The notes beneath the pieces were generated by a model. The model was not told the DNA's origin and searched no databases. It was given only the letters and a program-made list of their open reading frames with translations. A stretch of DNA of 49,468 nucleotides from a virus: positions 1-49,468 of the IMG/VR virus record IMGVR_UViG_3300045885_000151, one strand, 5' to 3'. This document shows positions 1 through 49,468 of this stretch, one piece after another. How positions within the stretch are numbered: the stretch's first letter is position 1; each line of letters starts with the position of its first letter. The position numbers and the translations under genes were made by a program.

Positions 1-133
1 CCCTCGTCGCAGGCGGTTTTCGACGCGCGGTAGATCATCAGCATCGCGTCGGGATCATCGTGAGAGTTGAAGATCTGCTGGCCGAGCAGACGCTCGACCT
101 CCAGGACGAAGGCGGTCCACTCCTCGCGCGTCG
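1..133. repeat. Left copy of 133-bp terminal direct repeat
   Basis: The first 133 bases recur at 49336-49468. The only difference I see is base 7 (T here, C at 49342), so 126 bases in a row are identical. A minus-strand gene reads correctly across the join. This means the molecule is circular, or linear with redundant ends. The repeat length is in the range of assembler k-mer overlaps, so an assembly overlap is as likely as a true packaging repeat. Confidence 0.9.
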
Positions 134-152
134 GCTTGCGATAGGGGTGCAT
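1..152 (-). CDS. Small protein, N-terminal part of a gene cut by the contig ends
   Basis: The ATG is at 152-150 and overlaps the stop of the upstream gene as TGATG. Fifty codons lie here and the frame runs off the window at base 1. The rest is at 49287-49468. Joined, the product is about 67 residues, beginning MHPYRKPTREEWTAFVLEVE and ending in KGRMH. The visible part is mainly charged helix. I do not recognise a family. The mismatch between the two repeat copies changes one codon (GAC, Asp, here; GGC, Gly, in the right copy). It belongs to the leftward chain of overlapping small genes, so coupled translation is likely. Confidence 0.7.
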   Translation of the reverse strand, partial: MHPYRKPTREEWTAFVLEVERLLGQQIFNSHDDPDAMLMIYRASKTACDE

Positions 153-361
153 CAGGCGGCCCGCCCGTAGACGACGATGCCGTAGCCGACAGCCTTGCGG
201 ATGTCGTGCCCGTGCTCGTTGAGCTGGCGGATGGCGTGATAGACCATCTGCCGGGTGCGGCCGACCTGGGCGCCGATCTCCCAGGCGGCGAAGCGCGAGT
301 GGACGGGCCGCTCGCGCATCGCCTGCTCGATCAGGCGCAGGGTGGTGTCAGAGCAGCGCAT
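152..361 (-). CDS. Small winged-helix/HTH-like protein
   Basis: A 69-residue protein. Residues around 24-50 (AAWEIGAQVGRTRQMVYHAI and following) look like a helix-turn-helix in which the second helix would read DNA, followed by a short basic wing ending VVYGRAA. A GTG three bases upstream is in frame. I chose ATG at 361 because it overlaps the previous stop as TGATG, the junction used throughout this operon. It is probably a DNA-binding accessory or regulatory protein; the target is unknown. Confidence 0.65.
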   Translation of the reverse strand: MRCSDTTLRLIEQAMRERPVHSRFAAWEIGAQVGRTRQMVYHAIRQLNEHGHDIRKAVGYGIVVYGRAA

Positions 362-573
362 CACAGTGCCGCCTCCACGTTGGTCAGCGGCACCAGGGCG
401 GCGCCGATCGCCTCGTAGTCTTTGCGGGTGAACCCCGCCGGCTCGTACATCCAGAGCTGGAGGTCGAGGCCGCGGTGGAGATCCATCGCGTGCGGCGCCT
501 GGCTGCGCTTCAGCAGCTTCTGCGCCAGCAGGCAGAGGATCACTGCGTGCTGGTAGTCGAGATCGGTTTTCAT
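361..573 (-). CDS. Hypothetical protein, 70 aa
   Basis: Starts MKTDLDYQHAVILCLLAQKL. It is largely helical, with no signal peptide or motif I can name. The ATG at 573 is preceded by TGGAGCA five bases upstream, the same Shine-Dalgarno box found before the next three genes. It lies after a strong hairpin (624-663) that separates it from the DUF932 gene, so it may have its own promoter or be expressed by partial read-through. Function unknown. Confidence 0.6.
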   Translation of the reverse strand: MKTDLDYQHAVILCLLAQKLLKRSQAPHAMDLHRGLDLQLWMYEPAGFTRKDYEAIGAALVPLTNVEAAL

Positions 574-623
574 GCTAGTGCTCCAGTGGTCTCATCAGTG
601 CCGGCCTTACCCGGCAGACCGTC

Positions 624-663
624 GCGGCCCGAGGAGTACCCTTAACCCCTCTCCTCGGGCCGC
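624..663 (-). terminator. 13-bp hairpin downstream of the DUF932 gene
   Basis: GCGGCCCGAGGAG (624-636) pairs perfectly with CTCCTCGGGCCGC (651-663) around a 14-base loop. It lies just past the stop of the leftward DUF932 gene. No clear U-tract follows on the minus strand, so it may be an attenuator or an RNA 3'-end stabiliser and not a full intrinsic terminator. Confidence 0.55.
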
Positions 664-678
664 TAGGTTTCGACGGAG

Positions 679-1737
679 CTAGGCGGCCTGGAGCAACCGC
701 GTCCACTCCGTCGAAGGCAGGTTGAGCAGCGTGCCGCCGGCCGCCTCGAACTCCACGGCGCGATCGTACTCAGCGGTGTGCGCCTGGGCGGTGACGGCGT
801 TCAGCAGACCCCAGGCAGAGAGGTCGCCGCCCTCGATCAGGCTGCGCAGGATGCCGCCCTGCTCGGCCTCATTGGCGTCGATCGTCTTGGCCAGCACCTC
901 GACCACCTTGCGCGGATCTCCAGTCACGCGCTGGTCGGTGAGCCCGGCCATGCGGTCGACGCTCTCGCGGAAGTTCACGGCATCGACCGCCTGGGCGATC
1001 ATGTCGCGCACCTTCAAGAGCACGGCGCGATCGTCCGCCTTGCGGGTGTCGTCGGCCCACAGCTCGGCCGAGTCCTCGATCCGGCGCCCGACGTGATAGG
1101 CGCGGAACTTCTTGTCCGCGACGACCATGCCGTTCAGGCAGGCGAGCCGGTAGATCATCGGCGCGATCGAGACGGCACCGCCGCCGATCTCGCTGTTCGA
1201 GATGATGACGCCGGCCTGGACGTTGTCGCCGACCTTCACCGCGCCGGTGATCCGCGGCGTCGTCGCCTGGATGTAGAGCCGGTGCTCGGTGATCTGCGAC
1301 GAGACGACCTGGATCTCGGGGATCTTGGCCAGCGCCGGCAGCGCCACCTGGGCGATCTCGTTGTTGTCGATGCGCTGGTAGCGGTCGCTCAGAAGCGCCC
1401 TGACGTTGCCGTCCAGGGTGCGGACCATGCGCCGCTCGTTGCGGCGGCCGAACCAGGTGTTGACGTTGTCCGCCAGCAGCTCCGGCGCCTCGGTGCGCAT
1501 CTTGTCGTAGTAGCGCGTCGGGATGCCGAGATGGCCGGCGATCTGGCTGTGCGCCGTCTGGTTGATGCCGTAGACGCTGCCGGTGCCGTCGCCGCCGTCA
1601 GAGACTTCCAGGACGGGCGCCTGGCCCGACTCGGCGTGCATGGTCAGCGCGCTGGTCGAGGCGATCAGGTCGTGCTTGGCGTCCGCCTGGCGCTCGATCT
1701 CGGCGGCGAGTGCGGAAAGAGAAATGCCCTTGTTCAT
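679..1737 (-). CDS. DUF932 family phage/plasmid protein
   Basis: A 352-residue protein that I recognise as a DUF932 (phage/plasmid-like, TIGR03299-type) protein. It shows the typical order: an N-terminal segment with INQTAHSQIAGHLGIPTRYY, then MVRTLDGNVRALLSDRYQRIDN, then a central beta-rich part with GVIISNSEIGGGAVSIAPMI and RLACLNGMV. The biochemical role of the family is unknown. It is common on mobile elements, and host-takeover or anti-defence roles are only guesses. An ATG at 1743 sits directly against GGAGC, too close for use. The ATG at 1737 has TGGAGCA five bases upstream and is preferred. Hairpins flank the gene on both sides, so its mRNA level may be set separately from its neighbours. 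Confidence 0.85.
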   Translation of the reverse strand: MNKGISLSALAAEIERQADAKHDLIASTSALTMHAESGQAPVLEVSDGGDGTGSVYGINQTAHSQIAGHLGIPTRYYDKMRTEAPELLADNVNTWFGRRNERRMVRTLDGNVRALLSDRYQRIDNNEIAQVALPALAKIPEIQVVSSQITEHRLYIQATTPRITGAVKVGDNVQAGVIISNSEIGGGAVSIAPMIYRLACLNGMVVADKKFRAYHVGRRIEDSAELWADDTRKADDRAVLLKVRDMIAQAVDAVNFRESVDRMAGLTDQRVTGDPRKVVEVLAKTIDANEAEQGGILRSLIEGGDLSAWGLLNAVTAQAHTAEYDRAVEFEAAGGTLLNLPSTEWTRLLQAA

Positions 1738-1761
1738 TGTCATGCTCCAGTTGGTTGGTTG

Positions 1762-1802
1762 CGAAGCGTCAGCGCTTCGGAAGAGGGCCGCCGGAGCGGC
1801 CC
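1762..1802 (-). other. Tandem hairpins between two leftward genes
   Basis: Two perfect 7-bp stems lie side by side: CGAAGCG-TCAG-CGCTTCG (1762-1779) and GGGCCGC-CGGA-GCGGCCC (1785-1802). The second has a tetraloop. They fill most of the 78-base gap between the gene ending at 1816 and the DUF932 start. No U-tract follows. They could be RNA processing or stability elements, or weak terminators. Confidence 0.45.
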
Positions 1803-1815
1803 CAGACCGAAGGGC

Positions 1816-2061
1816 TCAAGCCGCGCGAGGAGCCGGCGCCCGATTGAACAGCCAAAAGCTGATGTCCTCGACCGCCTTCTCGGCGGTGTAGAGGCTGGCG
1901 CCCCAGCGGTAGTCGAACTCGACCTCCTTGATGCCGGCCAGGATGGTCAGCGTCTTGTCGTACTCGGCGCGGTCGACGAAGGTCAGGGTCAGCTTGAAGT
2001 GGTCGCCAGGCTTGGCAGCGTGGCGGACGGTGATGGTGCCGAAGGAAGTTTCGTTGGTCAT
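1816..2061 (-). CDS. Hypothetical protein, 81 aa
   Basis: Starts MTNETSFGTITVRHAAKPGD. It appears beta-rich at the N-terminus (alternating hydrophobic strands HFKLTLTFV) with a helix near the C-terminus (TAEKAVEDISFWLF). No family recognised. The start at 2061 is fixed by TGGAGCA six bases upstream. A U-tailed terminator at 2076-2112 lies just upstream, so this gene may need its own promoter within about 60 bases, or read-through. Confidence 0.65.
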   Translation of the reverse strand: MTNETSFGTITVRHAAKPGDHFKLTLTFVDRAEYDKTLTILAGIKEVEFDYRWGASLYTAEKAVEDISFWLFNRAPAPRAA

Positions 2062-2075
2062 GGTCGTTGCTCCAG

Positions 2076-2112
2076 GTTGAAAAAGAGATGGGCGCCCCGC
2101 GAGAGGCGCCCA
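2076..2112 (-). terminator. Rho-independent terminator (leftward)
   Basis: TGGGCGCC (2089-2096) pairs with GGCGCCCA (2105-2112) around 8 bases. On the minus strand the stem is followed by ATCTCTTTTTC, a proper U-tract. It terminates the gene at 2118-2300. Confidence 0.75.
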
Positions 2113-2117
2113 GCCGG

Positions 2118-2300
2118 TCAGAGTTTCTTTTCGAGGTCGTCGCAGGCTTCGCGCAGGGTGCGGCCGAAGCCGGCAACGCTGCGCGAGCAGTTGATCTCGA
2201 TCATCCAGAGGCGCTTGCCGCGGATCCAGGTCGGACCGAAGCTGCACCCCGATTGGAAGCGGTCTTCGAGCGCCGCCACGCAGTCAGGAAGGGTAAACAT
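2118..2300 (-). CDS. Hypothetical protein, 60 aa
   Basis: Starts MFTLPDCVAALEDRFQSGCS and ends in a charged helix (LREACDDLEKKL). It has three cysteines (7, 19, 38) but no recognisable metal-binding spacing. The ATG at 2300 has TGGAGCA five bases upstream. It is the first leftward gene after the control region 2301-2426, and an intrinsic terminator follows, so it is probably a single-gene transcript facing the divergent HTH gene. Function unknown. Confidence 0.6.
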   Translation of the reverse strand: MFTLPDCVAALEDRFQSGCSFGPTWIRGKRLWMIEINCSRSVAGFGRTLREACDDLEKKL

Positions 2301-2426
2301 CGTCTTGCTCCAGAATCGCCCGGCCGCAACCCGACCGGGGATTTACCTATGGGACTTAAATCCTGCATAGTCAACGCTCCGAAGGGGATTTATGATCGAT
2401 TTCCGGGAAATCTGTGGAGAAAGTGC
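2301..2426. promoter_or_regulatory. Divergent control region with operator-like dyads
   Basis: The gap between divergent genes at 2300 (minus) and 2427 (plus). It holds the dyad GGACTTAAATCC (2352-2363), which also sits inside a wider inverted repeat GGATTTA (2339-2345)/TAAATCC (2357-2363). A perfect 7+7 dyad GATTTCC-G-GGAAATC lies at 2398-2412, immediately before the HTH gene's ribosome site GGAGAAAG. This is the expected layout for an autoregulated repressor. I cannot assign -35/-10 boxes with confidence. Confidence 0.6.
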
Positions 2427-2687
2427 ATGAAGAGTTTGGACGAGTACCTGACCGAGAAGGGCATCAGCGACGAGAAGGCGTCGCAGGCGATCGGCCTGTC
2501 GCGCGGCTATTTCAGCCGGGTGCGCAACGGCGTCGTGCATCCGAGCCTGGACACCGCGCTGCGGATCTACGACTGGGCCGGCGGCAAGATCGACATCAGA
2601 TCCATGGTGCCGCCCAGGGTGCGCAACCAGCGCCTGGTAGCGCCTGACCTGGTGAAAGTGCGCATCCCGAGGCGCAACGCCGCGTAG
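2427..2687 (+). CDS. Cro/CI-like HTH regulator
   Basis: An 86-residue protein. Residues 1-40 (LDEYLTEKGISDEKASQAIG, then LSRGYFSRVRNG) form a lambda-repressor-type helix-turn-helix, with the recognition helix around SRGYFSRVRNG. The C-terminus is basic (VRIPRRNAA). There is no peptidase or dimerisation domain, so it resembles a Cro-type or short repressor and not a cleavable CI. The start has GGAGAAAG upstream. It is the only rightward gene inside the leftward arm and is flanked on both sides by gaps carrying GGAC-N4-GTCC-like dyads, which are plausible binding sites. A lytic-lysogenic role is possible, but no integrase is visible. Confidence 0.8.
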   Translation: MKSLDEYLTEKGISDEKASQAIGLSRGYFSRVRNGVVHPSLDTALRIYDWAGGKIDIRSMVPPRVRNQRLVAPDLVKVRIPRRNAA

Positions 2688-3029
2688 CGCCTGGCGTTCA
2701 AGTGTTCCTAAGTGGAACTTATTCCTATCGGAAGTATACATAGATCAGCGTAAGACGGCGTTCGGCCTGGGTCCGCCACCGAACGCCGCTGCCGGTTTCT
2801 CGAGCAGTATCCGCGAGTACATTTCCGCGATTGCAACCAAATCGTTACTGTGTTTCAGCCGGCGGTTGCGCTGCCCGCTAGGGCACCTGGGAGCGCCGTA
2901 GAAGCGATTCAGGGGGTGCCATGCTAGATTTCACCTAGCGGACATAAGTCCGCTGTAGGGTGCCTCTAAGGGCCGGGAAATGGCAACCCGTCTAGATTGC
3001 AACAATGTGGCGGTTCAACCCTGGATACC
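2688..3029. promoter_or_regulatory. 342-base non-coding region with hairpin and operator-like dyad
   Basis: No convincing gene. The contents in order are: a compound dyad at 2704-2725 (GTTCCTAAGTGGAAC running into GGAACTTATTCC); a perfect 10-bp hairpin CGGCGTTCGG (2756-2765)/CCGAACGCCG (2779-2788) that may end the HTH transcript; then a stretch with recurring TAGGG and GGTGCC words; and the dyad GGACATAAGTCC (2940-2951), extended to a 7-bp stem AGCGGAC/GTCCGCT. It separates the 3' end of the HTH gene from the 3' end of the leftward helicase gene, so it is a convergent junction. Operator-like elements here are unexpected unless a promoter for a short or antisense RNA exists. Confidence 0.5.
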
Positions 3030-4430
3030 CTATGCCGCGGCCGCCATCTGGCGATCGGCGAGCCACTGCTCGAACGCCGCCTGGGCGTCCATCTTGCCCA
3101 TCACGCGCAGCCGCTTCAGCTCGTCGACCGAATTGCGCACGACGCAGACGTTGATCATGACGTGCGAGGCCGCCTGGCCGGGCCGCTGCGTCCTGGCGAG
3201 CGTCTGCTCCCACAGCTCGGGGCTCCAGGTCGGGCTCATCCATATCTGACGGCTGCCGCCGTGCTGGAGGTTGAGCCCATGGCCGCCGCTGGCCGGGTGC
3301 AGGGCTAGCAGGGGAACCCTGCCAGCGTTCCAGCCCTCGATCGCCGCGGCCGCGTCGCGATCGCTGACGCCGCCGCCCAGGTAGGGGATGTCGCCGAACA
3401 GGCGCCGCATGACGCGCAGATCCTCGACATACTCGTACACCAGGAGGGCGCTCTCGCCGTTCAGGCTCTCGACCGTCTCCTCAAGCCACTCGGTCTTAGC
3501 CTCGTGCAGGCGCGTCACGTCGGCATTGGTCTCGCCGTACAGGAAGCCGTTGCAGATCTGCGCGAGCTTGCCGGTGGCGACCGCCTCTGTCGCTGCCAGG
3601 ACGAATTCCTTCGGCTTCAGCTCGGCGAGCAGCTTGCGCTCCATGTCGCGGTAGGTGCGGCGCACGTCGGACGGCAGATCGACATTGTCGACCTGGACGA
3701 CCAGGGGAGGCATGTCCGGCATCTCGCCGTCGTTCAGCGTCACCGCGATCTGAGCGAACTCGCGCCGGATCTGATCCTCTGCGCCGGGGAGCGGTGCCCA
3801 CTGGTACTGATTCCAGTCGAGGGGGTAGAAGCGTCGCTGCCGCCAGCCGTAGAAGCTCTTGCCCCATAGGCGGCCATTGGTGATGATCTTCACCGGGTTG
3901 AACAGGTCGAGCGAGCTGTTGGGCCGCACCGTGCCGGTCAGACCCCAGCGCAGCTTGAAGCGACCGGCCAGCTTGGCCAGCGCCTTCCCTCTCTTGCTCT
4001 TCGGATCCTTCAGCCGGCTCGTCTCGTCGATCACAAGGCAGTCGAAGATCGGGTGGTCGAGCGGCGCCTTCTCCAGGATCTCGCAAAGCCACTGCACATT
4101 GTCGATGCCGCAGATGGTCACCTGGCGATCGCCGACGCCAGCTATCAAGCCACGACGCCGCTCCGGCCCGCCGTCGAGCACGACGTGCTTCAGCCAGGCC
4201 AGGTGAGACCAGCCGCGGATCTCGGCCGGCCACACCGACAGAGCCACCCGCTTCGGCGCGATCACGAGAGCGTGACGGATCACCTTGTCCTCGATCAGCT
4301 CGCCGATCGCGGTTAGCGCCGATGCGGTCTTGCCGGCGCCCATGCGCAGCACACCCATCGCCATGTCGTGCGAATAGAGATAGTCGGCGACCCGCCGCTG
4401 GTGCTCGTACAGCTCCGATTCCTGCCTCAC
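3030..4430 (-). CDS. SNF2-type superfamily II DNA helicase
   Basis: A 466-residue SF2 ATPase of the SNF2/Rad54-like phage type. Motif I is GAGKT (31-35). The Walker B position is VIDET (133-137, DETS where many relatives have DEAH). Motif III is LTGT (164-167). Motif V is ASGGHGLNLQ (380-389) and motif VI QTLARTQRPGQ (409-419), with the arginine finger pattern of the family. It probably remodels or unwinds DNA during phage replication. The ATG at 4430 overlaps the polymerase stop by four bases (ATGA), so the two are translated together. It is the last gene of the leftward replication operon. Helicases of this type often sit beside a family A polymerase, a Cas4-like nuclease and VRR-NUC in phages. 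Confidence 0.9.
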   Translation of the reverse strand: MRQESELYEHQRRVADYLYSHDMAMGVLRMGAGKTASALTAIGELIEDKVIRHALVIAPKRVALSVWPAEIRGWSHLAWLKHVVLDGGPERRRGLIAGVGDRQVTICGIDNVQWLCEILEKAPLDHPIFDCLVIDETSRLKDPKSKRGKALAKLAGRFKLRWGLTGTVRPNSSLDLFNPVKIITNGRLWGKSFYGWRQRRFYPLDWNQYQWAPLPGAEDQIRREFAQIAVTLNDGEMPDMPPLVVQVDNVDLPSDVRRTYRDMERKLLAELKPKEFVLAATEAVATGKLAQICNGFLYGETNADVTRLHEAKTEWLEETVESLNGESALLVYEYVEDLRVMRRLFGDIPYLGGGVSDRDAAAAIEGWNAGRVPLLALHPASGGHGLNLQHGGSRQIWMSPTWSPELWEQTLARTQRPGQAASHVMINVCVVRNSVDELKRLRVMGKMDAQAAFEQWLADRQMAAAA

Positions 4431-6613
4431 AGCTCGGCTCCCTTCTTCGCTTTCGTGTACCAGCGCCCGGTGCGGGCATCGGCCTTGAGCGGCAAGCCGC
4501 GCGTCCAGTCGAAGCCACGCTCCATCTCGGTCTTCAGCATGGCGGCCGCCGTGCTCGCGTACTCGATCGCGCTCTCGACCAGGATCTCGTCGTGGGTGTG
4601 CAGGCGCACCGGCATCCAGCTACGGTCCGGCGCCTCTTCCAGGCGCCGAAGGGTGCCGCGCATCAGGTCGGCGGCGGCCGCCTGGACGGCGTTCTCGACG
4701 GCGAGCCCGTACCACAGCTTCACCCTGCCCATCTCGCGGGCGAACGTCAGGTGGCGGCGATAGTCGATGATCTCGCCGGTGTCCTCGTCGACCTCTGCGA
4801 TGCGCTCCCAGCGGCAGCGCCGGTAAACGACGCAGCGTGTGCTGGGCAGGATGCACATCAGGCTGCCGCCCAGGTAGCTGTCGAGGAAGACGTAGGTGAG
4901 GCGGCCGGCCGTGTAGAAGACCCCTGGATCCTCCAGCGCCGACAGGATCGCCTGCCAGATCTCGTCCCAGAACGCCGGCGCCCACGCATTGGTGCGGCGC
5001 CAGGTCTCGATCATGCCCTTCGCCTCGGCGTGCGTGTAGTGCTTGCCGGTCGCCGCAGCTCGGGAAAGCAGGGCGTCGGCGCCGCCCCCAAAGCCCGAAG
5101 CCAGCTCGATGATTTTGCCGTCGTCGCGCAGGTGCTTGTGCTCGTCGACGTGCATGATGTCGGCCGTCGCGATGCCGGTGAAATCGGATGCCGAGCGGAC
5201 ATAGATGTCGGGGATCGACGGATCGGCGTCGACCTGGGTGAAGATATCGAGGCGCTTCTGCGCCTCCGGCGTCCCGGCCAGGAAAGGCAGAACCCTCGCC
5301 TCGATCGCCGACCAGTCGCACCATGCGAAGGCATTGCCGTCGCGCGGCGTCAGCGTGGGCCGGATGATCAGGGCGAGCTTGCGCGACCGCGGCGTGTCGT
5401 CGCCGAACACCGCCAGGTCGATGGCGCTGATACCGTCGACCAGTGCGTCGATCACGTCGGCCTCGTAGGGCAGCGCCGCGCGCGTCATGTTGTGAACCTG
5501 GACGCCGCGCGAGCTGAACCTGCCGGTGTGGGTGCCGTGGAAAATGTAGCTGTTGGAGACGACGCCATCGACGTGCTGTTCGAGCATACGGCTGAACTTG
5601 GCGCTCGCCTTCGATCCGCCGTACAGCCGAAGTTCGAGCACGCGCAGAGCCCGCTTGTGCTCGTCGGTCAGCGTCTCCAGCGACCACAGATAGGCGAGCA
5701 GCTTCTCGACCTTCTGCCTGGGCAGATCGTACTTGGTCGGCTTCTTGATCTCGCCGGTCTCCTCGTCGACGACCGCCTGGCGCTTCACCAGGATCTCGCG
5801 GCCGTCGAACGGCAGGGCGTCTTGCAGCCAGATGATCATCGACTTGATGGAGTCGATCGTCTTCACCTTGCCATCGGTCAGACCGATCAGCTCGCCGACC
5901 GTGAGCTGCTTGTCGATCGCAGCCATCCTGGCGGCCGCCTGGGCGAGTTCGAGATCGATGCCGATGCCGCGCTCCGAGATCGCCTGCGCAGCCCAGTATT
6001 CCTTCCACTCGGCGAGCGGGAGCTGCCTGGTCGCGTTGAACACCTTGCGCATCAGGACGGTGTCCTGGTCGGCGTAGTCGCAGAACTGATCCCACTCGAC
6101 CGGATGGCTCTCCGGCGTCGCGGTTGATTCCGGCAGCGTGAACAAGTCGATCAGCTTGCCGCCGTCCTCGTGCTTGCCGCCCTGGCCGGAGAAACGGCCG
6201 GCGAATTCGAGCTTGGCCGGCAAGCCGGATGCAACAGCCTGGACGCGGCTGTCGATGATCTCCTCGACGCCGAGCCAGGGGAAGTCGTGTGTGCTGTGGT
6301 TCCAGACGGCGCGATCGAAAGGCGCATTGTGCGCACACATGACCGCTTCACCGTCGAACACACGCTGCGCCATCGCGCGAAAATCATCGGGCATGTCGTC
6401 CCATGCCAGGGCGCGCTCGAATGTCTCGACCGCCGTCACCGTCACCGGGCCTTCACCGATCGCCCATGACAGGATGATCGCCTTCGCGTGAAGAGCATAT
6501 TTGTGGGTGCCCATCTCGATCGGCACGCCGCCCTTCGTTTCGAAATCGATCCACAAAATGTCGCCCGGCGAGAATGTCTCGCCGGGCTCCCTCTCGTCGC
6601 GTTTCGCGAGCAT
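4427..6613 (-). CDS. Family A DNA polymerase with 3'-5' exonuclease
   Basis: A 728-residue replicative polymerase. Exonuclease motifs: Exo I IDFET (D23, E25), Exo II NAPFD (N96, D100), Exo III YADQD (Y180, D184); all catalytic acids appear present. Polymerase motifs: TGRFSS (363-368), motif A CDWSAIEAR (D433, E438), motif B R496-x3-K500-x3-L504-x3-F508-G509, motif C HDE (674-676). By alignment to E. coli Pol I the position of Phe762 is Leu504 and that of Tyr766 is Phe508, both unusual. There is no 5'-nuclease domain. The start overlaps the upstream stop as TGATG. It probably copies the phage genome together with the neighbouring helicase and primase-helicase. Confidence 0.93.
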   Translation of the reverse strand: MLAKRDEREPGETFSPGDILWIDFETKGGVPIEMGTHKYALHAKAIILSWAIGEGPVTVTAVETFERALAWDDMPDDFRAMAQRVFDGEAVMCAHNAPFDRAVWNHSTHDFPWLGVEEIIDSRVQAVASGLPAKLEFAGRFSGQGGKHEDGGKLIDLFTLPESTATPESHPVEWDQFCDYADQDTVLMRKVFNATRQLPLAEWKEYWAAQAISERGIGIDLELAQAAARMAAIDKQLTVGELIGLTDGKVKTIDSIKSMIIWLQDALPFDGREILVKRQAVVDEETGEIKKPTKYDLPRQKVEKLLAYLWSLETLTDEHKRALRVLELRLYGGSKASAKFSRMLEQHVDGVVSNSYIFHGTHTGRFSSRGVQVHNMTRAALPYEADVIDALVDGISAIDLAVFGDDTPRSRKLALIIRPTLTPRDGNAFAWCDWSAIEARVLPFLAGTPEAQKRLDIFTQVDADPSIPDIYVRSASDFTGIATADIMHVDEHKHLRDDGKIIELASGFGGGADALLSRAAATGKHYTHAEAKGMIETWRRTNAWAPAFWDEIWQAILSALEDPGVFYTAGRLTYVFLDSYLGGSLMCILPSTRCVVYRRCRWERIAEVDEDTGEIIDYRRHLTFAREMGRVKLWYGLAVENAVQAAAADLMRGTLRRLEEAPDRSWMPVRLHTHDEILVESAIEYASTAAAMLKTEMERGFDWTRGLPLKADARTGRWYTKAKKGAEL

Positions 6614-7437
6614 CAGATCGGCGATGCGCTGCCGGAGCGAGCGCGCCGCGGAGCACGGGTCTGGCGGAACTGCTCGGCGACCTTGGTCACCTCGTCAGCG
6701 CCCGCCGGCTGCCCGGTCCCTTGCGCCGGAGCGCCACCCGTCTGCTGCACCTGGGAAGGCGCCGCGGCCGGAGCGGCAGCGGCACCGCCGCCATTGCCCT
6801 TCGGCTGGGCGGCCGCGACCGGCTCGGTGTCGTCGCCGACAGCGCGCCAGCCGACCACCTTGAAGTGCGGCGTAGCGATCCAGCCGTGCGTCTTGTGCTT
6901 GTAGCCGTCTTTGAGGAGCTGGAGCAGCGCCACCGGCTTCGACGGATCCGTCGCGAGCTGCTTCTCCAGCTCGGCCAGGAAGTCATCCACGCAGCGCAAC
7001 CCTCCGTAGGACGACGTCTTGAAGAGCATCTGCGTGCCCTTGTCGTCGCCGTTGGTGACGACCATCAGCATGGTGCGCTGATCCTTGTAGGGATGCCCCT
7101 GGATCGGGCCGGGCATCGCCGGCTTATCTTCGAAGACGGGAACCATCTTCTCGTCGAGCAGCTCGTTCGGGCCGGTCTGGCCCTCTGCCTTGCGCTCCCA
7201 GCAGACGTAGCCGTGATTGATGAACATCGGGTGCGCCGCCAGGATGGCGGTCGCCTCGATCTCATCGTCCTGCTGGCCGAACACCCAGCGACCGTCCTTC
7301 AGGAAGCGAAGGAGCGGCTCGTTGCTGGCGAGCGGCGTCTGCTGGCGCGACACGCGAATGCCACCCAGCAGCTTGTTCACGAAGTCCGCCGACATCGGCA
7401 GGTTCGTGCTGGTCTTGTTGGTGATGTCGTTGCTCAT
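6613..7437 (-). CDS. Uncharacterised replication-operon protein, 274 aa
   Basis: No family recognised. Residues 1-190 look globular, with conserved-looking segments LRFLKDGRWVFGQQDDEIE, MFINHGYVCWERKAEG and GWIATPHFKVVGW. Residues about 205-255 are a low-complexity Gly/Ala/Pro/Gln linker, followed by a basic tail (TRAPRRARSGSASPI). The layout (globular part plus flexible tail, directly upstream of the polymerase with a TGATG overlap) recalls single-stranded DNA-binding proteins. The tail is basic, not acidic, so this is only a suggestion. GAAAGGAAAAA precedes the ATG. Expression is as part of the leftward replication operon. Confidence 0.75.
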   Translation of the reverse strand: MSNDITNKTSTNLPMSADFVNKLLGGIRVSRQQTPLASNEPLLRFLKDGRWVFGQQDDEIEATAILAAHPMFINHGYVCWERKAEGQTGPNELLDEKMVPVFEDKPAMPGPIQGHPYKDQRTMLMVVTNGDDKGTQMLFKTSSYGGLRCVDDFLAELEKQLATDPSKPVALLQLLKDGYKHKTHGWIATPHFKVVGWRAVGDDTEPVAAAQPKGNGGGAAAAPAAAPSQVQQTGGAPAQGTGQPAGADEVTKVAEQFRQTRAPRRARSGSASPI

Positions 7438-7477
7438 CCGTTTTTCCTTTCTTCCGTTGAGCCTGTTTGAACGACGT

Positions 7478-7508
7478 GGGGCCGGTCACCGGAGAAGGGG
7501 CCGGCCCC
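7478..7508 (-). other. Hairpin in the gap between two leftward replication genes
   Basis: GGGGCCGG (7478-7485) pairs with CCGGCCCC (7501-7508). A smaller alternative stem CCGG-TCA-CCGG sits inside. It fills the 127-base gap between genes at 7437 and 7565. No U-tract follows on the minus strand, so partial attenuation or RNA protection is more likely than full termination. Confidence 0.4.
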
Positions 7509-7564
7509 TGCCATCTGTGCATTGCATTGGCGGACCTGGCGCCCGATGGCACGGCGCCCGGCTA

Positions 7565-7942
7565 CTACTCTTCGAAGCGAGACTCGCTCACCTCGTACAT
7601 ATGATCGGCGTCCTCCTTGGCGCCTTTCAACGTCTCGTGGATCTCGTCGATCGCAACCGTGTCGAGCTTCTCGATCAAATGGACCGCATAGGAAACGGAG
7701 CTGAGCGCCGTATCAAGATTGTCGATCGCGATGTCGCGCCAGCCTTCCGGCAGCTCGCAGGCATGGTCGTTGAGATCCTGCTCGACCTGGTGGAGGCGAT
7801 CGATCCAATCAGCCTTCTTCTCGTCGATGAGTTCGCTGAATGCCTTCGCCTCGGCGATCAGCTTCTCGATCTCACTGCGATTGTCGGGTGGCACCAATTT
7901 CGGGTCCGTCCACGAGTAGCTGTCCGTGTTGAAAAATCCCAT
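7565..7942 (-). CDS. Hypothetical acidic helical protein, 125 aa
   Basis: Starts MGFFNTDSYSWTDPKLVPPD. After a short N-terminal segment it is a long, acidic, mostly helical protein (IEKLIAEAKAFSELIDEKKA onward) with heptad-like spacing, so a coiled-coil or helical bundle is likely. The start at 7942 has ACGGAGAAACGGAAC upstream and lies 17 bases after the nuclease gene, in the same operon. Between a Cas4-like nuclease and the polymerase, a replication or recombination accessory role is plausible. No family recognised. Confidence 0.7.
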   Translation of the reverse strand: MGFFNTDSYSWTDPKLVPPDNRSEIEKLIAEAKAFSELIDEKKADWIDRLHQVEQDLNDHACELPEGWRDIAIDNLDTALSSVSYAVHLIEKLDTVAIDEIHETLKGAKEDADHMYEVSESRFEE

Positions 7943-7959
7943 GTTCCGTTTCTCCGTTT

Positions 7960-9180
7960 TCAAAGAGCCTTGAGGGCTATCGCCAGGCGCTCGGTCACCG
8001 CCTTGCGGTCGACGCTCGGCCTGGGATCTTCTGCCGGCGCGATGTTGGTGCCGGACGATACCGATTCGTAGAGCGCCTCGGGCAGCGTCACGCTGCGCGA
8101 CTTGCACGTCTTCTCCATCTGGGCGACGGACTTGAGCTTGGGCGCCTCGTACATTTCGCCGCCTGGGATGCCGAGCGCATTCAAGGTGCCGAGCACGTCG
8201 GCGTCAGCCTTCCAGGTGCGGTTCGCCCTCTTGGGCACGAGGCGCCAGTTCGGCACGGCAGCGCCGCTCTCCATCAGCAGATGGGCCTGGCGCCGGATCT
8301 CTGCGATCCACAGCTCGGCCTGCTCGGCCACGTCCAGCGCCGCGCTGATGTAGGTGCCGAAGCTGGTGGCGCCGTTGGCCGGCCTGGTCGATTCCTTCAT
8401 CGCCGCGGCCTGCGGGTCGAGCACGGCCAGGTCGAACACCTTGCCGGTCCACAGCTTGCACGTCGATTTGCACGGCGCCCAGCGGCACCAGTCGCCCTTC
8501 TCGCGATGCGGGTTGCGACCGAGCGCCTCGGTCACCGACTGCTTGAAACGCTGGTGGTATTCATCCAGCTCCTCGTGGGTGACCTCGGTGTAGCTAAGAC
8601 CGTCGTCGATCGCCGGCTGCACGATCGCCATGATGATGCGGCGCTTCTTGTTGAAGATCTTCGGCCAGTGCGACCGCGCACTGATCGTGTAGTAGACCGG
8701 CTGCGGGTTGAGCGTTTCGCTGTCAGGGTCGTCGGGGATCGGGTAGGTCGCGCGAACAATTACGCCCGAGCCATATTTCCAATCGACGACGACGACGAAC
8801 TCCTTGTTCGCCAGGACGAGATCGACGCTGCCGAAGGCGCCGGCTATGCCGGGCATTGCCAGCGTCGTCTCGACGCCGATCACCTTGTATTTGCCGCCGC
8901 CGGTGGAATCGAGGAGGTCGCGCAGCATGTCGAAACCCTTGGCGACATCGTCGACCAGATCCTTGCCGGGATAGCCCAGGAAGGTCTCGCCTTCGAAGTT
9001 CACCGGCTGCTTCACCTCGGTCATGCACTTCGCTGCGAGCGCGTGCTTCGCGCTGCCGAGATCGGCATAGCCGGAGGTGGTGTCGGAGACGGGAGAGCGC
9101 TGGATCTCGGAGTAGGATGCCGGGCAATTGAGGAGACGGCTCGCGTTGGAGCCACCTAGAATTGGACTGTGCTCGGACAT
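7960..9180 (-). CDS. Cas4/RecB-like PD-(D/E)XK nuclease (DUF2800-like)
   Basis: A 406-residue protein. The N-terminus SNASRLLNCPASYSE is typical of phage DUF2800 proteins. Nuclease residues: H46 (LGSAKH), D120 (GSVDLV), D133 and K135 (VDWK), then QPVYYT with the family's Q-x-x-Y pattern. Four cysteines, C19 with C232, C237 and C241 (WCRWAPCKSTCKLW), fit the split iron-sulphur cluster of Cas4/AddB-type nucleases. It probably trims DNA ends during recombination-dependent replication. The start has a strong AAGGAGG and faces the VRR-NUC gene across a 68-base control region. It is the first gene of the leftward arm. Confidence 0.87.
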   Translation of the reverse strand: MSEHSPILGGSNASRLLNCPASYSEIQRSPVSDTTSGYADLGSAKHALAAKCMTEVKQPVNFEGETFLGYPGKDLVDDVAKGFDMLRDLLDSTGGGKYKVIGVETTLAMPGIAGAFGSVDLVLANKEFVVVVDWKYGSGVIVRATYPIPDDPDSETLNPQPVYYTISARSHWPKIFNKKRRIIMAIVQPAIDDGLSYTEVTHEELDEYHQRFKQSVTEALGRNPHREKGDWCRWAPCKSTCKLWTGKVFDLAVLDPQAAAMKESTRPANGATSFGTYISAALDVAEQAELWIAEIRRQAHLLMESGAAVPNWRLVPKRANRTWKADADVLGTLNALGIPGGEMYEAPKLKSVAQMEKTCKSRSVTLPEALYESVSSGTNIAPAEDPRPSVDRKAVTERLAIALKAL

Positions 9181-9248
9181 CCGATTTGCCTCCTTGCCGA
9201 TGTTCCGTTGCGCTGCTTAGGTGGTCACCTTAACCGGATTTTAGTCCT
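9181..9248. promoter_or_regulatory. Divergent early promoter/operator region
   Basis: Sixty-eight bases separate the two arms of the genome, so promoters for both must lie here or inside the flanking genes. Visible elements are the inverted repeat AGGTG-GT-CACCT (9219-9230) and the operator-like dyad GGATTTTAGTCC (9236-9247), which abuts the ATG at 9249. The leftward gene has a good AAGGAGG. The rightward gene has no Shine-Dalgarno sequence at all. A repressor on 9236-9247 would cover the rightward start site. Confidence 0.65.
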
Positions 9249-9536
9249 ATGCGCAAGCTGGTCGAGAAGGACGTCGAGAGCTACCTGGTCGACCAAGTCG
9301 AGGCGCTCGGCGGGCTGTGTCCGAAATTGATCAGTCCAGGAGGCCGCGGCTTCTTCGATCGGCTTGCCCTTTTGCCCGGTGGTCGGCTAACCTTCGTCGA
9401 GGTCAAACGACCACGAGGCGGCCGCGTCAGCGGGCACCAGCGCGAACTCCATGCGGCATTCCAAGCGCTCGGCGCCAACGTAGCCATCGTGAAGACGAAG
9501 GGGGATGTCGATCGGCTGCTCGGCCGACCGGCATAG
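9249..9536 (+). CDS. VRR-NUC domain nuclease
   Basis: A 95-residue stand-alone VRR-NUC protein. Motifs: E10 in the first helix, GRGFFDRL with D37, EVKRP with E51 and K53, and GHQRE with Q64, which is the PD-(D/E)XK arrangement of the family. Stand-alone viral members cut branched DNA such as Holliday junctions, so a role in resolving replication intermediates before packaging is likely. The ATG at 9249 directly follows the dyad at 9236-9247 and lacks a ribosome site, so translation may start on a leaderless or very short leader. A terminator follows at 9553-9590. Confidence 0.88.
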   Translation: MRKLVEKDVESYLVDQVEALGGLCPKLISPGGRGFFDRLALLPGGRLTFVEVKRPRGGRVSGHQRELHAAFQALGANVAIVKTKGDVDRLLGRPA

Positions 9537-9552
9537 ACGCGCGCAAACATGG

Positions 9553-9590
9553 AAGAGGCCAGCCAGGGTGCTACCCCTGCCGGCCTCTTT
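9553..9590 (+). terminator. Terminator after the VRR-NUC gene
   Basis: AAGAGGCC (9553-9560) pairs with GGCCTCTT (9582-9589), and CAGGG/CCCTG extends it inside. A short T-run (CTCTTTGG) follows. It lies between the nuclease and the primase-helicase genes, so the latter depends on read-through or on a promoter in 9590-9633. Confidence 0.65.
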
Positions 9591-9633
9591 GGATTGGAAC
9601 ATCAAGAGCTTTCGAGAGACACGAGACATTCCA

Positions 9634-12183
9634 ATGGCAGATTCCGTACCTCCTTACATACCGCACCGCAACAACTTCCTTTATGACAAGCGCGTGGCCA
9701 TGCTGGGGTTCGGCTGGCCCACCATCACCTGCGAGCGCAAGATCTTCATCGACCCAGGCTGGTCGACGGTCGAAATCGACCTCCCCTTCATCCAGGCCAA
9801 CCATGCCCGCCGCGGCGGGTCGAAGTGGAGAGGGGCCGGCGTCAGGCTCACGCCCGGCATGATGGTGTGGGATCTTGATATCAAAGACCGTGTGCTGATG
9901 GACGCCGTGCTCGATGCGATCGAGGCGGACCCATACTTCTCGACATTCTTGAGCGGCGCATTGTGGAGGCATTCCGGCGGGGCGAGCTGGGCACTGTTCA
10001 TGCAGGCATCGGCGCCGATCGCCGGCAAGCACAGCGCCACGTTCGGGCGTGAAGCGACATTCGAGACGACCGACGAGGCGCTCGAAAATCACCATCAGAC
10101 AGTGTGGGTGGACAAGGCGCATATCGAGATCTGGGGTGGCGGCGGCGGCGGCAAGTACTTCGCCGTGTGCGGGCCTCACAGCGAGGGTCGTGAGTACGAT
10201 TTCGACGGCCCGGCGCCGTGGGACACGCCGCTCAGCTCGCTGCCGGTGTTCGATGTGGATCAGGTCGGTCGCCTGATCGACCTGGTCGAGGCGGTGATGG
10301 CGAAGACGCTGACCAAGATCAGCGACGCGCGCAGCCTGGATGGATTGCGTGATGTCTACGACCTAACGCCACAGACGACGTTCGTGCGCAAGGACCGCTC
10401 AACCGTCACGCTCGCCGAGCTGGAGCGCACGCTGCGCGTGGGTACTTCACACGGTGAGCGCGGCTGCATGACCATGCAGGAATGGGTGGAATCGGACAGC
10501 CACGCACGCTGCCACGCATATCGTCGCGAGACCAACAAGCGGCTGACCATCACCAACTTCTTCGACATGACGCAGCACTATTATGTCGATGAGGAGCCGG
10601 CGCCGCCGTTCCAGCTCAGCGCATCCGCGGCAGCCGTGCTCAAGGCGATGCTCGACAACGCGCAGTCGGAGGCGCCGACAGAGCCGGAACCGGAGGCAGA
10701 GCCGGATCCTCATGCGTGGATCCATTGCCACACGATCGAGGGCATTAAGCGCGAGACGAGGCCGGTCGACACACACGACAATGCGACAGCCTGGTTGATC
10801 ACGCACGTCGCCTACTATGCGCAAGCGTTCAAGAGCGCGCCTGGCGGCATCTCGATATCGGTCGATGGCGAGTATCAGAAGCCGGTGTCGATCGTTGGCC
10901 TGCGCCACGCCATGAAGGCATATGGATACATCCTGGAAGGGCCGAGGGGCGGCCAGCGTTTCATCAATCCGGTAGACACCTGGCTGGCCAGCGAGCACCT
11001 GGTGCGCATCGGTGGCGTTCGCATGAGGCCGGACCTGCCGCGGCCAATGATGCAGGAGGGCACGGTCAGGTTCGTCAATCGCTATGCGCCGCCGTCGCAT
11101 CCCACGTCAGGCGGCGAGGTGCGCACTTGGCTGCGCAACATGGAGCGGCTGATCCCCGACCCGATCGAGCGCGCCTGGGTGATCAACTTCGTCGCCTGCA
11201 AGGTGCAGCACCCAGAGTGGCGCATGGTCGGTCTCGCCATGGTGGCGCACGAGCACGGCACCGGGCGCGGCCTGTTCGCGGAGACGTTGCAATACCTATT
11301 CGGCGAGCAATTCGTCGTGCCGCTGCGCTATGACGACATCACGGCGAGCCCACGCTTCAACGGCGAGGTCGAGGACCGCCTCATCGTCTATGTCAATGAG
11401 GCCAGGCACGCCGACAGCAATCGCTATGGCGTGAAGACGGCGAGCCGTGAGGCGCTGAAGGTCTTCATAGAGCCCAACCACCGCATACCGCAGCGCATCG
11501 AGAAGAAGGGCATCGACGTCTATTTCACGCACTTGGCGCTGATGACGCTGATCTTCGCCAACTCGATCAAGGCTGTGCCGATCGACGAGCACGATCGCCG
11601 CACTGGCGTGGTCATGAACGGCGCACAGATGACCACACAGCAGCGCGACGAGTACCAGGCATGGATGCTGGTGCCGGCCAACATAGGCGCCTTGTATCGC
11701 TTCCTGCGCGACTATGCGGTCGAAAAGGACCGCAAGATCTTCGACCCGTTCATGGCGCCTATGTTCGTGGGCCGTGACATGATGATCGAGGCGACGCAGA
11801 GCGAGATCGACCGTGCGTGGGCGGCCGCGGTTGCCAGGCTGAAGGATGCAGCGGATCTCTATGCGATGAGCCAGGCTGTGGCGCTGGCGCGCTCGTACAT
11901 GAGCGGGCCGGGTGATGATCTCACCGGGCTCTTGCGCAACCACACCTACGACAAGGGGCACCGCATCGGCGTGAAGCGTCCGAGCGAGCGCAATTGGCTG
12001 ACCAGATTCGGCACCGGCAAGGACAATCGCCAGGCGGTGTTTGCGCATAACGCAGAGGATGCGCGGGTGTGGACGAGCCGCGACAGCAGCGAGATCCTGG
12101 CAGAGTTGGAGAAGGCGCAGAAGGTGATCGATGCGCCGGCGAAGGCGGTGAACAAGGCGCTGAAGCTGGTGCCGAGGGAGTGA
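9634..12183 (+). CDS. Primase-helicase (AEP prim-pol plus D5-like SF3 NTPase, DUF5906-like)
   Basis: An 849-residue replication protein. The N-terminal part fits an archaeo-eukaryotic-type primase: WDLDIKD (D80, D82), RHSGGASW (112-119) and KYFAVCGPHSEG (174-185). An acidic linker follows (about 346-359, alternating E and P). The C-terminal part is a virus-type helicase: Walker A position EHGTGRG (540-546), Walker B LIVYVNEA (583-590, N588-E589) and sensor-like LIFANS (639-644). The Walker A lysine is replaced by Arg545. It probably synthesises primers and unwinds DNA at the origin. ATG at 9634 was chosen because the conserved region starts there; the ribosome site is weak. Eight short repeats follow the stop. 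Confidence 0.85.
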   Translation: MADSVPPYIPHRNNFLYDKRVAMLGFGWPTITCERKIFIDPGWSTVEIDLPFIQANHARRGGSKWRGAGVRLTPGMMVWDLDIKDRVLMDAVLDAIEADPYFSTFLSGALWRHSGGASWALFMQASAPIAGKHSATFGREATFETTDEALENHHQTVWVDKAHIEIWGGGGGGKYFAVCGPHSEGREYDFDGPAPWDTPLSSLPVFDVDQVGRLIDLVEAVMAKTLTKISDARSLDGLRDVYDLTPQTTFVRKDRSTVTLAELERTLRVGTSHGERGCMTMQEWVESDSHARCHAYRRETNKRLTITNFFDMTQHYYVDEEPAPPFQLSASAAAVLKAMLDNAQSEAPTEPEPEAEPDPHAWIHCHTIEGIKRETRPVDTHDNATAWLITHVAYYAQAFKSAPGGISISVDGEYQKPVSIVGLRHAMKAYGYILEGPRGGQRFINPVDTWLASEHLVRIGGVRMRPDLPRPMMQEGTVRFVNRYAPPSHPTSGGEVRTWLRNMERLIPDPIERAWVINFVACKVQHPEWRMVGLAMVAHEHGTGRGLFAETLQYLFGEQFVVPLRYDDITASPRFNGEVEDRLIVYVNEARHADSNRYGVKTASREALKVFIEPNHRIPQRIEKKGIDVYFTHLALMTLIFANSIKAVPIDEHDRRTGVVMNGAQMTTQQRDEYQAWMLVPANIGALYRFLRDYAVEKDRKIFDPFMAPMFVGRDMMIEATQSEIDRAWAAAVARLKDAADLYAMSQAVALARSYMSGPGDDLTGLLRNHTYDKGHRIGVKRPSERNWLTRFGTGKDNRQAVFAHNAEDARVWTSRDSSEILAELEKAQKVIDAPAKAVNKALKLVPRE

Positions 12184-12186
12184 TTT

Positions 12187-12397
12187 TGTCACCCAAACCC
12201 TGTTTTGTCACCCGGTGTCACCCACTGGGTGACAGTGGTAAGTGATTGGTGGGACTTGGTTTTATGGGTGTTTGTCACCCTGTCACCCATTATAGCTCGC
12301 GTGTATGGAGATTATAGACGTGAAAATGAGAGACCAGGAAAATGCGATCCTAATCCGCTCTCGCGTACGCGCGCGCGAGTCGGGTGACAGGGTGACA
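12187..12397. repeat. Eight TGTCACCC repeats, candidate replication origin
   Basis: TGTCACCC occurs at 12187, 12206, 12216, 12273 and 12281. Its complement GGGTGACA occurs at 12227, 12382 and 12390. The copies at 12216 and 12227 form an inverted pair. The first and last blocks face each other around a more A+T-rich middle (12284-12350). A further hairpin CTCGCG/CGCGAG lies at 12360-12379. The layout, directly after the primase-helicase gene, fits iterons of an origin or sites of a replication regulator. No supported gene lies between 12184 and 12428. Confidence 0.7.
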
Positions 12398-12428
12398 GCG
12401 GTTTGACCGGCAGAAAGGGAGAAGGCGA

Positions 12429-12647
12429 ATGGGGTTCAATGATTGGCTGAAAGTCGCCAGGGTCACCGATGACCCGGCAGGCGATCTTATCGGCGACATG
12501 AAGGGCGACAGAACGTTCCCGGCAGTGGTGAGAGGGCGCGCACCGCTGGCACGGTATCTTTCGTCGCAAGGCGCCTGCGCGGAAGCGAAGGAGGCATTGT
12601 CGGTCGTGTGGGCGCGCTATCGACGGTGGAGGAGCAAGCGTGGCTAA
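12429..12647 (+). CDS. Hypothetical small protein, 72 aa
   Basis: Starts MGFNDWLKVARVTDDPAGDL and ends in a basic helix (VVWARYRRWRSKRG). The central part with GDMKGDRTFP and RGRAPLARYLSSQGA reads like the small YozE-type phage proteins, a resemblance I cannot confirm. GGGAGAAGGCGA precedes the ATG. The stop overlaps the next gene's GTG start by 8 bases, so the two are coupled. It is the first gene after the repeat cluster. Confidence 0.65.
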   Translation: MGFNDWLKVARVTDDPAGDLIGDMKGDRTFPAVVRGRAPLARYLSSQGACAEAKEALSVVWARYRRWRSKRG

Positions 12648-13047
12648 CCGGCCTTCCTGGCGACTGCCTATGCGGCACGGCCCCAAGAGCGCGTCGTTCC
12701 CGCCTGGCATGGTGCGATCGCAGTTCGGTGATGGGCATCCCAGTCGGCGACGATGCGTGGCGATCGCGAAGGGCAGCGGCGAGCAATGCAAGCGCGACGC
12801 ATTGCAGGGCAGTGCACGGTGCCACGCCCACGGTGGTCATCTCCAGGCTTACCGCAATGCGCCGGCCGGCTTCATATCGACCAGGAGCGGCAAGGCAGCG
12901 GTGCGCAACGCGCTGTTCAAGCTCCAGCTCGTCGAGCCTTTCCCGCCTGGCGTGGAGCTGCCGAGATCTTACGTGGAGCGTGGGCGCATCATCGAGACGG
13001 AGCGAAACCGTCGTGTAGGATTGACGGCAAAGCCCCGCGGCAAATAA
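12640..13047 (+). CDS. Small protein with Cys/His zinc-knuckle-like HGG motif
   Basis: A 135-residue protein. Residues 39-66 hold the pattern C(VAIAKGSGEQ)C(…)C-HAHGG, with three cysteines and two histidines. This is the signature of the small phage HGG-motif proteins often found near terminase or replication genes; their role is unknown, and zinc and nucleic acid binding are likely. The N- and C-termini are basic. The start is GTG at 12640, decided by GTGGAGGAGC just upstream and the 8-base overlap with the previous gene. Confidence 0.7.
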   Translation: MANRPSWRLPMRHGPKSASFPPGMVRSQFGDGHPSRRRCVAIAKGSGEQCKRDALQGSARCHAHGGHLQAYRNAPAGFISTRSGKAAVRNALFKLQLVEPFPPGVELPRSYVERGRIIETERNRRVGLTAKPRGK

Positions 13048-13473
13048 TCGTAGGGCGCGCGTCGCCGGCTCGCCGGCCCGCCGCCGCGCCGATCGGCGCC
13101 GTTTCAGCCCCCTGGAGGGCGCCGGTCGGTCGCGCTCGACCACCTGGTAAGCAGCCGGTTGAACGGCGGAACATATGTCCGCCGCAGAGCCAATGATATC
13201 AAGGGGTTACGGACCTATGTCCTAACCTACGCACAACCCTATGCACAGTCGGGGCAACAGTGGGGCAACAGGCGCCAGGGCAACAGGGGGCGCGGGCGGC
13301 CCCCGCCAGGTGCGCGGGCGCGCGGCCGCCCCCTGGGCCGCCCCCGCGCGCGGCGGCCGGCGCCGTGCTGGGCTGAGTGCCAAAATTTTTTGGATTTTGC
13401 CGCCAAAGATTTTGGATTTTGCCGCCGCACCGAGATGGGACTATGGTCCCTCCTGCAACACGAGGAGGGCCAG
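13048..13473. promoter_or_regulatory. 426-base non-coding region with three operator-like dyads
   Basis: The largest gene gap. It carries dyads GAACATATGTCC (13169-13180, inside a longer GGCGGA/TCCGCC stem), GGACCTATGTCC (13211-13222) and GGGAC-TATG-GTCCC (13437-13450), an extremely G+C-rich block (about 13261-13376) with overlapping GGGCGGCC-type dyads, and a 17-base direct repeat (13388, 13410). An open frame crosses part of it, but its composition there is that of the G+C block, not of a gene. It lies between the replication genes and the later rightward genes, so it probably holds the middle/late promoter and its control sites. Confidence 0.6.
13388..13426 (+). repeat. 17-base direct repeat, spacing 22
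   Basis: TTTTGGATTTTGCCGCC occurs at 13388-13404 and again at 13410-13426. The start-to-start distance is 22 bases, about two turns of the helix, so a protein could bind both copies on one face. It lies 48 bases before the ATG at 13474 and just upstream of the dyad at 13437-13450. It is a possible activator site for the downstream genes. Confidence 0.7.
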
Positions 13474-13674
13474 ATGGCTGCGACGAAAGCGGAATACCAC
13501 ACCTATCTCCAGGACATGCTCAACCGGGAGGGCATGTCGAGGGACGAGGCGGTGAGGGCGACCAACATTCACTTCGGCTATGGCAGCTCGACGGCGCTCC
13601 AGCATGACGTCTCGACCGACCCCGACACGCCGTCCACGCAGCCGCACGACAAGGGCGGCGGCGAGGCGGCATGA
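13474..13674 (+). CDS. Hypothetical protein, 66 aa
   Basis: Starts MAATKAEYHTYLQDMLNREG. The N-terminal half is helical; the C-terminal 20 residues are hydrophilic and rich in D, P, T and G. The ATG at 13474 has CGAGGAGGGC upstream, and the upstream part of the same frame falls in the G+C-rich non-coding block, so I start here. The stop overlaps the next ATG (ATGA). First gene after the presumed late control region. Function unknown. Confidence 0.65.
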   Translation: MAATKAEYHTYLQDMLNREGMSRDEAVRATNIHFGYGSSTALQHDVSTDPDTPSTQPHDKGGGEAA

Positions 13675-14021
13675 GGGTCAGCCTCTTTCCGCAAGCCTGG
13701 CAGGCGGTCGACCGCCTGCTGGTCTTCCTCGGCTGGAAGGACCGCCGGCCCGAGGACATGCCGCCGTTCCCCTTCGGCGCCAGTGAGCGGCTGTGGGCAT
13801 GGCTGACCGAGCGCGATTTGAAGTGGACGCCGGACATGCTGCTGATCGACCCGACCAGGCGCACGCTCGACGACTGGTTGCACACGGTCAGCGCCTGTCG
13901 CGCGGCTTTTCGCTCGATCAGGATCGTCGAACCGCTGCGGCCGGCGCCGCGAGCCGACGCTGGCCAGGACATCAAGACGAAGCACGAGAACATCCAAGCC
14001 GGCATACGGCCGCCGAAGTGA
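13671..14021 (+). CDS. Hypothetical protein, 116 aa
   Basis: Starts MRVSLFPQAWQAVDRLLVFL. It is rich in Trp and Arg (GWKDRR, RLWAWLTERDLKW, DDWLHTV) and is probably a compact helical protein with a disordered basic tail. No motif or family recognised. The ATGA overlap with the gene before and the TGATG overlap with the gene after show that it is part of a coupled set. Confidence 0.65.
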   Translation: MRVSLFPQAWQAVDRLLVFLGWKDRRPEDMPPFPFGASERLWAWLTERDLKWTPDMLLIDPTRRTLDDWLHTVSACRAAFRSIRIVEPLRPAPRADAGQDIKTKHENIQAGIRPPK

Positions 14022-14539
14022 TGTCGCCCCGTCGATCCGCCGTGAGCTTTCACTGGTGGGTGCGGCCGCTCCACACCGGCTGGATCGACGACGAGGAGCT
14101 GGGTGAGATCCAGGAGCTGCTGTGGCGCGGCTACCGCCCGGCGCCCTACCCCAGGACGCCCGAGTACGAGCGCCACGTCTGGCGGGCCTCTCTCGACTTC
14201 GACCACCAGTATCGGCGCTGGAAGAAGAACCACGATCAGCAGGCCGCGCTGCGCCAGCAGGAGAAGATGCAGCGCATCAAGGAGCATATCGACCGCGAGG
14301 TCATCAGGATCGAGCAGCAGCACCTGCTGGACAATTTCAAGCGCAAGTTCGACCTCACGATCGCTGGGCACTACTACGTTTGCGGTCGTTGCGGGAAACG
14401 GCGCTGGTCGCCATCGTCGGAGGAAGAGGCCGACGCGGAATTCCGCGAGGTTTTCGGCGAGGCGGCTTTTGTGAACCGCGTCGCCGTCTGCGAGCCTTGC
14501 TACGACATCCTGATGGCAGAGAGGGGATCTGATGCCTGA
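14021..14539 (+). CDS. Putative zinc-ribbon protein, 172 aa
   Basis: Residues 1-70 hold several Trp and Pro (FHWWVRPLHTGW). A long charged helix follows (about 66-115, RWKKNHDQQAALRQQEKMQR onward). The C-terminal part has CGRC and CEPC pairs about 40 residues apart, the two knuckles of a zinc ribbon. Nucleic acid or protein binding is likely; I cannot say which. The start overlaps the previous stop as TGATG. No known family assigned. Confidence 0.7.
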   Translation: MSPRRSAVSFHWWVRPLHTGWIDDEELGEIQELLWRGYRPAPYPRTPEYERHVWRASLDFDHQYRRWKKNHDQQAALRQQEKMQRIKEHIDREVIRIEQQHLLDNFKRKFDLTIAGHYYVCGRCGKRRWSPSSEEEADAEFREVFGEAAFVNRVAVCEPCYDILMAERGSDA

Positions 14540-14708
14540 GATGGGACATGGTTGGTCGGGACTTGTGTTCGTGGCCCTCCTGGCGTTAGCCTGGCTTCGC
14601 TTCCGCAGCACTTCGTCGTCTACGTCCACCAGGCTCGACGGCGATATGAAGGATCAAAAGGGCCAGGCACAGTGTCCTGGAAACCGGGTCGGGGGTAAGG
14701 ACTGCTGA
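14532..14708 (+). CDS. Small membrane protein, 58 aa
   Basis: Starts MPEMGHGWSGLVFVALLALA. One transmembrane segment covers about residues 9-23 (SGLVFVALLALAWLRF), followed by a Ser/Thr stretch and a hydrophilic tail with two cysteines. The ATG at 14532 overlaps the previous gene by 8 bases; a second in-frame ATG at 14541 lies just after that stop and could be the true start. Function unknown. Confidence 0.5.
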   Translation: MPEMGHGWSGLVFVALLALAWLRFRSTSSSTSTRLDGDMKDQKGQAQCPGNRVGGKDC

Positions 14709-14733
14709 TTCCCCGACAACCCGCAGGATCGAC

Positions 14734-15006
14734 ATGGCCGGCATCCCGTCTAAACCAAAGCCCGACCCGATGCCGTCGAAGGATCACATCCGCGCGATTG
14801 CGACCGCGTCCCTGCTGTCGGTAGCGCAGAGCGTGAAGGCGCCGCCGGCCGCAAGGGCGGCGGCGTCTAGAACCCTCCTCGAAAGCATCGGTGACATCGG
14901 CCGGCTGCAAGAGGTGGCACGCGCCAGCGAGAAGCCGCTGAGCGAGATGAACGCGCGCGAGCTGGACGAGGAGATCGCCAGGCTCAGTCCGAAGAAGGCG
15001 AAGTGA
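14734..15006 (+). CDS. Hypothetical helical protein, 90 aa
   Basis: Starts MAGIPSKPKPDPMPSKDHIR. After a Pro/Lys-rich start it is helical (HIRAIATASLLSVAQSVKAP onward), with an Ala-rich middle and the ending LSEMNARELDEEIARLSPKK. The length and helical nature would fit a small accessory DNA-binding protein. A small terminase subunit is conceivable because none is identified elsewhere, but I see no direct evidence. AGGATCGAC precedes the ATG. The stop overlaps the next start. Confidence 0.6.
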   Translation: MAGIPSKPKPDPMPSKDHIRAIATASLLSVAQSVKAPPAARAAASRTLLESIGDIGRLQEVARASEKPLSEMNARELDEEIARLSPKKAK

Positions 15007-15284
15007 TGGGCGAGGCGAAGCGACGCAAGGACGCCGGCGAGCCGATGGCGGAAACGAAAGAGCTGATGCAGACGCTCGCCGGCGGTCTCGACCAGGTGCT
15101 CAACGGTCAGAAGTTCGCCGCGAATCCAGTGAACGGTTTCGTGCTGCTGGTCTTCCCGTTCGGCGAGATCGCCGGCGCCCGCACCAACTATGTCTCGAAC
15201 TGCAACCGCGACGACATCGTTGTGGCGCTGAAGGAGATCCTCGCCAGGTTCGAGGGACAAGCGGAGGTGAGCGGCAATGCCTAA
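15006..15284 (+). CDS. Hypothetical phage protein, 92 aa (MGEAKRRK type)
   Basis: Starts MGEAKRRKDAGEPMAETKEL, a basic N-terminus that I have seen in other small phage proteins. The rest looks like a small alpha/beta domain (GFVLLVFPFGEIAG, then DDIVVALKEILARFEGQ). I chose ATG at 15006 over an in-frame GTG at 15003 because it forms the usual TGATG overlap. The end overlaps the next gene by 8 bases. Function unknown. Confidence 0.65.
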   Translation: MGEAKRRKDAGEPMAETKELMQTLAGGLDQVLNGQKFAANPVNGFVLLVFPFGEIAGARTNYVSNCNRDDIVVALKEILARFEGQAEVSGNA

Positions 15285-15546
15285 GCAAGCCGTGTTCAAG
15301 GTCGCTTTCGAAATGGAGGTCTCGGCATCGACGCCGCAGATCGCCGCCATGGTCGCTCGCGACATGCTGTTCGACCCGACCAGGGATTGCGTCAACGCCC
15401 AGGTCTACCCGACTGAATTTGTCGAGGGTCCGGACGACTGGCTGCCGGTTGCCGACCGCGGCTGGGAGATCCAGTTCGAAGTCGCCGACCCGGTCGCGCC
15501 GGTGCGCTGCATCGCGTGGGAGACACTCGCATGGGAGAAACCATGA
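15277..15546 (+). CDS. Hypothetical protein, 89 aa
   Basis: Starts MPKQAVFKVAFEMEVSASTP. It is an alternating strand/helix protein with FKVAFEMEV and WEIQFEVADPV as likely edge strands, so a small alpha/beta sandwich. It overlaps both neighbours (8 bases upstream, ATGA downstream). No family recognised. Confidence 0.6.
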   Translation: MPKQAVFKVAFEMEVSASTPQIAAMVARDMLFDPTRDCVNAQVYPTEFVEGPDDWLPVADRGWEIQFEVADPVAPVRCIAWETLAWEKP

Positions 15547-15884
15547 CCGATCTCGGAACCTACACGCCCGGCCCAGATTGTCTGGCAGCGCGCGAGCGTT
15601 TGCTGGAGGGCATCATGGCGACCTGGCCGAAATTCGGACCACGCAAGCTGGTGCCGAAGGAACCGCCGCCTTCGACCGAGATCTCGGACGCGCTGAAGCG
15701 TGCCGCCGACGCGAGCGTCGAGAAGTATCGCCGCACCTGGCAGCACGAGCTGGCGGCCAAGCGCGCGATCGAGGCCGAGCCCAACACGCCGCCGGTCAAC
15801 TACTGGGAGCCCGAGCACCGCGCTCGTGCCCGCCTGCACGGCGCCAAGGAGCTGCGCCAGGCGGTGCGCGAGGCGATGCGATGA
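15543..15884 (+). CDS. Hypothetical protein, 113 aa
   Basis: Starts MTDLGTYTPGPDCLAARERL. It is mainly helical and rich in Arg, Glu and Pro (EISDALKRAADASVEKYRRT onward), with a C-terminal amphipathic helix (HGAKELRQAVREAMR). The start at 15543 is set by the ATGA overlap. It has no membrane segment or metal site. Function unknown. Confidence 0.6.
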   Translation: MTDLGTYTPGPDCLAARERLLEGIMATWPKFGPRKLVPKEPPPSTEISDALKRAADASVEKYRRTWQHELAAKRAIEAEPNTPPVNYWEPEHRARARLHGAKELRQAVREAMR

Positions 15885-15964
15885 TCGTGCGCTGCGTCAC
15901 CGCGACCTGGTGGTGCATCGCCACCAAATCGGCGGTGCTTGCGAGGCCGATCGCCCGCCTGTAA
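15881..15964 (+). CDS. Possible 27-residue peptide
   Basis: An ATG overlaps the previous stop as ATGA and opens a 27-codon frame, MIVRCVTATWWCIATKSAVL and seven more residues. It contains two cysteines, two adjacent tryptophans and a hydrophobic core between basic ends. The coupled start is the main support; there is no homology I can name. It may be real, or a chance extension between the previous gene and the fibre gene at 15998. Confidence 0.35.
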   Translation: MIVRCVTATWWCIATKSAVLARPIARL

Positions 15965-15997
15965 GTTTCGCCCGCTGCTTCCAGACAAGGACTGCTC

Positions 15998-18898
15998 GTG
16001 TTGGGGATCCTCCGGCGCGTCTTTTCCTTCTCGGACTGGACGCAGCATCACCCTAATGAGCCGCCGCCGGGCGACATGCTCGATGCCAGCTTCGACGCTC
16101 AAAATGAGCGAATTTCGGAGCTGGAGCAGCTCATCCTCAAGGTGCTGCGCGAAGATGGCGCTCTCCACAACGAGATTGTGACGCTCGACAGCCTGGCGCC
16201 GGATTTTCTAGCCAAGTTCGACGAAATCCTGAAGGAATCGGTCAAGCAGACCGCGTTGAAGGTCACCATTCCGGCCGAAAACGCGATTCGGGCCGGCGAC
16301 AACGCTTTGCGCGACGCCGAAAGGGCCGCGGCCTCCGCTTCTCGCGCCCAAATCGCCGCGGATGAGGTTTCCGGCGCCAGATCGACCGCTTTGATCGAGG
16401 TTCGGCGCCTGGTCGTCGAAGGTGAGACGCTTTCGGCGGCGATTCGCGACGCCAGCGCGAAAATGGCCGATACGCTCGACGATTGGGACGATGCGAGCGG
16501 CGAGGCGCAGGCTTGGGCGGAATCCTCGCGCCTTTGGGCCGAGCATATGCCCGATACGCTGCCGGACAACGCCCTCAAGGTGATGGACGTCACCGGCGAT
16601 CATTGGTCTGCGAAATGGTGGTCGAACCGGGCCGACAATGCCTTCGGGATGCTCACCGACCTCTACATGGGCGTCCACGAGGATCCACCGGCGACCGACA
16701 TGACCGGCGGCCCGCTGACGCCCGGCGCGATCTACTACGACAGCTCGAAAAACCAGACCTACATCTGGGACGGCTCGCAATGGGTCAGCCTGGCGATGCC
16801 GCAGCGCGCCGGCATGATGACGCTCTGGTACGAGGCCACAGCAGGGCAGACCGCGTTCAACCTGGCGGTGCCCGACGAGCAGGGGCTCACCTACATCATG
16901 AGCGTCGAAACCCCCGAGGGTCTCGACGTCCACCGGCAGGGGCTCAAGCTCGTTCCGGAAGGCGACTGGACCGTCAACCCGGCGGCCAACACGGTTACCC
17001 TGCTGGCGCCCTGCACGGCCGGCGATATTGTCGCGATCGACGTCATGGTGCCGGTGGAACGTCTTGGCCCCGGTGCGGTCGAGAACTGGCTGCTGAAGCC
17101 GCTGGTCGGCCAGGACGGCACCAATACCGTCTTCGCGCTGGAATGCGCCGCCGGCGGTGCCCCACCCGTGACGATCCAGCGCAATGAGGAGCTGATCGTC
17201 TCCGTCGACGGCGTCATTCAACAGCCGACCGCCATGTACTCGGCGACCGGGAACGAGATCACGTTTATCACCGCTCCGGCGGCCGACGCTGTGGTGTTCA
17301 TCACTTGGTTCCGTCCCGACGTCGGCAGCGGTCTCGCCACGTCGATGAGCGGCGAGGAGATCCTCGCAGCACTCGATCCGGTCGACGGCGCCGGATCCGG
17401 TCTCGACGCCGACAAGCTCGATGGGCAACACGCCGCCTATTTCGCGGTCGCTGCGGATCTCGCCGCCGAGACCGCGTCGCGAACCGCGGCCGATGCCGCC
17501 CTCGACGCCGTCAAGGCCAACCTGAATTCGCCGACCTTCGTCGGCACCGTGATCGTGCCGACCTACGCGCCGCCGACCGCGTCCGGCAATGTCGCGAGCA
17601 CCGCCTTCGTCGCCAACGCGATCTCGACCGCAAACACCAACCAGGACGCTCGCGACGACGCCCAGGACGTGACGATCGGCAACAAGGTCAATCGCGCCGG
17701 CGACACGATGGCCGGCAAGCTGAATGCGATCGCCAGCGCCAGCGGCGGCGCCGGGTTCGGGCTCGGCTCGGGCGCCGCTCCGAGCGCGCCGATCGACGGC
17801 GACATCTGGGTGACGACGGCCGGCTTCGGCGTGCGCTTCAACGGCACGAGCTACAGCGCGGCGATGCTGAACGGCAGCTCGACGTTTACCGGCACCAAGA
17901 CGTTCAACGTGCCGCCGGTGATGGCGACGCCGGCCGCCGGCCAGGCCAGCCTTCGCCTGCCGCCAGGTGTCGATCCGAGTGCGCCGGCCAACGGTGATCT
18001 GTGGGGCACGTCGGGCGGGCTTTTCGCGCGCGTCAACGGCGTCACCTACAACCTCACCAACACCTTCCCCGAGGCGCCGATAGACGGCCAGCAATATGCT
18101 CGCCAGAACGCCGCCTGGGCGGCGATCAACGTGCCGCCCGGCACCATCATTTCCGACACCGCGCCGGGATCGCCGGAGCCTGGCCAGCTTTGGTGGGAGA
18201 GCGACTCGGGCAGGCTGCTGATCTGGTACGTGGATCCCGGTGGCGCCCCTGGCCAGTGGGTCCAGGTCAACGCGCCGGCCACGGTGGTGAACGAGCCGTC
18301 CGACCCCGGCATCGGCGACGCGCCTTCGGATGGCGCCGAGTACGTCCGCGTCAACGGCGTCTGGCGGCTGAAGCGGCAGAGCTTCACCGCGATCACCAAC
18401 GGCATCAACATCACCGTGCCGGCTGGCGCGCAAATCGCGAAATTCAGTGGCAAGCTGTGGGCTGCAACTGCGGTGAACACTGCGGCAATCATGCGTCTCA
18501 GTGCTGATGGTTCGACCTTCCTTTCCGGTGCTTCCGATTACGTCGTTTCCGGCAGCAACTTTTTTGGGGGTTCAAACCCATCACCTGTCAAGCAGGGGCA
18601 CACGACTACCAGCGCATGGACACTGGCTCCAACGACCAGCCAGGTTGGTGCACCGTTGATGTTCGATGGTCAGTTGATCGTTGCCAAGAACAACAGCGGG
18701 CAGCTTTTCGGTTTCCAAAACAAGGGTTGGACGTTCGAGAACAACGCTACACTCTACATGTACGGTTACGATTGGAATGGCTACACTGGTGTTGCGGCGT
18801 TGAATGCTATCAATAACCTTCCAGCCTTCCAGATCATCCCCATTGGCGGCGGCACGTTCGCAGCCGGTTCGATGATCAGCGTCGAGTGGATCTACTGA
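15998..18898 (+). CDS. Tail fibre protein, 966 aa
   Basis: The N-terminus (about 1-60) likely attaches to the tail: residues 26-45 are DMLDASFDAQNERISELEQL, followed by helical, coiled-coil-like sequence (about 60-160). The middle is beta-rich with repeats such as VDGAGSGLDADKLDGQ and PTYAPPTASGNVASTAFV. Residues about 715-760 hold PGQLWWESDSGRLLIW. Residues 775-966 form a C-terminal domain that reappears in the protein at 19950-22052. The last 450 bases look lower in G+C than their surroundings, which suggests a recently acquired receptor-binding tip. The start is GTG at 15998 with AAGGA upstream. It opens the fibre gene group. Confidence 0.82.
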   Translation: MLGILRRVFSFSDWTQHHPNEPPPGDMLDASFDAQNERISELEQLILKVLREDGALHNEIVTLDSLAPDFLAKFDEILKESVKQTALKVTIPAENAIRAGDNALRDAERAAASASRAQIAADEVSGARSTALIEVRRLVVEGETLSAAIRDASAKMADTLDDWDDASGEAQAWAESSRLWAEHMPDTLPDNALKVMDVTGDHWSAKWWSNRADNAFGMLTDLYMGVHEDPPATDMTGGPLTPGAIYYDSSKNQTYIWDGSQWVSLAMPQRAGMMTLWYEATAGQTAFNLAVPDEQGLTYIMSVETPEGLDVHRQGLKLVPEGDWTVNPAANTVTLLAPCTAGDIVAIDVMVPVERLGPGAVENWLLKPLVGQDGTNTVFALECAAGGAPPVTIQRNEELIVSVDGVIQQPTAMYSATGNEITFITAPAADAVVFITWFRPDVGSGLATSMSGEEILAALDPVDGAGSGLDADKLDGQHAAYFAVAADLAAETASRTAADAALDAVKANLNSPTFVGTVIVPTYAPPTASGNVASTAFVANAISTANTNQDARDDAQDVTIGNKVNRAGDTMAGKLNAIASASGGAGFGLGSGAAPSAPIDGDIWVTTAGFGVRFNGTSYSAAMLNGSSTFTGTKTFNVPPVMATPAAGQASLRLPPGVDPSAPANGDLWGTSGGLFARVNGVTYNLTNTFPEAPIDGQQYARQNAAWAAINVPPGTIISDTAPGSPEPGQLWWESDSGRLLIWYVDPGGAPGQWVQVNAPATVVNEPSDPGIGDAPSDGAEYVRVNGVWRLKRQSFTAITNGINITVPAGAQIAKFSGKLWAATAVNTAAIMRLSADGSTFLSGASDYVVSGSNFFGGSNPSPVKQGHTTTSAWTLAPTTSQVGAPLMFDGQLIVAKNNSGQLFGFQNKGWTFENNATLYMYGYDWNGYTGVAALNAINNLPAFQIIPIGGGTFAAGSMISVEWIY

Positions 18899-18899
18899 G

Positions 18900-19946
18900 A
18901 TGGCGTTCGACTTCCCCGCCACTCCCAGCGAAGGCCAGGTTTTCGCCCCTGTCGGCGGGCCGCAATACCGCTACACGTCAGGCATCTGGACCGTCGCCGC
19001 GCCGCTCGGAAACTACGCCACGATCAGCGACGTGCCGCCTGTCTCTCCGGTGCCTGGCCAGCTTTGGTTCGAGAGCGATTCCGGCCGCCTGTTCATATGG
19101 CTGGACGATGGGTCGAGCAGCCAGTGGGTTCAGATACCGGGAACGACGCCGACCGCGGACGTAATCCCGCTCGGCCAGTGTTATCTCGACTGGTCCGGTG
19201 CGAACGTCCTGCTGCGCCGCGAGGGCGGTTCTCGTCTCTGGATCAACGGCCGCAACGAGGTCGTCCCGGCCGCCGGCGTCACGCTGGCCGCAACCGGCCT
19301 CACCATGACCGGCGGCATCGCCGCGAGCGCGATCTATTACATCTACGCCTACACCAGCGGCGGCGTGATCATCCTGGAGGCGAGCGCCACGGTCTGGGCG
19401 GTCGACGCCGCCACCGGCATGAGGGTGAAGACCGGCGACCCCTCGCGCACGCTCGTCGGTCTCGCGGGGCTCGCCAGCGCTGGCAACTGGTGGATCGGCA
19501 ATCCCTGCGGCATCTGCTCATGGTTCAATCCGCGCTGGCGCAGGGTGCAGACCAGCATCGCCTCGCAGGCGTTCACCGGAGTGATGGCGGCGTCGAGCTG
19601 CTACCACTACTTCGTCGCCTTCGGTGACCGCCCGATCAACCTCGTCGGCTATGCTCGCGCCGCATCGCACACGGCTGCGGCGCAGGACCATTCGATGGAT
19701 ATGCGCCTCGGCCCCTCGCAGACCGCCGTGTGGACCTCGGTGTTCTCTGCCAATGCCGGCAACCTCACCGCCCGCCTGATGTCGTCGGCAGGCAACACCA
19801 GCCAGTTCTTCTCCGCGAGCATCCTGCTCGACAAGACGTTCGCGCCGACCATCGACGGCCAGTACCTCCAGCAGCTCTACTTCGCGACATCGAGCGCGAC
19901 GATGACGGTCTACGGCCTGACCGTCGATGTGAACACGTGGGGGTGA
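18900..19946 (+). CDS. Tail fibre-associated protein, 348 aa
   Basis: The N-terminus (MAFDFPATPSEGQVFAPVGG) is a paralogue of the start of the next gene. Residues about 46-80 (PGQLWFESDSGRLFIW) match a segment of the fibre at 15998-18898. The remainder is beta-rich with small, polar and aromatic residues, as in fibre or receptor-binding proteins, ending in VYGLTVDVNTWG. One base separates it from the previous stop. It probably forms a further part or alternative tip of the fibre. Confidence 0.72.
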   Translation: MAFDFPATPSEGQVFAPVGGPQYRYTSGIWTVAAPLGNYATISDVPPVSPVPGQLWFESDSGRLFIWLDDGSSSQWVQIPGTTPTADVIPLGQCYLDWSGANVLLRREGGSRLWINGRNEVVPAAGVTLAATGLTMTGGIAASAIYYIYAYTSGGVIILEASATVWAVDAATGMRVKTGDPSRTLVGLAGLASAGNWWIGNPCGICSWFNPRWRRVQTSIASQAFTGVMAASSCYHYFVAFGDRPINLVGYARAASHTAAAQDHSMDMRLGPSQTAVWTSVFSANAGNLTARLMSSAGNTSQFFSASILLDKTFAPTIDGQYLQQLYFATSSATMTVYGLTVDVNTWG

Positions 19947-19949
19947 GCG

Positions 19950-22052
19950 ATGTTTGATTTCCCATCCTCACCCTCGAACGGACAGGTCTACGCGCCGCCT
20001 GGCGGGCCGATCTACACCTTCGACGGCGTCGCCTGGGTGTGCGTCACCGATGGCGCCGCCGGTCCGGCGATCATCGACCGCTACTACACCGCGAGCGGCA
20101 CCTATGTCCGGCCTTCCGGCCTGCTGCTCGCCGAGGTCTGGGTGCAGGCCGCTGGCGGCGGTGGCGGCACCGTCACGGCGACAGCGACACAGGTCAATGC
20201 CGGTGCCGGCGGTGGTGGCGGCGGTCTCGCCTACAAGCTCTATCAGGCCAACCAACTGCCGGCGTCGGTCGCTTTCACAGTCGGTGCCGGCGGCACTGCT
20301 GGGGCGGCCCCCAACAACGCCGGTAATCCCGGCGGCAATTCCATCTTCGACGTGATGACCGCCAACGGCGGCGCTGGTGGTTCGTGGACCGGCGGCGGCG
20401 GCACTTGGCAGACGTGGCCGGGGGGCAACGGCGGCACCGCGACTGGTGGTGATCTGAACGTCAAGGGCTCTGCTGGCGCGACGGCGCACCAAGGTCTCAC
20501 GCTGGCGGGCTCTAACCGTCAAGGCGCTGCCGGCAGCGGCGGCGCTGCCGGATGCGGTGCCGGCGGCGGGCGCGGCGCTGGCGGCAGTGCGGGGGCCAGC
20601 GCCAACGGCGAAGCGGGCGCTAACGGTTCCGGCGGTGCCGGCGGCTTCGCCATCGACAGCACGTCCAACTACCTGGGCGGTGCCGGCGGCAGCGGCTTCA
20701 TCCGCGTCCGCGAGCATTACGGCAAGCTCGGCTCGCCGATCATCGCGTCGAAGCGCACGGTGATCACTGCCAGCACGAATGCTTTCCAGTACGACGCGCT
20801 GACGCTCTACGCCGACATCGAGGTGCAGGGTGGCGGCGGCGCGGGCGCAGGCGCGGGAACGTCCGGCGCGGCCGGCACGGCGATCTCGTGCGGCGGCGGG
20901 GGCGGCGGCGGCTACGCCAAGAAGCTGATCCAGATCACCGATCAGGTGCGCGCCGCGACCAAGACCATCGTCGTCGGCGCTGGCGGCGTTGGCACCAATG
21001 CGTCGGGGCCGGCCGGCAGCGACAGCAGCTACACGGACGGCGTCAACACGCTGACGGGCGGCGGCGGCGGCGGCGGCGTCCTGGGTGCCCCGAACACGGG
21101 TTCCGTCGCGAGCGCGGGCGGTGCCATTGGTACGTCTTCGGGCGGCGACATTAACCTCAAGGGGCACCTCGGCACCTACGGCATCTCGCAAGGGTCCGGC
21201 GTCGGGCAAGCGGCCAGCAGCAGCATGTCGTGGGGAGGACCGGGAGGGGCAGCCGGGATGGGCGGCGGCGGCGGGCCGGGCGCACGCTACAACACCAACT
21301 CGGGCCTCAATTCCGGTGCCGGCGGAAATGCTTCCAGCTACGGCGGCGGCGGCGGCGGGGCCGCCGGCACCAACGCTTATGCCAGCTTCCAGAACGGCGG
21401 CAACGGCTACCAAGGCGTCGTCGTCATCACGGAGTACAGCGGCCAGCCGCCGGTCGCGGCTGCGGTCATCTCCGACGCGCCGAGCGACGGCGGCGAGTAC
21501 ACGCGCGTCAACGGCATCTGGCGCCTGGCGCGGCAAGCCTTCCCGGTGCTTTCTGTGTCCGGCGCCATGTTCCCGGTGCCGGTCGGCGCCAAGCACTGTC
21601 GCATCGGCGGCAGGGTTTACGCGGCGACGGCGCCGATGAACCCCGGCATCCGCATGAGCCTCGACGGCTCGACGTTCATCAACGGCGCGAGCGACTACGT
21701 CTACGGCGGCAGCGCCCTCTACACCGGTTCGTCGACGAGCCCGACCAAGGTCGTCCCAGCGGTGGTTTCCTACATCCCGATCTCTGGATCGACCGACCAG
21801 ACCAACACGCCCATAATGTTCAGCGTCGAACTCGTGGTCGCCAGGCCCACCACCGGGCAGTATTCCTCAAGCAGCAGAGCCTGGGGCTACAACTCCGCGG
21901 CGAGCATCGGCTTCTACGACAGCCTCTATTCCGGCTACAACAACGGCGGTGCCATCGGCGCCGCGGACCGCATTGCCGCACTCCAGGTTTTCCCGGCCGG
22001 CGGCACGTTCGACACCACACGCTCGCTGGTCACGGTCGATTGGTATTACTGA
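19950..22052 (+). CDS. Glycine-rich tail fibre protein, 700 aa
   Basis: It begins MFDFPSSPSNGQVYAPPGGP, like the gene before it. Residues about 65-240 and 290-480 are two blocks extremely rich in Gly with Ala and Ser, the pattern of glycine-rich fibre domains that pack as polyglycine-II-like helices. Residues about 509-535 (SDAPSDGGEYTRVNGIWRLA) and the C-terminal domain 536-700 match the end of the 966-residue fibre, both sharing a DGSTF-xx-GASDYV core and a V-x-W-x-Y end. A host-binding role is likely. GGTGAGCG precedes the ATG. Confidence 0.78.
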   Translation: MFDFPSSPSNGQVYAPPGGPIYTFDGVAWVCVTDGAAGPAIIDRYYTASGTYVRPSGLLLAEVWVQAAGGGGGTVTATATQVNAGAGGGGGGLAYKLYQANQLPASVAFTVGAGGTAGAAPNNAGNPGGNSIFDVMTANGGAGGSWTGGGGTWQTWPGGNGGTATGGDLNVKGSAGATAHQGLTLAGSNRQGAAGSGGAAGCGAGGGRGAGGSAGASANGEAGANGSGGAGGFAIDSTSNYLGGAGGSGFIRVREHYGKLGSPIIASKRTVITASTNAFQYDALTLYADIEVQGGGGAGAGAGTSGAAGTAISCGGGGGGGYAKKLIQITDQVRAATKTIVVGAGGVGTNASGPAGSDSSYTDGVNTLTGGGGGGGVLGAPNTGSVASAGGAIGTSSGGDINLKGHLGTYGISQGSGVGQAASSSMSWGGPGGAAGMGGGGGPGARYNTNSGLNSGAGGNASSYGGGGGGAAGTNAYASFQNGGNGYQGVVVITEYSGQPPVAAAVISDAPSDGGEYTRVNGIWRLARQAFPVLSVSGAMFPVPVGAKHCRIGGRVYAATAPMNPGIRMSLDGSTFINGASDYVYGGSALYTGSSTSPTKVVPAVVSYIPISGSTDQTNTPIMFSVELVVARPTTGQYSSSSRAWGYNSAASIGFYDSLYSGYNNGGAIGAADRIAALQVFPAGGTFDTTRSLVTVDWYY

Positions 22053-22063
22053 GGGGCATAGAT

Positions 22064-23713
22064 ATGCCGGTCTCAAGGGTTCAGACGCTCCGCAGCTCGG
22101 TGAAGGGCCAGCGCCCTGGCAGCGGCTCGCGCGAGGTCGGCGAGCTTTACGTCAACTACCCCGATCGCGCGCTCGGCGTCATCGATACGTCGAAGGCGCC
22201 GCTCGATCTGCTCGCCGTCCGCTTCTTCTCGGTCGCCGCCGACTACGCCGTCGACGACTACGTGCTCTACAGCGGCACCATGTTCAAGGCGCTGGTGCCG
22301 GTCACCTCGGGCGGCTTCAACGGCGGACAGTGGGACGCCGTCCTCACCGACAGCGAGCTGACCGGCGGCAAGATCCTGGAGCGCCTGGCTGACGTCGACG
22401 GCATCGCCTCCGGCCTCGACGCGGATTTGCTCGACGGTCTCGACAGCCTCCACTTCCTCGCCAGGGCGAACCACACCGGCACCCTGCCATCCAACGCGCT
22501 GGTGCCCGCGGATCTGCTGGCAGCGATCAAGACTGTCGACGGCGCCGGATCCGGCCTCGACGCCGATCTGATCGACGGCCAGGGCGCTGGCTATTTCCTC
22601 GAACGTGCCAACCACAGCGGCGTCCAGTCGATCGCCACCATCACCAGCTTGCAGCCTGCGCTCGACTCGAAGGCGCCGATTGCGAGCCCCGATTTCACCG
22701 GCAACCCGCTGGCGCCGACGCCGGCGACGGCCGACGATTCGCGGGCGCTGGCGACGACCGCCTACGTCAAATCCAACCTGGTGAACTATGCGCCGCTGAT
22801 CTCGCCGAATCTCCTCGGCGCACCGCAGGCGCCGACGCAGCCGCCGTCGAGCAACAACCAGACGATCGCCACGACAGCCTTCGTCAAATCGCAGGGGTTC
22901 GCAACGCTTGCCTCGCCGGCTTTCACCGGCAACCCCACCGCGCCGACGCCGGTGTCGAGCGACAACGACACGACGCTCGCCACGACCGCCTTCGTGCAGC
23001 AGCTCGTGGCGGCGATCTCCGGCGGCATTCCGCCAGGCTCGGTGATCTGGACGGCGGCCGCCGACGCTCCGGCTGGCTATCTCAAGGCGAATGGCGCCGC
23101 CGTTTCGCGCGTCGCTTTCAACAATTTGTTCATCGCGATCGGCACGACCTACGGCGCCGGCGACGGCTCGACGACGTTCAATTTGCCCGACCTCCGCGGT
23201 GAATTCGTGCGCTCTCTCGACGACGGCCGCGGCGTCGATCTCGGCCGCTCCCTCGGCACTTTGCAGGATGCCAACGTCGCGGAGCACACGCACGCTTTCA
23301 CCGGCACGCCGATGCCGAACCACAATCACACCGCATCGTCCGGCACCGAGAGCGCGGACCACAGCCACCTGGTCTCCGGCAACACCGGCGTCGCCGGCAC
23401 TCACACGCACACCTACCCGGCCAACAACATCGTCGCCAGCGCCGGCCCCGCGCCGATCGCCACCAATGCGACCTACGGCAATGACGGCACGCTGACGTCG
23501 TCGCAGGCGACCTACACCGGCACCGGCGCGAGCGGCACCGATCACTTCCACGGCGTCTCGATTCAGTCGGGCGGCAGGAGCGCCGCGCACACGCACGTCA
23601 TCAGCGTCGTTGCGCAGAGCGCCGGAACGCCGGCCGGCAGCAACGCGAACTACGGCAGCGGCACCGACACGCGACCCAGGAACATCGCATTGCTCGCCTG
23701 CATCAAATACTGA
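22064..23713 (+). CDS. Tail fibre protein with collar domain and HxH motifs
   Basis: A 549-residue protein. The N-terminal part includes VDGIASGLDADLLDG and VDGAGSGLDADLIDGQ, shared with the 966-residue fibre. Three tandem repeats with FTGNP-x-APTP and ATTA-[YF]-VK/Q follow (about 205-315). A phage tail collar domain is then recognisable (about 325-405, KANGAAVSRVAFNNLFIAIG through FNLPDLRGEFVRSLD). The C-terminal part has six H-x-H motifs (HTH, HNH, HSH, HTH, HFH, HTH), which in T4 gp37 bind iron. GAGGGGCAT precedes the ATG. Confidence 0.85.
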   Translation: MPVSRVQTLRSSVKGQRPGSGSREVGELYVNYPDRALGVIDTSKAPLDLLAVRFFSVAADYAVDDYVLYSGTMFKALVPVTSGGFNGGQWDAVLTDSELTGGKILERLADVDGIASGLDADLLDGLDSLHFLARANHTGTLPSNALVPADLLAAIKTVDGAGSGLDADLIDGQGAGYFLERANHSGVQSIATITSLQPALDSKAPIASPDFTGNPLAPTPATADDSRALATTAYVKSNLVNYAPLISPNLLGAPQAPTQPPSSNNQTIATTAFVKSQGFATLASPAFTGNPTAPTPVSSDNDTTLATTAFVQQLVAAISGGIPPGSVIWTAAADAPAGYLKANGAAVSRVAFNNLFIAIGTTYGAGDGSTTFNLPDLRGEFVRSLDDGRGVDLGRSLGTLQDANVAEHTHAFTGTPMPNHNHTASSGTESADHSHLVSGNTGVAGTHTHTYPANNIVASAGPAPIATNATYGNDGTLTSSQATYTGTGASGTDHFHGVSIQSGGRSAAHTHVISVVAQSAGTPAGSNANYGSGTDTRPRNIALLACIKY

Positions 23714-23720
23714 GGAGGCT

Positions 23721-23930
23721 ATGACGATCCCCGAACCCGTTCAGAAGGTCGTTCACTCGACAGTCGATGGGCTCAAGCAGAACCCGTCTTGTCTTGGCGC
23801 TGTTGTTCTGGCCGGGCTCTTTGCGTTTTTGACCTACCTGGCTCTCCAACGTGAAGCCGAGAGATCCCAGGCGCGGCTCGAAACGACAGTGCGTTTGCTG
23901 ACCCAATGCATGGAGGAGCGGGCGCAGTGA
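23721..23930 (+). CDS. Small membrane protein, holin or i-spanin candidate
   Basis: A 69-residue protein with one membrane segment (about 24-42, CLGAVVLAGLFAFLTYLAL), followed by a charged helix (QREAERSQARLETTVRLLTQ). This order fits a short inner-membrane spanin subunit or a single-span holin. It opens a run of small membrane and lipoprotein genes (23721-24835). TGAGGAGGCT gives a strong ribosome site, and the stop is immediately followed by the next ATG. Confidence 0.65.
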   Translation: MTIPEPVQKVVHSTVDGLKQNPSCLGAVVLAGLFAFLTYLALQREAERSQARLETTVRLLTQCMEERAQ

Positions 23931-24326
23931 ATGTGGCTGATCATGTTCATCTTGGCGTCGGGCCAGCCGCATTGCGACAGTTGGTTCGAGCGATTTTTCC
24001 TGGTCGAGTGCGCGACCTATTCGAGGGAGCAGCGTGTCCATGAGCCACGGCGGCCGGCGGTCCGGAGCGATGACGACACTGACGATCCCGGTGAGGGTTC
24101 CGGTGGAGACGGCGATGGCGGTGCAGGGGGCGATCCGCCATCTGGAGGCGGAAGCAAACCGCCCGGTGACGGCAACGGTGTGTCGCATCCCCCAACTGAC
24201 GGAGGTGGAGAGACTCCATCGCCGCCAACGGATGCGGGCGACAAAAACAAAGGGCACGGCAACGACCCGAACAAGAACGACCGCGACAACCCAGGCCGCG
24301 GCAAAGGCAAGGGAAGGAATCGCTGA
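23931..24326 (+). CDS. Low-complexity Gly/Asp/Pro-rich protein, 131 aa
   Basis: A short hydrophobic start (MWLIMFILASG) is followed by a cysteine-containing stretch (HCDSWFERFFLVEC), then about 75 residues dominated by D, G, P and S, and a basic Lys/Gly/Asn-rich end (GRGKGKGRNR). The hydrophobic start could be a membrane anchor or weak signal peptide, with the disordered tail outside. The same DNA also has a 98-codon frame (24034-24330) in another phase; I prefer this one because it starts directly at the previous stop and its end leads into the next gene. Role unknown. Confidence 0.5.
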   Translation: MWLIMFILASGQPHCDSWFERFFLVECATYSREQRVHEPRRPAVRSDDDTDDPGEGSGGDGDGGAGGDPPSGGGSKPPGDGNGVSHPPTDGGGETPSPPTDAGDKNKGHGNDPNKNDRDNPGRGKGKGRNR

Positions 24327-24515
24327 ATGAGAGCGATGCTGTTGATGTCGGTTTTCCTGTCCGGTTGCAGCGTGAGCTGGGGCCGGGATCCGCCGCCGCC
24401 GGACCCGACCGTGCGGCTATGTCTCGCTCAGCGCGAGATCACACTACGCCGCGGCGAGGTGCTGCGGACGGTCGAGCTTCAGCCATGCGTGCCGGCGCTC
24501 GGCGAGTTCCGATAG
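24327..24515 (+). CDS. Small lipoprotein, o-spanin (Rz1-like) candidate
   Basis: A 62-residue protein with a short signal sequence MRAMLLMSVFLSGCS. LSGC (11-14) is a lipobox, so the protein is probably cleaved and lipidated at Cys14. The mature part is short and has the run PPPPDP, as in proline-rich Rz1-type outer-membrane spanins. It lies beside two or three small membrane proteins, fitting a lysis set. The start directly follows the previous stop; GGGAAGGAA is upstream. Confidence 0.68.
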   Translation: MRAMLLMSVFLSGCSVSWGRDPPPPDPTVRLCLAQREITLRRGEVLRTVELQPCVPALGEFR

Positions 24516-24524
24516 GAGGAACCT

Positions 24525-24719
24525 ATGTTGACCAGTCTCATCACGATCCTCGTCATTGCCGTGATCGTCGGCCTCATTTGGTGGGTGTGTGATTTCTTGC
24601 CGGTGCCGGAGCCGTTGAATCGCCTCGTCAAGATCCTGGCGATCGTCATCGGCGCGATCGCGATCATCTACGCATTGCTCGGTCTGGTCGGCGCCGTGCC
24701 GCCGCTAGCGATACGATGA
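24525..24719 (+). CDS. Two-span membrane protein, holin candidate
   Basis: A 64-residue protein made of two membrane helices: about 4-21 (SLITILVIAVIVGLIWWV) and about 36-60 (KILAIVIGAIAIIYALLGLV), joined by a short loop with PVPEP. It resembles the small Thivi_2564-like membrane proteins. In this setting, between an Rz1-like lipoprotein and another small membrane protein, it is a good holin candidate. TAGGAGGAACCT precedes the ATG. The stop overlaps the next start. Confidence 0.68.
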   Translation: MLTSLITILVIAVIVGLIWWVCDFLPVPEPLNRLVKILAIVIGAIAIIYALLGLVGAVPPLAIR

Positions 24720-24835
24720 CCGACGATCGGCCAGGCCCGCACCGCGAATTCTGGATCGGCCTCGGCTGGGCGCTCTTGATCATCTGCGGGACTGTGCTGT
24801 TGATTGCGGCCGGATTTGAAATCTGGGGCTGGTGA
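24716..24835 (+). CDS. 39-residue single-span membrane protein
   Basis: The ATG overlaps the stop of the previous gene (ATGA). The product starts MTDDRPGPHREFWIGLGWAL. A hydrophilic acidic head of about 12 residues precedes one membrane helix (FWIGLGWALLIICGTVLLIA) and a short end with two tryptophans. It could be an antiholin or a second holin working with the preceding protein. No family recognised. Confidence 0.55.
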   Translation: MTDDRPGPHREFWIGLGWALLIICGTVLLIAAGFEIWGW

Positions 24836-24852
24836 GCCCGAAGGAGAGAACG

Positions 24853-25311
24853 ATGATCCACTCAGGTCTGATGCTCGAAAAGGGCCAGGACGGCACTGGC
24901 AACACCGGCGACTACGCTGGCTACGATATCCGCGTGAAGGGCGACGGCCGCGTCGAAGCGATCGACGGTCAGGGGCGCGCGTCCATGCACCGCAATGTCG
25001 TCGACGCGAAGCTGTGGCTCGACAATCCGCCGCCGCCAGCGCCGGTGCTCACCAGCATCGACCCGACGTCGGCCGAGATCGGCGGCGCCGATGTCACGCT
25101 TACCTGCACCGGGTCCGGCTTCACCGAGGAATCGGTGATCGTCTTCAACGGCTCGGCGGAACCGACGACCTTTGTGTCCGACACAGAGCTGACGACGATC
25201 GTGAAGCCGTCGACGGCGAGTATCGTCATCACTGTTCCGGTCGCGGTTTACCAAGACAGCGGCCGCAGCGGCGATCAGATGTTCAGCTTCACCGAGGCTG
25301 CCGAAGAATGA
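24853..25311 (+). CDS. Protein with IPT/TIG Ig-like domain, 152 aa
   Basis: Residues 1-55 are an unknown N-terminal part (MIHSGLMLEKGQDGTGNTGD onward). After a short Pro-rich linker (NPPPPAP), residues about 65-140 form an IPT/TIG Ig-like fold: PVLTSIDPTSAEIGGADVTL, GSGFTEESVIVFNG, then DTELTTIV and IVITVPV. Phages often use such domains for weak surface binding on capsid or tail. I start at 24853 because AAGGAGAGAACG sits just upstream. The stop overlaps the next ATG. Confidence 0.75.
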   Translation: MIHSGLMLEKGQDGTGNTGDYAGYDIRVKGDGRVEAIDGQGRASMHRNVVDAKLWLDNPPPPAPVLTSIDPTSAEIGGADVTLTCTGSGFTEESVIVFNGSAEPTTFVSDTELTTIVKPSTASIVITVPVAVYQDSGRSGDQMFSFTEAAEE

Positions 25312-25565
25312 TCACCTACGGCGACGTCAAAAGCAGCCCGCATGGATGGATGGACGCAATGCCCAACGCAAATGAACCGACGCCGAATTTCGAGCTGGCG
25401 CTCGCCGAGCTGATCGACGGCTATCGCGGCAAGATCTCAAGGGAGGAGCTGTTCGATGCTCTACAAGCGCAGAGGGACAGGAACGAAGACTGGCCGGACG
25501 TCGCCGGCGAAACCGACCCCACCCAAGCCGAAGCCGAAAAGGAGACTGGCAATGGCGAAAACTGA
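25308..25565 (+). CDS. Hypothetical protein, 85 aa
   Basis: Starts MITYGDVKSSPHGWMDAMPN. The core (FELALAELIDGYRGKISREE, then LFDALQAQRDR) is two helices and the C-terminus is acidic (ETDPTQAEAEKE). ATGA overlap with the previous gene supports this start, although the internal Met codons at positions 15 and 18 are possible. Position before the terminase is where a small terminase subunit might be, but the sequence gives no proof. Confidence 0.55.
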   Translation: MITYGDVKSSPHGWMDAMPNANEPTPNFELALAELIDGYRGKISREELFDALQAQRDRNEDWPDVAGETDPTQAEAEKETGNGEN

Positions 25566-25764
25566 AACAGCAACCAAGACCGAGGCGCCGAAGAAGGCGC
25601 CTGACACCGCATCGGACGAAGACGTCGCCAAGGCGGTCGAAGGCGCCGTGAAGGGGCTCAAGGGCAAGGCCGATCGCACCCAGGTCGTCGCCGCTCTTCG
25701 CACGGCGGCTGATCTGCTCAGCCGCGACGATAGCTGGCTGCCTGGCGCCGATGACGCGGCCTAA
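25552..25764 (+). CDS. Hypothetical protein, 70 aa
   Basis: Starts MAKTETATKTEAPKKAPDTA, a Lys/Thr/Ala-rich flexible head. A helical domain follows (EDVAKAVEGAVKGLKGKADR, then AALRTAADLLSRD). AAAAGGAGACTGGC precedes the ATG, and the end overlaps the terminase gene by 14 bases. The tight link with terminase suggests a packaging or assembly accessory. It is short for a small terminase subunit. Confidence 0.6.
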   Translation: MAKTETATKTEAPKKAPDTASDEDVAKAVEGAVKGLKGKADRTQVVAALRTAADLLSRDDSWLPGADDAA

Positions 25765-27313
25765 CCCGCGCTACCTGCGCGCACTCCTTCGCCGTCGAGC
25801 GGCGCTCGCGGCGAAGGATGATTTGCTGTCCTTCGCCCAGTTCATGATGCCGGATCCGGCGGCGCCCGACGACGTCTCTCGATCGCAGTACGTCACCGCC
25901 AAGCACCACCGCGCGATCGCCGCTGCGCTCGAACAGGTCGAGGCCGGCAAGATCAAGCGCCTGATCATCAACGTGCCGCCGAGGCATGGCAAAAGCCAGC
26001 TCTCGTCGCGGCTGTTCCCCGCCTGGTTCCTCGGCCGGCATCCGTCCGAGTCGATCATCCTGGCGACCTATTCCGACAAGCTGTCCTGGGACTTCGGTCG
26101 CGAGGTCCGGCAGTTCGTCGAGGATCCTGTTTTCCAGCAAGTCTTCCCTGGCGTGCCTCTTGTCACTGCGTCGGTCGACCGCATCGAGACCGAGCAGCAG
26201 GGCAAGATCTTCTTCGTCGGGAGAGGGTCGGCGATCACCGGACGAGGCGCACTTGGTCTGGTGATCGACGATCCCATCAAGGACCGCGTCGAGGCTGACA
26301 GCCTGGTGACGCGCAACAAGCTTTGGGCCTGGTTCAACCAGGTCGCAAAGACCAGGCTGCTGTCGAGCGTCGGCTGGATCGTCATCATCCAGACGCGCTG
26401 GCACGAGGACGACCTCGTCGGCCGCCTGACGGATCCGCGCAATCCGGATTACTCCCCTGTCGAGGGGCCGAAGTGGCGGATCATCGACCTTCCCGCCTTG
26501 TCTCTCGGAGTTGGAGATCCGTTGGGCAGGAAGGAGGGGGAGGCGCTCTGGCCGGAGCGTTTCCCGGTGACCTACCTGGAAGAGATGCGTGCCGCCGATC
26601 CCCGCGGTTTTCAGGCACTGTATCAAGGCTCTCCGACGCCGGAAAAGGGAAACTTCTTTCCGGCCGAGGGGATCCGCACCTACACCCGCAACGAGCGTCC
26701 GCCACTCGATCGCCTGCGCTTCTTCGCTGCGAGCGATCACGCCGTGTCGCTGCACCAGGACCGCGACAAGACGTGTTGCCTGGTGGTCGGCATCGACGAG
26801 GATCAGAACCTCTGGGTGATGGAGGACATCGTCTGGGGCAACTACCCGACCAACCGGGTGGTCGAGCTGATGATCGACCTGGTGATCAAATACAAGCCGC
26901 AGCTCTGGTGGGCCGAGCGCGGCCACATCTCGAAGAGCATAGGTCCGTTCTGGCGCAAGCGCATGATGGAGCGCAACACCTTCTGCTCGGTGTTCGAGGT
27001 GACGCCGATCGCCGACAAGAAGGCCCGCGCGCAGTCGATCATGGCGCGGCTCGCCATGGGCCTGGTCTACTTCCCGGCACACGCGCCCTGGTGGATGCAG
27101 GCCCGCCAGGAGCTGCTGCAATTCCCGTTCGGCGTCCACGACGACTTCGTCGACGCGCTGTCATGGATCGGCTACGGATTGAACCTGCATATGCCGCCGC
27201 GCACGAAGAAGCCGGAGAAGCCGGAACCGAGGAGCGGCACGCTGGCCTGGGTCAAAGCTTCGTCGGAGCGCGAGCGCAAGGCGAAAAACGCCGCTACGAA
27301 TCAGGGGTGGTAG
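25751..27313 (+). CDS. terL: Terminase large subunit
   Basis: A 520-residue DNA-packaging motor. ATPase: Walker A PPRHGKS (76-82), Walker B LVIDDP (170-175), and QTRWHEDDL (214-222) of the coupling region. Nuclease: ASD with D329, WAER with E389, and HDDFVDALSW with D464, D465 and D468, the RNase H-like acidic set that cuts concatemers. The C-terminus is basic and Lys/Pro-rich. It acts at the portal to pump genome DNA into the prohead. It overlaps the preceding gene; the next gene follows immediately at 27314. I cannot tell the packaging mode (cos, headful or terminal repeat) from sequence alone. Confidence 0.95.
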   Translation: MTRPNPRYLRALLRRRAALAAKDDLLSFAQFMMPDPAAPDDVSRSQYVTAKHHRAIAAALEQVEAGKIKRLIINVPPRHGKSQLSSRLFPAWFLGRHPSESIILATYSDKLSWDFGREVRQFVEDPVFQQVFPGVPLVTASVDRIETEQQGKIFFVGRGSAITGRGALGLVIDDPIKDRVEADSLVTRNKLWAWFNQVAKTRLLSSVGWIVIIQTRWHEDDLVGRLTDPRNPDYSPVEGPKWRIIDLPALSLGVGDPLGRKEGEALWPERFPVTYLEEMRAADPRGFQALYQGSPTPEKGNFFPAEGIRTYTRNERPPLDRLRFFAASDHAVSLHQDRDKTCCLVVGIDEDQNLWVMEDIVWGNYPTNRVVELMIDLVIKYKPQLWWAERGHISKSIGPFWRKRMMERNTFCSVFEVTPIADKKARAQSIMARLAMGLVYFPAHAPWWMQARQELLQFPFGVHDDFVDALSWIGYGLNLHMPPRTKKPEKPEPRSGTLAWVKASSERERKAKNAATNQGW

Positions 27314-27526
27314 ATGGCTGACGAGTACGACTACAGCATCCACCGCAATCCCGACGCGCAAGCGTGGGTGAAGTTTTTCCGCGAGTGTAATCCGGACTGC
27401 AACGTGCCGGATGACGTGATGCTCGGCTGGTTTGCCAACGCGATGATGGCGATGCACGATCACATCAAGGGCGGCCCGTTCGTGCTGCCGGACGGCTCTG
27501 CGGTCTTCGTGGCCACTGTGGGGTGA
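27314..27526 (+). CDS. Hypothetical protein, 70 aa
   Basis: Starts MADEYDYSIHRNPDAQAWVK. The central segment DDVMLGWFANAMMAMHDHIKG looks like a conserved amphipathic helix, and I have the impression of similar small proteins next to terminases in related phages. It starts right after the terminase stop and ends four bases before the portal gene. It may help packaging or head assembly; no direct evidence. Confidence 0.65.
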   Translation: MADEYDYSIHRNPDAQAWVKFFRECNPDCNVPDDVMLGWFANAMMAMHDHIKGGPFVLPDGSAVFVATVG

Positions 27527-27529
27527 GAC

Positions 27530-29989
27530 ATGGCGATTCCTCCGTTTGTTCCGCCTGAAGACGACCCTCTGGCGCCGCCTCCGCTCGACCCTGTCCTGGC
27601 GCCGCCCGCGACGCCGATCGGCGAGCCGGTGATCGACCGCGAGACGCCGGAGCCCGACGAGAAGCGCAAGAAGCTGGTCGACGCCATGACCACCATGGTC
27701 AAGCAGGCGAAGACGTTCTGGGATAAGCCGTTCAAGCAGATGGAGCGCGACCAGCGTTTCGTCGCCGGCCAGCAGTGGAACGAGGATCCGAAGATCTCGG
27801 TCTACAACGACGCGCTGATCAGCGACGAGCTGTACGTCGCCAACATCACCTTGCAGCACGTCCAAAAGCGGGTCGCCTCGACCTATGCCAAGAACCCGAA
27901 GGCGGTCTGCCGGCGCCGTCCGCGGATCCTGTCGACGGTCTGGGACGGCACCATGGAGAGCCTGGCCAAGTCGCAGGCACTGATCCAGCAGGCGCAGCAA
28001 GCCATGATGACGTCGGCTATGGGCCTCATGGGCGGCCTCGGGATGCCGGGGCTGCCTGGTATGGCCCCGCCGCCTGGAATGCCTCCAGCGGGCTCCCCTG
28101 GCCCCGCAGCGCAGGATCCAAATGCGACCAACGGAATGGCAGCCAAGGGAATGCCTCACCCTGGCGACACCCAAGGCGGCTCGCCAGGTGCGCCCGGTCC
28201 GGAAGCGGCGCCTGGTGGCGGCATCCCGCCGCCGCCTATGCCGATGATGCCTGACATGGCCGCGCTGGAGGAAGCGCAGGCGATTGTCCAGGACGCGCAA
28301 TCCGTGAAGCAGCAGCTCACGATCCTCAACAAGATCGCGCGCACCCTGGAGATCCTCTACGAGTACGAGATCGGCGAGCAGCAGCAGCCGTTCAAGTCGA
28401 TGATGAAGATGACGGTGAGGCGGGCGTCGACATCGGGCGTCGGCTGGGTGCGCGTCGGCTTCCAGCGGCTGATGAAATCGAATCCGGACATCGACAGCCG
28501 CATCATCGACATCCAGCAGCAGCTCGACCTGGTCGAGCGCATCTCGGCCGACATCGCCGACAACGAGATCGACGCCGACAGCGCCAGCGCCGAGCAGCTC
28601 CGTCTCACGCTGGCTGACCTCACGAAAGAGCGCGACGTCGTCGCGCGCGAGGGTCTGCTGTTCTCCTGGCCGAAGTCGACGGCGATCATCCCCGACCCCG
28701 GCTGCATCCAGCTCCGTGACTTCCTCGGCTGCGATTGGGTCGCCGAGGAGTTCATCCTGTCGGTCAACGAGATCCAGGAGATCTACAAGGTCGACGTGTC
28801 GAAGAGCCACACAGCCTATGACCGGCTAGACGCTGGAACCGACTACGAGCGGGCTCGTGCGCAGTGGGCGCGCGGCGGCGAAACCGACGAAGCGATCGAC
28901 GCCAGCGACACCGACAACTGCGTCGTGTGGGAGCTGTACAACAAGAAGGATGGGTTGGTTTACGCGATCTGCGACGGTTATCCGGACTTCCTCGGCGAGC
29001 CGGCCTCGCCGGAATTCTACACCGATCGCTTTTGGCCGTGGTTCCTGGTCGCCTTCAACGAGGTCGACGGCCGCGTCTACCCGCTCAGCGACGTGCAGCT
29101 CATCCGCCCGATGCAGCGCGAGCTGAACCGTGCGAGGCAGGGGCTGCGCGAGCACCGCATCGCCAATCGTCCGAAGACGGTCTACGCCGAGGGCACGCTC
29201 AGCGAGGATGACCTCGATGCGTTCAAGAACCATCCGGTCAATGCGCTGATCGGCGTCTCCGGCCTCCAGCCCGGCACCGACATCAACACCGTTGTCCAAG
29301 CCTTGAAGGGGGCGCCGGTCGATCCGAACCTGTACGAGGTCAACCCGATCTTCCAGGATCTCCAGCGCGCTGTAGGGGTCCAGGAGGCCGATCTAGGAGG
29401 CACCAGCGGTGACACCGCGACAGAAACGTCGATCGCTGCGTCGGCTAAGGCGAGCGCAACTGGTTCGGCAGTCGACGATCTCGACGAGACGCTTACAGCG
29501 ATTGCTCGCGTCTCTGGTCAGATCCTCCTGCTCAACGTTTCCGAAGACATCGTCAAATCCATCGTCGGACCCGGCGCCATCTGGCCCACCCTCACCCGAG
29601 CCGAAGTCGCCCGAGATCTCTACCTAGAGATCGTCGCCGGCAGCTCGGGCAAGCCGAACCAGGCGATGGAGTTGCAGAACTTCCAGACGCTGGCGCCGAT
29701 CCTCATGCAGATCCCCGGCATCAAGCCCGGCTTCGTCGCCAAGCAGGCGATCAGCAGGCTCGACGACAAGATCGACGTCGATGAAGCGGTCGCGGACGGG
29801 CTGCCCTCGATCACCGCGATGAACGCCGGCAAGGTGCCTGGGATGCCCGGCCAGGGGGATCCAAATGCGCAGGGTCCGCAAGGATCCATGAACGCGCCGG
29901 CGGCGCCGTCGCCGGACAGTCAGGCGCCCGGCGCACCTCCTGCTCAGCCGGAGCCGCCGAGCCCGAGCCCGAGCACGAGGTTGCAGTAA
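27530..29989 (+). CDS. Portal protein
   Basis: An 819-residue protein. Size, position between terminase and scaffold/capsid, and segments such as QMERDQRFVAGQQWNED, LYVANITLQHVQKRVASTYA and RQGLREHRIANRPKTVY fit a large P22/podovirus-type portal. It forms the ring at the head vertex through which DNA passes. Residues about 160-242 are an unusual insert rich in Met, Gly and Pro (GLGMPGLPGMAPPPGMPPAG and more). The C-terminus is also Pro/Gln-rich and probably disordered. It is expressed in the packaging/head operon. Confidence 0.85.
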   Translation: MAIPPFVPPEDDPLAPPPLDPVLAPPATPIGEPVIDRETPEPDEKRKKLVDAMTTMVKQAKTFWDKPFKQMERDQRFVAGQQWNEDPKISVYNDALISDELYVANITLQHVQKRVASTYAKNPKAVCRRRPRILSTVWDGTMESLAKSQALIQQAQQAMMTSAMGLMGGLGMPGLPGMAPPPGMPPAGSPGPAAQDPNATNGMAAKGMPHPGDTQGGSPGAPGPEAAPGGGIPPPPMPMMPDMAALEEAQAIVQDAQSVKQQLTILNKIARTLEILYEYEIGEQQQPFKSMMKMTVRRASTSGVGWVRVGFQRLMKSNPDIDSRIIDIQQQLDLVERISADIADNEIDADSASAEQLRLTLADLTKERDVVAREGLLFSWPKSTAIIPDPGCIQLRDFLGCDWVAEEFILSVNEIQEIYKVDVSKSHTAYDRLDAGTDYERARAQWARGGETDEAIDASDTDNCVVWELYNKKDGLVYAICDGYPDFLGEPASPEFYTDRFWPWFLVAFNEVDGRVYPLSDVQLIRPMQRELNRARQGLREHRIANRPKTVYAEGTLSEDDLDAFKNHPVNALIGVSGLQPGTDINTVVQALKGAPVDPNLYEVNPIFQDLQRAVGVQEADLGGTSGDTATETSIAASAKASATGSAVDDLDETLTAIARVSGQILLLNVSEDIVKSIVGPGAIWPTLTRAEVARDLYLEIVAGSSGKPNQAMELQNFQTLAPILMQIPGIKPGFVAKQAISRLDDKIDVDEAVADGLPSITAMNAGKVPGMPGQGDPNAQGPQGSMNAPAAPSPDSQAPGAPPAQPEPPSPSPSTRLQ

Positions 29990-30041
29990 CTAAATCTTGG
30001 GGTTATGAATTCGCCGACCCACGAGATGCGGCACATCTTAG

Positions 30042-31097
30042 ATGGCGGACTTTGAGGGAAGTGACGGCGCGGCGAACGCGGATGCTGAAAGTGCATCCGT
30101 AGCTGATTCGTCATCTCCTCCGAGTCAGACGACCCCGGCGTCCGAGCCGACGTCGACCGAATCCACATCAGGGGAATCCGAATCCAAGAGCAGCCTGCTC
30201 GACGCCGTTCTCAAGGTGGTTCCGGCCACGAACGAGAAGGATGTCCTGGCCAAGCCCGAAGATCAGTCCGCTCCCCAGGACGCACAGTCGCCTGAAAGCG
30301 ATCAGGCAGACAACGAGACCGAAGCTGATGATGAGCAGGCGCCTGACGACGCCGCACCTCTCATCCGCAAGAAGATCAACAAGCTGCTGAAGGACCGCCG
30401 CGAGCTTCGACGCGAAGTCGAGACGCTGCGTCCTATCGCGGCCATTGGCGGCGAGCTGAACGAGTTCGCGTCAGCGAATGACCTGTCCGGTGAAGACGTA
30501 GCCAACGTTCTGCGCATCGCAGCGATGCTGCGCATGGGCGACTACGAAAACTTCTACCGGGCAGTCGGACCCTTCGTGCGCACGGCGCAGGAGTACCTGG
30601 GCGTAGTCTTGCCCAGCGATCTCGCCGGGCGTGTGCGTGCCGGCCATATGACCGAGCAGGCGGCGAGGGAGTTCGCGCGGCAGCGGTTTGATCATCAGCG
30701 CAGCCAGATCGAGCTGGAAGCCACCACCCAGGCCGCAAGCCAACAGCGGGTGATGGCGACCAGGAACGAAGTGCAGCGCGCGGTCTCGAACTTCGAATTG
30801 AGGTTGTCTGCGAGCGATCCCGATTACAGGGCGAAAGCACCCTCCGTTCGGAGAGTGGCCCAGGCAATGCTCCACGAGCGCGGCGGAACCATCGGCGGCG
30901 TACAGGATGCCCTCCAGATCACGAAGGCAGCCTACGACGAGGTGAACCGCCAGATGCGCGCGTTCCAGCCAACGCCCCGTGCAACTCGACCTGTTCCGAA
31001 CGGAGCCACGCAGACGACTTCTGCTCGCGCGGCGCCGAAGAACATGATGGAAGCAGCACTCCAAGGTTTGGAAAACGCCAGGCGAGCAGGAGGCTAA
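30042..31097 (+). CDS. Putative scaffolding protein, 351 aa
   Basis: The acidic, Ser/Thr-rich N-terminus (about 1-110) is probably disordered. Helical and coiled-coil-like sequence follows (KKINKLLKDRRELRREVETL onward), and the C-terminus is basic and Ala/Arg-rich. This composition, with a position between portal and major capsid, is typical of scaffolding proteins that shape the prohead. The 52 bases upstream contain no clear ribosome site, so translation may depend on read-through from the portal or on structure there. Confidence 0.7.
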   Translation: MADFEGSDGAANADAESASVADSSSPPSQTTPASEPTSTESTSGESESKSSLLDAVLKVVPATNEKDVLAKPEDQSAPQDAQSPESDQADNETEADDEQAPDDAAPLIRKKINKLLKDRRELRREVETLRPIAAIGGELNEFASANDLSGEDVANVLRIAAMLRMGDYENFYRAVGPFVRTAQEYLGVVLPSDLAGRVRAGHMTEQAAREFARQRFDHQRSQIELEATTQAASQQRVMATRNEVQRAVSNFELRLSASDPDYRAKAPSVRRVAQAMLHERGGTIGGVQDALQITKAAYDEVNRQMRAFQPTPRATRPVPNGATQTTSARAAPKNMMEAALQGLENARRAGG

Positions 31098-31099
31098 TT

Positions 31100-31115
31100 G
31101 GGGGAGTAAAACCCC
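31100..31115 (+). promoter_or_regulatory. Hairpin masking the ribosome site of the capsid gene
   Basis: GGGGG (31100-31104) can pair with CCCC (31112-31115). The G-run is the Shine-Dalgarno part (GGGGGAG) and the C-run touches the GTG start at 31116. The stem is short, so it would tune initiation more than block it. Its exact placement at the most expressed gene is notable. Confidence 0.45.
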
Positions 31116-32228
31116 GTGGCCTTCACAGCCGGTGAAATCACCAACATCGCCAATGCGGCGCTAGACTTCTACCTCGACAAGGGTGACGTATGGAGGCAGT
31201 CCCTCCAGGCGCGGCCGTTGTTCGACAAGATGGTCGCCAAGAAGAAGTACTTCTCGGGCGGCAAGGGTGACATCTCTGTCGCCGTGTCGGGAGCTATCGG
31301 TTCCGGCACCAATGACACGCTCAAGGGCTACACGCATGACGACACCGTCGTGTTCTACACGCCGGCCAACATCAAGCGCGCAGCTTATCCCTGGCGTGAG
31401 CATCACATCGGTTTGACCCTGACCCACACCGAATTGAAGATCGACGGCATCAGCGTTGTCGATCCCGGTTCGAACGGTGAGCGCACCTCCGAGCATTCGC
31501 GTCGCGAGATGCACGTCCTGGTCGGCCTCCTTGAGGACAAGCTGTTCGATCTCGGCGAGAACTACGCTCGTCGTTTCAACGCGCTCCTCTACGGCGACGG
31601 CGTCGCTGACGCGAAGGCTCTTGCCGGTCTCAAGCTGCTGGTTTCGGACGACCCTTCGGTCGGCCTGGTTGGCGGCATCAACCGGGCAACGGCTGGCTTC
31701 GAATGGTGGCGCAATCGTGCGTACACCGCGGCCTTCGGCGTGAAGGTCTCGGGCACTCCGGCGCTCGGCGCCTGGGGTGGCGGCGCCGTCACCTCAAACG
31801 TCGCTAATGGCGGCGCTCTGTTGCAGGTATTGCAGTCGGAGCGGCGTCAGCTCACCCGTTACGGCGGAAATCCGGATCTGTTTGTCGCCGGCAGCGCCTT
31901 CATCGGCGCCATGGAGACGGAGATCCGCGCCAACGGAAACTACACGCAGACGGGCTTCACGAAGAACCAGGACGGTTCGATGGGCACGATGCAGTTCGCC
32001 GGCACCGAGGTCATGTACGACCCGACGCTCGACGACCTGGGCCTGTCCAAGCGCGCCTACTGGATCGACACGAAGAAGATCGGACTGATGTGCATGGAGG
32101 ACGAGTGGATGCATCGGCACACGCCGGCGCGGCCCGCGGACAAGTTCATCATGTACCGCAGCATCACGAGCACCTGTCAGTTGGTCGGCAAGCAGTTCAA
32201 CAGCTCGCTGGTCATCGACATCGCCTGA
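31116..32228 (+). CDS. Major capsid protein
   Basis: A 370-residue protein beginning MAFTAGEITNIANAALDFYL. It follows the scaffold-like gene and is followed by a strong terminator, as major capsid genes usually are. It looks like an HK97-fold capsid protein: an early segment with KKKYFSGGKGDISVAVSGAI, a central part with YTPANIKRAAYPWREHHIGL, and a C-terminal domain with GNPDLFVAGSAFIGAMETEI and YWIDTKKIGLMCMEDEW. I am less sure about the subfamily. The start is GTG, with GGGGGAG upstream. Confidence 0.82.
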   Translation: MAFTAGEITNIANAALDFYLDKGDVWRQSLQARPLFDKMVAKKKYFSGGKGDISVAVSGAIGSGTNDTLKGYTHDDTVVFYTPANIKRAAYPWREHHIGLTLTHTELKIDGISVVDPGSNGERTSEHSRREMHVLVGLLEDKLFDLGENYARRFNALLYGDGVADAKALAGLKLLVSDDPSVGLVGGINRATAGFEWWRNRAYTAAFGVKVSGTPALGAWGGGAVTSNVANGGALLQVLQSERRQLTRYGGNPDLFVAGSAFIGAMETEIRANGNYTQTGFTKNQDGSMGTMQFAGTEVMYDPTLDDLGLSKRAYWIDTKKIGLMCMEDEWMHRHTPARPADKFIMYRSITSTCQLVGKQFNSSLVIDIA

Positions 32229-32244
32229 AGTACACTCCCTGACT

Positions 32245-32274
32245 GCCGGGGCGGATGGTCCGCCCCGGCCTTTT
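32245..32274 (+). terminator. Strong intrinsic terminator after the capsid gene
   Basis: GCCGGGGCGGA (32245-32255) pairs with TCCGCCCCGGC (32259-32269) around TGG, and TTTT follows at 32271. Partial termination here would give more capsid than tail mRNA. Confidence 0.85.
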
Positions 32275-32288
32275 CCTGGGAGACGGAC

Positions 32289-32774
32289 ATGGATTTTTGT
32301 ACAGCGAAGATCTCGCTCGGCGGCGACGATCGCAACATCATGACGCGCGACCGCTTCAACCCGGTGTCCTGGCCGGAGATCGAGATCATTCGCCTCATGC
32401 ACGGCGAGCAATCGGTCAGCGAGGTGTCGCCTTTCGTGAGGGTCAACCAGGCTCCCCGCGCCGAGCGCGAGCGCCTGGCGCTGATCTATGGCGAGGCGCC
32501 GCTCATGCAGTGCTGGGGCGGCAAGAACCCTCCGCACGAGATGGAGGCGCCCGGCGAGTTCGAGATGCCGAAGAGCCCGACCTGGCTCAACCCGATCACG
32601 GGCCGCGTCGTCGGCCAGGTGTTCCCTTTCGTGCCGCCGACGAACCAGGCCGAAACGGTCGGCGACATGAGCAAGGATCCGGCGCCGGTCGGCGAGAACG
32701 ATACCGCGGTCGAAGGCGAGGAAGACGACTTCGGCGGCGATCAGATGCGAGTGCCGGCACGCAGGAAGAGGTGA
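32289..32774 (+). CDS. Hypothetical head/neck protein, 161 aa
   Basis: Starts MDFCTAKISLGGDDRNIMTR. Residues 20-75 (WPEIEIIRLMHGEQSVSEVS onward) look globular and the C-terminal 45 residues are acidic and disordered, ending in a basic RVPARRKR. Placement between capsid and adaptor suggests a head-completion or decoration protein. TGGGAGACGGAC precedes the ATG. No family recognised. Confidence 0.65.
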   Translation: MDFCTAKISLGGDDRNIMTRDRFNPVSWPEIEIIRLMHGEQSVSEVSPFVRVNQAPRAERERLALIYGEAPLMQCWGGKNPPHEMEAPGEFEMPKSPTWLNPITGRVVGQVFPFVPPTNQAETVGDMSKDPAPVGENDTAVEGEEDDFGGDQMRVPARRKR

Positions 32775-32780
32775 TCCGCC

Positions 32781-33479
32781 ATGCGCACCGAGCTGCTCTC
32801 CGTCATGGTCAAGAACCTCCGAGCGGAGGCCGGCCACGCGCTGTCGATCGCCCAGGGCGTCAACCAGTACGAGACGCTGAAGTATCTGCTGGCGCGCACC
32901 CAGGAGGAGTTGTGGACGGCGTTCGTCTGGCCCGACCTGGTGGTGCGCGCCGACGTCGCCACCATCGCCGGTCAGTACATCTACCCGTTCCCGACATCGC
33001 CGGTCGGCATGACCTACGACATGGTCCGCGAGACGTGGACGGCGCAAAGCAGCTCGGATAGCTGGAGCCTGGTCAGCTACGGCATCGACGAGGATTTCAT
33101 CAAGCCGGGCAGCGGCGAGAATACGGTGCGCGGCGACAGCATCTCGGCCTGGGATGTCTCCGGCCCCGACAGCTTCCGCGTCTTCCCGACGCCCGACACC
33201 AGCTCCGGCTGGGTCCGCTTCAAGGGGCAGCAACAGCTCGCCGCCTTCGCTGCCGATTCCGATCGCTCGACGCTCGACGCCACTGCGATCGTGATGATGG
33301 CGGCCGCCGAGCTGCTCGCCCGCGCGAAAGCCGAGGACGCGGCCAACAAGATGCAGAAAGCGCAGCGGCACCTGACCAAGCTGCTGGGCAACAAGATCAG
33401 CGCCAAGAACAAGATCACGACGCTGGGCGCCGGAGCACCCGCCAGGCACCTGCGTGATCCGCTCGCTTACGGGACATGA
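32781..33479 (+). CDS. Head-tail adaptor protein candidate, 232 aa
   Basis: It starts with helices (MRTELLSVMVKNLRAEAGHA onward, LKYLLARTQEELWTAF), then a beta-rich middle (ADVATIAGQYIYPFP, SFRVFPTPDTSSGWVRF) and C-terminal helices (ATAIVMMAAAELLARAKAED, QKAQRHLTKLLG). This helix-beta-helix order and the position after the capsid resemble podovirus gp11/gp4-type adaptors (tail tubular protein A-like) that sit under the portal. The next gene overlaps by four bases. Confidence 0.68.
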   Translation: MRTELLSVMVKNLRAEAGHALSIAQGVNQYETLKYLLARTQEELWTAFVWPDLVVRADVATIAGQYIYPFPTSPVGMTYDMVRETWTAQSSSDSWSLVSYGIDEDFIKPGSGENTVRGDSISAWDVSGPDSFRVFPTPDTSSGWVRFKGQQQLAAFAADSDRSTLDATAIVMMAAAELLARAKAEDAANKMQKAQRHLTKLLGNKISAKNKITTLGAGAPARHLRDPLAYGT

Positions 33480-34951
33480 CGTACCAGATCATCGACAACT
33501 TCGCGGCCGGGCTCGACACCCGCAAATCGCCGCTGACGAGCCCGCCTGGCACGCTGACGCAGCTCGTCAACGCAGCCGTCACGCCGGGTGGCGAGATCGC
33601 CAAGCGTCGTGCCTTCGTCAACATCGCCAACGTCGCCGGTACGTTCGGTCTCGCGGCGACCGCGGCCAACATCTACGTCTTCGGCAAGAACGTCGCGCCG
33701 ACGCTGCCGACCTGGCCGATGCCGGCCGGCACTGTCGGCCTCAAGGGCATGAAGGTGCCCAACACTGACGCGACGATCCAGCAGATGGACTACGACGTCT
33801 TCGACGGCCGCATCTACCTGGCTTGTCGAACCGGCGGCGGTGCGCCACCGGCGGCGCCGACCGCGGCGCAGAACCCGCACTATTACGAGGATCTCACCGG
33901 CGGCTCGTCCACGCTCACCGAGGGCGGCGGCAAGGGCTATTACGTCCGCACCTTCGACACCAAGATCTACACGGTGCTCGGCAAGAACCTGAACTACTCC
34001 TGCGTCGGCTCGCCGCTCAAATGGATCGACGGCAATGTGGGTGGGGTCGACTATGTCGGCGCCGGCTTCAACAACCTGGCGACCCAGGATGCGTCGGCCG
34101 AGATCCTGACCAGCCTGGAGGTCTACTACGACCAGCTCGCCGTGTTCAGCTCGCAGTCGGTGCAGATCTGGGCGGTCGACCCTGACGATTCCAAGAACCA
34201 GTTCGTGCAGCTCCTGCGCGCCGCCGGCACGCTCGCGCCGCGGTCGCCGCTGCAATACGGATCCGGCGACGTGCTCTATCTCGACCAGTCCGGCATCCGC
34301 TCTCTGAAGGCCAAGGACAGCTCGAACAGCGCCGCCGTCAGCGACATCGGCTCGCCTGTCGATCCGGTCGTCCAGGCGCTCGTGCTGGCCCAGGGGCAGC
34401 CGTACATGAACAAGGCGATCGCGCTGCTCGAACCGAGCGTCGGTCGCTTCTGGATGGTGTTCGAGGACCGCATCCTGGTGCTCAGCTACTTCCCAGGACC
34501 GAAGATCACCGCCTGGTCGGAATACACGCTGCCGGAGCTGGGCGCGGCCAAGGTTGCGCACGTCGTCACCTGCAACGGCCGGATCTTCATCCGCGACACC
34601 GCGGACAACATCTGGATCTTCGGCGGCATCACCGGCAACGAGTTCAACAACTGCGGCGTGAAGGTGAGATTGCCTTACCTGGACGGGAAAAAGCCGGGCC
34701 ATAAAAAACAGTTCAGCGCGATCGACGCGACGGTCAGCGGCACCTGGACGATCAAGATCAGCTTCGACTTCAACAACCCCGACGCCGAGGAGCTGATCGC
34801 CACGATCAGCGTCCCGACCTGGAATGTCGGCGCCGGCGAGCTGCAAGGCTACGACAGTCATTTCTCGTTGCGGTTCGAGAACAACGACACGCTCGCCGCG
34901 ACGCTCTCCAATTGCGCAGTCCACTACGAGATGGCGGACGACAAGACATGA
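33476..34951 (+). CDS. Tail nozzle/tubular protein candidate, 491 aa
   Basis: It begins YQIIDNFAAGLDTRKSPLTS and GTLTQLVNAAVTPGGEIAKR, wording typical of the proteins that follow the adaptor in small podovirus-like phages. The rest is beta-rich with repeated aromatic-Asp turns (DYDVFDGRIYLACRTGG, YYDQLAVFSSQSVQIWAVD, EDRILVLSYFPGPKI), which suggests a propeller-type nozzle or DNA-stabilising protein closing the tail. It overlaps its neighbours by four bases on each side. Confidence 0.7.
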   Translation: MTYQIIDNFAAGLDTRKSPLTSPPGTLTQLVNAAVTPGGEIAKRRAFVNIANVAGTFGLAATAANIYVFGKNVAPTLPTWPMPAGTVGLKGMKVPNTDATIQQMDYDVFDGRIYLACRTGGGAPPAAPTAAQNPHYYEDLTGGSSTLTEGGGKGYYVRTFDTKIYTVLGKNLNYSCVGSPLKWIDGNVGGVDYVGAGFNNLATQDASAEILTSLEVYYDQLAVFSSQSVQIWAVDPDDSKNQFVQLLRAAGTLAPRSPLQYGSGDVLYLDQSGIRSLKAKDSSNSAAVSDIGSPVDPVVQALVLAQGQPYMNKAIALLEPSVGRFWMVFEDRILVLSYFPGPKITAWSEYTLPELGAAKVAHVVTCNGRIFIRDTADNIWIFGGITGNEFNNCGVKVRLPYLDGKKPGHKKQFSAIDATVSGTWTIKISFDFNNPDAEELIATISVPTWNVGAGELQGYDSHFSLRFENNDTLAATLSNCAVHYEMADDKT

Positions 34952-35400
34952 TCACGGTCAACGAGCCGACGTGGGATGATCTCCTCTACGTGGGCTCGTG
35001 GATCTGTCCCGCCGATCGCGAGGAGCTGGCGCAGACGCGAGACCCCGACGACTACGAGAAACTCGCACACGATGCCTGGGAGAGCCCCTACAAGCGCGTC
35101 GTGCTCGCCGACGCTGTTCCGGTCATGTGTTTCGGCGCGAAGCTCCTGGACCCCTCCACGGCCATTGTATGGGGGTTTAAAACGCCGAGGGCGGTGCCCG
35201 CTCTGCGGGCCGCGACAAAACACATCCTTCGCGTTATGATCCCGACCCTGCGCGCCGGCGGCGTTCGCAGCGCGATGTGCCTGGTTCACCCGGCGAACAT
35301 CGTCTCACAACGCTGGCTCTCGCATCTGGGCTTCGACCTCAGAGCCACTCTTCCGGAAATTGGCACCGGGCTCCTGCTCTTTCGACGGGACGATCCCTGA
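34948..35400 (+). CDS. T7 gp13-like (DUF2833/GNAT-fold) protein, 150 aa
   Basis: MITVNEPTWDDLLYVGSWIC, followed by ADREELAQTRDPDDYE, matches the start of T7 gp13-type internal virion proteins. The middle and end have the strand-helix order of a GNAT fold (VMCFGAKLLDPSTAIVWGF, then AATKHILRVMIPTLRAGGVR and VSQRWLSHLGFDLR). T7 gp13 is needed for infectious particles, but no enzymatic activity is established. ATGA and TGATG overlaps join it to both neighbours. Confidence 0.7.
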   Translation: MITVNEPTWDDLLYVGSWICPADREELAQTRDPDDYEKLAHDAWESPYKRVVLADAVPVMCFGAKLLDPSTAIVWGFKTPRAVPALRAATKHILRVMIPTLRAGGVRSAMCLVHPANIVSQRWLSHLGFDLRATLPEIGTGLLLFRRDDP

Positions 35401-35903
35401 TGCTCGATCGGGTCCGCCACAGGCTCTACCGCGACGCCGTCGAGAAGTACGAATTCCGTGTCGCCACGCCCGAGGATGTGGATGGTCTGGTCGCCTTGTG
35501 GCCGGAGCACTGGGCCGAGGCGAACTACCACAGCAGGGGCATCGAGCCGGACGAGGATCGCTACCGCGATTGGCTCGCCAACAAGATCGAGTACGGGCTG
35601 GGCGTGTTCGTGATGGCGCTGCTCAACGACGTGCCGATCGGCTTCTTCGCCTACACGCTGGATCACAATTTCTCGGTGAAGCCGGTCGCCGTGATGGGCA
35701 CTTTCTACGTCAGGAAGGAGCACCGCCGCTCGGCTGTGCCGGCGATGCTGTTCGAGCTGGGGGTCGACCTGGCGAAGGCTGACGGCGCTTGCGCCTTCCA
35801 CGCGCCGATCACGTCCGAATCGTTGGCCAGCCGATCGCTGGAGAACAGCTTCAAGAAGCAAGGGTTTGCCGTCATCGGCACCATGATGGGAAAGGGACTG
35901 TGA
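35400..35903 (+). CDS. GNAT-like N-acetyltransferase domain protein, 167 aa
   Basis: GNAT order: N-terminal EFRVATPEDVDGLVALWPEH, central strands FVMALLNDVPIGFFAYTLD and VAVMGTFYVRKEHRRSAVPA (the RRSAVPA turn takes the place of the acetyl-CoA loop), then a helix and ESLASRSLENSFKKQGFAVI at the end. It may be a virion-associated relative of the preceding gp13-like protein or a true acetyltransferase acting on the host. The TGATG overlap couples it to the gene before. Confidence 0.7.
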   Translation: MLDRVRHRLYRDAVEKYEFRVATPEDVDGLVALWPEHWAEANYHSRGIEPDEDRYRDWLANKIEYGLGVFVMALLNDVPIGFFAYTLDHNFSVKPVAVMGTFYVRKEHRRSAVPAMLFELGVDLAKADGACAFHAPITSESLASRSLENSFKKQGFAVIGTMMGKGL

Positions 35904-35904
35904 G

Positions 35905-36807
35905 ATGGGTGGCAAGTCTGACGACAGCAGCTCGCGCCGGATGATCGCAATGCAGGAGGAAGAGGCGCGCGAAGCCAGAGCGAAAGAGGCTGCCCGCAAG
36001 AAGCGCATCGACACCGGGCTGTCGAAGATCAAGGCCGCCTTCCACGGCACCGAGGGCAAGAAGACCGTCGCCGGCAAGGCGACCAAGCTCGCCGAGGGCA
36101 GCCTGCCGGCCGGCTACAAGATCCAGGAGATCGGCGGCACGCCGGCGACCACCAAGACGGTCCAGACCAACGACGAGCGCACCGGCAGGAACATCAACAA
36201 GACCGTCATGGTGCCAGGCAAGGCCGGCAAGAAGGTGGTGATCGGTCCTGACGGCAAGCAGTACGCCCTGGGCAGCACCGTCACTCCGTCGAGCGTCGTC
36301 GGCACCGGACAGTTCACCGGCGGGCCGGAGGATTTCCTCAAGGAGTACGAGCAGGGCTACCTGGCCAACTACCTGCCGCAGGTGGCGCAGAAATTCAAAG
36401 AGGCGAAGGACGAGACGACCTACGCCCTGGCTCGCGCCGGCACACTCAATTCGCAGGCGGCTGCCGACGAGCTGGCCAAGCTGATCGAGCAGAACAAGCT
36501 CAACGAGGCCGACGTGAAGACCAAGGCCAGCGAGGCGGTCGGCTCGCTGCGCGGGCGCCTGGCTGACGAGGAGGCCAAGGCGACGTCGCAGCTCTACTCG
36601 ACCGAGAACCCCGAGGTCGCCGCATCGAACGCTCTGCACGCCGTCCAGAACATCACCGCGGAGGAGCCGAGCACGACACCGCTGGGCGCGATCTTCGACG
36701 TGGCGGCGATCGGCGGCGCCAACTACCTGCGCGGCGGCTCGAACAAATACTACCGCGACAAGTACGTGCCGGGGAACCAGCCCGGCGGCTACGTCGTGAC
36801 CGCTTGA
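35905..36807 (+). CDS. Putative internal virion protein, 300 aa
   Basis: The N-terminal 50 residues are a highly charged helix (MQEEEAREARAKEAARKKRI). A polar, Lys/Thr/Gly-rich middle follows, then helical sequence (about 140-240, FLKEYEQGYLANYLPQVAQK onward) and a Gly/Tyr-rich end. Its position just after the gp13-like genes and its helical, Ala/Lys/Glu-rich make-up fit an ejected core protein. No family recognised. Confidence 0.6.
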   Translation: MGGKSDDSSSRRMIAMQEEEAREARAKEAARKKRIDTGLSKIKAAFHGTEGKKTVAGKATKLAEGSLPAGYKIQEIGGTPATTKTVQTNDERTGRNINKTVMVPGKAGKKVVIGPDGKQYALGSTVTPSSVVGTGQFTGGPEDFLKEYEQGYLANYLPQVAQKFKEAKDETTYALARAGTLNSQAAADELAKLIEQNKLNEADVKTKASEAVGSLRGRLADEEAKATSQLYSTENPEVAASNALHAVQNITAEEPSTTPLGAIFDVAAIGGANYLRGGSNKYYRDKYVPGNQPGGYVVTA

Positions 36808-36817
36808 GGGGGCGACG

Positions 36818-37624
36818 ATGTGTGACCCGGTAACGCTCTCGATTGCATCCACCGTCGTCGGCGCCGCCGGCTCGGCGATGAACGCCATGGGCCAGGCCAA
36901 CGCCCAGAAGAAGCAGAAGCAGGAGGTCGAGATCTGGCAGGAGAAGCAGCGCGCCAACCGCAACGCCGAGAACGTCCGGCAGGAGGCGATGCGCAAACAG
37001 GCCGAGGCTGGCCGCCAGAAGGGCGTGGAAGACATTTCGATCCAGTCCCAGCAGGAGAGGCAGGCAGCCGAAGAAGCGCGCCTGGCGGCCTCCCTGGCCG
37101 GCGACAACCCCGAATCCGATGCGGGGGTAGAGTCGGGCGGCGTGCCGCTGTCGGTCGCCGACACCTCGCTGCTGTCCGGACAGCAGGCCGGCGACGCCAC
37201 CTTCCAGGAGGCGGCCGCCAAGAAGATCGGCGAGGCGACATCCAATGCGCGCAAGCGCATCGCCGCCATGGCCAAGGTCGCCAGCTACGGAGGCACCGCC
37301 GGCGGTCTCGCCACGACCAACAAGGAGGCGCTGGCGAGATCCGGCGCCGCGATCGACGCCCAGAACGAATTCCGGAGAGGATCTCTTGGCGCTTTCGGCC
37401 TGGAGCGCGCGGTCGAGCCGGTGCAGGTGCAGTTCACGCCGTCGCCGCTCGCCAACATCTTCTCGGCTGCGCTGTCGGCCGGCGCGCAGGGGCTCGGTAA
37501 TGCCTACGGCAACCCGTTCATGGGCAACCCGAACCCGACCTATCCCCAGGCGCCGGTGCCTGTCCCGATGCCGCGCCCGGTCCACCGCACTTCGCCGATG
37601 GAGAGGTTCGGAGGGATCTTCTAA
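36818..37624 (+). CDS. Internal virion protein, T7 gp14-like, 268 aa
   Basis: It begins MCDPVTLSIASTVVGAAGSA, a hydrophobic Gly/Ala-rich helix typical of gp14-type ejection proteins, followed by a long charged coiled coil (about 28-90, QKKQKQEVEIWQEKQRANRN onward). The C-terminal part is Pro-rich (NPTYPQAPVPVPMPRPV). In T7, gp14 enters the outer membrane at the start of infection. TAATG overlap with the next gene; GGGGGCGACG precedes the start. Confidence 0.7.
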   Translation: MCDPVTLSIASTVVGAAGSAMNAMGQANAQKKQKQEVEIWQEKQRANRNAENVRQEAMRKQAEAGRQKGVEDISIQSQQERQAAEEARLAASLAGDNPESDAGVESGGVPLSVADTSLLSGQQAGDATFQEAAAKKIGEATSNARKRIAAMAKVASYGGTAGGLATTNKEALARSGAAIDAQNEFRRGSLGAFGLERAVEPVQVQFTPSPLANIFSAALSAGAQGLGNAYGNPFMGNPNPTYPQAPVPVPMPRPVHRTSPMERFGGIF

Positions 37625-38937
37625 TGGCGATCATGGGGGTCCACATCAACGGCGGGGGCCAGAACAGCATCAGCACGTCGCTGGGCGAGGAGCTGGCCAA
37701 GTCGATCTGGGGCGACCCAGAGCTGGAGATGAAGCTGGCGCTCCAGCGCCAGGAGTATGAGAACACCGCCTGGCAGCGCCGCAAATGGGACGCCGAGATC
37801 GCTGCCAACCAAGCAGCGACGGAGAAGCTCGCGGCCGAGGCAGCCGACCAGGCATACCAGACGCGGGAGCGTCAGAACGCGGCCGGCATCATCGCCGACC
37901 AGCAGGCGGGCCTGCTCGAACCGCCGGTGCCGGTCGAGATCTCGCCGGCGCATACCGAGCTGCCGGCGACGGTCGACCTCGACACGCCCTACGGTCGCTA
38001 TGCCGGCGGCGGGAACATCGGCGAAGAGTTGCCGATGAAGCCTGGCGTTCCCGAAGTCGCGATCCCGCAAGATCCCAACACGCCGTTCGGCATCATGCAG
38101 CTCGGCGAAGGCGCCGGCATATCGCTGCCGGCAGTGGGCGGCTTCGGCTCGCCCGAACGGCCGGACATGCCGGTGCCGATCGAAGTGCCGGCTGAGATGG
38201 GCGTCCCGCCGGACAAGCAGGCCGCCTACGAGCGCGACGTCGCCGCGATCAGGGCGCGGGTGAAGGCAGCCATGGCCATGGGCCAGTCGGCGACCGACAT
38301 CGCCAAGGGCATGGGCATCAGCGAGGGCGCCGTCAGGATGCTGTCGTCGGATCCCGAGCAGCAGGAGCTGGGCAAGTCGCTCTACGGCGACACCAGGCCG
38401 GCGGCCGCGGCCGGGCCGAACGCTTCGCCCTACCTCAAGGGCGAGCTGGACATGCGCAAGCAGATCGAGGGGCTCGATGCCTACAAGAAGCTGTCCGCCG
38501 TTGTGCCGGTCTATCTCAGCATGTTGAAGTCCTCGGGCGGCCCGCTCGACCAGGCCGCGTTGCTCGACCTGGTCTACGGTCTGGCGACGGCGGAAGATCC
38601 CGGCTCGGTGGTGCGCGAGCAGGACAGCCTCCAGGTCAAGCGCATCGGCGGTCTGTCCGGCGAGCTGCAAGGTGTCCTCGGCTATCTCACCGGCGACAAC
38701 CCCATCACGCCAGAGATCGTCGCGAAGATCATGCGCATCGCCCACAATCGCGTCGGCTCGTACAAGGCCGCCTACGACCACCAGGCGAGGGACTACATCG
38801 ATATCGCGACGCGCAGCGGCTACGACGTGCGCAACGCTGTCCCGACGTTCCCTGACATCGTCGCGCCGCCGCCGCTGGTCGACCCGAAGGCTGCGGCAGA
38901 GGACGACGCCAAGTACGGCGGCACGGGAGGTCAGTGA
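37624..38937 (+). CDS. Putative internal virion protein, 437 aa
   Basis: The helical N-terminus (about 20-90, GEELAKSIWGDPELEMKLAL onward) is followed by a Pro/Gly/Ile-rich segment (about 95-195) that is likely extended. A helical C-terminal half includes an HTH-like stretch (ATDIAKGMGISEGAVRMLSS, about 221-240) that may be structural. It is flanked by gp14-like and large ejected-protein candidates, so an ejection-apparatus role is likely. Translation is coupled on both sides. Confidence 0.6.
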   Translation: MAIMGVHINGGGQNSISTSLGEELAKSIWGDPELEMKLALQRQEYENTAWQRRKWDAEIAANQAATEKLAAEAADQAYQTRERQNAAGIIADQQAGLLEPPVPVEISPAHTELPATVDLDTPYGRYAGGGNIGEELPMKPGVPEVAIPQDPNTPFGIMQLGEGAGISLPAVGGFGSPERPDMPVPIEVPAEMGVPPDKQAAYERDVAAIRARVKAAMAMGQSATDIAKGMGISEGAVRMLSSDPEQQELGKSLYGDTRPAAAAGPNASPYLKGELDMRKQIEGLDAYKKLSAVVPVYLSMLKSSGGPLDQAALLDLVYGLATAEDPGSVVREQDSLQVKRIGGLSGELQGVLGYLTGDNPITPEIVAKIMRIAHNRVGSYKAAYDHQARDYIDIATRSGYDVRNAVPTFPDIVAPPPLVDPKAAAEDDAKYGGTGGQ

Positions 38938-40832
38938 TGGCGGAAGACCTCACTCAGCTCCAGGAGATGCGCGACAAGGCCGCCGCGGCCGGCGACCAGG
39001 CCGCGGTCGATCGCTACGACCAGCGCATTCGAGAGGCGGGCGGCGGATCGACCTGGAGCGATTCCTTCAGCGAGATCCTGCCGGCGCTCGGCACCGGCGT
39101 GCAGTTGAACGCGGAGAGCTACGCCGGTCTTCCTGGCGACGTGGAGAGCCTCTACCGCGCCGGCCGCCGTGTTTCGAATAAATGGGGCGGCGCCTCGCCG
39201 GAAGAGCTGGCAGCGCAGCGCGAGGCCGACGCCGCGGCGCAGACGATGCCGACCACCGAGGACGTCCACCAGGGCGTCACCCAGCTCGCCGCCAACATGC
39301 CTGCGGTCGTCTCGGCCGAGAGCGGCCTCGGTGCATATCGAGCTGCCATGGAGCCGGTTGAGCCGTGGCAGCCGAAGACCGGGCTCGGCCGCTTCCTCCA
39401 GACCGGCGTGTCGATGATCGGTCCCGGCGCCATCCGCCACCTCGGTCGCAACGTCATCATGCCGTGGCTCGGCAGCGAGATCGGCGCTGAGGTCGGCGCC
39501 ACGTTGGGGCCGGAGGAAGAGCAGTTGCTGTCGGCCGGCGGCGGCCTCGGCGGCGGCCCCCTCGACGAGGCCGGCAGGCGGGCAGCGACGCGCCAGCTCA
39601 GCGGCGGTCCCCTGTCGGACGAGCGAGTGCGGCGCCTGCAGACGCTGCAGCAGGAGCGCATCCCGGTCACCGGCGGCCAGGCGCTCGACAACATGGGCTT
39701 GAAGAAGCTGGAGGTCGGACCCTTCGCCAATCGGCCTGCCGCGATCAAGGATCAGCAGCTCCGCGCCTACACCAACGCTGCGCTGCGCCGCGTCGACCCC
39801 AACATCACGATCGACATCGCCGACGACGTGACGATGACGGCGCTTCAGGACCGCTTCGGCGGCGACTACGACAACCTGGTCCGCGACAATAACGGCGTCT
39901 TCATGGACCCCGGCTTGCAGAACGACCTGATCAACATCGGCGTCGCGCACGAGCGCGCGATGGGCGGGCCGGTCAACGATTCCGTCAGTCACTTCTACGC
40001 CCGCATCGTCGATGCCGCTCAACAGAACGGCGGCGTCATCCCGCCCGACATCTTCCAGCAGATCAACAGCGAGATGTCGCAGGAGATCAAGCGCCTGCGC
40101 TCCTCGCCGCAACACGGCATCATGGTGCAGGCGCTGCGCGAGATGCGCGACGGCATGTACGATTCGCTCACCCGCAACGGCCAGCCGCAGATCGCCCAGC
40201 GCGCCCAGGATCTCGCTCGCAGCTACCGCAACTTCAAGATCATCGAGAAGTCTCTGGTCGGCGCCTCCGGTGAAACCGGCCTCGGCTTCATCACGCCGGA
40301 GAAGCTCGGCCAGGCTGTCCGCCAGGCGGAGGATTCGGCGAGCTACACGCAAGGCCGCGGCGACTTCGACGACCTGGTGAAAGCAGGAGCCGCCCTCACG
40401 GCGATGCCGAACTCGCAGACCGCGGGCGGCATTCTCCCCTACATGGTCGGCGGCGCACTCGGCGGCGCCGTCGCTGATGCCGGCCGCCAGGCTCTGGAAG
40501 GCAACCCGCTGACGGCAGGGGTGACGCTCGCCACTGCGGCGGGCGGGGCGGCGGCGCCGTTCGCAACCAGCAGCTATGTCGCCTCACGCCCGGTGCGCAC
40601 CTCGATCGTCAACCGCGCGACCGGCACGAACCCCGCCTTTTTCTCGCCGATGCAGATGCCGCCGGTCTTCGGCATGTCGCAGCGCGGCCTCGACGGCCCG
40701 GTGCCGGTCGAGATCCCGCCGCAAGAGGACGAGAAGCAGTCGATGCTCGGCAACGACTACCCGGTGCCGGTCGACCTGGTCGACCCGGCTGACGTGCTCG
40801 CCAGGAGAGGGCTGCGCTATGGCCGAGTATGA
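38937..40832 (+). CDS. Putative internal virion protein, 631 aa
   Basis: The N-terminus is helical (MAEDLTQLQEMRDKAAAAGD). A Gly/Glu-rich linker lies near residues 180-220, and residues 225-470 are a long helical region with many Gln, Arg and Asp. A hydrophobic Gly/Ala segment (about 495-545, TAGGILPYMVGGALGGAVAD and GVTLATAAGGAAAPFATSS) could insert into membranes. The end is Pro-rich (PVPVEIPPQEDE). ATG at 38937 was chosen over a GTG at 38934: TGATG overlap and GGGAGG upstream. Confidence 0.65.
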   Translation: MAEDLTQLQEMRDKAAAAGDQAAVDRYDQRIREAGGGSTWSDSFSEILPALGTGVQLNAESYAGLPGDVESLYRAGRRVSNKWGGASPEELAAQREADAAAQTMPTTEDVHQGVTQLAANMPAVVSAESGLGAYRAAMEPVEPWQPKTGLGRFLQTGVSMIGPGAIRHLGRNVIMPWLGSEIGAEVGATLGPEEEQLLSAGGGLGGGPLDEAGRRAATRQLSGGPLSDERVRRLQTLQQERIPVTGGQALDNMGLKKLEVGPFANRPAAIKDQQLRAYTNAALRRVDPNITIDIADDVTMTALQDRFGGDYDNLVRDNNGVFMDPGLQNDLINIGVAHERAMGGPVNDSVSHFYARIVDAAQQNGGVIPPDIFQQINSEMSQEIKRLRSSPQHGIMVQALREMRDGMYDSLTRNGQPQIAQRAQDLARSYRNFKIIEKSLVGASGETGLGFITPEKLGQAVRQAEDSASYTQGRGDFDDLVKAGAALTAMPNSQTAGGILPYMVGGALGGAVADAGRQALEGNPLTAGVTLATAAGGAAAPFATSSYVASRPVRTSIVNRATGTNPAFFSPMQMPPVFGMSQRGLDGPVPVEIPPQEDEKQSMLGNDYPVPVDLVDPADVLARRGLRYGRV

Positions 40833-43800
40833 TCTCGGATCGATGCTCGGCAGCGCCGTCGCCGGCGCGATGAAGAACGACCCCGAGACGATCAACCAGC
40901 AGATCCTCGCCGACCAGCGCCGGCGCCGCCAGGAAGAGCTGGAATTGCAGCGTGAGACTGCAAGAGCGGAATCGTTCAGCGCTCTGAACCGCCCCGACTT
41001 CATGCGCGCGGCACCGCAGGCCGGCTGGCGCGAGAGCGCCGGCGATCTGATCGGCGCCGTCATGGAGCCTATAACCGGCAAGCCGGCGAGCGAGACCAGC
41101 CGCGACACGCAGAACCTGTTGTTTGCCGGCGACTTCACGCCGTTCGTCGGCGAAGGTCTCGGCGTCGTCGACACGCTTGCCTCATTGTTCAGCGGCAACC
41201 TCCAGGAAGCCGGCATCAATGCGACGGCCGCGGCGATCCCGCTGGTGCCGGCCGCCGGCGTCAAGGCTGCGGTGAAGGGCGTCGACGAAGGCGACCCAGG
41301 TGTCCTGAAGAAGGCCGCCAACTGGCTACTCAAGAACGAGGAGCCGGTCACCGAGCCGTTCGCCTTCTCGGGCGGCGGCGTCGAGGTGGTGAACCCCGAC
41401 GACATCCCGCCGGAGGATTACATCCCCGAAGAGGAATCGGTCGCCTCGGTGTTCACGCCGCCAACTTACGAGCCGGTCAAGGGCGAAGGCTACCGGACCG
41501 TGCGCGGTGACGTCGAGAAGCTGAACACCTCCGTCGCCAAAGACCCGAACATGTATGTCGGTCCGCAAGGAGAGGGTGGCATCAAGGGGCGCTACGGGCG
41601 CTTCGGCGAGCACCTGGCGAGCGGCAAGCCAGTCGAGCAGCCTCTGATGTCGATCGGACCGACCGGCGAAGCGACGTTCGGCAATGGCCGGCATCGCTTC
41701 GCCTACCTGCGCGACCAGGGCGCGACCGAGATGCCGGTCAGCGTTCCCGAGGAGCTGTACGACGAGTTCGTGGCCAAGTTCGGCATCGCCGACGAGCTGG
41801 CGGCGGCGACGACGCCGGCGGATCCGGCAGCCAATCCGCTGCGGGTCACCAGGCAGCCGCAGCCGGCGCCGACCGGGCCGGAGGAAGAATCGCTTGATGT
41901 CGTTAGTGGCGGCGGCGTCGATGTGACGGCGCCGGTGTCAGCACCGGCGCCGGCTTCGACCAAGTTCAGCCGCACCTACGACGCGCAAGCGTTCCACGAC
42001 GCGATCGGCCGCGCCAAGCAGGGCAACTACTACGGGCCGGCGGTCGAGCAGAAGGATCTCGCGGACTACGAAGGCGACATGATCATGTACCTGTCCGAGG
42101 ACGGGAAAAGCGGCTTCGCGGTGAAGCCTGACGGCGACCTGGTCAGCGTGTTCTCCACTGAGAAAGGCCGCCTCCGCGAGATCATGGACAAGGGCAAGCT
42201 GATCGGCGCCTCCAAGCTGGACGCATTCGATCTTGAAGGCCAGCCGCTGCCGCAGATCTACAGCAAGTACGGCTTCCGCGAGCAGGGTCCGCGCATGAAG
42301 TGGGACGACCAGTACCGTCCGCACGATTGGCGCGACGAGCTGGGCAAGCCGGACATCGCCAACATGGTCTACGACCAGCCGCTGCCAGAGGAAGCCGGCG
42401 CGGCGCAACAGGTCGACGCTCTGTGGGGCGACAAGAGCAGGCCGGATGTCGTCTTCGAAGGGGTGGAGCCCAGCCAGTTCACGCCGTCGCAATGGTATCG
42501 CTTCGGCAAGCATTACAATTCGCCGGTGCCGCTCGGGCCGGAGAACGAGACCGCCTGGTACGCTTCGCTCAAGCCGATCCCCGACATCAACGGCAACCCG
42601 CTCTTGCGCGAGGACGGTCAGCCGGTGCTGATCCCTGGCGGCCTCATGTCGACCGAGCCGTTCACCTATTGGGACGACCTCTTCATCAAGGCGCAGGGCA
42701 TCAACCCCAACAAGCTCGACGTCGCCACGCGCAGCGCCATCCACGATCGCATGGTCGCCGGCAAGGCGCCGCCTCCCGGCGGCTTCACCGACGCGCAGAT
42801 CTTCAACCAGCTCCTGTTCGGTCTCAGCTCGCCGTCGAACCCGCTGACCAAGAACATGTTCGCAGCGGTCCAGGCCGGCGCCAAAGGGCCGGAGGATCTG
42901 GCGCGCATCGCCAAGGCCGGCGGCACCGACTTCCAGCTTTCCTCGAACGTCATGGGCACGAAGTCGGCACCCGTCGACAAAGGGATGCCGGGCTCGCCCT
43001 ACACGCCGGAGGACCGGCGCGCAGGATCCGCGGCGATCACCGAGGCGACCGGCACCGCAAAGGCAGAGAAGGGCGGCCTCGGCACCGGCGGCAGCCTGGA
43101 CTACACGTTCGCCTCCGACCTGGCGCAGATGATGAAGGAGAAGCCGGAATACTTCCGCTTCAAAGGCGCCGGCGAGGGCGGCTCTACGCCGGCCGAAAAC
43201 TGGGCCAACTTCATCGACCGCCTGATCACCCAGGTGCCCGGCCTCAAGGCCAAGACAGGATCCTTCGGCGGCGTCTGGCAGGATCCGGTGAACGCCGCCA
43301 CCTCTGCCGTCGACCGCCACATCATGAACGTCACCGGCGACAAGATGTTCAAGACGCCGAAGGACGCCGAGCGGTGGAAGAAGTTGATGGTGAAGACGTG
43401 GAACGCCGACGCGAAGGCGTGGAACAAGGCGAACAAGAAAGGCGCCCGGCGGCCGACCGATCTGACCACCATCGAGCAGGTGCAGGCGACGCGCGGCGGC
43501 GCCGACTTCCTCACCGAGGAGCGCTTCAAGCTGGTCAACAATCCGAAGGAGACCAAGATCCGCACGAGCGACTCGCCTGGCGGATTGGAAGGCGAGAACA
43601 TCAATCCCGACGTGCCCACCCATCTGCGCCCCGACGTGCTCGACTATGCGGTCGAGCCGGACAAGGCGATCCAGATGAGCGAGGACTACAAGCGGGTCAT
43701 GAACACCGTCGCCGGCACCGGCGGGCGCTCCGGCCGCGGCCTGTTCTCCGACCAGTGGTTCATCTGGGATCCGGCGCGGTCGCGCCTGGAGCCGCACGAG

Positions 43801-44133
43801 ATCCGCAACCCCGGCCTGGAATCACTGGCGCCGATGTCGGAGCGTCAGAGGGCGGAAGCCTTCGCCGCGCACAAGGAAGCCGGCTACCTCGCCGGCGGCA
43901 AGCCGCAGCCGGTCGGGCAAATGAAGTTTGCCGAGGGCGACACCGGCGCCAGGGTAGGGCCGACCAACGAGCTGGCCACGCAGCGCCTGCGCGAGCTGCT
44001 CGGCGACCTCAACCCGTCCCGCCTGGCGCTGTTCCAGTACCTCGCCGCTTCGATGGGTGGCGCGGCCGCGGCCTATCAGTGGCTGTCCGACCAGAAGAGC
44101 CAGACCGAGCGCGCAGTTGAAGGGAGGACGTGA
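40819..44133 (+). CDS. Giant polyvalent internal virion protein with ParB-like motif, 1104 aa
   Basis: The largest protein of the genome. Residues about 1-150 are helical with a Gly/Ala hydrophobic stretch (about 125-150). Residues about 225-315 hold VEKLNTSVAKDPNMYVGPQG and FGNGRHRFAYLRDQGATEMP (GRHR at 290-293), which matches the ParB/sulfiredoxin-fold signature found as one module in phage polyvalent proteins. A Pro-rich linker follows (about 330-370), then several unassigned globular parts, including KTGSFGGVWQDPVNAATSAV and WKKLMVKTWNADAKAWNKAN. A final Gly/Ala segment lies near the C-terminus. It is probably injected with the DNA and could act on host DNA or defence. It overlaps the previous gene by 14 bases. 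Confidence 0.68.
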   Translation: MAEYDLGSMLGSAVAGAMKNDPETINQQILADQRRRRQEELELQRETARAESFSALNRPDFMRAAPQAGWRESAGDLIGAVMEPITGKPASETSRDTQNLLFAGDFTPFVGEGLGVVDTLASLFSGNLQEAGINATAAAIPLVPAAGVKAAVKGVDEGDPGVLKKAANWLLKNEEPVTEPFAFSGGGVEVVNPDDIPPEDYIPEEESVASVFTPPTYEPVKGEGYRTVRGDVEKLNTSVAKDPNMYVGPQGEGGIKGRYGRFGEHLASGKPVEQPLMSIGPTGEATFGNGRHRFAYLRDQGATEMPVSVPEELYDEFVAKFGIADELAAATTPADPAANPLRVTRQPQPAPTGPEEESLDVVSGGGVDVTAPVSAPAPASTKFSRTYDAQAFHDAIGRAKQGNYYGPAVEQKDLADYEGDMIMYLSEDGKSGFAVKPDGDLVSVFSTEKGRLREIMDKGKLIGASKLDAFDLEGQPLPQIYSKYGFREQGPRMKWDDQYRPHDWRDELGKPDIANMVYDQPLPEEAGAAQQVDALWGDKSRPDVVFEGVEPSQFTPSQWYRFGKHYNSPVPLGPENETAWYASLKPIPDINGNPLLREDGQPVLIPGGLMSTEPFTYWDDLFIKAQGINPNKLDVATRSAIHDRMVAGKAPPPGGFTDAQIFNQLLFGLSSPSNPLTKNMFAAVQAGAKGPEDLARIAKAGGTDFQLSSNVMGTKSAPVDKGMPGSPYTPEDRRAGSAAITEATGTAKAEKGGLGTGGSLDYTFASDLAQMMKEKPEYFRFKGAGEGGSTPAENWANFIDRLITQVPGLKAKTGSFGGVWQDPVNAATSAVDRHIMNVTGDKMFKTPKDAERWKKLMVKTWNADAKAWNKANKKGARRPTDLTTIEQVQATRGGADFLTEERFKLVNNPKETKIRTSDSPGGLEGENINPDVPTHLRPDVLDYAVEPDKAIQMSEDYKRVMNTVAGTGGRSGRGLFSDQWFIWDPARSRLEPHEIRNPGLESLAPMSERQRAEAFAAHKEAGYLAGGKPQPVGQMKFAEGDTGARVGPTNELATQRLRELLGDLNPSRLALFQYLAASMGGAAAAYQWLSDQKSQTERAVEGRT

Positions 44134-44999
44134 TGCCGGGCTTCGACATCCGCCAGGGGATCATCGACACCGCCAACTTCCTCCAGATGCCGCCGCACGA
44201 CCTGGCGACGATCATCTCGTTCGAGAGCGGCTTCAATCCGGATGTCTGGGGCGGCGCCGGCGGCAATCACTACGGTCTGATCCAGTTCGGGCCGGCCGAG
44301 CGGGCAGCCTACGGCGTCCGCGTCGGCGATCCGTCCAGCCAGCTCGGGCCGAACGGAGCGATCGCCAAGTACTTCCTCGACCGTGGCTGGAAGCCCGGCA
44401 TGGGCCTCATGAATGCCTACTCGATCGTCAATGCCGGCGGACCCTACCTGTTCAATGCCTCAGACACGGCCCAGGGAGGCACGCCAGGCGACGTTCGCGC
44501 AAAGGTGACCACTCAGTTCGCCCCGCACGCCGAACGCGCCACAGCGCTCCTGGGGGGCTCCTACACGCCATCCTACACGGGAGGGGGAGTGCAGCAGGTG
44601 GCGGCGGCCGCGCCCTACACCGATTCGACCATGCCGATGGGCAGCGGCTTCGCCACGCCCACCAAGCCGGTCGATCTGAGCGACGACGATTTCAATTCCT
44701 CGCTGGCCGACGCCCTCGCGACGAGCGTCGACCGGCGGGACACTTCGGGGCCAGGCAAGCTGAAGCGCGGTCGTGAGGCGGACCTCCCAACCTTCGACTA
44801 CGCTTCGGCCACTCCCGAAGAGGCGCCGGCAGCGGGGCAGGAACCCACCCTGCCGGCGCCAGGTCCGATCCCGAACAAGACGCTCGCCGACTTGTTCCAG
44901 GTCGCGACCATCGGCGGCGCCGACAAGAAGAGCGCGCTGCCGACCGTCGACTATGGTTACGGCCAGGCGCTGCCGCAGCGCCGGCGTCGGGAAGCCTGA
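44133..44999 (+). CDS. Lytic transglycosylase-like protein, 288 aa
   Basis: Residues 1-60 carry a lysozyme-like transglycosylase core: IISFESGFNPDVWGGAG with the likely catalytic Glu31, then NHYGLIQFG (45-53). Residues 60-150 complete the domain (LDRGWKPGMGLMNAYSIVNA). The rest is Pro/Asp-rich and ends in basic RRRREA. It cuts peptidoglycan, either as a virion enzyme opening the wall during entry (it closes the internal virion protein group) or as the lysis enzyme, since no other endolysin is visible. Start by TGATG overlap and a strong GAAGGGAGGACG. Confidence 0.8.
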   Translation: MPGFDIRQGIIDTANFLQMPPHDLATIISFESGFNPDVWGGAGGNHYGLIQFGPAERAAYGVRVGDPSSQLGPNGAIAKYFLDRGWKPGMGLMNAYSIVNAGGPYLFNASDTAQGGTPGDVRAKVTTQFAPHAERATALLGGSYTPSYTGGGVQQVAAAAPYTDSTMPMGSGFATPTKPVDLSDDDFNSSLADALATSVDRRDTSGPGKLKRGREADLPTFDYASATPEEAPAAGQEPTLPAPGPIPNKTLADLFQVATIGGADKKSALPTVDYGYGQALPQRRRREA

Positions 45000-45000
45000 A

Positions 45001-45058
45001 GAAATTTTTTCAGAATTTAAGTCGCGGCGGGGGCAGTTGGCGTTGACTCCCCCGCCGC
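45001..45058. terminator. Convergent terminator where the two arms meet
   Basis: A near-perfect A/T-tailed dyad (CTGAAGAAATTTTTTCAG, 44996-45013) follows the rightward stop. A strong 10-bp stem GCGGCGGGGG (45024-45033)/CCCCCGCCGC (45049-45058) follows it. Rightward transcripts meet the T-run first. Leftward transcripts meet the G+C stem within the last codons of the 45017-45220 gene, and then a run of A/T. It works for both directions. Confidence 0.75.
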
Positions 45059-45220
45059 TTTCCGCCTGGCGAGGATCTCCGCGATCTTGTAGCGAGCCCG
45101 GCTGTCGAACTGCGGCTGCGGCTCGGGATACTCGGTGATCATGAACCACTCGCCATAGGGCGGCAGCTCATCGGTGTGGCCGGTCACCTTGACGAAGTCG
45201 TGCTTCTCCCAGGTCTCCAT
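45017..45220 (-). CDS. Hypothetical protein, 67 aa, last gene of the leftward arm
   Basis: Starts METWEKHDFVKVTGHTDELP, followed by GEWFMITEYPEPQPQFDS and a basic helix (YKIAEILARRKAA). No family recognised. ATG at 45220 overlaps the upstream stop as TGATG. Its 3' end runs into the convergent terminator hairpin, so its last codons double as terminator sequence. Confidence 0.6.
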   Translation of the reverse strand: METWEKHDFVKVTGHTDELPPYGEWFMITEYPEPQPQFDSRARYKIAEILARRKAAGESTPTAPAAT

Positions 45221-45441
45221 CAAGCGCTCCCTGCCGGCGGCGTCGCGGCCAGGTCGCCGATCGGCGGCGGCGCATCGACGTGCTCCGAGATGTTGTGATC
45301 CAGCTCGAACGCGAGGCGGTCGACGAGCACCTCGACGAAACAGCGCGGGCAGATCTCGCGGCGGTAGACCACGCCGCGGAGCGCCATCATCGCTTCGTCG
45401 AGAGCTTCTTCGAATTCTTTCACAGCCTTGTCGGTTCGCAT
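45220..45441 (-). CDS. Hypothetical protein with a CPRC motif, 73 aa
   Basis: Starts MRTDKAVKEFEEALDEAMMA. It is helical, with ICPRCFVEVLVDRLAFELD at residues 30-48; the C-x-x-C pair could be half of a zinc site or a redox pair. The C-terminus is Pro/Ala-rich. It follows a hairpin-rich gap and is coupled to the next gene by TGATG. Function unknown. Confidence 0.6.
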   Translation of the reverse strand: MRTDKAVKEFEEALDEAMMALRGVVYRREICPRCFVEVLVDRLAFELDHNISEHVDAPPPIGDLAATPPAGSA

Positions 45442-45499
45442 TGGGCGCTCCAGCCACGAGCAGCCCGACCCGCCTTACCTTGTCAGCCTACCATATGCT

Positions 45500-45531
45500 C
45501 CGGCCCAGGGAAGTGGCGTTCCCTGGGCCGG
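45500..45531 (-). terminator. 13-bp perfect hairpin, likely terminator
   Basis: CCGGCCCAGGGAA (45500-45512) pairs with TTCCCTGGGCCGG (45519-45531) around GTGGCG. It lies in the 115-base gap between two leftward genes. No U-tract follows, so termination may be partial or Rho-assisted. Confidence 0.55.
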
Positions 45532-45556
45532 TTGCACTTGCCGGATCGAGAGGGGA

Positions 45557-45790
45557 TCACAACCCGGCGAGTTTCAGTCTCCGAAGAGCGCGCCGGACAG
45601 CGGCGCAGGTGTTGGCGGCGATCGGACCATGGGCCGGCGCCTCGTTGCGGGTGCCATATGACCACAACGTCGCGAGCCTGCCACCAACCCAGAGCTGCCA
45701 GTGCCGGCGGCCTGGTCGGAGTTCCCAGTCGTGGCCTTCCAGCTCGTCGAGCAGGACTTTCGGCAGGCGCGGTCGGCGGACCTTGCTCAT
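45557..45790 (-). CDS. Small basic protein, HicA-like impression, 77 aa
   Basis: Starts MSKVRRPRLPKVLLDELEGH. The core WELRPGRRHWQLWVGGRLAT and NTCAAVRRALRRL resembles the small HicA-like (dsRNA-binding-fold) phage proteins. I see no partner antitoxin beside it, and the resemblance is only to the strand-helix pattern, so a toxin role is not claimed. The upstream gene overlaps its start by four bases. Confidence 0.6.
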   Translation of the reverse strand: MSKVRRPRLPKVLLDELEGHDWELRPGRRHWQLWVGGRLATLWSYGTRNEAPAHGPIAANTCAAVRRALRRLKLAGL

Positions 45791-45990
45791 CGTGACCTCC
45801 TCAGCATGACGCCGCCGCCGGTGCCGGCGGATCCGATAATTCGGTGACCCTCATTTCGCAGACAGCGAAGATCCCGGTAGACGGTGCGCACCGAGACATC
45901 GAGCCGGCAAGCAATCGCGAAGACCAGGAGGGCGTTGCCCTCCTGGAGCAGGGCGAGGAGCGCCGGCAGGCGATCGGCGCGCAGCTTCAT
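45787..45990 (-). CDS. Small winged-HTH protein, 67 aa
   Basis: Residues 8-45 fit an HTH_11/DeoR-type winged helix: LPALLALLQEGNALLVFAIA, then LDVSVRTVYRDLRCLRNEGH with the recognition helix VRTVYRDLRCL. It ends with a Gly-rich wing and RRSR. Probably a transcription regulator of the accessory genes. Four-base overlaps link it to both neighbours, one of which is a second HTH protein. Confidence 0.75.
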   Translation of the reverse strand: MKLRADRLPALLALLQEGNALLVFAIACRLDVSVRTVYRDLRCLRNEGHRIIGSAGTGGGVMLRRSR

Positions 45991-46244
45991 GTCGCGTTCC
46001 TTTGCGCGACGATCGACCAGCCGAGCGCCGAGAGCAGCCTGATGCAGGTCTCGATGCGCGGGAAGCGGGTGGCGCCGGAGGCGATGTTGGACACCGTGCT
46101 CGATGCCAGCACAGCCTTCGCGGCGACTGCCTTGTAGGTCTCCTTGCTGGTCAGCAGCTCGTTCTGGATCAGCTTGATGGTCGACGGCGAGTCGATCAGC
46201 GTCACCAGTGGCCGGCGCCGCTCGATCTTGACAACGTTGGTCAT
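45987..46244 (-). CDS. XRE-like HTH protein, 85 aa
   Basis: After a basic N-terminus (KIERRRPL), residues about 34-75 form an XRE-type fold: KETYKAVAAKAVLASSTVSN, IASGATRFPRIETCIRLLSA. The recognition helix is likely ASSTVSNIAS. No other domain. It is directly followed by a winged-HTH gene, so two DNA-binding proteins are made together. Its operator is unknown. Confidence 0.78.
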   Translation of the reverse strand: MTNVVKIERRRPLVTLIDSPSTIKLIQNELLTSKETYKAVAAKAVLASSTVSNIASGATRFPRIETCIRLLSALGWSIVAQRNAT

Positions 46245-46633
46245 GAGGTCACTCCTGAATATTCACAAAACGCCATGACGCCGATCCTGAAATATTGGCG
46301 CGGCTCCCTGCCCTTGTCGTCGCCGGGGATAGCACCTGCCGGCTGCTGCGCGATGGCGGCGTTCAGCCGGCTCTGGATGTCCATCCATGCATTGACTTCG
46401 CCCTCATCGAAGGGGTTGCCTTGCCCGCCGACAGCCCAACGAAGACCTTTAAGCTCGTCGACGCCGTGGACCGCCGCAAAAGCAGCGGCGTAATCCAGGC
46501 CGGCGTAGACGTACGGCGTGGCCGGATGGTTTTCGTCTCCCTCACTCAGGAAGTTCACCATGTGGACGTCGAGTTCATAGTCGCGTTCAGCACGCAGCTT
46601 TCGGAAGACGTCGATGTAACGATGCTCGATCAT
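46241..46633 (-). CDS. Hypothetical protein, 130 aa
   Basis: Starts MIEHRYIDVFRKLRAERDYE. A globular alpha/beta protein with VYAGLDYAAAFAAVHGVDEL and GQGNPFDEGEVNAWMDIQS as notable segments, ending RQYFRIGVMAFCEYSGVTS. No family recognised. Overlaps of four bases with both neighbours. Confidence 0.62.
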   Translation of the reverse strand: MIEHRYIDVFRKLRAERDYELDVHMVNFLSEGDENHPATPYVYAGLDYAAAFAAVHGVDELKGLRWAVGGQGNPFDEGEVNAWMDIQSRLNAAIAQQPAGAIPGDDKGREPRQYFRIGVMAFCEYSGVTS

Positions 46634-46995
46634 CGCCGACCATCCACCGGCGACGGTGCGCCTGCCTGGAGCTTACCCAGCTCGTCCTCTCTCAGCGCCT
46701 TGTCGACGGTCGCCTGGGTTTCGGTGAGCGCTTCGTCGACGCGCCGGCGGATCTCATCCTCCGCGTGCTCGGCAGCGGTCCTGGCGGCCGCCACGGTCTC
46801 TGCCTGGAGCATCGATTGAGCGAGCGTCATCGGCGGCGGCGTCATATCAGCCGCCGTGACGTGTGACGGCTTCATCTTGACGCCGATGCGGTGCAGGGCG
46901 GCAGCGATTTCCTCCTGCGCGATAGCCTGGCGCATCTGCGCCTCGGTGAAGCGTTGCAGCTCGCGCAGCAACACGGTCTTCATCTGGTCATCCAT
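46630..46995 (-). CDS. Hypothetical helical protein, 121 aa
   Basis: Starts MDDQMKTVLLRELQRFTEAQ. Almost all helix, with a Pro/Met/Thr kink near residues 45-58 and a long charged coiled-coil-like stretch after it (AAARTAAEHAEDEIRRRVDE onward). It could be an oligomeric structural or adaptor protein. It overlaps both neighbours. Function unknown. Confidence 0.62.
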   Translation of the reverse strand: MDDQMKTVLLRELQRFTEAQMRQAIAQEEIAAALHRIGVKMKPSHVTAADMTPPPMTLAQSMLQAETVAAARTAAEHAEDEIRRRVDEALTETQATVDKALREDELGKLQAGAPSPVDGRR

Positions 46996-47167
46996 GTTTT
47001 CTTTCCACTTCCCTGATGGTCACCTCCAGCAGCAGGCGATCGAGGTATTCACGGCGCCAGTTGCCGTGCCGGAGGATCTTGTTGATGCAGTTGTGCAGGT
47101 GACGGTCGTCCATCTGGCGCACCGGGATCTTCCTACCGTCACGGCAGACCCAGATCGTGTCTTGCAT
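46988..47167 (-). CDS. Hypothetical protein, 59 aa
   Basis: Starts MQDTIWVCRDGRKIPVRQMD and continues RHLHNCINKILRHGNWRREY. The pattern 'IWVCRDGRKIPVRQMDDRHL' reads as a conserved phage motif that I have seen in other small phage genes, of unknown role. TAATG overlap with the gene before it and an 8-base overlap with the gene after it support the start. Confidence 0.62.
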   Translation of the reverse strand: MQDTIWVCRDGRKIPVRQMDDRHLHNCINKILRHGNWRREYLDRLLLEVTIREVERKHG

Positions 47168-47373
47168 TAGAGGTCGGCCTCCCAGGCTGCGATGAGGGCG
47201 ACACGCTTGGCTTCCTTCGCCTGGCGGATCATCTCCTCCAGGAAGCGGGCGGTAGGCGTCAGGCCGCCCTGTTTCTGGCGGCCGTAGATCAGCGCGATCG
47301 CCTCGGTGCGCACCGTCTGATCGTGGCCGCCACGAAGCCCTTCCAGCTTCGCGATCAGTTCGTCTATGGTCAT
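47167..47373 (-). CDS. Hypothetical protein, 68 aa
   Basis: Starts MTIDELIAKLEGLRGGHDQT. Helical, with a Gly break near residue 15 and EEMIRQAKEAKRVALIAAWE at the end. No motif. Coupled to both neighbours (ATGA upstream, TAATG downstream). Confidence 0.6.
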   Translation of the reverse strand: MTIDELIAKLEGLRGGHDQTVRTEAIALIYGRQKQGGLTPTARFLEEMIRQAKEAKRVALIAAWEADL

Positions 47374-47933
47374 GGCGTTGTCCTATGTTTGTGTCCGTCG
47401 CCCCAGGCTTCCCAGCCTGGGGTCTTTTCATTGGCGAACAGCTCGACGCGACGGACGTCGCCGAACAGCTTCATCAGTCCCGCTCGCGCCTCATCGGGCT
47501 TGCGGGAATGCTCACGCACCGGCGCTACGATGAGACGGCGAACGGAATGGTCGCGGATGGGGAGCCCCTTGCCGTACCAGAACAGGAAGCACTGCTCGGT
47601 GTTGGCGCGGGTGGTCTTGCCGGTGCCGAAGTGCCAGCGCTGTCCGGTCTTGGTCAGCTTCGCCCAGGTGAAGCACACGGTCGAGTAGCGCAGCCCCCAC
47701 CAGCGGGCGAGTTCGAGCATCTGCGGTATGTGCGTGTCGATCACCCAGGACACGACCGCGGAGTTGCGCTCCATCAGGTCGGGCAAGGGGAAGGTCTGGA
47801 GAGAGGTGAAGTCGAGCCGCGCATAGGGTGGTGGCTTGCCGTCGCCGGCCGGCGAGCGTGTCTTCCAGCGCCAGGGCGGATCCATATAGGCCAGGTCGAA
47901 CGGACCTTCCGGCAGATTTTTCCACAGCGACAA
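47370..47933 (-). CDS. MT-A70 family adenine DNA methyltransferase
   Basis: A 187-residue protein with the catalytic DPPW (18-21) after FDLAYM. Also WVIDTHIPQMLELARWWGLR, GTGKTTRANTEQCFLFWYGK, REHSRKPDE and ELFANEKTPGWEAWGD, the order of small phage MT-A70 N6-adenine methyltransferases. It transfers a methyl group from S-adenosylmethionine to adenine in DNA, which may protect phage DNA from restriction. No ATG is suitably placed. TTG at 47933 has CGGAGGTCTAGCG directly upstream, so I take TTG as the start. No restriction enzyme is seen next to it. Confidence 0.85.
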   Translation of the reverse strand: MSLWKNLPEGPFDLAYMDPPWRWKTRSPAGDGKPPPYARLDFTSLQTFPLPDLMERNSAVVSWVIDTHIPQMLELARWWGLRYSTVCFTWAKLTKTGQRWHFGTGKTTRANTEQCFLFWYGKGLPIRDHSVRRLIVAPVREHSRKPDEARAGLMKLFGDVRRVELFANEKTPGWEAWGDGHKHRTTP

Positions 47934-47964
47934 CGCTAGACCTCCGCATAAAATTTCACAAAAT

Positions 47965-48345
47965 TTAAGTCCGGCCCCGCTGGAGTTCCTTATCGAGCAG
48001 GATGCCGTCGACGGTGATCGACCAGACGATCGAGGAGGAGCCGCTCGGCGCCGGCCGGCGCAAGCCGGTGTCGCGGACATAGCCATGGTCGCGCAGCTCG
48101 CCGCGCCGGACGCCGACGCTGGTCTGCTGGCGGCCCATGTAGGCAGCCAGCTCGAAATCGGTCATGCCGGAGGGCTTCATGGCGTGCATGTGGAGGACCG
48201 CGATGCGGTCCTCGTTCAGGCGCCATTTCTTGGCGCCGTGGCTGGTCTCGGGATCAGTGTTGCGCGCACTCGGTCCGGTCAGGAACAGGCTGCGCTTGCG
48301 GGCGCCGAAAGGATCGTCGCCAGGGGGAGGGATCCGGCGGGTCAT
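47965..48345 (-). CDS. Winged-helix-like protein, 126 aa
   Basis: After a polar head (about 1-38), residues about 45-110 look like a winged helix: DRIAVLHMHAMKPSGMTDFE, LAAYMGRQQTSVGVRRGELR, DHGYVRDTG and a strand pair SSSIVWSITVDG. QQTSVGVRRGELRDHGYV is the recognition-helix region. Similar small phage proteins are of unknown role; DNA binding is likely. It lies upstream of the methyltransferase and could control it. Overlap of four bases with the next upstream gene. Confidence 0.7.
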   Translation of the reverse strand: MTRRIPPPGDDPFGARKRSLFLTGPSARNTDPETSHGAKKWRLNEDRIAVLHMHAMKPSGMTDFELAAYMGRQQTSVGVRRGELRDHGYVRDTGLRRPAPSGSSSIVWSITVDGILLDKELQRGRT

Positions 48346-48497
48346 TCGAGCACGATCCCCTTGCGATTATCGTTGGCGACCTCGCGCCGGATCCTGGCCA
48401 GGCGCAGCAGCGTCTGGCGCTTGCGCAGCGCGCGAAAGGCCGCGCGGATCTGCGCGGCCTCGTCCTTGATGGGGAGCTTGGTGACGTTGTCGCTCAT
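48342..48497 (-). CDS. Hypothetical small basic protein, 51 aa
   Basis: Starts MSDNVTKLPIKDEAAQIRAA. It is a single basic helix (FRALRKRQTLLRLARIRREV) with a short end. Start by ATGA overlap. It could bind nucleic acid; no family recognised. Confidence 0.55.
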   Translation of the reverse strand: MSDNVTKLPIKDEAAQIRAAFRALRKRQTLLRLARIRREVANDNRKGIVLE

Positions 48498-48781
48498 GGC
48501 GCGTCGTCCTTCAGTTGCATCGCCGCCTTGCGGATCTTCCGCGACAGGATGGCGAGGATGGCGTCGATGAACTTCTCGTCGCCGGCCGAATAGTAGGCGA
48601 GCAGGGCGCCGCCCAAGGCGCCGAGCGCCTCCATGGTGATCGGGAACGAATCCTGGTGCTTGAGACCGTCGACGGGCCTGGTGAAGGCTTCGACGGCGTC
48701 CTGCACGATGAGGAGCGTGATCGCGGCCGGGTCGTGCTTCTTGAGCTTCTTGGTCGGGCCGGCCCAGGGAGATTTGTTCAT
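48494..48781 (-). CDS. Hypothetical protein, 95 aa
   Basis: Starts MNKSPWAGPTKKLKKHDPAA. Helices with a weakly hydrophobic Gly/Ala centre (ALGALGGALLAYYSAGDEKF) and a basic end (SRKIRKAAMQLKD). I do not see a clear membrane segment. Overlaps both neighbours by four bases. Confidence 0.6.
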   Translation of the reverse strand: MNKSPWAGPTKKLKKHDPAAITLLIVQDAVEAFTRPVDGLKHQDSFPITMEALGALGGALLAYYSAGDEKFIDAILAILSRKIRKAAMQLKDDAP

Positions 48782-48951
48782 GTCCGCCTCCTGCGTTCGG
48801 TTTCGGCCTGGTATTCGGCCAACCAGCGCCGCCCAGCTTCTTCACGACGCGAACGATCTCGCCACTCGGCGACCTTGTGGAAGAGGATCCAGGCCCAGAG
48901 GGCGGCCATGGCGAACACGAAGCCCACCATCCACTCCTCGACCGGCGTCAT
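48778..48951 (-). CDS. Small membrane protein, 57 aa
   Basis: Starts MTPVEEWMVGFVFAMAALWA. One membrane helix (about 8-24, MVGFVFAMAALWAWILF) followed by a strongly charged helix (RDRSRREEAGRRWLAEYQAE). N-terminus probably out and the basic tail in the cytoplasm. Start by ATGA overlap. Possibly a host-membrane-directed early protein. Confidence 0.6.
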   Translation of the reverse strand: MTPVEEWMVGFVFAMAALWAWILFHKVAEWRDRSRREEAGRRWLAEYQAETERRRRT

Positions 48952-49226
48952 TCTGGATCCTCCGGATTGCCGGCCGGCCACAGCCGCGCGACATCGGGCG
49001 GCGTCGCCACCGGCTGCGCCGGCGTGACGTGGCCGAGCTTGCGGTCGTGGTAGGTGTGGGTGACCGGGTCGTCGCACTCGACGACCCGCGTCTGCTTCAC
49101 CGCGAACCAGCGGAACTCCAGATCCTGGACGTTCTGCTCGGCCTCTTTCTTCGTCGCGAAGCGCAGCGCGTTGCCGCACCACTTGCCGCTCGCGTCGGCG
49201 ATCACCTCGGGCTTGTAACTAACCAT
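48948..49226 (-). CDS. Hypothetical phage protein, 92 aa
   Basis: Starts MVSYKPEVIADASGKWCGNA. The part SGKWCGNALRFATKKEAEQN, then VKQTRVVECDDPVTHTYHD, has the look of a widespread small phage protein family of unknown function (a short beta-beta-alpha core in which a helix follows RFAT). The C-terminus is Pro-rich. Its start overlaps the stop of the micro-gene before it. Confidence 0.65.
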   Translation of the reverse strand: MVSYKPEVIADASGKWCGNALRFATKKEAEQNVQDLEFRWFAVKQTRVVECDDPVTHTYHDRKLGHVTPAQPVATPPDVARLWPAGNPEDPE

Positions 49227-49287
49227 TAGATTTCTCCATATTTTGGCGTTGCTGGATGGTCTGGGGTCTGCCTTTAGGCCAACCCAT
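49219..49287 (-). CDS. Possible 22-residue AT-hook-like peptide
   Basis: The ATG at 49287 overlaps the stop of the previous gene (TGATG), and the 22-codon frame ends inside the start of the next gene. The peptide begins MGWPKGRPQTIQQRQNMEKS. GRP between basic residues resembles an AT-hook core for minor-groove binding. Overlap at both ends argues that ribosomes do translate it, but it is too short to be certain. Confidence 0.42.
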   Translation of the reverse strand: MGWPKGRPQTIQQRQNMEKSNG

Positions 49288-49468
49288 CAGTGCATCCTTC
49301 CTTTCAGGACGTTGGCGAAAGCCTGCGGCGAGGCGCCCTCGCCGCAGGCGGTTTTCGACGCGCGGTAGATCATCAGCATCGCGTCGGGATCATCGTGAGA
49401 GTTGAAGATCTGCTGGCCGAGCAGACGCTCGACCTCCAGGACGAAGGCGGTCCACTCCTCGCGCGTCG
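49287..49468 (-). CDS. C-terminal part of the gene cut by the contig ends
   Basis: This is the same gene as 1-152, entered from the right end. The frame continues through KTACGEGASPQAFANVLKGR and ends MH with the stop at 49289-49287. It shows that the two ends of the window are adjacent in the real molecule. The right copy has Gly where the left copy has Asp. Confidence 0.7.
   Translation of the reverse strand, partial: TREEWTAFVLEVERLLGQQIFNSHDDPDAMLMIYRASKTACGEGASPQAFANVLKGRMH
49336..49468. repeat. Right copy of 133-bp terminal direct repeat
   Basis: Matches 1-133 with one difference (49342 C versus 7 T). A palindromic stretch GCCTGCGGCGAGGCGCCCTCGCCGCAGGC spans 49321-49349 at its left border (CCTGCGGCGAGG against CCTCGCCGCAGG), so the repeat boundary falls within a strong hairpin. 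The hairpin lies in coding sequence. Confidence 0.88.

Follow-up and report, generated by a model that had tools for sequence, protein, structure and literature searches.

Dispersed intergenic dyads as candidate operators of a small XRE/Cro-like protein in a virus genome and its relatives

Described regulators and the layout of the genome

The operators of the Cro/CI-type regulators of phages lambda, 434 and P22 lie in divergent early promoters and are organised as two tripartite operators. In the virus DNA analysed here (49,468 bases; the whole stretch is termed the window), dyads of the form GGACN4GTCC likewise occur in promoters, and the gene of a small protein with the HTH_3/lambda-repressor fold, 434 Cro being among its fold matches, is divergent from the early operon. 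By contrast with the Cro/CI systems, the sites are scattered among four or more loci instead of forming two tripartite operators, and no partner protein carrying a dimerisation or peptidase domain is seen; the small protein itself (the 2427 protein, 86 residues), unlike lambda CI-type repressors, is without a C-terminal oligomerisation/peptidase domain. A further difference is that no integrase was found among 40 proteins scanned against PHROGs, in agreement with the first-pass annotation of the DNA, which had described a phage without a recognisable one.

The operators of restriction-modification controller (C) proteins usually have the form GACTtatAGTC (PMC3115060), with an A/T centre, and occur as pairs with a conserved central GT, of about 35 bp. 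The 2427 protein is, like C.AhdI and C.BclI, a short XRE protein, near to them by fold and weakly by sequence; the dyad GGAC-TTAT-GTCC is close in form to GACTtatAGTC (PMC3115060), and its placement is similarly autoregulatory. Unlike the genes of C proteins, that of the 2427 protein is not next to a restriction-modification system, and the sites are single and scattered, or 42 bp apart (13169/13211), rather than 35-bp pairs. The sole methyltransferase found is a DNA methyltransferase homologue at 47370-47933 (phrog_359, E 2.7e-53), for which the scanned proteins gave no restriction partner.

In cluster A mycobacteriophages, including L5 and TipsytheTRex, one site is present in many copies in short intergenic spaces and promoters genome-wide (PMC9283540). 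The present arrangement, in which one site is repeated across the intergenic spaces and promoters of a phage genome, resembles this operator/stoperator network, but differs in that the L5-type stoperators are asymmetric 13-mers, with a two-domain monomer of about 183 residues, whereas here there are dyads and an 86-residue candidate. Literature searches for this phage motif turned up no published description, only the analogues cited here. The system, a proposed phage regulator with dispersed operators, would belong to a type already described.

The 133 bases common to both ends of the record (1-133 and 49336-49468, identical at 99.2%) make it probable that the genome is complete, whether circularly closed or terminally redundant. 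Gene calls and profile matches define a leftward early arm that spans the ends of the record (45017 to 2300), a replication block at 3030-9180, likewise leftward, with SNF2 helicase, DNA polymerase A and exonuclease, and, starting at 9249, rightward genes for VRR nuclease, primase, tail fibres, terminase, portal and capsid. The early arm includes a DUF932 protein (679-1737, phrog_1362), with homologues 39-45% identical in six other viral contigs. Just past the primase gene, at 12188-12396, GTCACCC/GGGTGAC repeats, at least eight in number and lying in both orientations, form an iteron-like cluster, a possible replication origin; no such cluster was seen in the relative G1. The large terminase is distant from those of named phages (best match 53%, a Microcystis phage), and bacterial genomes gave only three helicase homologues, all distant (30-32%).

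Table 1. Features of the window, followed by dyads lying between -35 and -10 boxes in related phages
Feature	Position	Strand	Sequence	Remarks
HTH_3 (XRE/Cro-like) protein, 86 aa, proposed binder	2427..2687	+		PF01381, 24.5 bits vs cut-off 23
Candidate operator A, dyad	2352..2363	.	GGACTTAAATCC	divergent region, upstream of HTH gene
Weaker dyad	2386..2397	.	GGATTTATGATC	score 9.5, intergenic, between 2352 and HTH start
Candidate operator B, dyad	2940..2951	.	GGACATAAGTCC	3' of helicase gene
Candidate operator C, dyad	9236..9247	.	GGATTTTAGTCC	exonuclease/VRR-nuclease divergence; ends one base before ATG at 9249
Candidate operator D1, dyad	13169..13180	.	GAACATATGTCC	primase-to-tail-fibre region; aligns with G1 10593 GGACATAGATCC
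Candidate operator D2, dyad	13211..13222	.	GGACCTATGTCC	42 bp from D1
Candidate operator D3, dyad	13438..13449	.	GGACTATGGTCC	24 bp before ATG at 13474
Weak match	14559..14570	.	GGACTTGTGTTC	score 11.4, intergenic, uncertain
SNF2-type helicase	3030..4430	-		PF00176, phrog_62; 3' end flanks candidate operator B
VRR-type endonuclease	9249..9536	+		phrog_93 endonuclease, E 2.5e-23; begins at candidate operator C
Dyad between boxes, G8	7334		TTGACT-AGCGCACATAGGTCCAC-TATATA	
Dyad between boxes, G20	33718		TTGACT-AGCGTACATGTGTCCGC-TATATG	
Dyad between boxes, G20	17402		TTGATT-TATGGACCTATGTACAC-TAAGTT	
Dyad between boxes, G16	13269		TTGACA-GCTTGGATATATGTTCA-TAGGAA	upstream of HTH gene
Dyad between boxes, G20	22669		TTGACG-TGTGCATATGTACATCT-TATCTC	upstream of HTH gene

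Distribution of the dyads in the window and in related phages

The six 12-mers listed by the first-pass annotation, at 2352, 2940, 9236, 13169, 13211 and 13438, were all found exactly there and, as it had held, are non-coding, none overlapping a called gene; the coding/intergenic labels rest on a home-made gene caller. GGACN4GTCC is exact at 2940, 13211 and 13438, with one arm mismatch in the other three. Enrichment of the raw pattern was rejected, as the one-mismatch count in the window (17) is below that expected from dinucleotide shuffles (33.2 +/- 5.9), a deficit that would fit the reading in which the dyads are chance, i.e. a few palindromes spotted in A/T-richer intergenic DNA. The non-random features are the location of the sites and their A/T-rich centre, the keeping of which had been pointed out from the outset, rather than the pattern count.

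A scoring matrix built from the six sites gives them 14.8-19.5 bits, with 12.1 for the best coding match; only one coding position attains 12 bits, and none 13, equally good matches thus being absent from coding DNA. Because scoring the six sites with their own matrix is circular, a leave-one-out run was made, in which five of the six still score above every coding position. The exception, 13438, the weakest of the six, gives 11.6 against 12.3 for the best coding position, which is a further point on the side of chance.

The proposal that the dyads are placed only at control points nearly stands, the departures being 2940, on which the HTH and helicase genes converge from either side and which is therefore not at an obvious control point, a further weak match at 20098, which is coding, and the weaker extra intergenic matches at 2386 and 14559. 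The 2386 dyad is a possible second operator; taken individually, 13438, 2386 and 14559 may each be chance. Between D2 and D3, at 13252-13426, there are short repeats, GGGCAACAG three times and TTTTGGATTTTGCCGCC twice (22 bp apart).

Relatives were gathered by terminase, polymerase and helicase (alignment A1 for the last); the wide HTH alignment (A2) proved too heterogeneous for scanning the collection, and a primase query by peptide pattern found no viral contig. The matrix, trained on the window only, was applied unchanged, with shuffled intergenic DNA of the same composition as the null. In G1, G8 and G20 together (8.5 kb intergenic) there are six intergenic matches of at least 12 bits, compared with 0.22 in shuffles, none of 100 of which reaches six; the density at this threshold is 7.0 per 10 kb in intergenic and 0.5 per 10 kb in coding DNA (5 in 100 kb). 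In G16, G19 and G17 four matches of at least 11 bits were found against 0.61 expected (0/100 shuffles), with none in 130 kb coding. By contrast, there is no enrichment in the 46 relatives in which no 2427-type gene was detected, some of whose loci are contig fragments, with one intergenic match of at least 12 bits against 2.2 expected (0.14 per 10 kb in intergenic and 0.12 in coding DNA).

The sole exact site in G1, at 810, is the 2940 12-mer on the other strand, some 10 bp beyond the stop codon of the helicase gene, and that in G8 is the 13211 12-mer, at a different intergenic place. The excess over composition-matched shuffled intergenic DNA in the relatives, together with these 12-mers common to the window, G1 and G8, led to rejection of the chance reading for the set as a whole, and we consider it very improbable.

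The first-pass annotation had made its case depend on dyads at the same positions in close relatives, and such dyads occur. Related dyads lie upstream of the HTH gene in the window (2352), G8 (3408), G20 (22669) and G16 (13269), 3' of the helicase in the window (2940) and G1 (810), and in the exonuclease/VRR-nuclease gap in the window (9236) and G20 (33718), with a weak one in G1 (6886). In the primase-to-tail-fibre region they are found in the window (13169/13211/13438), G1 (10593/10819/10841) and G19 (14272/15751/15887), with a weak one in G16 (60998). Additional sites precede further leftward genes in G8 and G20; the matrix scan gave no sites in the primase-to-fibre region of G8 and, although the HTH gene is present, no good site in G17. 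Across relatives the consensus, GGAC half-sites around an A/T-rich 4-bp centre, is roughly GKACNTANGTMC, and from one sister phage to another the operator changes at one or two bases, together with the HTH protein.

Another intergenic dyad, TCAAN5TTGA, is present about 2.3 kb past the helicase in L053, L058, L061, L063, L064, L066, L068 and L069, which are relatives without a 2427 homologue; several of these loci have pairs 29-30 bp apart at a conserved place. These dyads are possibly operators of another regulator.

Promoter context, the candidate binder and alternative readings

Several dyads in G8, G20 and G16 fall inside the 17-bp spacer separating -35 and -10 boxes (Table 1). In the window, 2352 is flanked by TTTACC and CATAGT boxes (p 0.08) and 13438 overlaps a candidate -10 box, TATGGT; at 2940, 13169 and 13211 promoter boxes are no better than at random intergenic positions (p 0.64, 0.14 and 0.21, respectively). 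A sigma-70 reading is convincing for sites in G8, G20 and G16, but was rejected for the window as a whole, as it fails for 2940, 13169 and 13211.

The same context bears on whether the dyads might function not as DNA operators but in RNA, i.e. as GGAC-N4-GUCC stem-loops with a part in processing, anti-termination or protein binding, since those located between -35 and -10 boxes would be absent from the transcript of that promoter. Strong hairpins are predicted at 2940 and 13169 (z -3.8 and -3.7), and the outer arms at 2940, G1 810 and G8 8295 pair with different bases (AGCGGAC/GTCCGCT, AGGGGAC/GTCCCTT and TAGTGGAC/GTCCACTA). The first flanking base pair of the 12-mers is complementary in 13 of 23 sites, with no preferred base (shuffle mean 5.6, p 0.001; 32% for other palindromes). 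Half-sites read independently by a dimer would not be expected to show such pairing, a point against a dimer operator. With the core fixed, however, the flanks extend the pairing inconsistently, the mean z for the two strands being -0.98 and -0.31, compared with -0.42 for other intergenic N4 palindromes, and the stem is mismatched in many sites (2352, 13169, most of those in G20). The Rfam search gave no match, neither Rfam families nor tRNAs being found. Core-fixed folding and the outer-pair counts show the RNA-hairpin reading to suit a few sites, not the set, for which we hold it to be quite improbable.

With respect to the binder, the 2427 protein belongs to HTH_3 (PF01381), on the basis of a profile score above the curated cut-off and a helical HTH fold. 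Its AlphaFold model (pLDDT 85) has high-confidence helices at residues 4-11, 15-22, 26-33, 41-50 and 57-60, followed by a basic tail (residues 61-86) of lower confidence. The fold neighbours, at modest E-values of about 0.01-0.2, are small regulators, including C.AhdI, C.BclI, CylR2 and SinR, with 434 Cro further down. The gene is surrounded in the window by small unknown genes and the helicase, and its homologues adjoin the helicase in G1, G8, L036/G20, L034/L035 (G19), L031/G16 and L032/G17, none being found in the other relatives searched. Close relatives of the protein in viral contigs were found only in G1 beyond the window, and it has no match in 50,697 GenBank phage records.

Co-distribution with the sites and autoregulatory placement favour the 2427 protein, already singled out by the first-pass annotation, as the best candidate binder; dyads in the HTH promoter of several genomes are as expected for autoregulation. 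Helicase identity also places the genomes with the HTH gene nearest to the window, and common ancestry could therefore account for the co-distribution. This confounding by phylogeny leaves room for operators with another binder, be it a host factor, an HTH protein at 45787-46244 or an undetected phage protein, and the 45787 protein is a good HTH_11 match. A clear homologue of the latter is, however, present only in L031, and none of the 45987 protein was found in the relatives searched; as most other genomes with sites have no homologues of them, these two proteins, earlier put forward as alternatives, are disfavoured. Were the binder a host factor, sites would probably be present as well in the relatives with no detected HTH gene, where none are enriched. 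Overall, another binder appears improbable.

Proposed mode of action and implications

With a probability of roughly 0.7, we propose that the dyads serve as operators, in double-stranded DNA, to which the phage's own 2427 protein binds as a dimer, probably as a repressor; as intergenic dyads at likely switch points, present in phages sharing a 2427-type protein, they are most likely its docking sites. Each half-site would read GGAC, flanking an A/T-rich, bendable 4-bp centre. The protein would probably bind inside promoters, either over the -35 and -10 boxes or in the stretch separating them; since a protein bound in the spacer would exclude RNA polymerase, repression offers the simplest reading. 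Besides regulating its own promoter, the 2427 protein would dampen or time expression of the early leftward operons, of the replication arm at the exonuclease/VRR divergence and of the region where the rightward late genes start. At 2940, between convergent gene ends, it may block read-through; one study describes a controller protein as an elongation roadblock (PMC6237814). We infer the 2427 protein as binder, its binding as a dimer, repression and a genome-wide regulon, and the physiological role would be in lytic timing rather than lysogeny.

A more far-reaching proposal, which we regard as doubtful, is that a stand-alone, controller-like XRE protein of 86 residues is the single master switch of an integrase-less phage, with the same dyad being used as promoter operator and as roadblock at convergent ends, e.g. 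at 2940, and with the operator drifting between sister phages. If this were true, the drift between sister phages would provide a series for the co-evolution of operator and recognition helix outside the classical temperate phages.

The proposed operator set would give a concrete regulon for a group of uncultured phages, with a regulator lacking a match in GenBank phage records. Since the operator varies with the HTH protein between sister phages, the evolution of specificity can be followed, and the regulatory network would be readable from metagenomic contigs alone.

Follow-up and report, generated by a model that had tools for sequence, protein, structure and literature searches.

An iteron array directly behind a phage primase-helicase gene as a probable replication origin

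Introduction

Where does a phage that is known only from metagenomes begin to copy its DNA? Most such phages have unmapped replication origins. SaPI origins lie directly behind rep, are made of iterons and are recognized by the C-terminal domain of Rep, and Cch2 of SCCmec binds in like manner (PMC7581432). NrS-1 PrimPol uses an 8-nt recognition word, TTTGGTTA, together with GTG priming sites (PMC8718748, PMC7102993). In P4, the annotation puts crr 45 bp past the stop of alpha and the first annotated repeat at 50 bp. GTG priming sites have also been reported for ORF904 of pRN1. The authors of the pRN1 study describe that element as having no iterons of the kind that many plasmids carry, and they propose a stem-loop origin at the gene end for Bordetella phage BIP-1, where they found no origin-like iterons (PMC4234260).

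Here we analyze a repeat array behind the primase-helicase gene of a phage. The window, that is, the whole stretch of DNA under analysis, is the complete virus record of 49,468 bases.

Results

The gap between the primase-helicase gene and the next gene (12184-12428) contains eight exact copies of the octamer TGTCACCC, the first of which starts 3 nt past the primase-helicase stop (Table 1). A sequence-only reading of this DNA had counted five direct and three inverted copies inside 211 bases, and we find precisely these, at 12187-12397. The cluster is far above chance. In 60 dinucleotide shuffles of the window, TGTCACCC occurred on average 1.03 times (maximum 5), and in another set of 60 the densest cluster of any 8-mer per 211 bases held three copies in 56 shuffles and four in the other 4, as compared to eight observed. 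The sole copy outside the gap (31265-31272, inside the ORF 31116-32228) represents chance level for the whole record. The downstream YozE gene bounds the origin gap and is not counted as part of the origin.

Table 1. Features of the primase-helicase locus and the adjoining gap in the window.
Feature	Position	Strand	Remarks
Primase-helicase	9634..12183	+	Longest ORF from 9505; likely start MADSV... at 9634
Iteron block A	12187..12234		TGTCACCC at 12187+, 12206+, 12216+, 12227-
First spacer	12235..12272		38 nt, A+T 0.55; fits the 35-38-nt spacing of related loci
Iteron block B	12273..12288	+	Two tandem TGTCACCC (12273+, 12281+)
Second spacer	12289..12381		93 nt, A+T 0.49 (record 0.346); proposed melting region
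Iteron block C	12382..12397	-	Two tandem inverted TGTCACCC (12382-, 12390-) facing block B
Next gene, YozE SAM-like small protein	12429..12647	+	PHROG 8600

The outer blocks had been described as facing each other. This is true of blocks B and C, which form a clean facing pair, namely an inverted repeat whose 16-nt arms match perfectly and lie 93 nt apart, but not of the left block, which combines three forward copies with one reverse copy and hence is not purely outer or facing. The middle, described as more A/T-rich, deserves this label relative to the record in both spacers, though not in absolute terms. The proposed small G+C hairpin is present at 12356-12377, and it is indeed small; together with an alternating G+C tract it ends the second spacer (12356-12380). 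Alternating GCGCGCG tracts occur in the long spacer between facing blocks of the window and likewise in L009, L019 and L020. Scans of the window with Rfam and for tRNAs returned no matches, and the 13 near-matches to DnaA boxes in the window are at chance level, with none in the gap.

What kind of protein is encoded in front of the array? Its start codon is likely, as we infer, the one at 9634 rather than that at 9505. The domain plan comprises an N-terminal PrimPol-type primase-polymerase followed by a DUF5906 (D5/SF3) helicase core. The protein matches PF19263 (DUF5906) in Pfam at 7.1e-08 and the PHROG family 'DNA primase' at 3.3e-20, and its best named relatives in a tblastn search are annotated 'DNA primase/polymerase' in Microcystis phage Mel-JY33 and Nostoc phage Nsp-JY18, at about 26% identity over 79% of its length. 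A profile built from nine relatives, the window protein included, matches NrS-1 PrimPol (6a9w) and the NrS-1 C-terminal region (6k9e) at 3.6e-27; by this profile, a PrimPol and a D5-like helicase reside in a single chain. The helicase core can be aligned to a VapE profile by hhalign (P 1.9e-06), while the VapE Pfam model has no match in the window. An AlphaFold model of the protein reached a pLDDT of 35. Searches of viral contigs, genome contigs and phage DNA retrieved no close homologues, and a pattern search with the nine-member alignment, whose members are too diverse, gave no result. To the left of the gene, a DNA polymerase (4427-6613), a helicase and an exonuclease are encoded on the minus strand, which identifies the region as a replication module.

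We compared this locus with VapE-type primase-helicase loci picked by protein, blind to repeats, and completed the set with ten named phage loci encoding relatives of the window protein (L043-L052), L057 and the window itself. Four of the loci (L053, L078, L100, L106) sit on contigs that a DNA-word scan also found. The set holds 91 loci, 90 of them testable after L117, with 174 nt downstream, was dropped; L083, one of the loci picked by protein, runs off its contig. A 7-mer was considered significant if its repetition exceeded that seen in 99 or more of 100 dinucleotide shuffles of the 500-nt stretch. Among these loci, which are related to one another, 60 of the 90 stretches 3' of the stop contain such a 7-mer. 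Control stretches gave far lower counts, namely 5/76 in front of the gene, 5/75 between +1500 and +2000, and 4/89 within the gene itself; the remaining 30 downstream stretches are without a significant repeat. Repeats beside related helicase genes, which had been named as a check on the origin assignment, are therefore common, with no close homologue of the window initiator among these loci. Of the ten named phage loci, four fail at 0.01 (L047, L049 and L051 with no repeat, L050 with p 0.03).

The repeated words vary by locus and include TGTCACC, TGCCACC, AGGGACA, GGCAACA, GTAAACA, ACCCGGG and AACTAGG, among others. The nearest named relatives of the window initiator (L043, L044) have a different word, ACCCGGG, and the idea that iterons always begin with TGT was not upheld (e.g. 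L043, L045, L048, L050, L105). Two loci, L078 and L081, have their repeats in front of the gene and not behind it. An array of words resembling TTATCCACA precedes the VapE gene in L081 and in L037, which is on the same contig as L078; in L037 these words occur together with mutually facing TGTCACCC copies. The TTATCCACA-like words resemble the DnaA-box consensus. An iteron-like array of facing TGTCACC words is also found at 6620-6785 of L010, a high-GC contig with no recognized primase-helicase, where a nearby ORF of 553 aa matches no family. The phages closest to the window by terminase, Mae-Yong1326-1 and RHph_N65, have different primase-helicases or ATPases, of AAA_25 type. Repeats lie behind these genes as well (L159 4968-5507 and L160 34927-35308, respectively), with GACTGGCGC present five times in the former and ATCTCCGC twelve times in the latter, counts made without shuffle control.

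Is it the word or the spacing that these loci have in common? We measured gaps between neighboring copies, with words chosen automatically, in 41 non-redundant loci with significant repeats, selected by a cut-off on shared 10-mers. Gaps of 0-5 nt number 146, as compared to 38.6 under random placement. Gaps of 35-38 nt were seen 30 times, those of 31-34 nt twice and those of 39-42 nt five times. Of the 41 loci, 26 have at least one gap of 35-38 nt, against a mean of 4.5 and a maximum of 12 in 2000 runs of a crude null that draws gaps uniformly from 20-120 and ignores the relatedness of loci. The proportion is 23/38 when the window and the DNA-seeded contigs are removed, and 17/32 when the L041 clade is removed as well. 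In 18/41 loci, a spacer of 60-110 nt follows within three gaps of the 35-38-nt gap; the window's two spacers measure 38 and 93 nt, and the inner gap of P4 crr, calculated from mapped positions, is about 35 nt. A further map, with words chosen by eye, covers 44 loci, P4 included. The layout, in which 35-38 nt separate block A from block B and a longer spacer leads on to an inverted block C, is often preserved at loci where the word is not. A spacer of 35-38 nt places copies about four helical turns apart. Spacing that often stays constant as words vary is the look expected if a protein of fixed shape reads the origin. Relative to this layout, the orientation of the copies is flipped in L046, L019, L020 and P4. 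A literature search, with subscription journals mostly outside its coverage, returned no mention of 35-38-nt spacing or of iterons behind phage primase genes; we do not claim novelty.

Could the copies instead be operators, through which the genes from 12429 on are controlled by some regulator of the phage or by its initiator, with replication starting elsewhere? The array stops 31 nt short of the next ORF, the L041 clade also has a stretch resembling a ribosome-binding site after block C, and there is one promoter-like match on the minus strand (12211-12183), where 0.2 would be expected. However, the gene behind the array varies among families while the primase-helicase in front of it is constant, a fixed 35-38-nt plus longer spacing across many words is unlike the operators of unrelated regulators, and a change of iteron accompanies a change of initiator. 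We consider an operator array in place of an origin improbable; autoregulation is a possible side function of the iterons.

We give a slightly smaller chance to the proposal that the stem-loop is the essential element, in which case the perfect 16-bp inverted repeat with its 93-nt loop would extrude and the repeated words would be a by-product of its arms. The predicted single-strand fold of 12184-12428 lies far below that of shuffled sequences (z -4.89, 0/200), and pRN1 has an essential 100-nt stem-loop 54 bp behind its PrimPol-helicase gene (PMC4234260). Yet such a fold arises because tandem facing iterons force it. Block A copies cannot be part of the stem, and several families lack copies that form one long perfect stem. 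Even in BPP-1/BIP-1 (L135/L136), the 9-mer TTTGCCTCG occurs as a tandem pair that faces an inverted pair about 465-570 nt past the primase stop, with an A/T-rich stretch of 70 nt enclosed between them; the BPP-1 primase has a DUF5906 core as in P4 alpha, but one under Pfam's own cut-off.

How far does the word carry without regard to genes? Searching the viral collection for TGTCACCCTGTCACCC, blind to genes, yielded 34 contigs, six of which encode a primase-helicase detected by the initiator profiles (L009, L019, L020, L033, L037, L041). In five of these six, the word is located 121-213 nt past the stop; in L037, it lies 142 nt in front of the primase-helicase ORF. The reversed word, used as a control, retrieved 12 contigs, none of which has a primase-helicase. 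The other 28 of the 34 contigs include tandem arrays free of any helicase, so the word alone proves nothing. In L036 (5556-5611), seven tandem copies of the 8-mer begin shortly after a tape-measure-like gene, the same arrangement is seen behind an ORF of the same size in L030 (8069-8124), and a longer tandem array follows a gene without assignment in L042 (3651-3850); these three arrays were left out of the origin counts. They do indicate that tandem arrays of the same 8-mer can exist without a helicase, as would be the case if the window's copies were a functionless minisatellite or chance cluster. The window copies, though, are spaced, occur in both orientations and have the spacing and position typical of related loci, which makes this explanation highly improbable, the least credible of the three alternatives. 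The notion that TGTCACCC is a word ancestral to all these initiators was rejected in general: with orientation reversed in L046, L019, L020 and P4, the likeness of words may partly be coincidence.

Two closely related VapE-type loci allow a closer look at how the word is read. Iterons of the L041 clade read TGTCACC, nearly the window's word. The initiators of L054 and L055 are 96% identical, with eight differences before a variable tail that starts near residue 674. L054 has TGCCACC where L055 has TGTCACC: in the first 220 nt past the helicase stop, five of six iterons differ at one shared position (C versus T), and the sixth differs as well. This pair likely represents a recent specificity switch. 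Three of the eight differences (residues 610, 612 and 613) map to the edge of the domain's first helix, and one, residue 665, to the putative wing, with Lys in L054 and Arg in L055. L057, 67-74% identical to the others, has four full TGCCACC and two TGTCACC iterons and carries Lys at the wing position. Lys is thus present in both TGCCACC loci (L054, L057) and in none of the 11 TGTCACC loci, all of which have Arg except for L056 with Asn; L154-L156, among these 11, were fetched afterwards as a test. The link to the wing residue rests on two loci.

Residues 599-672 of the L054 model follow the order helix-strand-helix-helix-strand-strand of a winged helix, with residue 665 in the last hairpin, where the pLDDT is about 66 (mean of the model 70). 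Among solved structures, the model best matches PriRep1 with dsDNA (7pds, 1.4e-27). Sequence comparison and model point to direct reading of iterons by the C-terminal domain in this VapE clade. The C-terminal part of the window primase-helicase presumably binds DNA and may read the window's word in the same way.

Discussion

Does the gap serve as the origin of this phage? Judging from the sequence and from the comparison with related loci, 12184-12428 is very probably the phage replication origin, with the primase-helicase encoded just upstream as its initiator. The sequence-only reading had likewise proposed an origin beside the primase-helicase that is recognized by this protein or by a partner, and the excess of repeats behind related genes over the three control stretches, together with the common spacing, supports that proposal. 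A switch in GC skew, suggested as a further check, did not materialize: the curve of cumulative GC skew does not turn at 12.3 kb, and its peak is near 16 kb. A sign change of the A/T skew near 9-10 kb coincides with a change of gene strand and is no evidence. The earlier reading was to be abandoned if a skew or coverage signal and conservation of the repeats were both absent; as repeats are common beside related genes, the origin assignment is supported.

We propose that the initiator recognizes each TGTCACCC in double-stranded form through its C-terminal domain. As in the model put forward for SaPI Rep, initiator copies that load on the facing blocks would form two rings, and their ATP-driven movement would melt the 93-nt spacer, which is richer in A/T. 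Primers could then be made on the exposed strands by the N-terminal PrimPol, and forks would depart both ways with the phage's own DNA polymerase. The flipped orientation of copies at some loci is not explained by a simple loading model. Each iteron of the window is possibly a GTG priming site, too; as a general rule this was rejected, since the AGGGACA and ACCCGGG families are without GTG. With the site behind its own gene, the origin can move along with its initiator as a single exchangeable unit, and the two may be exchanged together, compare Mae-Yong1326-1 and RHph_N65.

Might all of this reflect a single design? Tentatively, and at somewhat under an even chance, we suggest that PrimPol/DUF5906/VapE primase-helicases share one origin architecture, in which the spacing is held while the word drifts and is read by the C-terminal wing, with one residue (Arg or Lys at 665 of L054) tracking the word (TGTCACC or TGCCACC) in nearly all copies simultaneously. 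If true, the origins of very many uncultured phages could be called from sequence, and a code relating initiators to iterons could be derived. The comparison that started from the window supplies a rule for finding them: inspect the DNA past the primase-helicase stop for iterons that are spaced and face each other. With L054 and L055, 96% identical and yet with a changed word, DNA reading by such initiators is directly testable.

How does the window compare with the described systems? Like P4 alpha, the window protein has a DUF5906 helicase core, the spacing inside crr is similar at about 35 nt, and the P4 octamer TGTTCACC, the type 1 iteron of ori and crr, resembles TGTCACCC; in the window TGTTCACC occurs twice, which is chance level, and not at all in the gap. 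Unlike the window, P4 has two separate sites (ori and crr) with copies oriented oppositely in the layout, and alpha has a TOPRIM primase; the window protein does not have a zinc-ribbon TOPRIM and is of PrimPol type by profile. NrS-1 shares the domain plan by profile search. Its word, TTTGGTTA, is absent from the window; it occurs twice in the NrS-1 genome and acts there as a template site. Strict membership of the P4 or the NrS-1 type thus fails because the primase type or the recognition word differs.

The resemblance to pRN1 ORF904 and BIP-1 lies in a PrimPol joined to an SF3 helicase and an essential element behind the gene, an inverted-repeat structure of about 100-125 nt. A long stem-loop behind the gene is also found in the window (16-bp arms, 93-nt loop, z -4.89). 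Unlike pRN1, the window has plain iterons. SaPI, finally, has short iterons directly behind the gene of an initiator-helicase, as does the window, and the VapE/D5-kind helicase of SaPI and PriRep is recognizable in the window protein by DUF5906 in Pfam and by alignment to the VapE profile. The window differs from SaPI in that its protein is a PrimPol-DUF5906 fusion distant from the VapE set, in its iteron word, and in being a phage rather than a satellite. By analogy, the origin of the window would work like those of the SaPI, P4 and pRN1 types.
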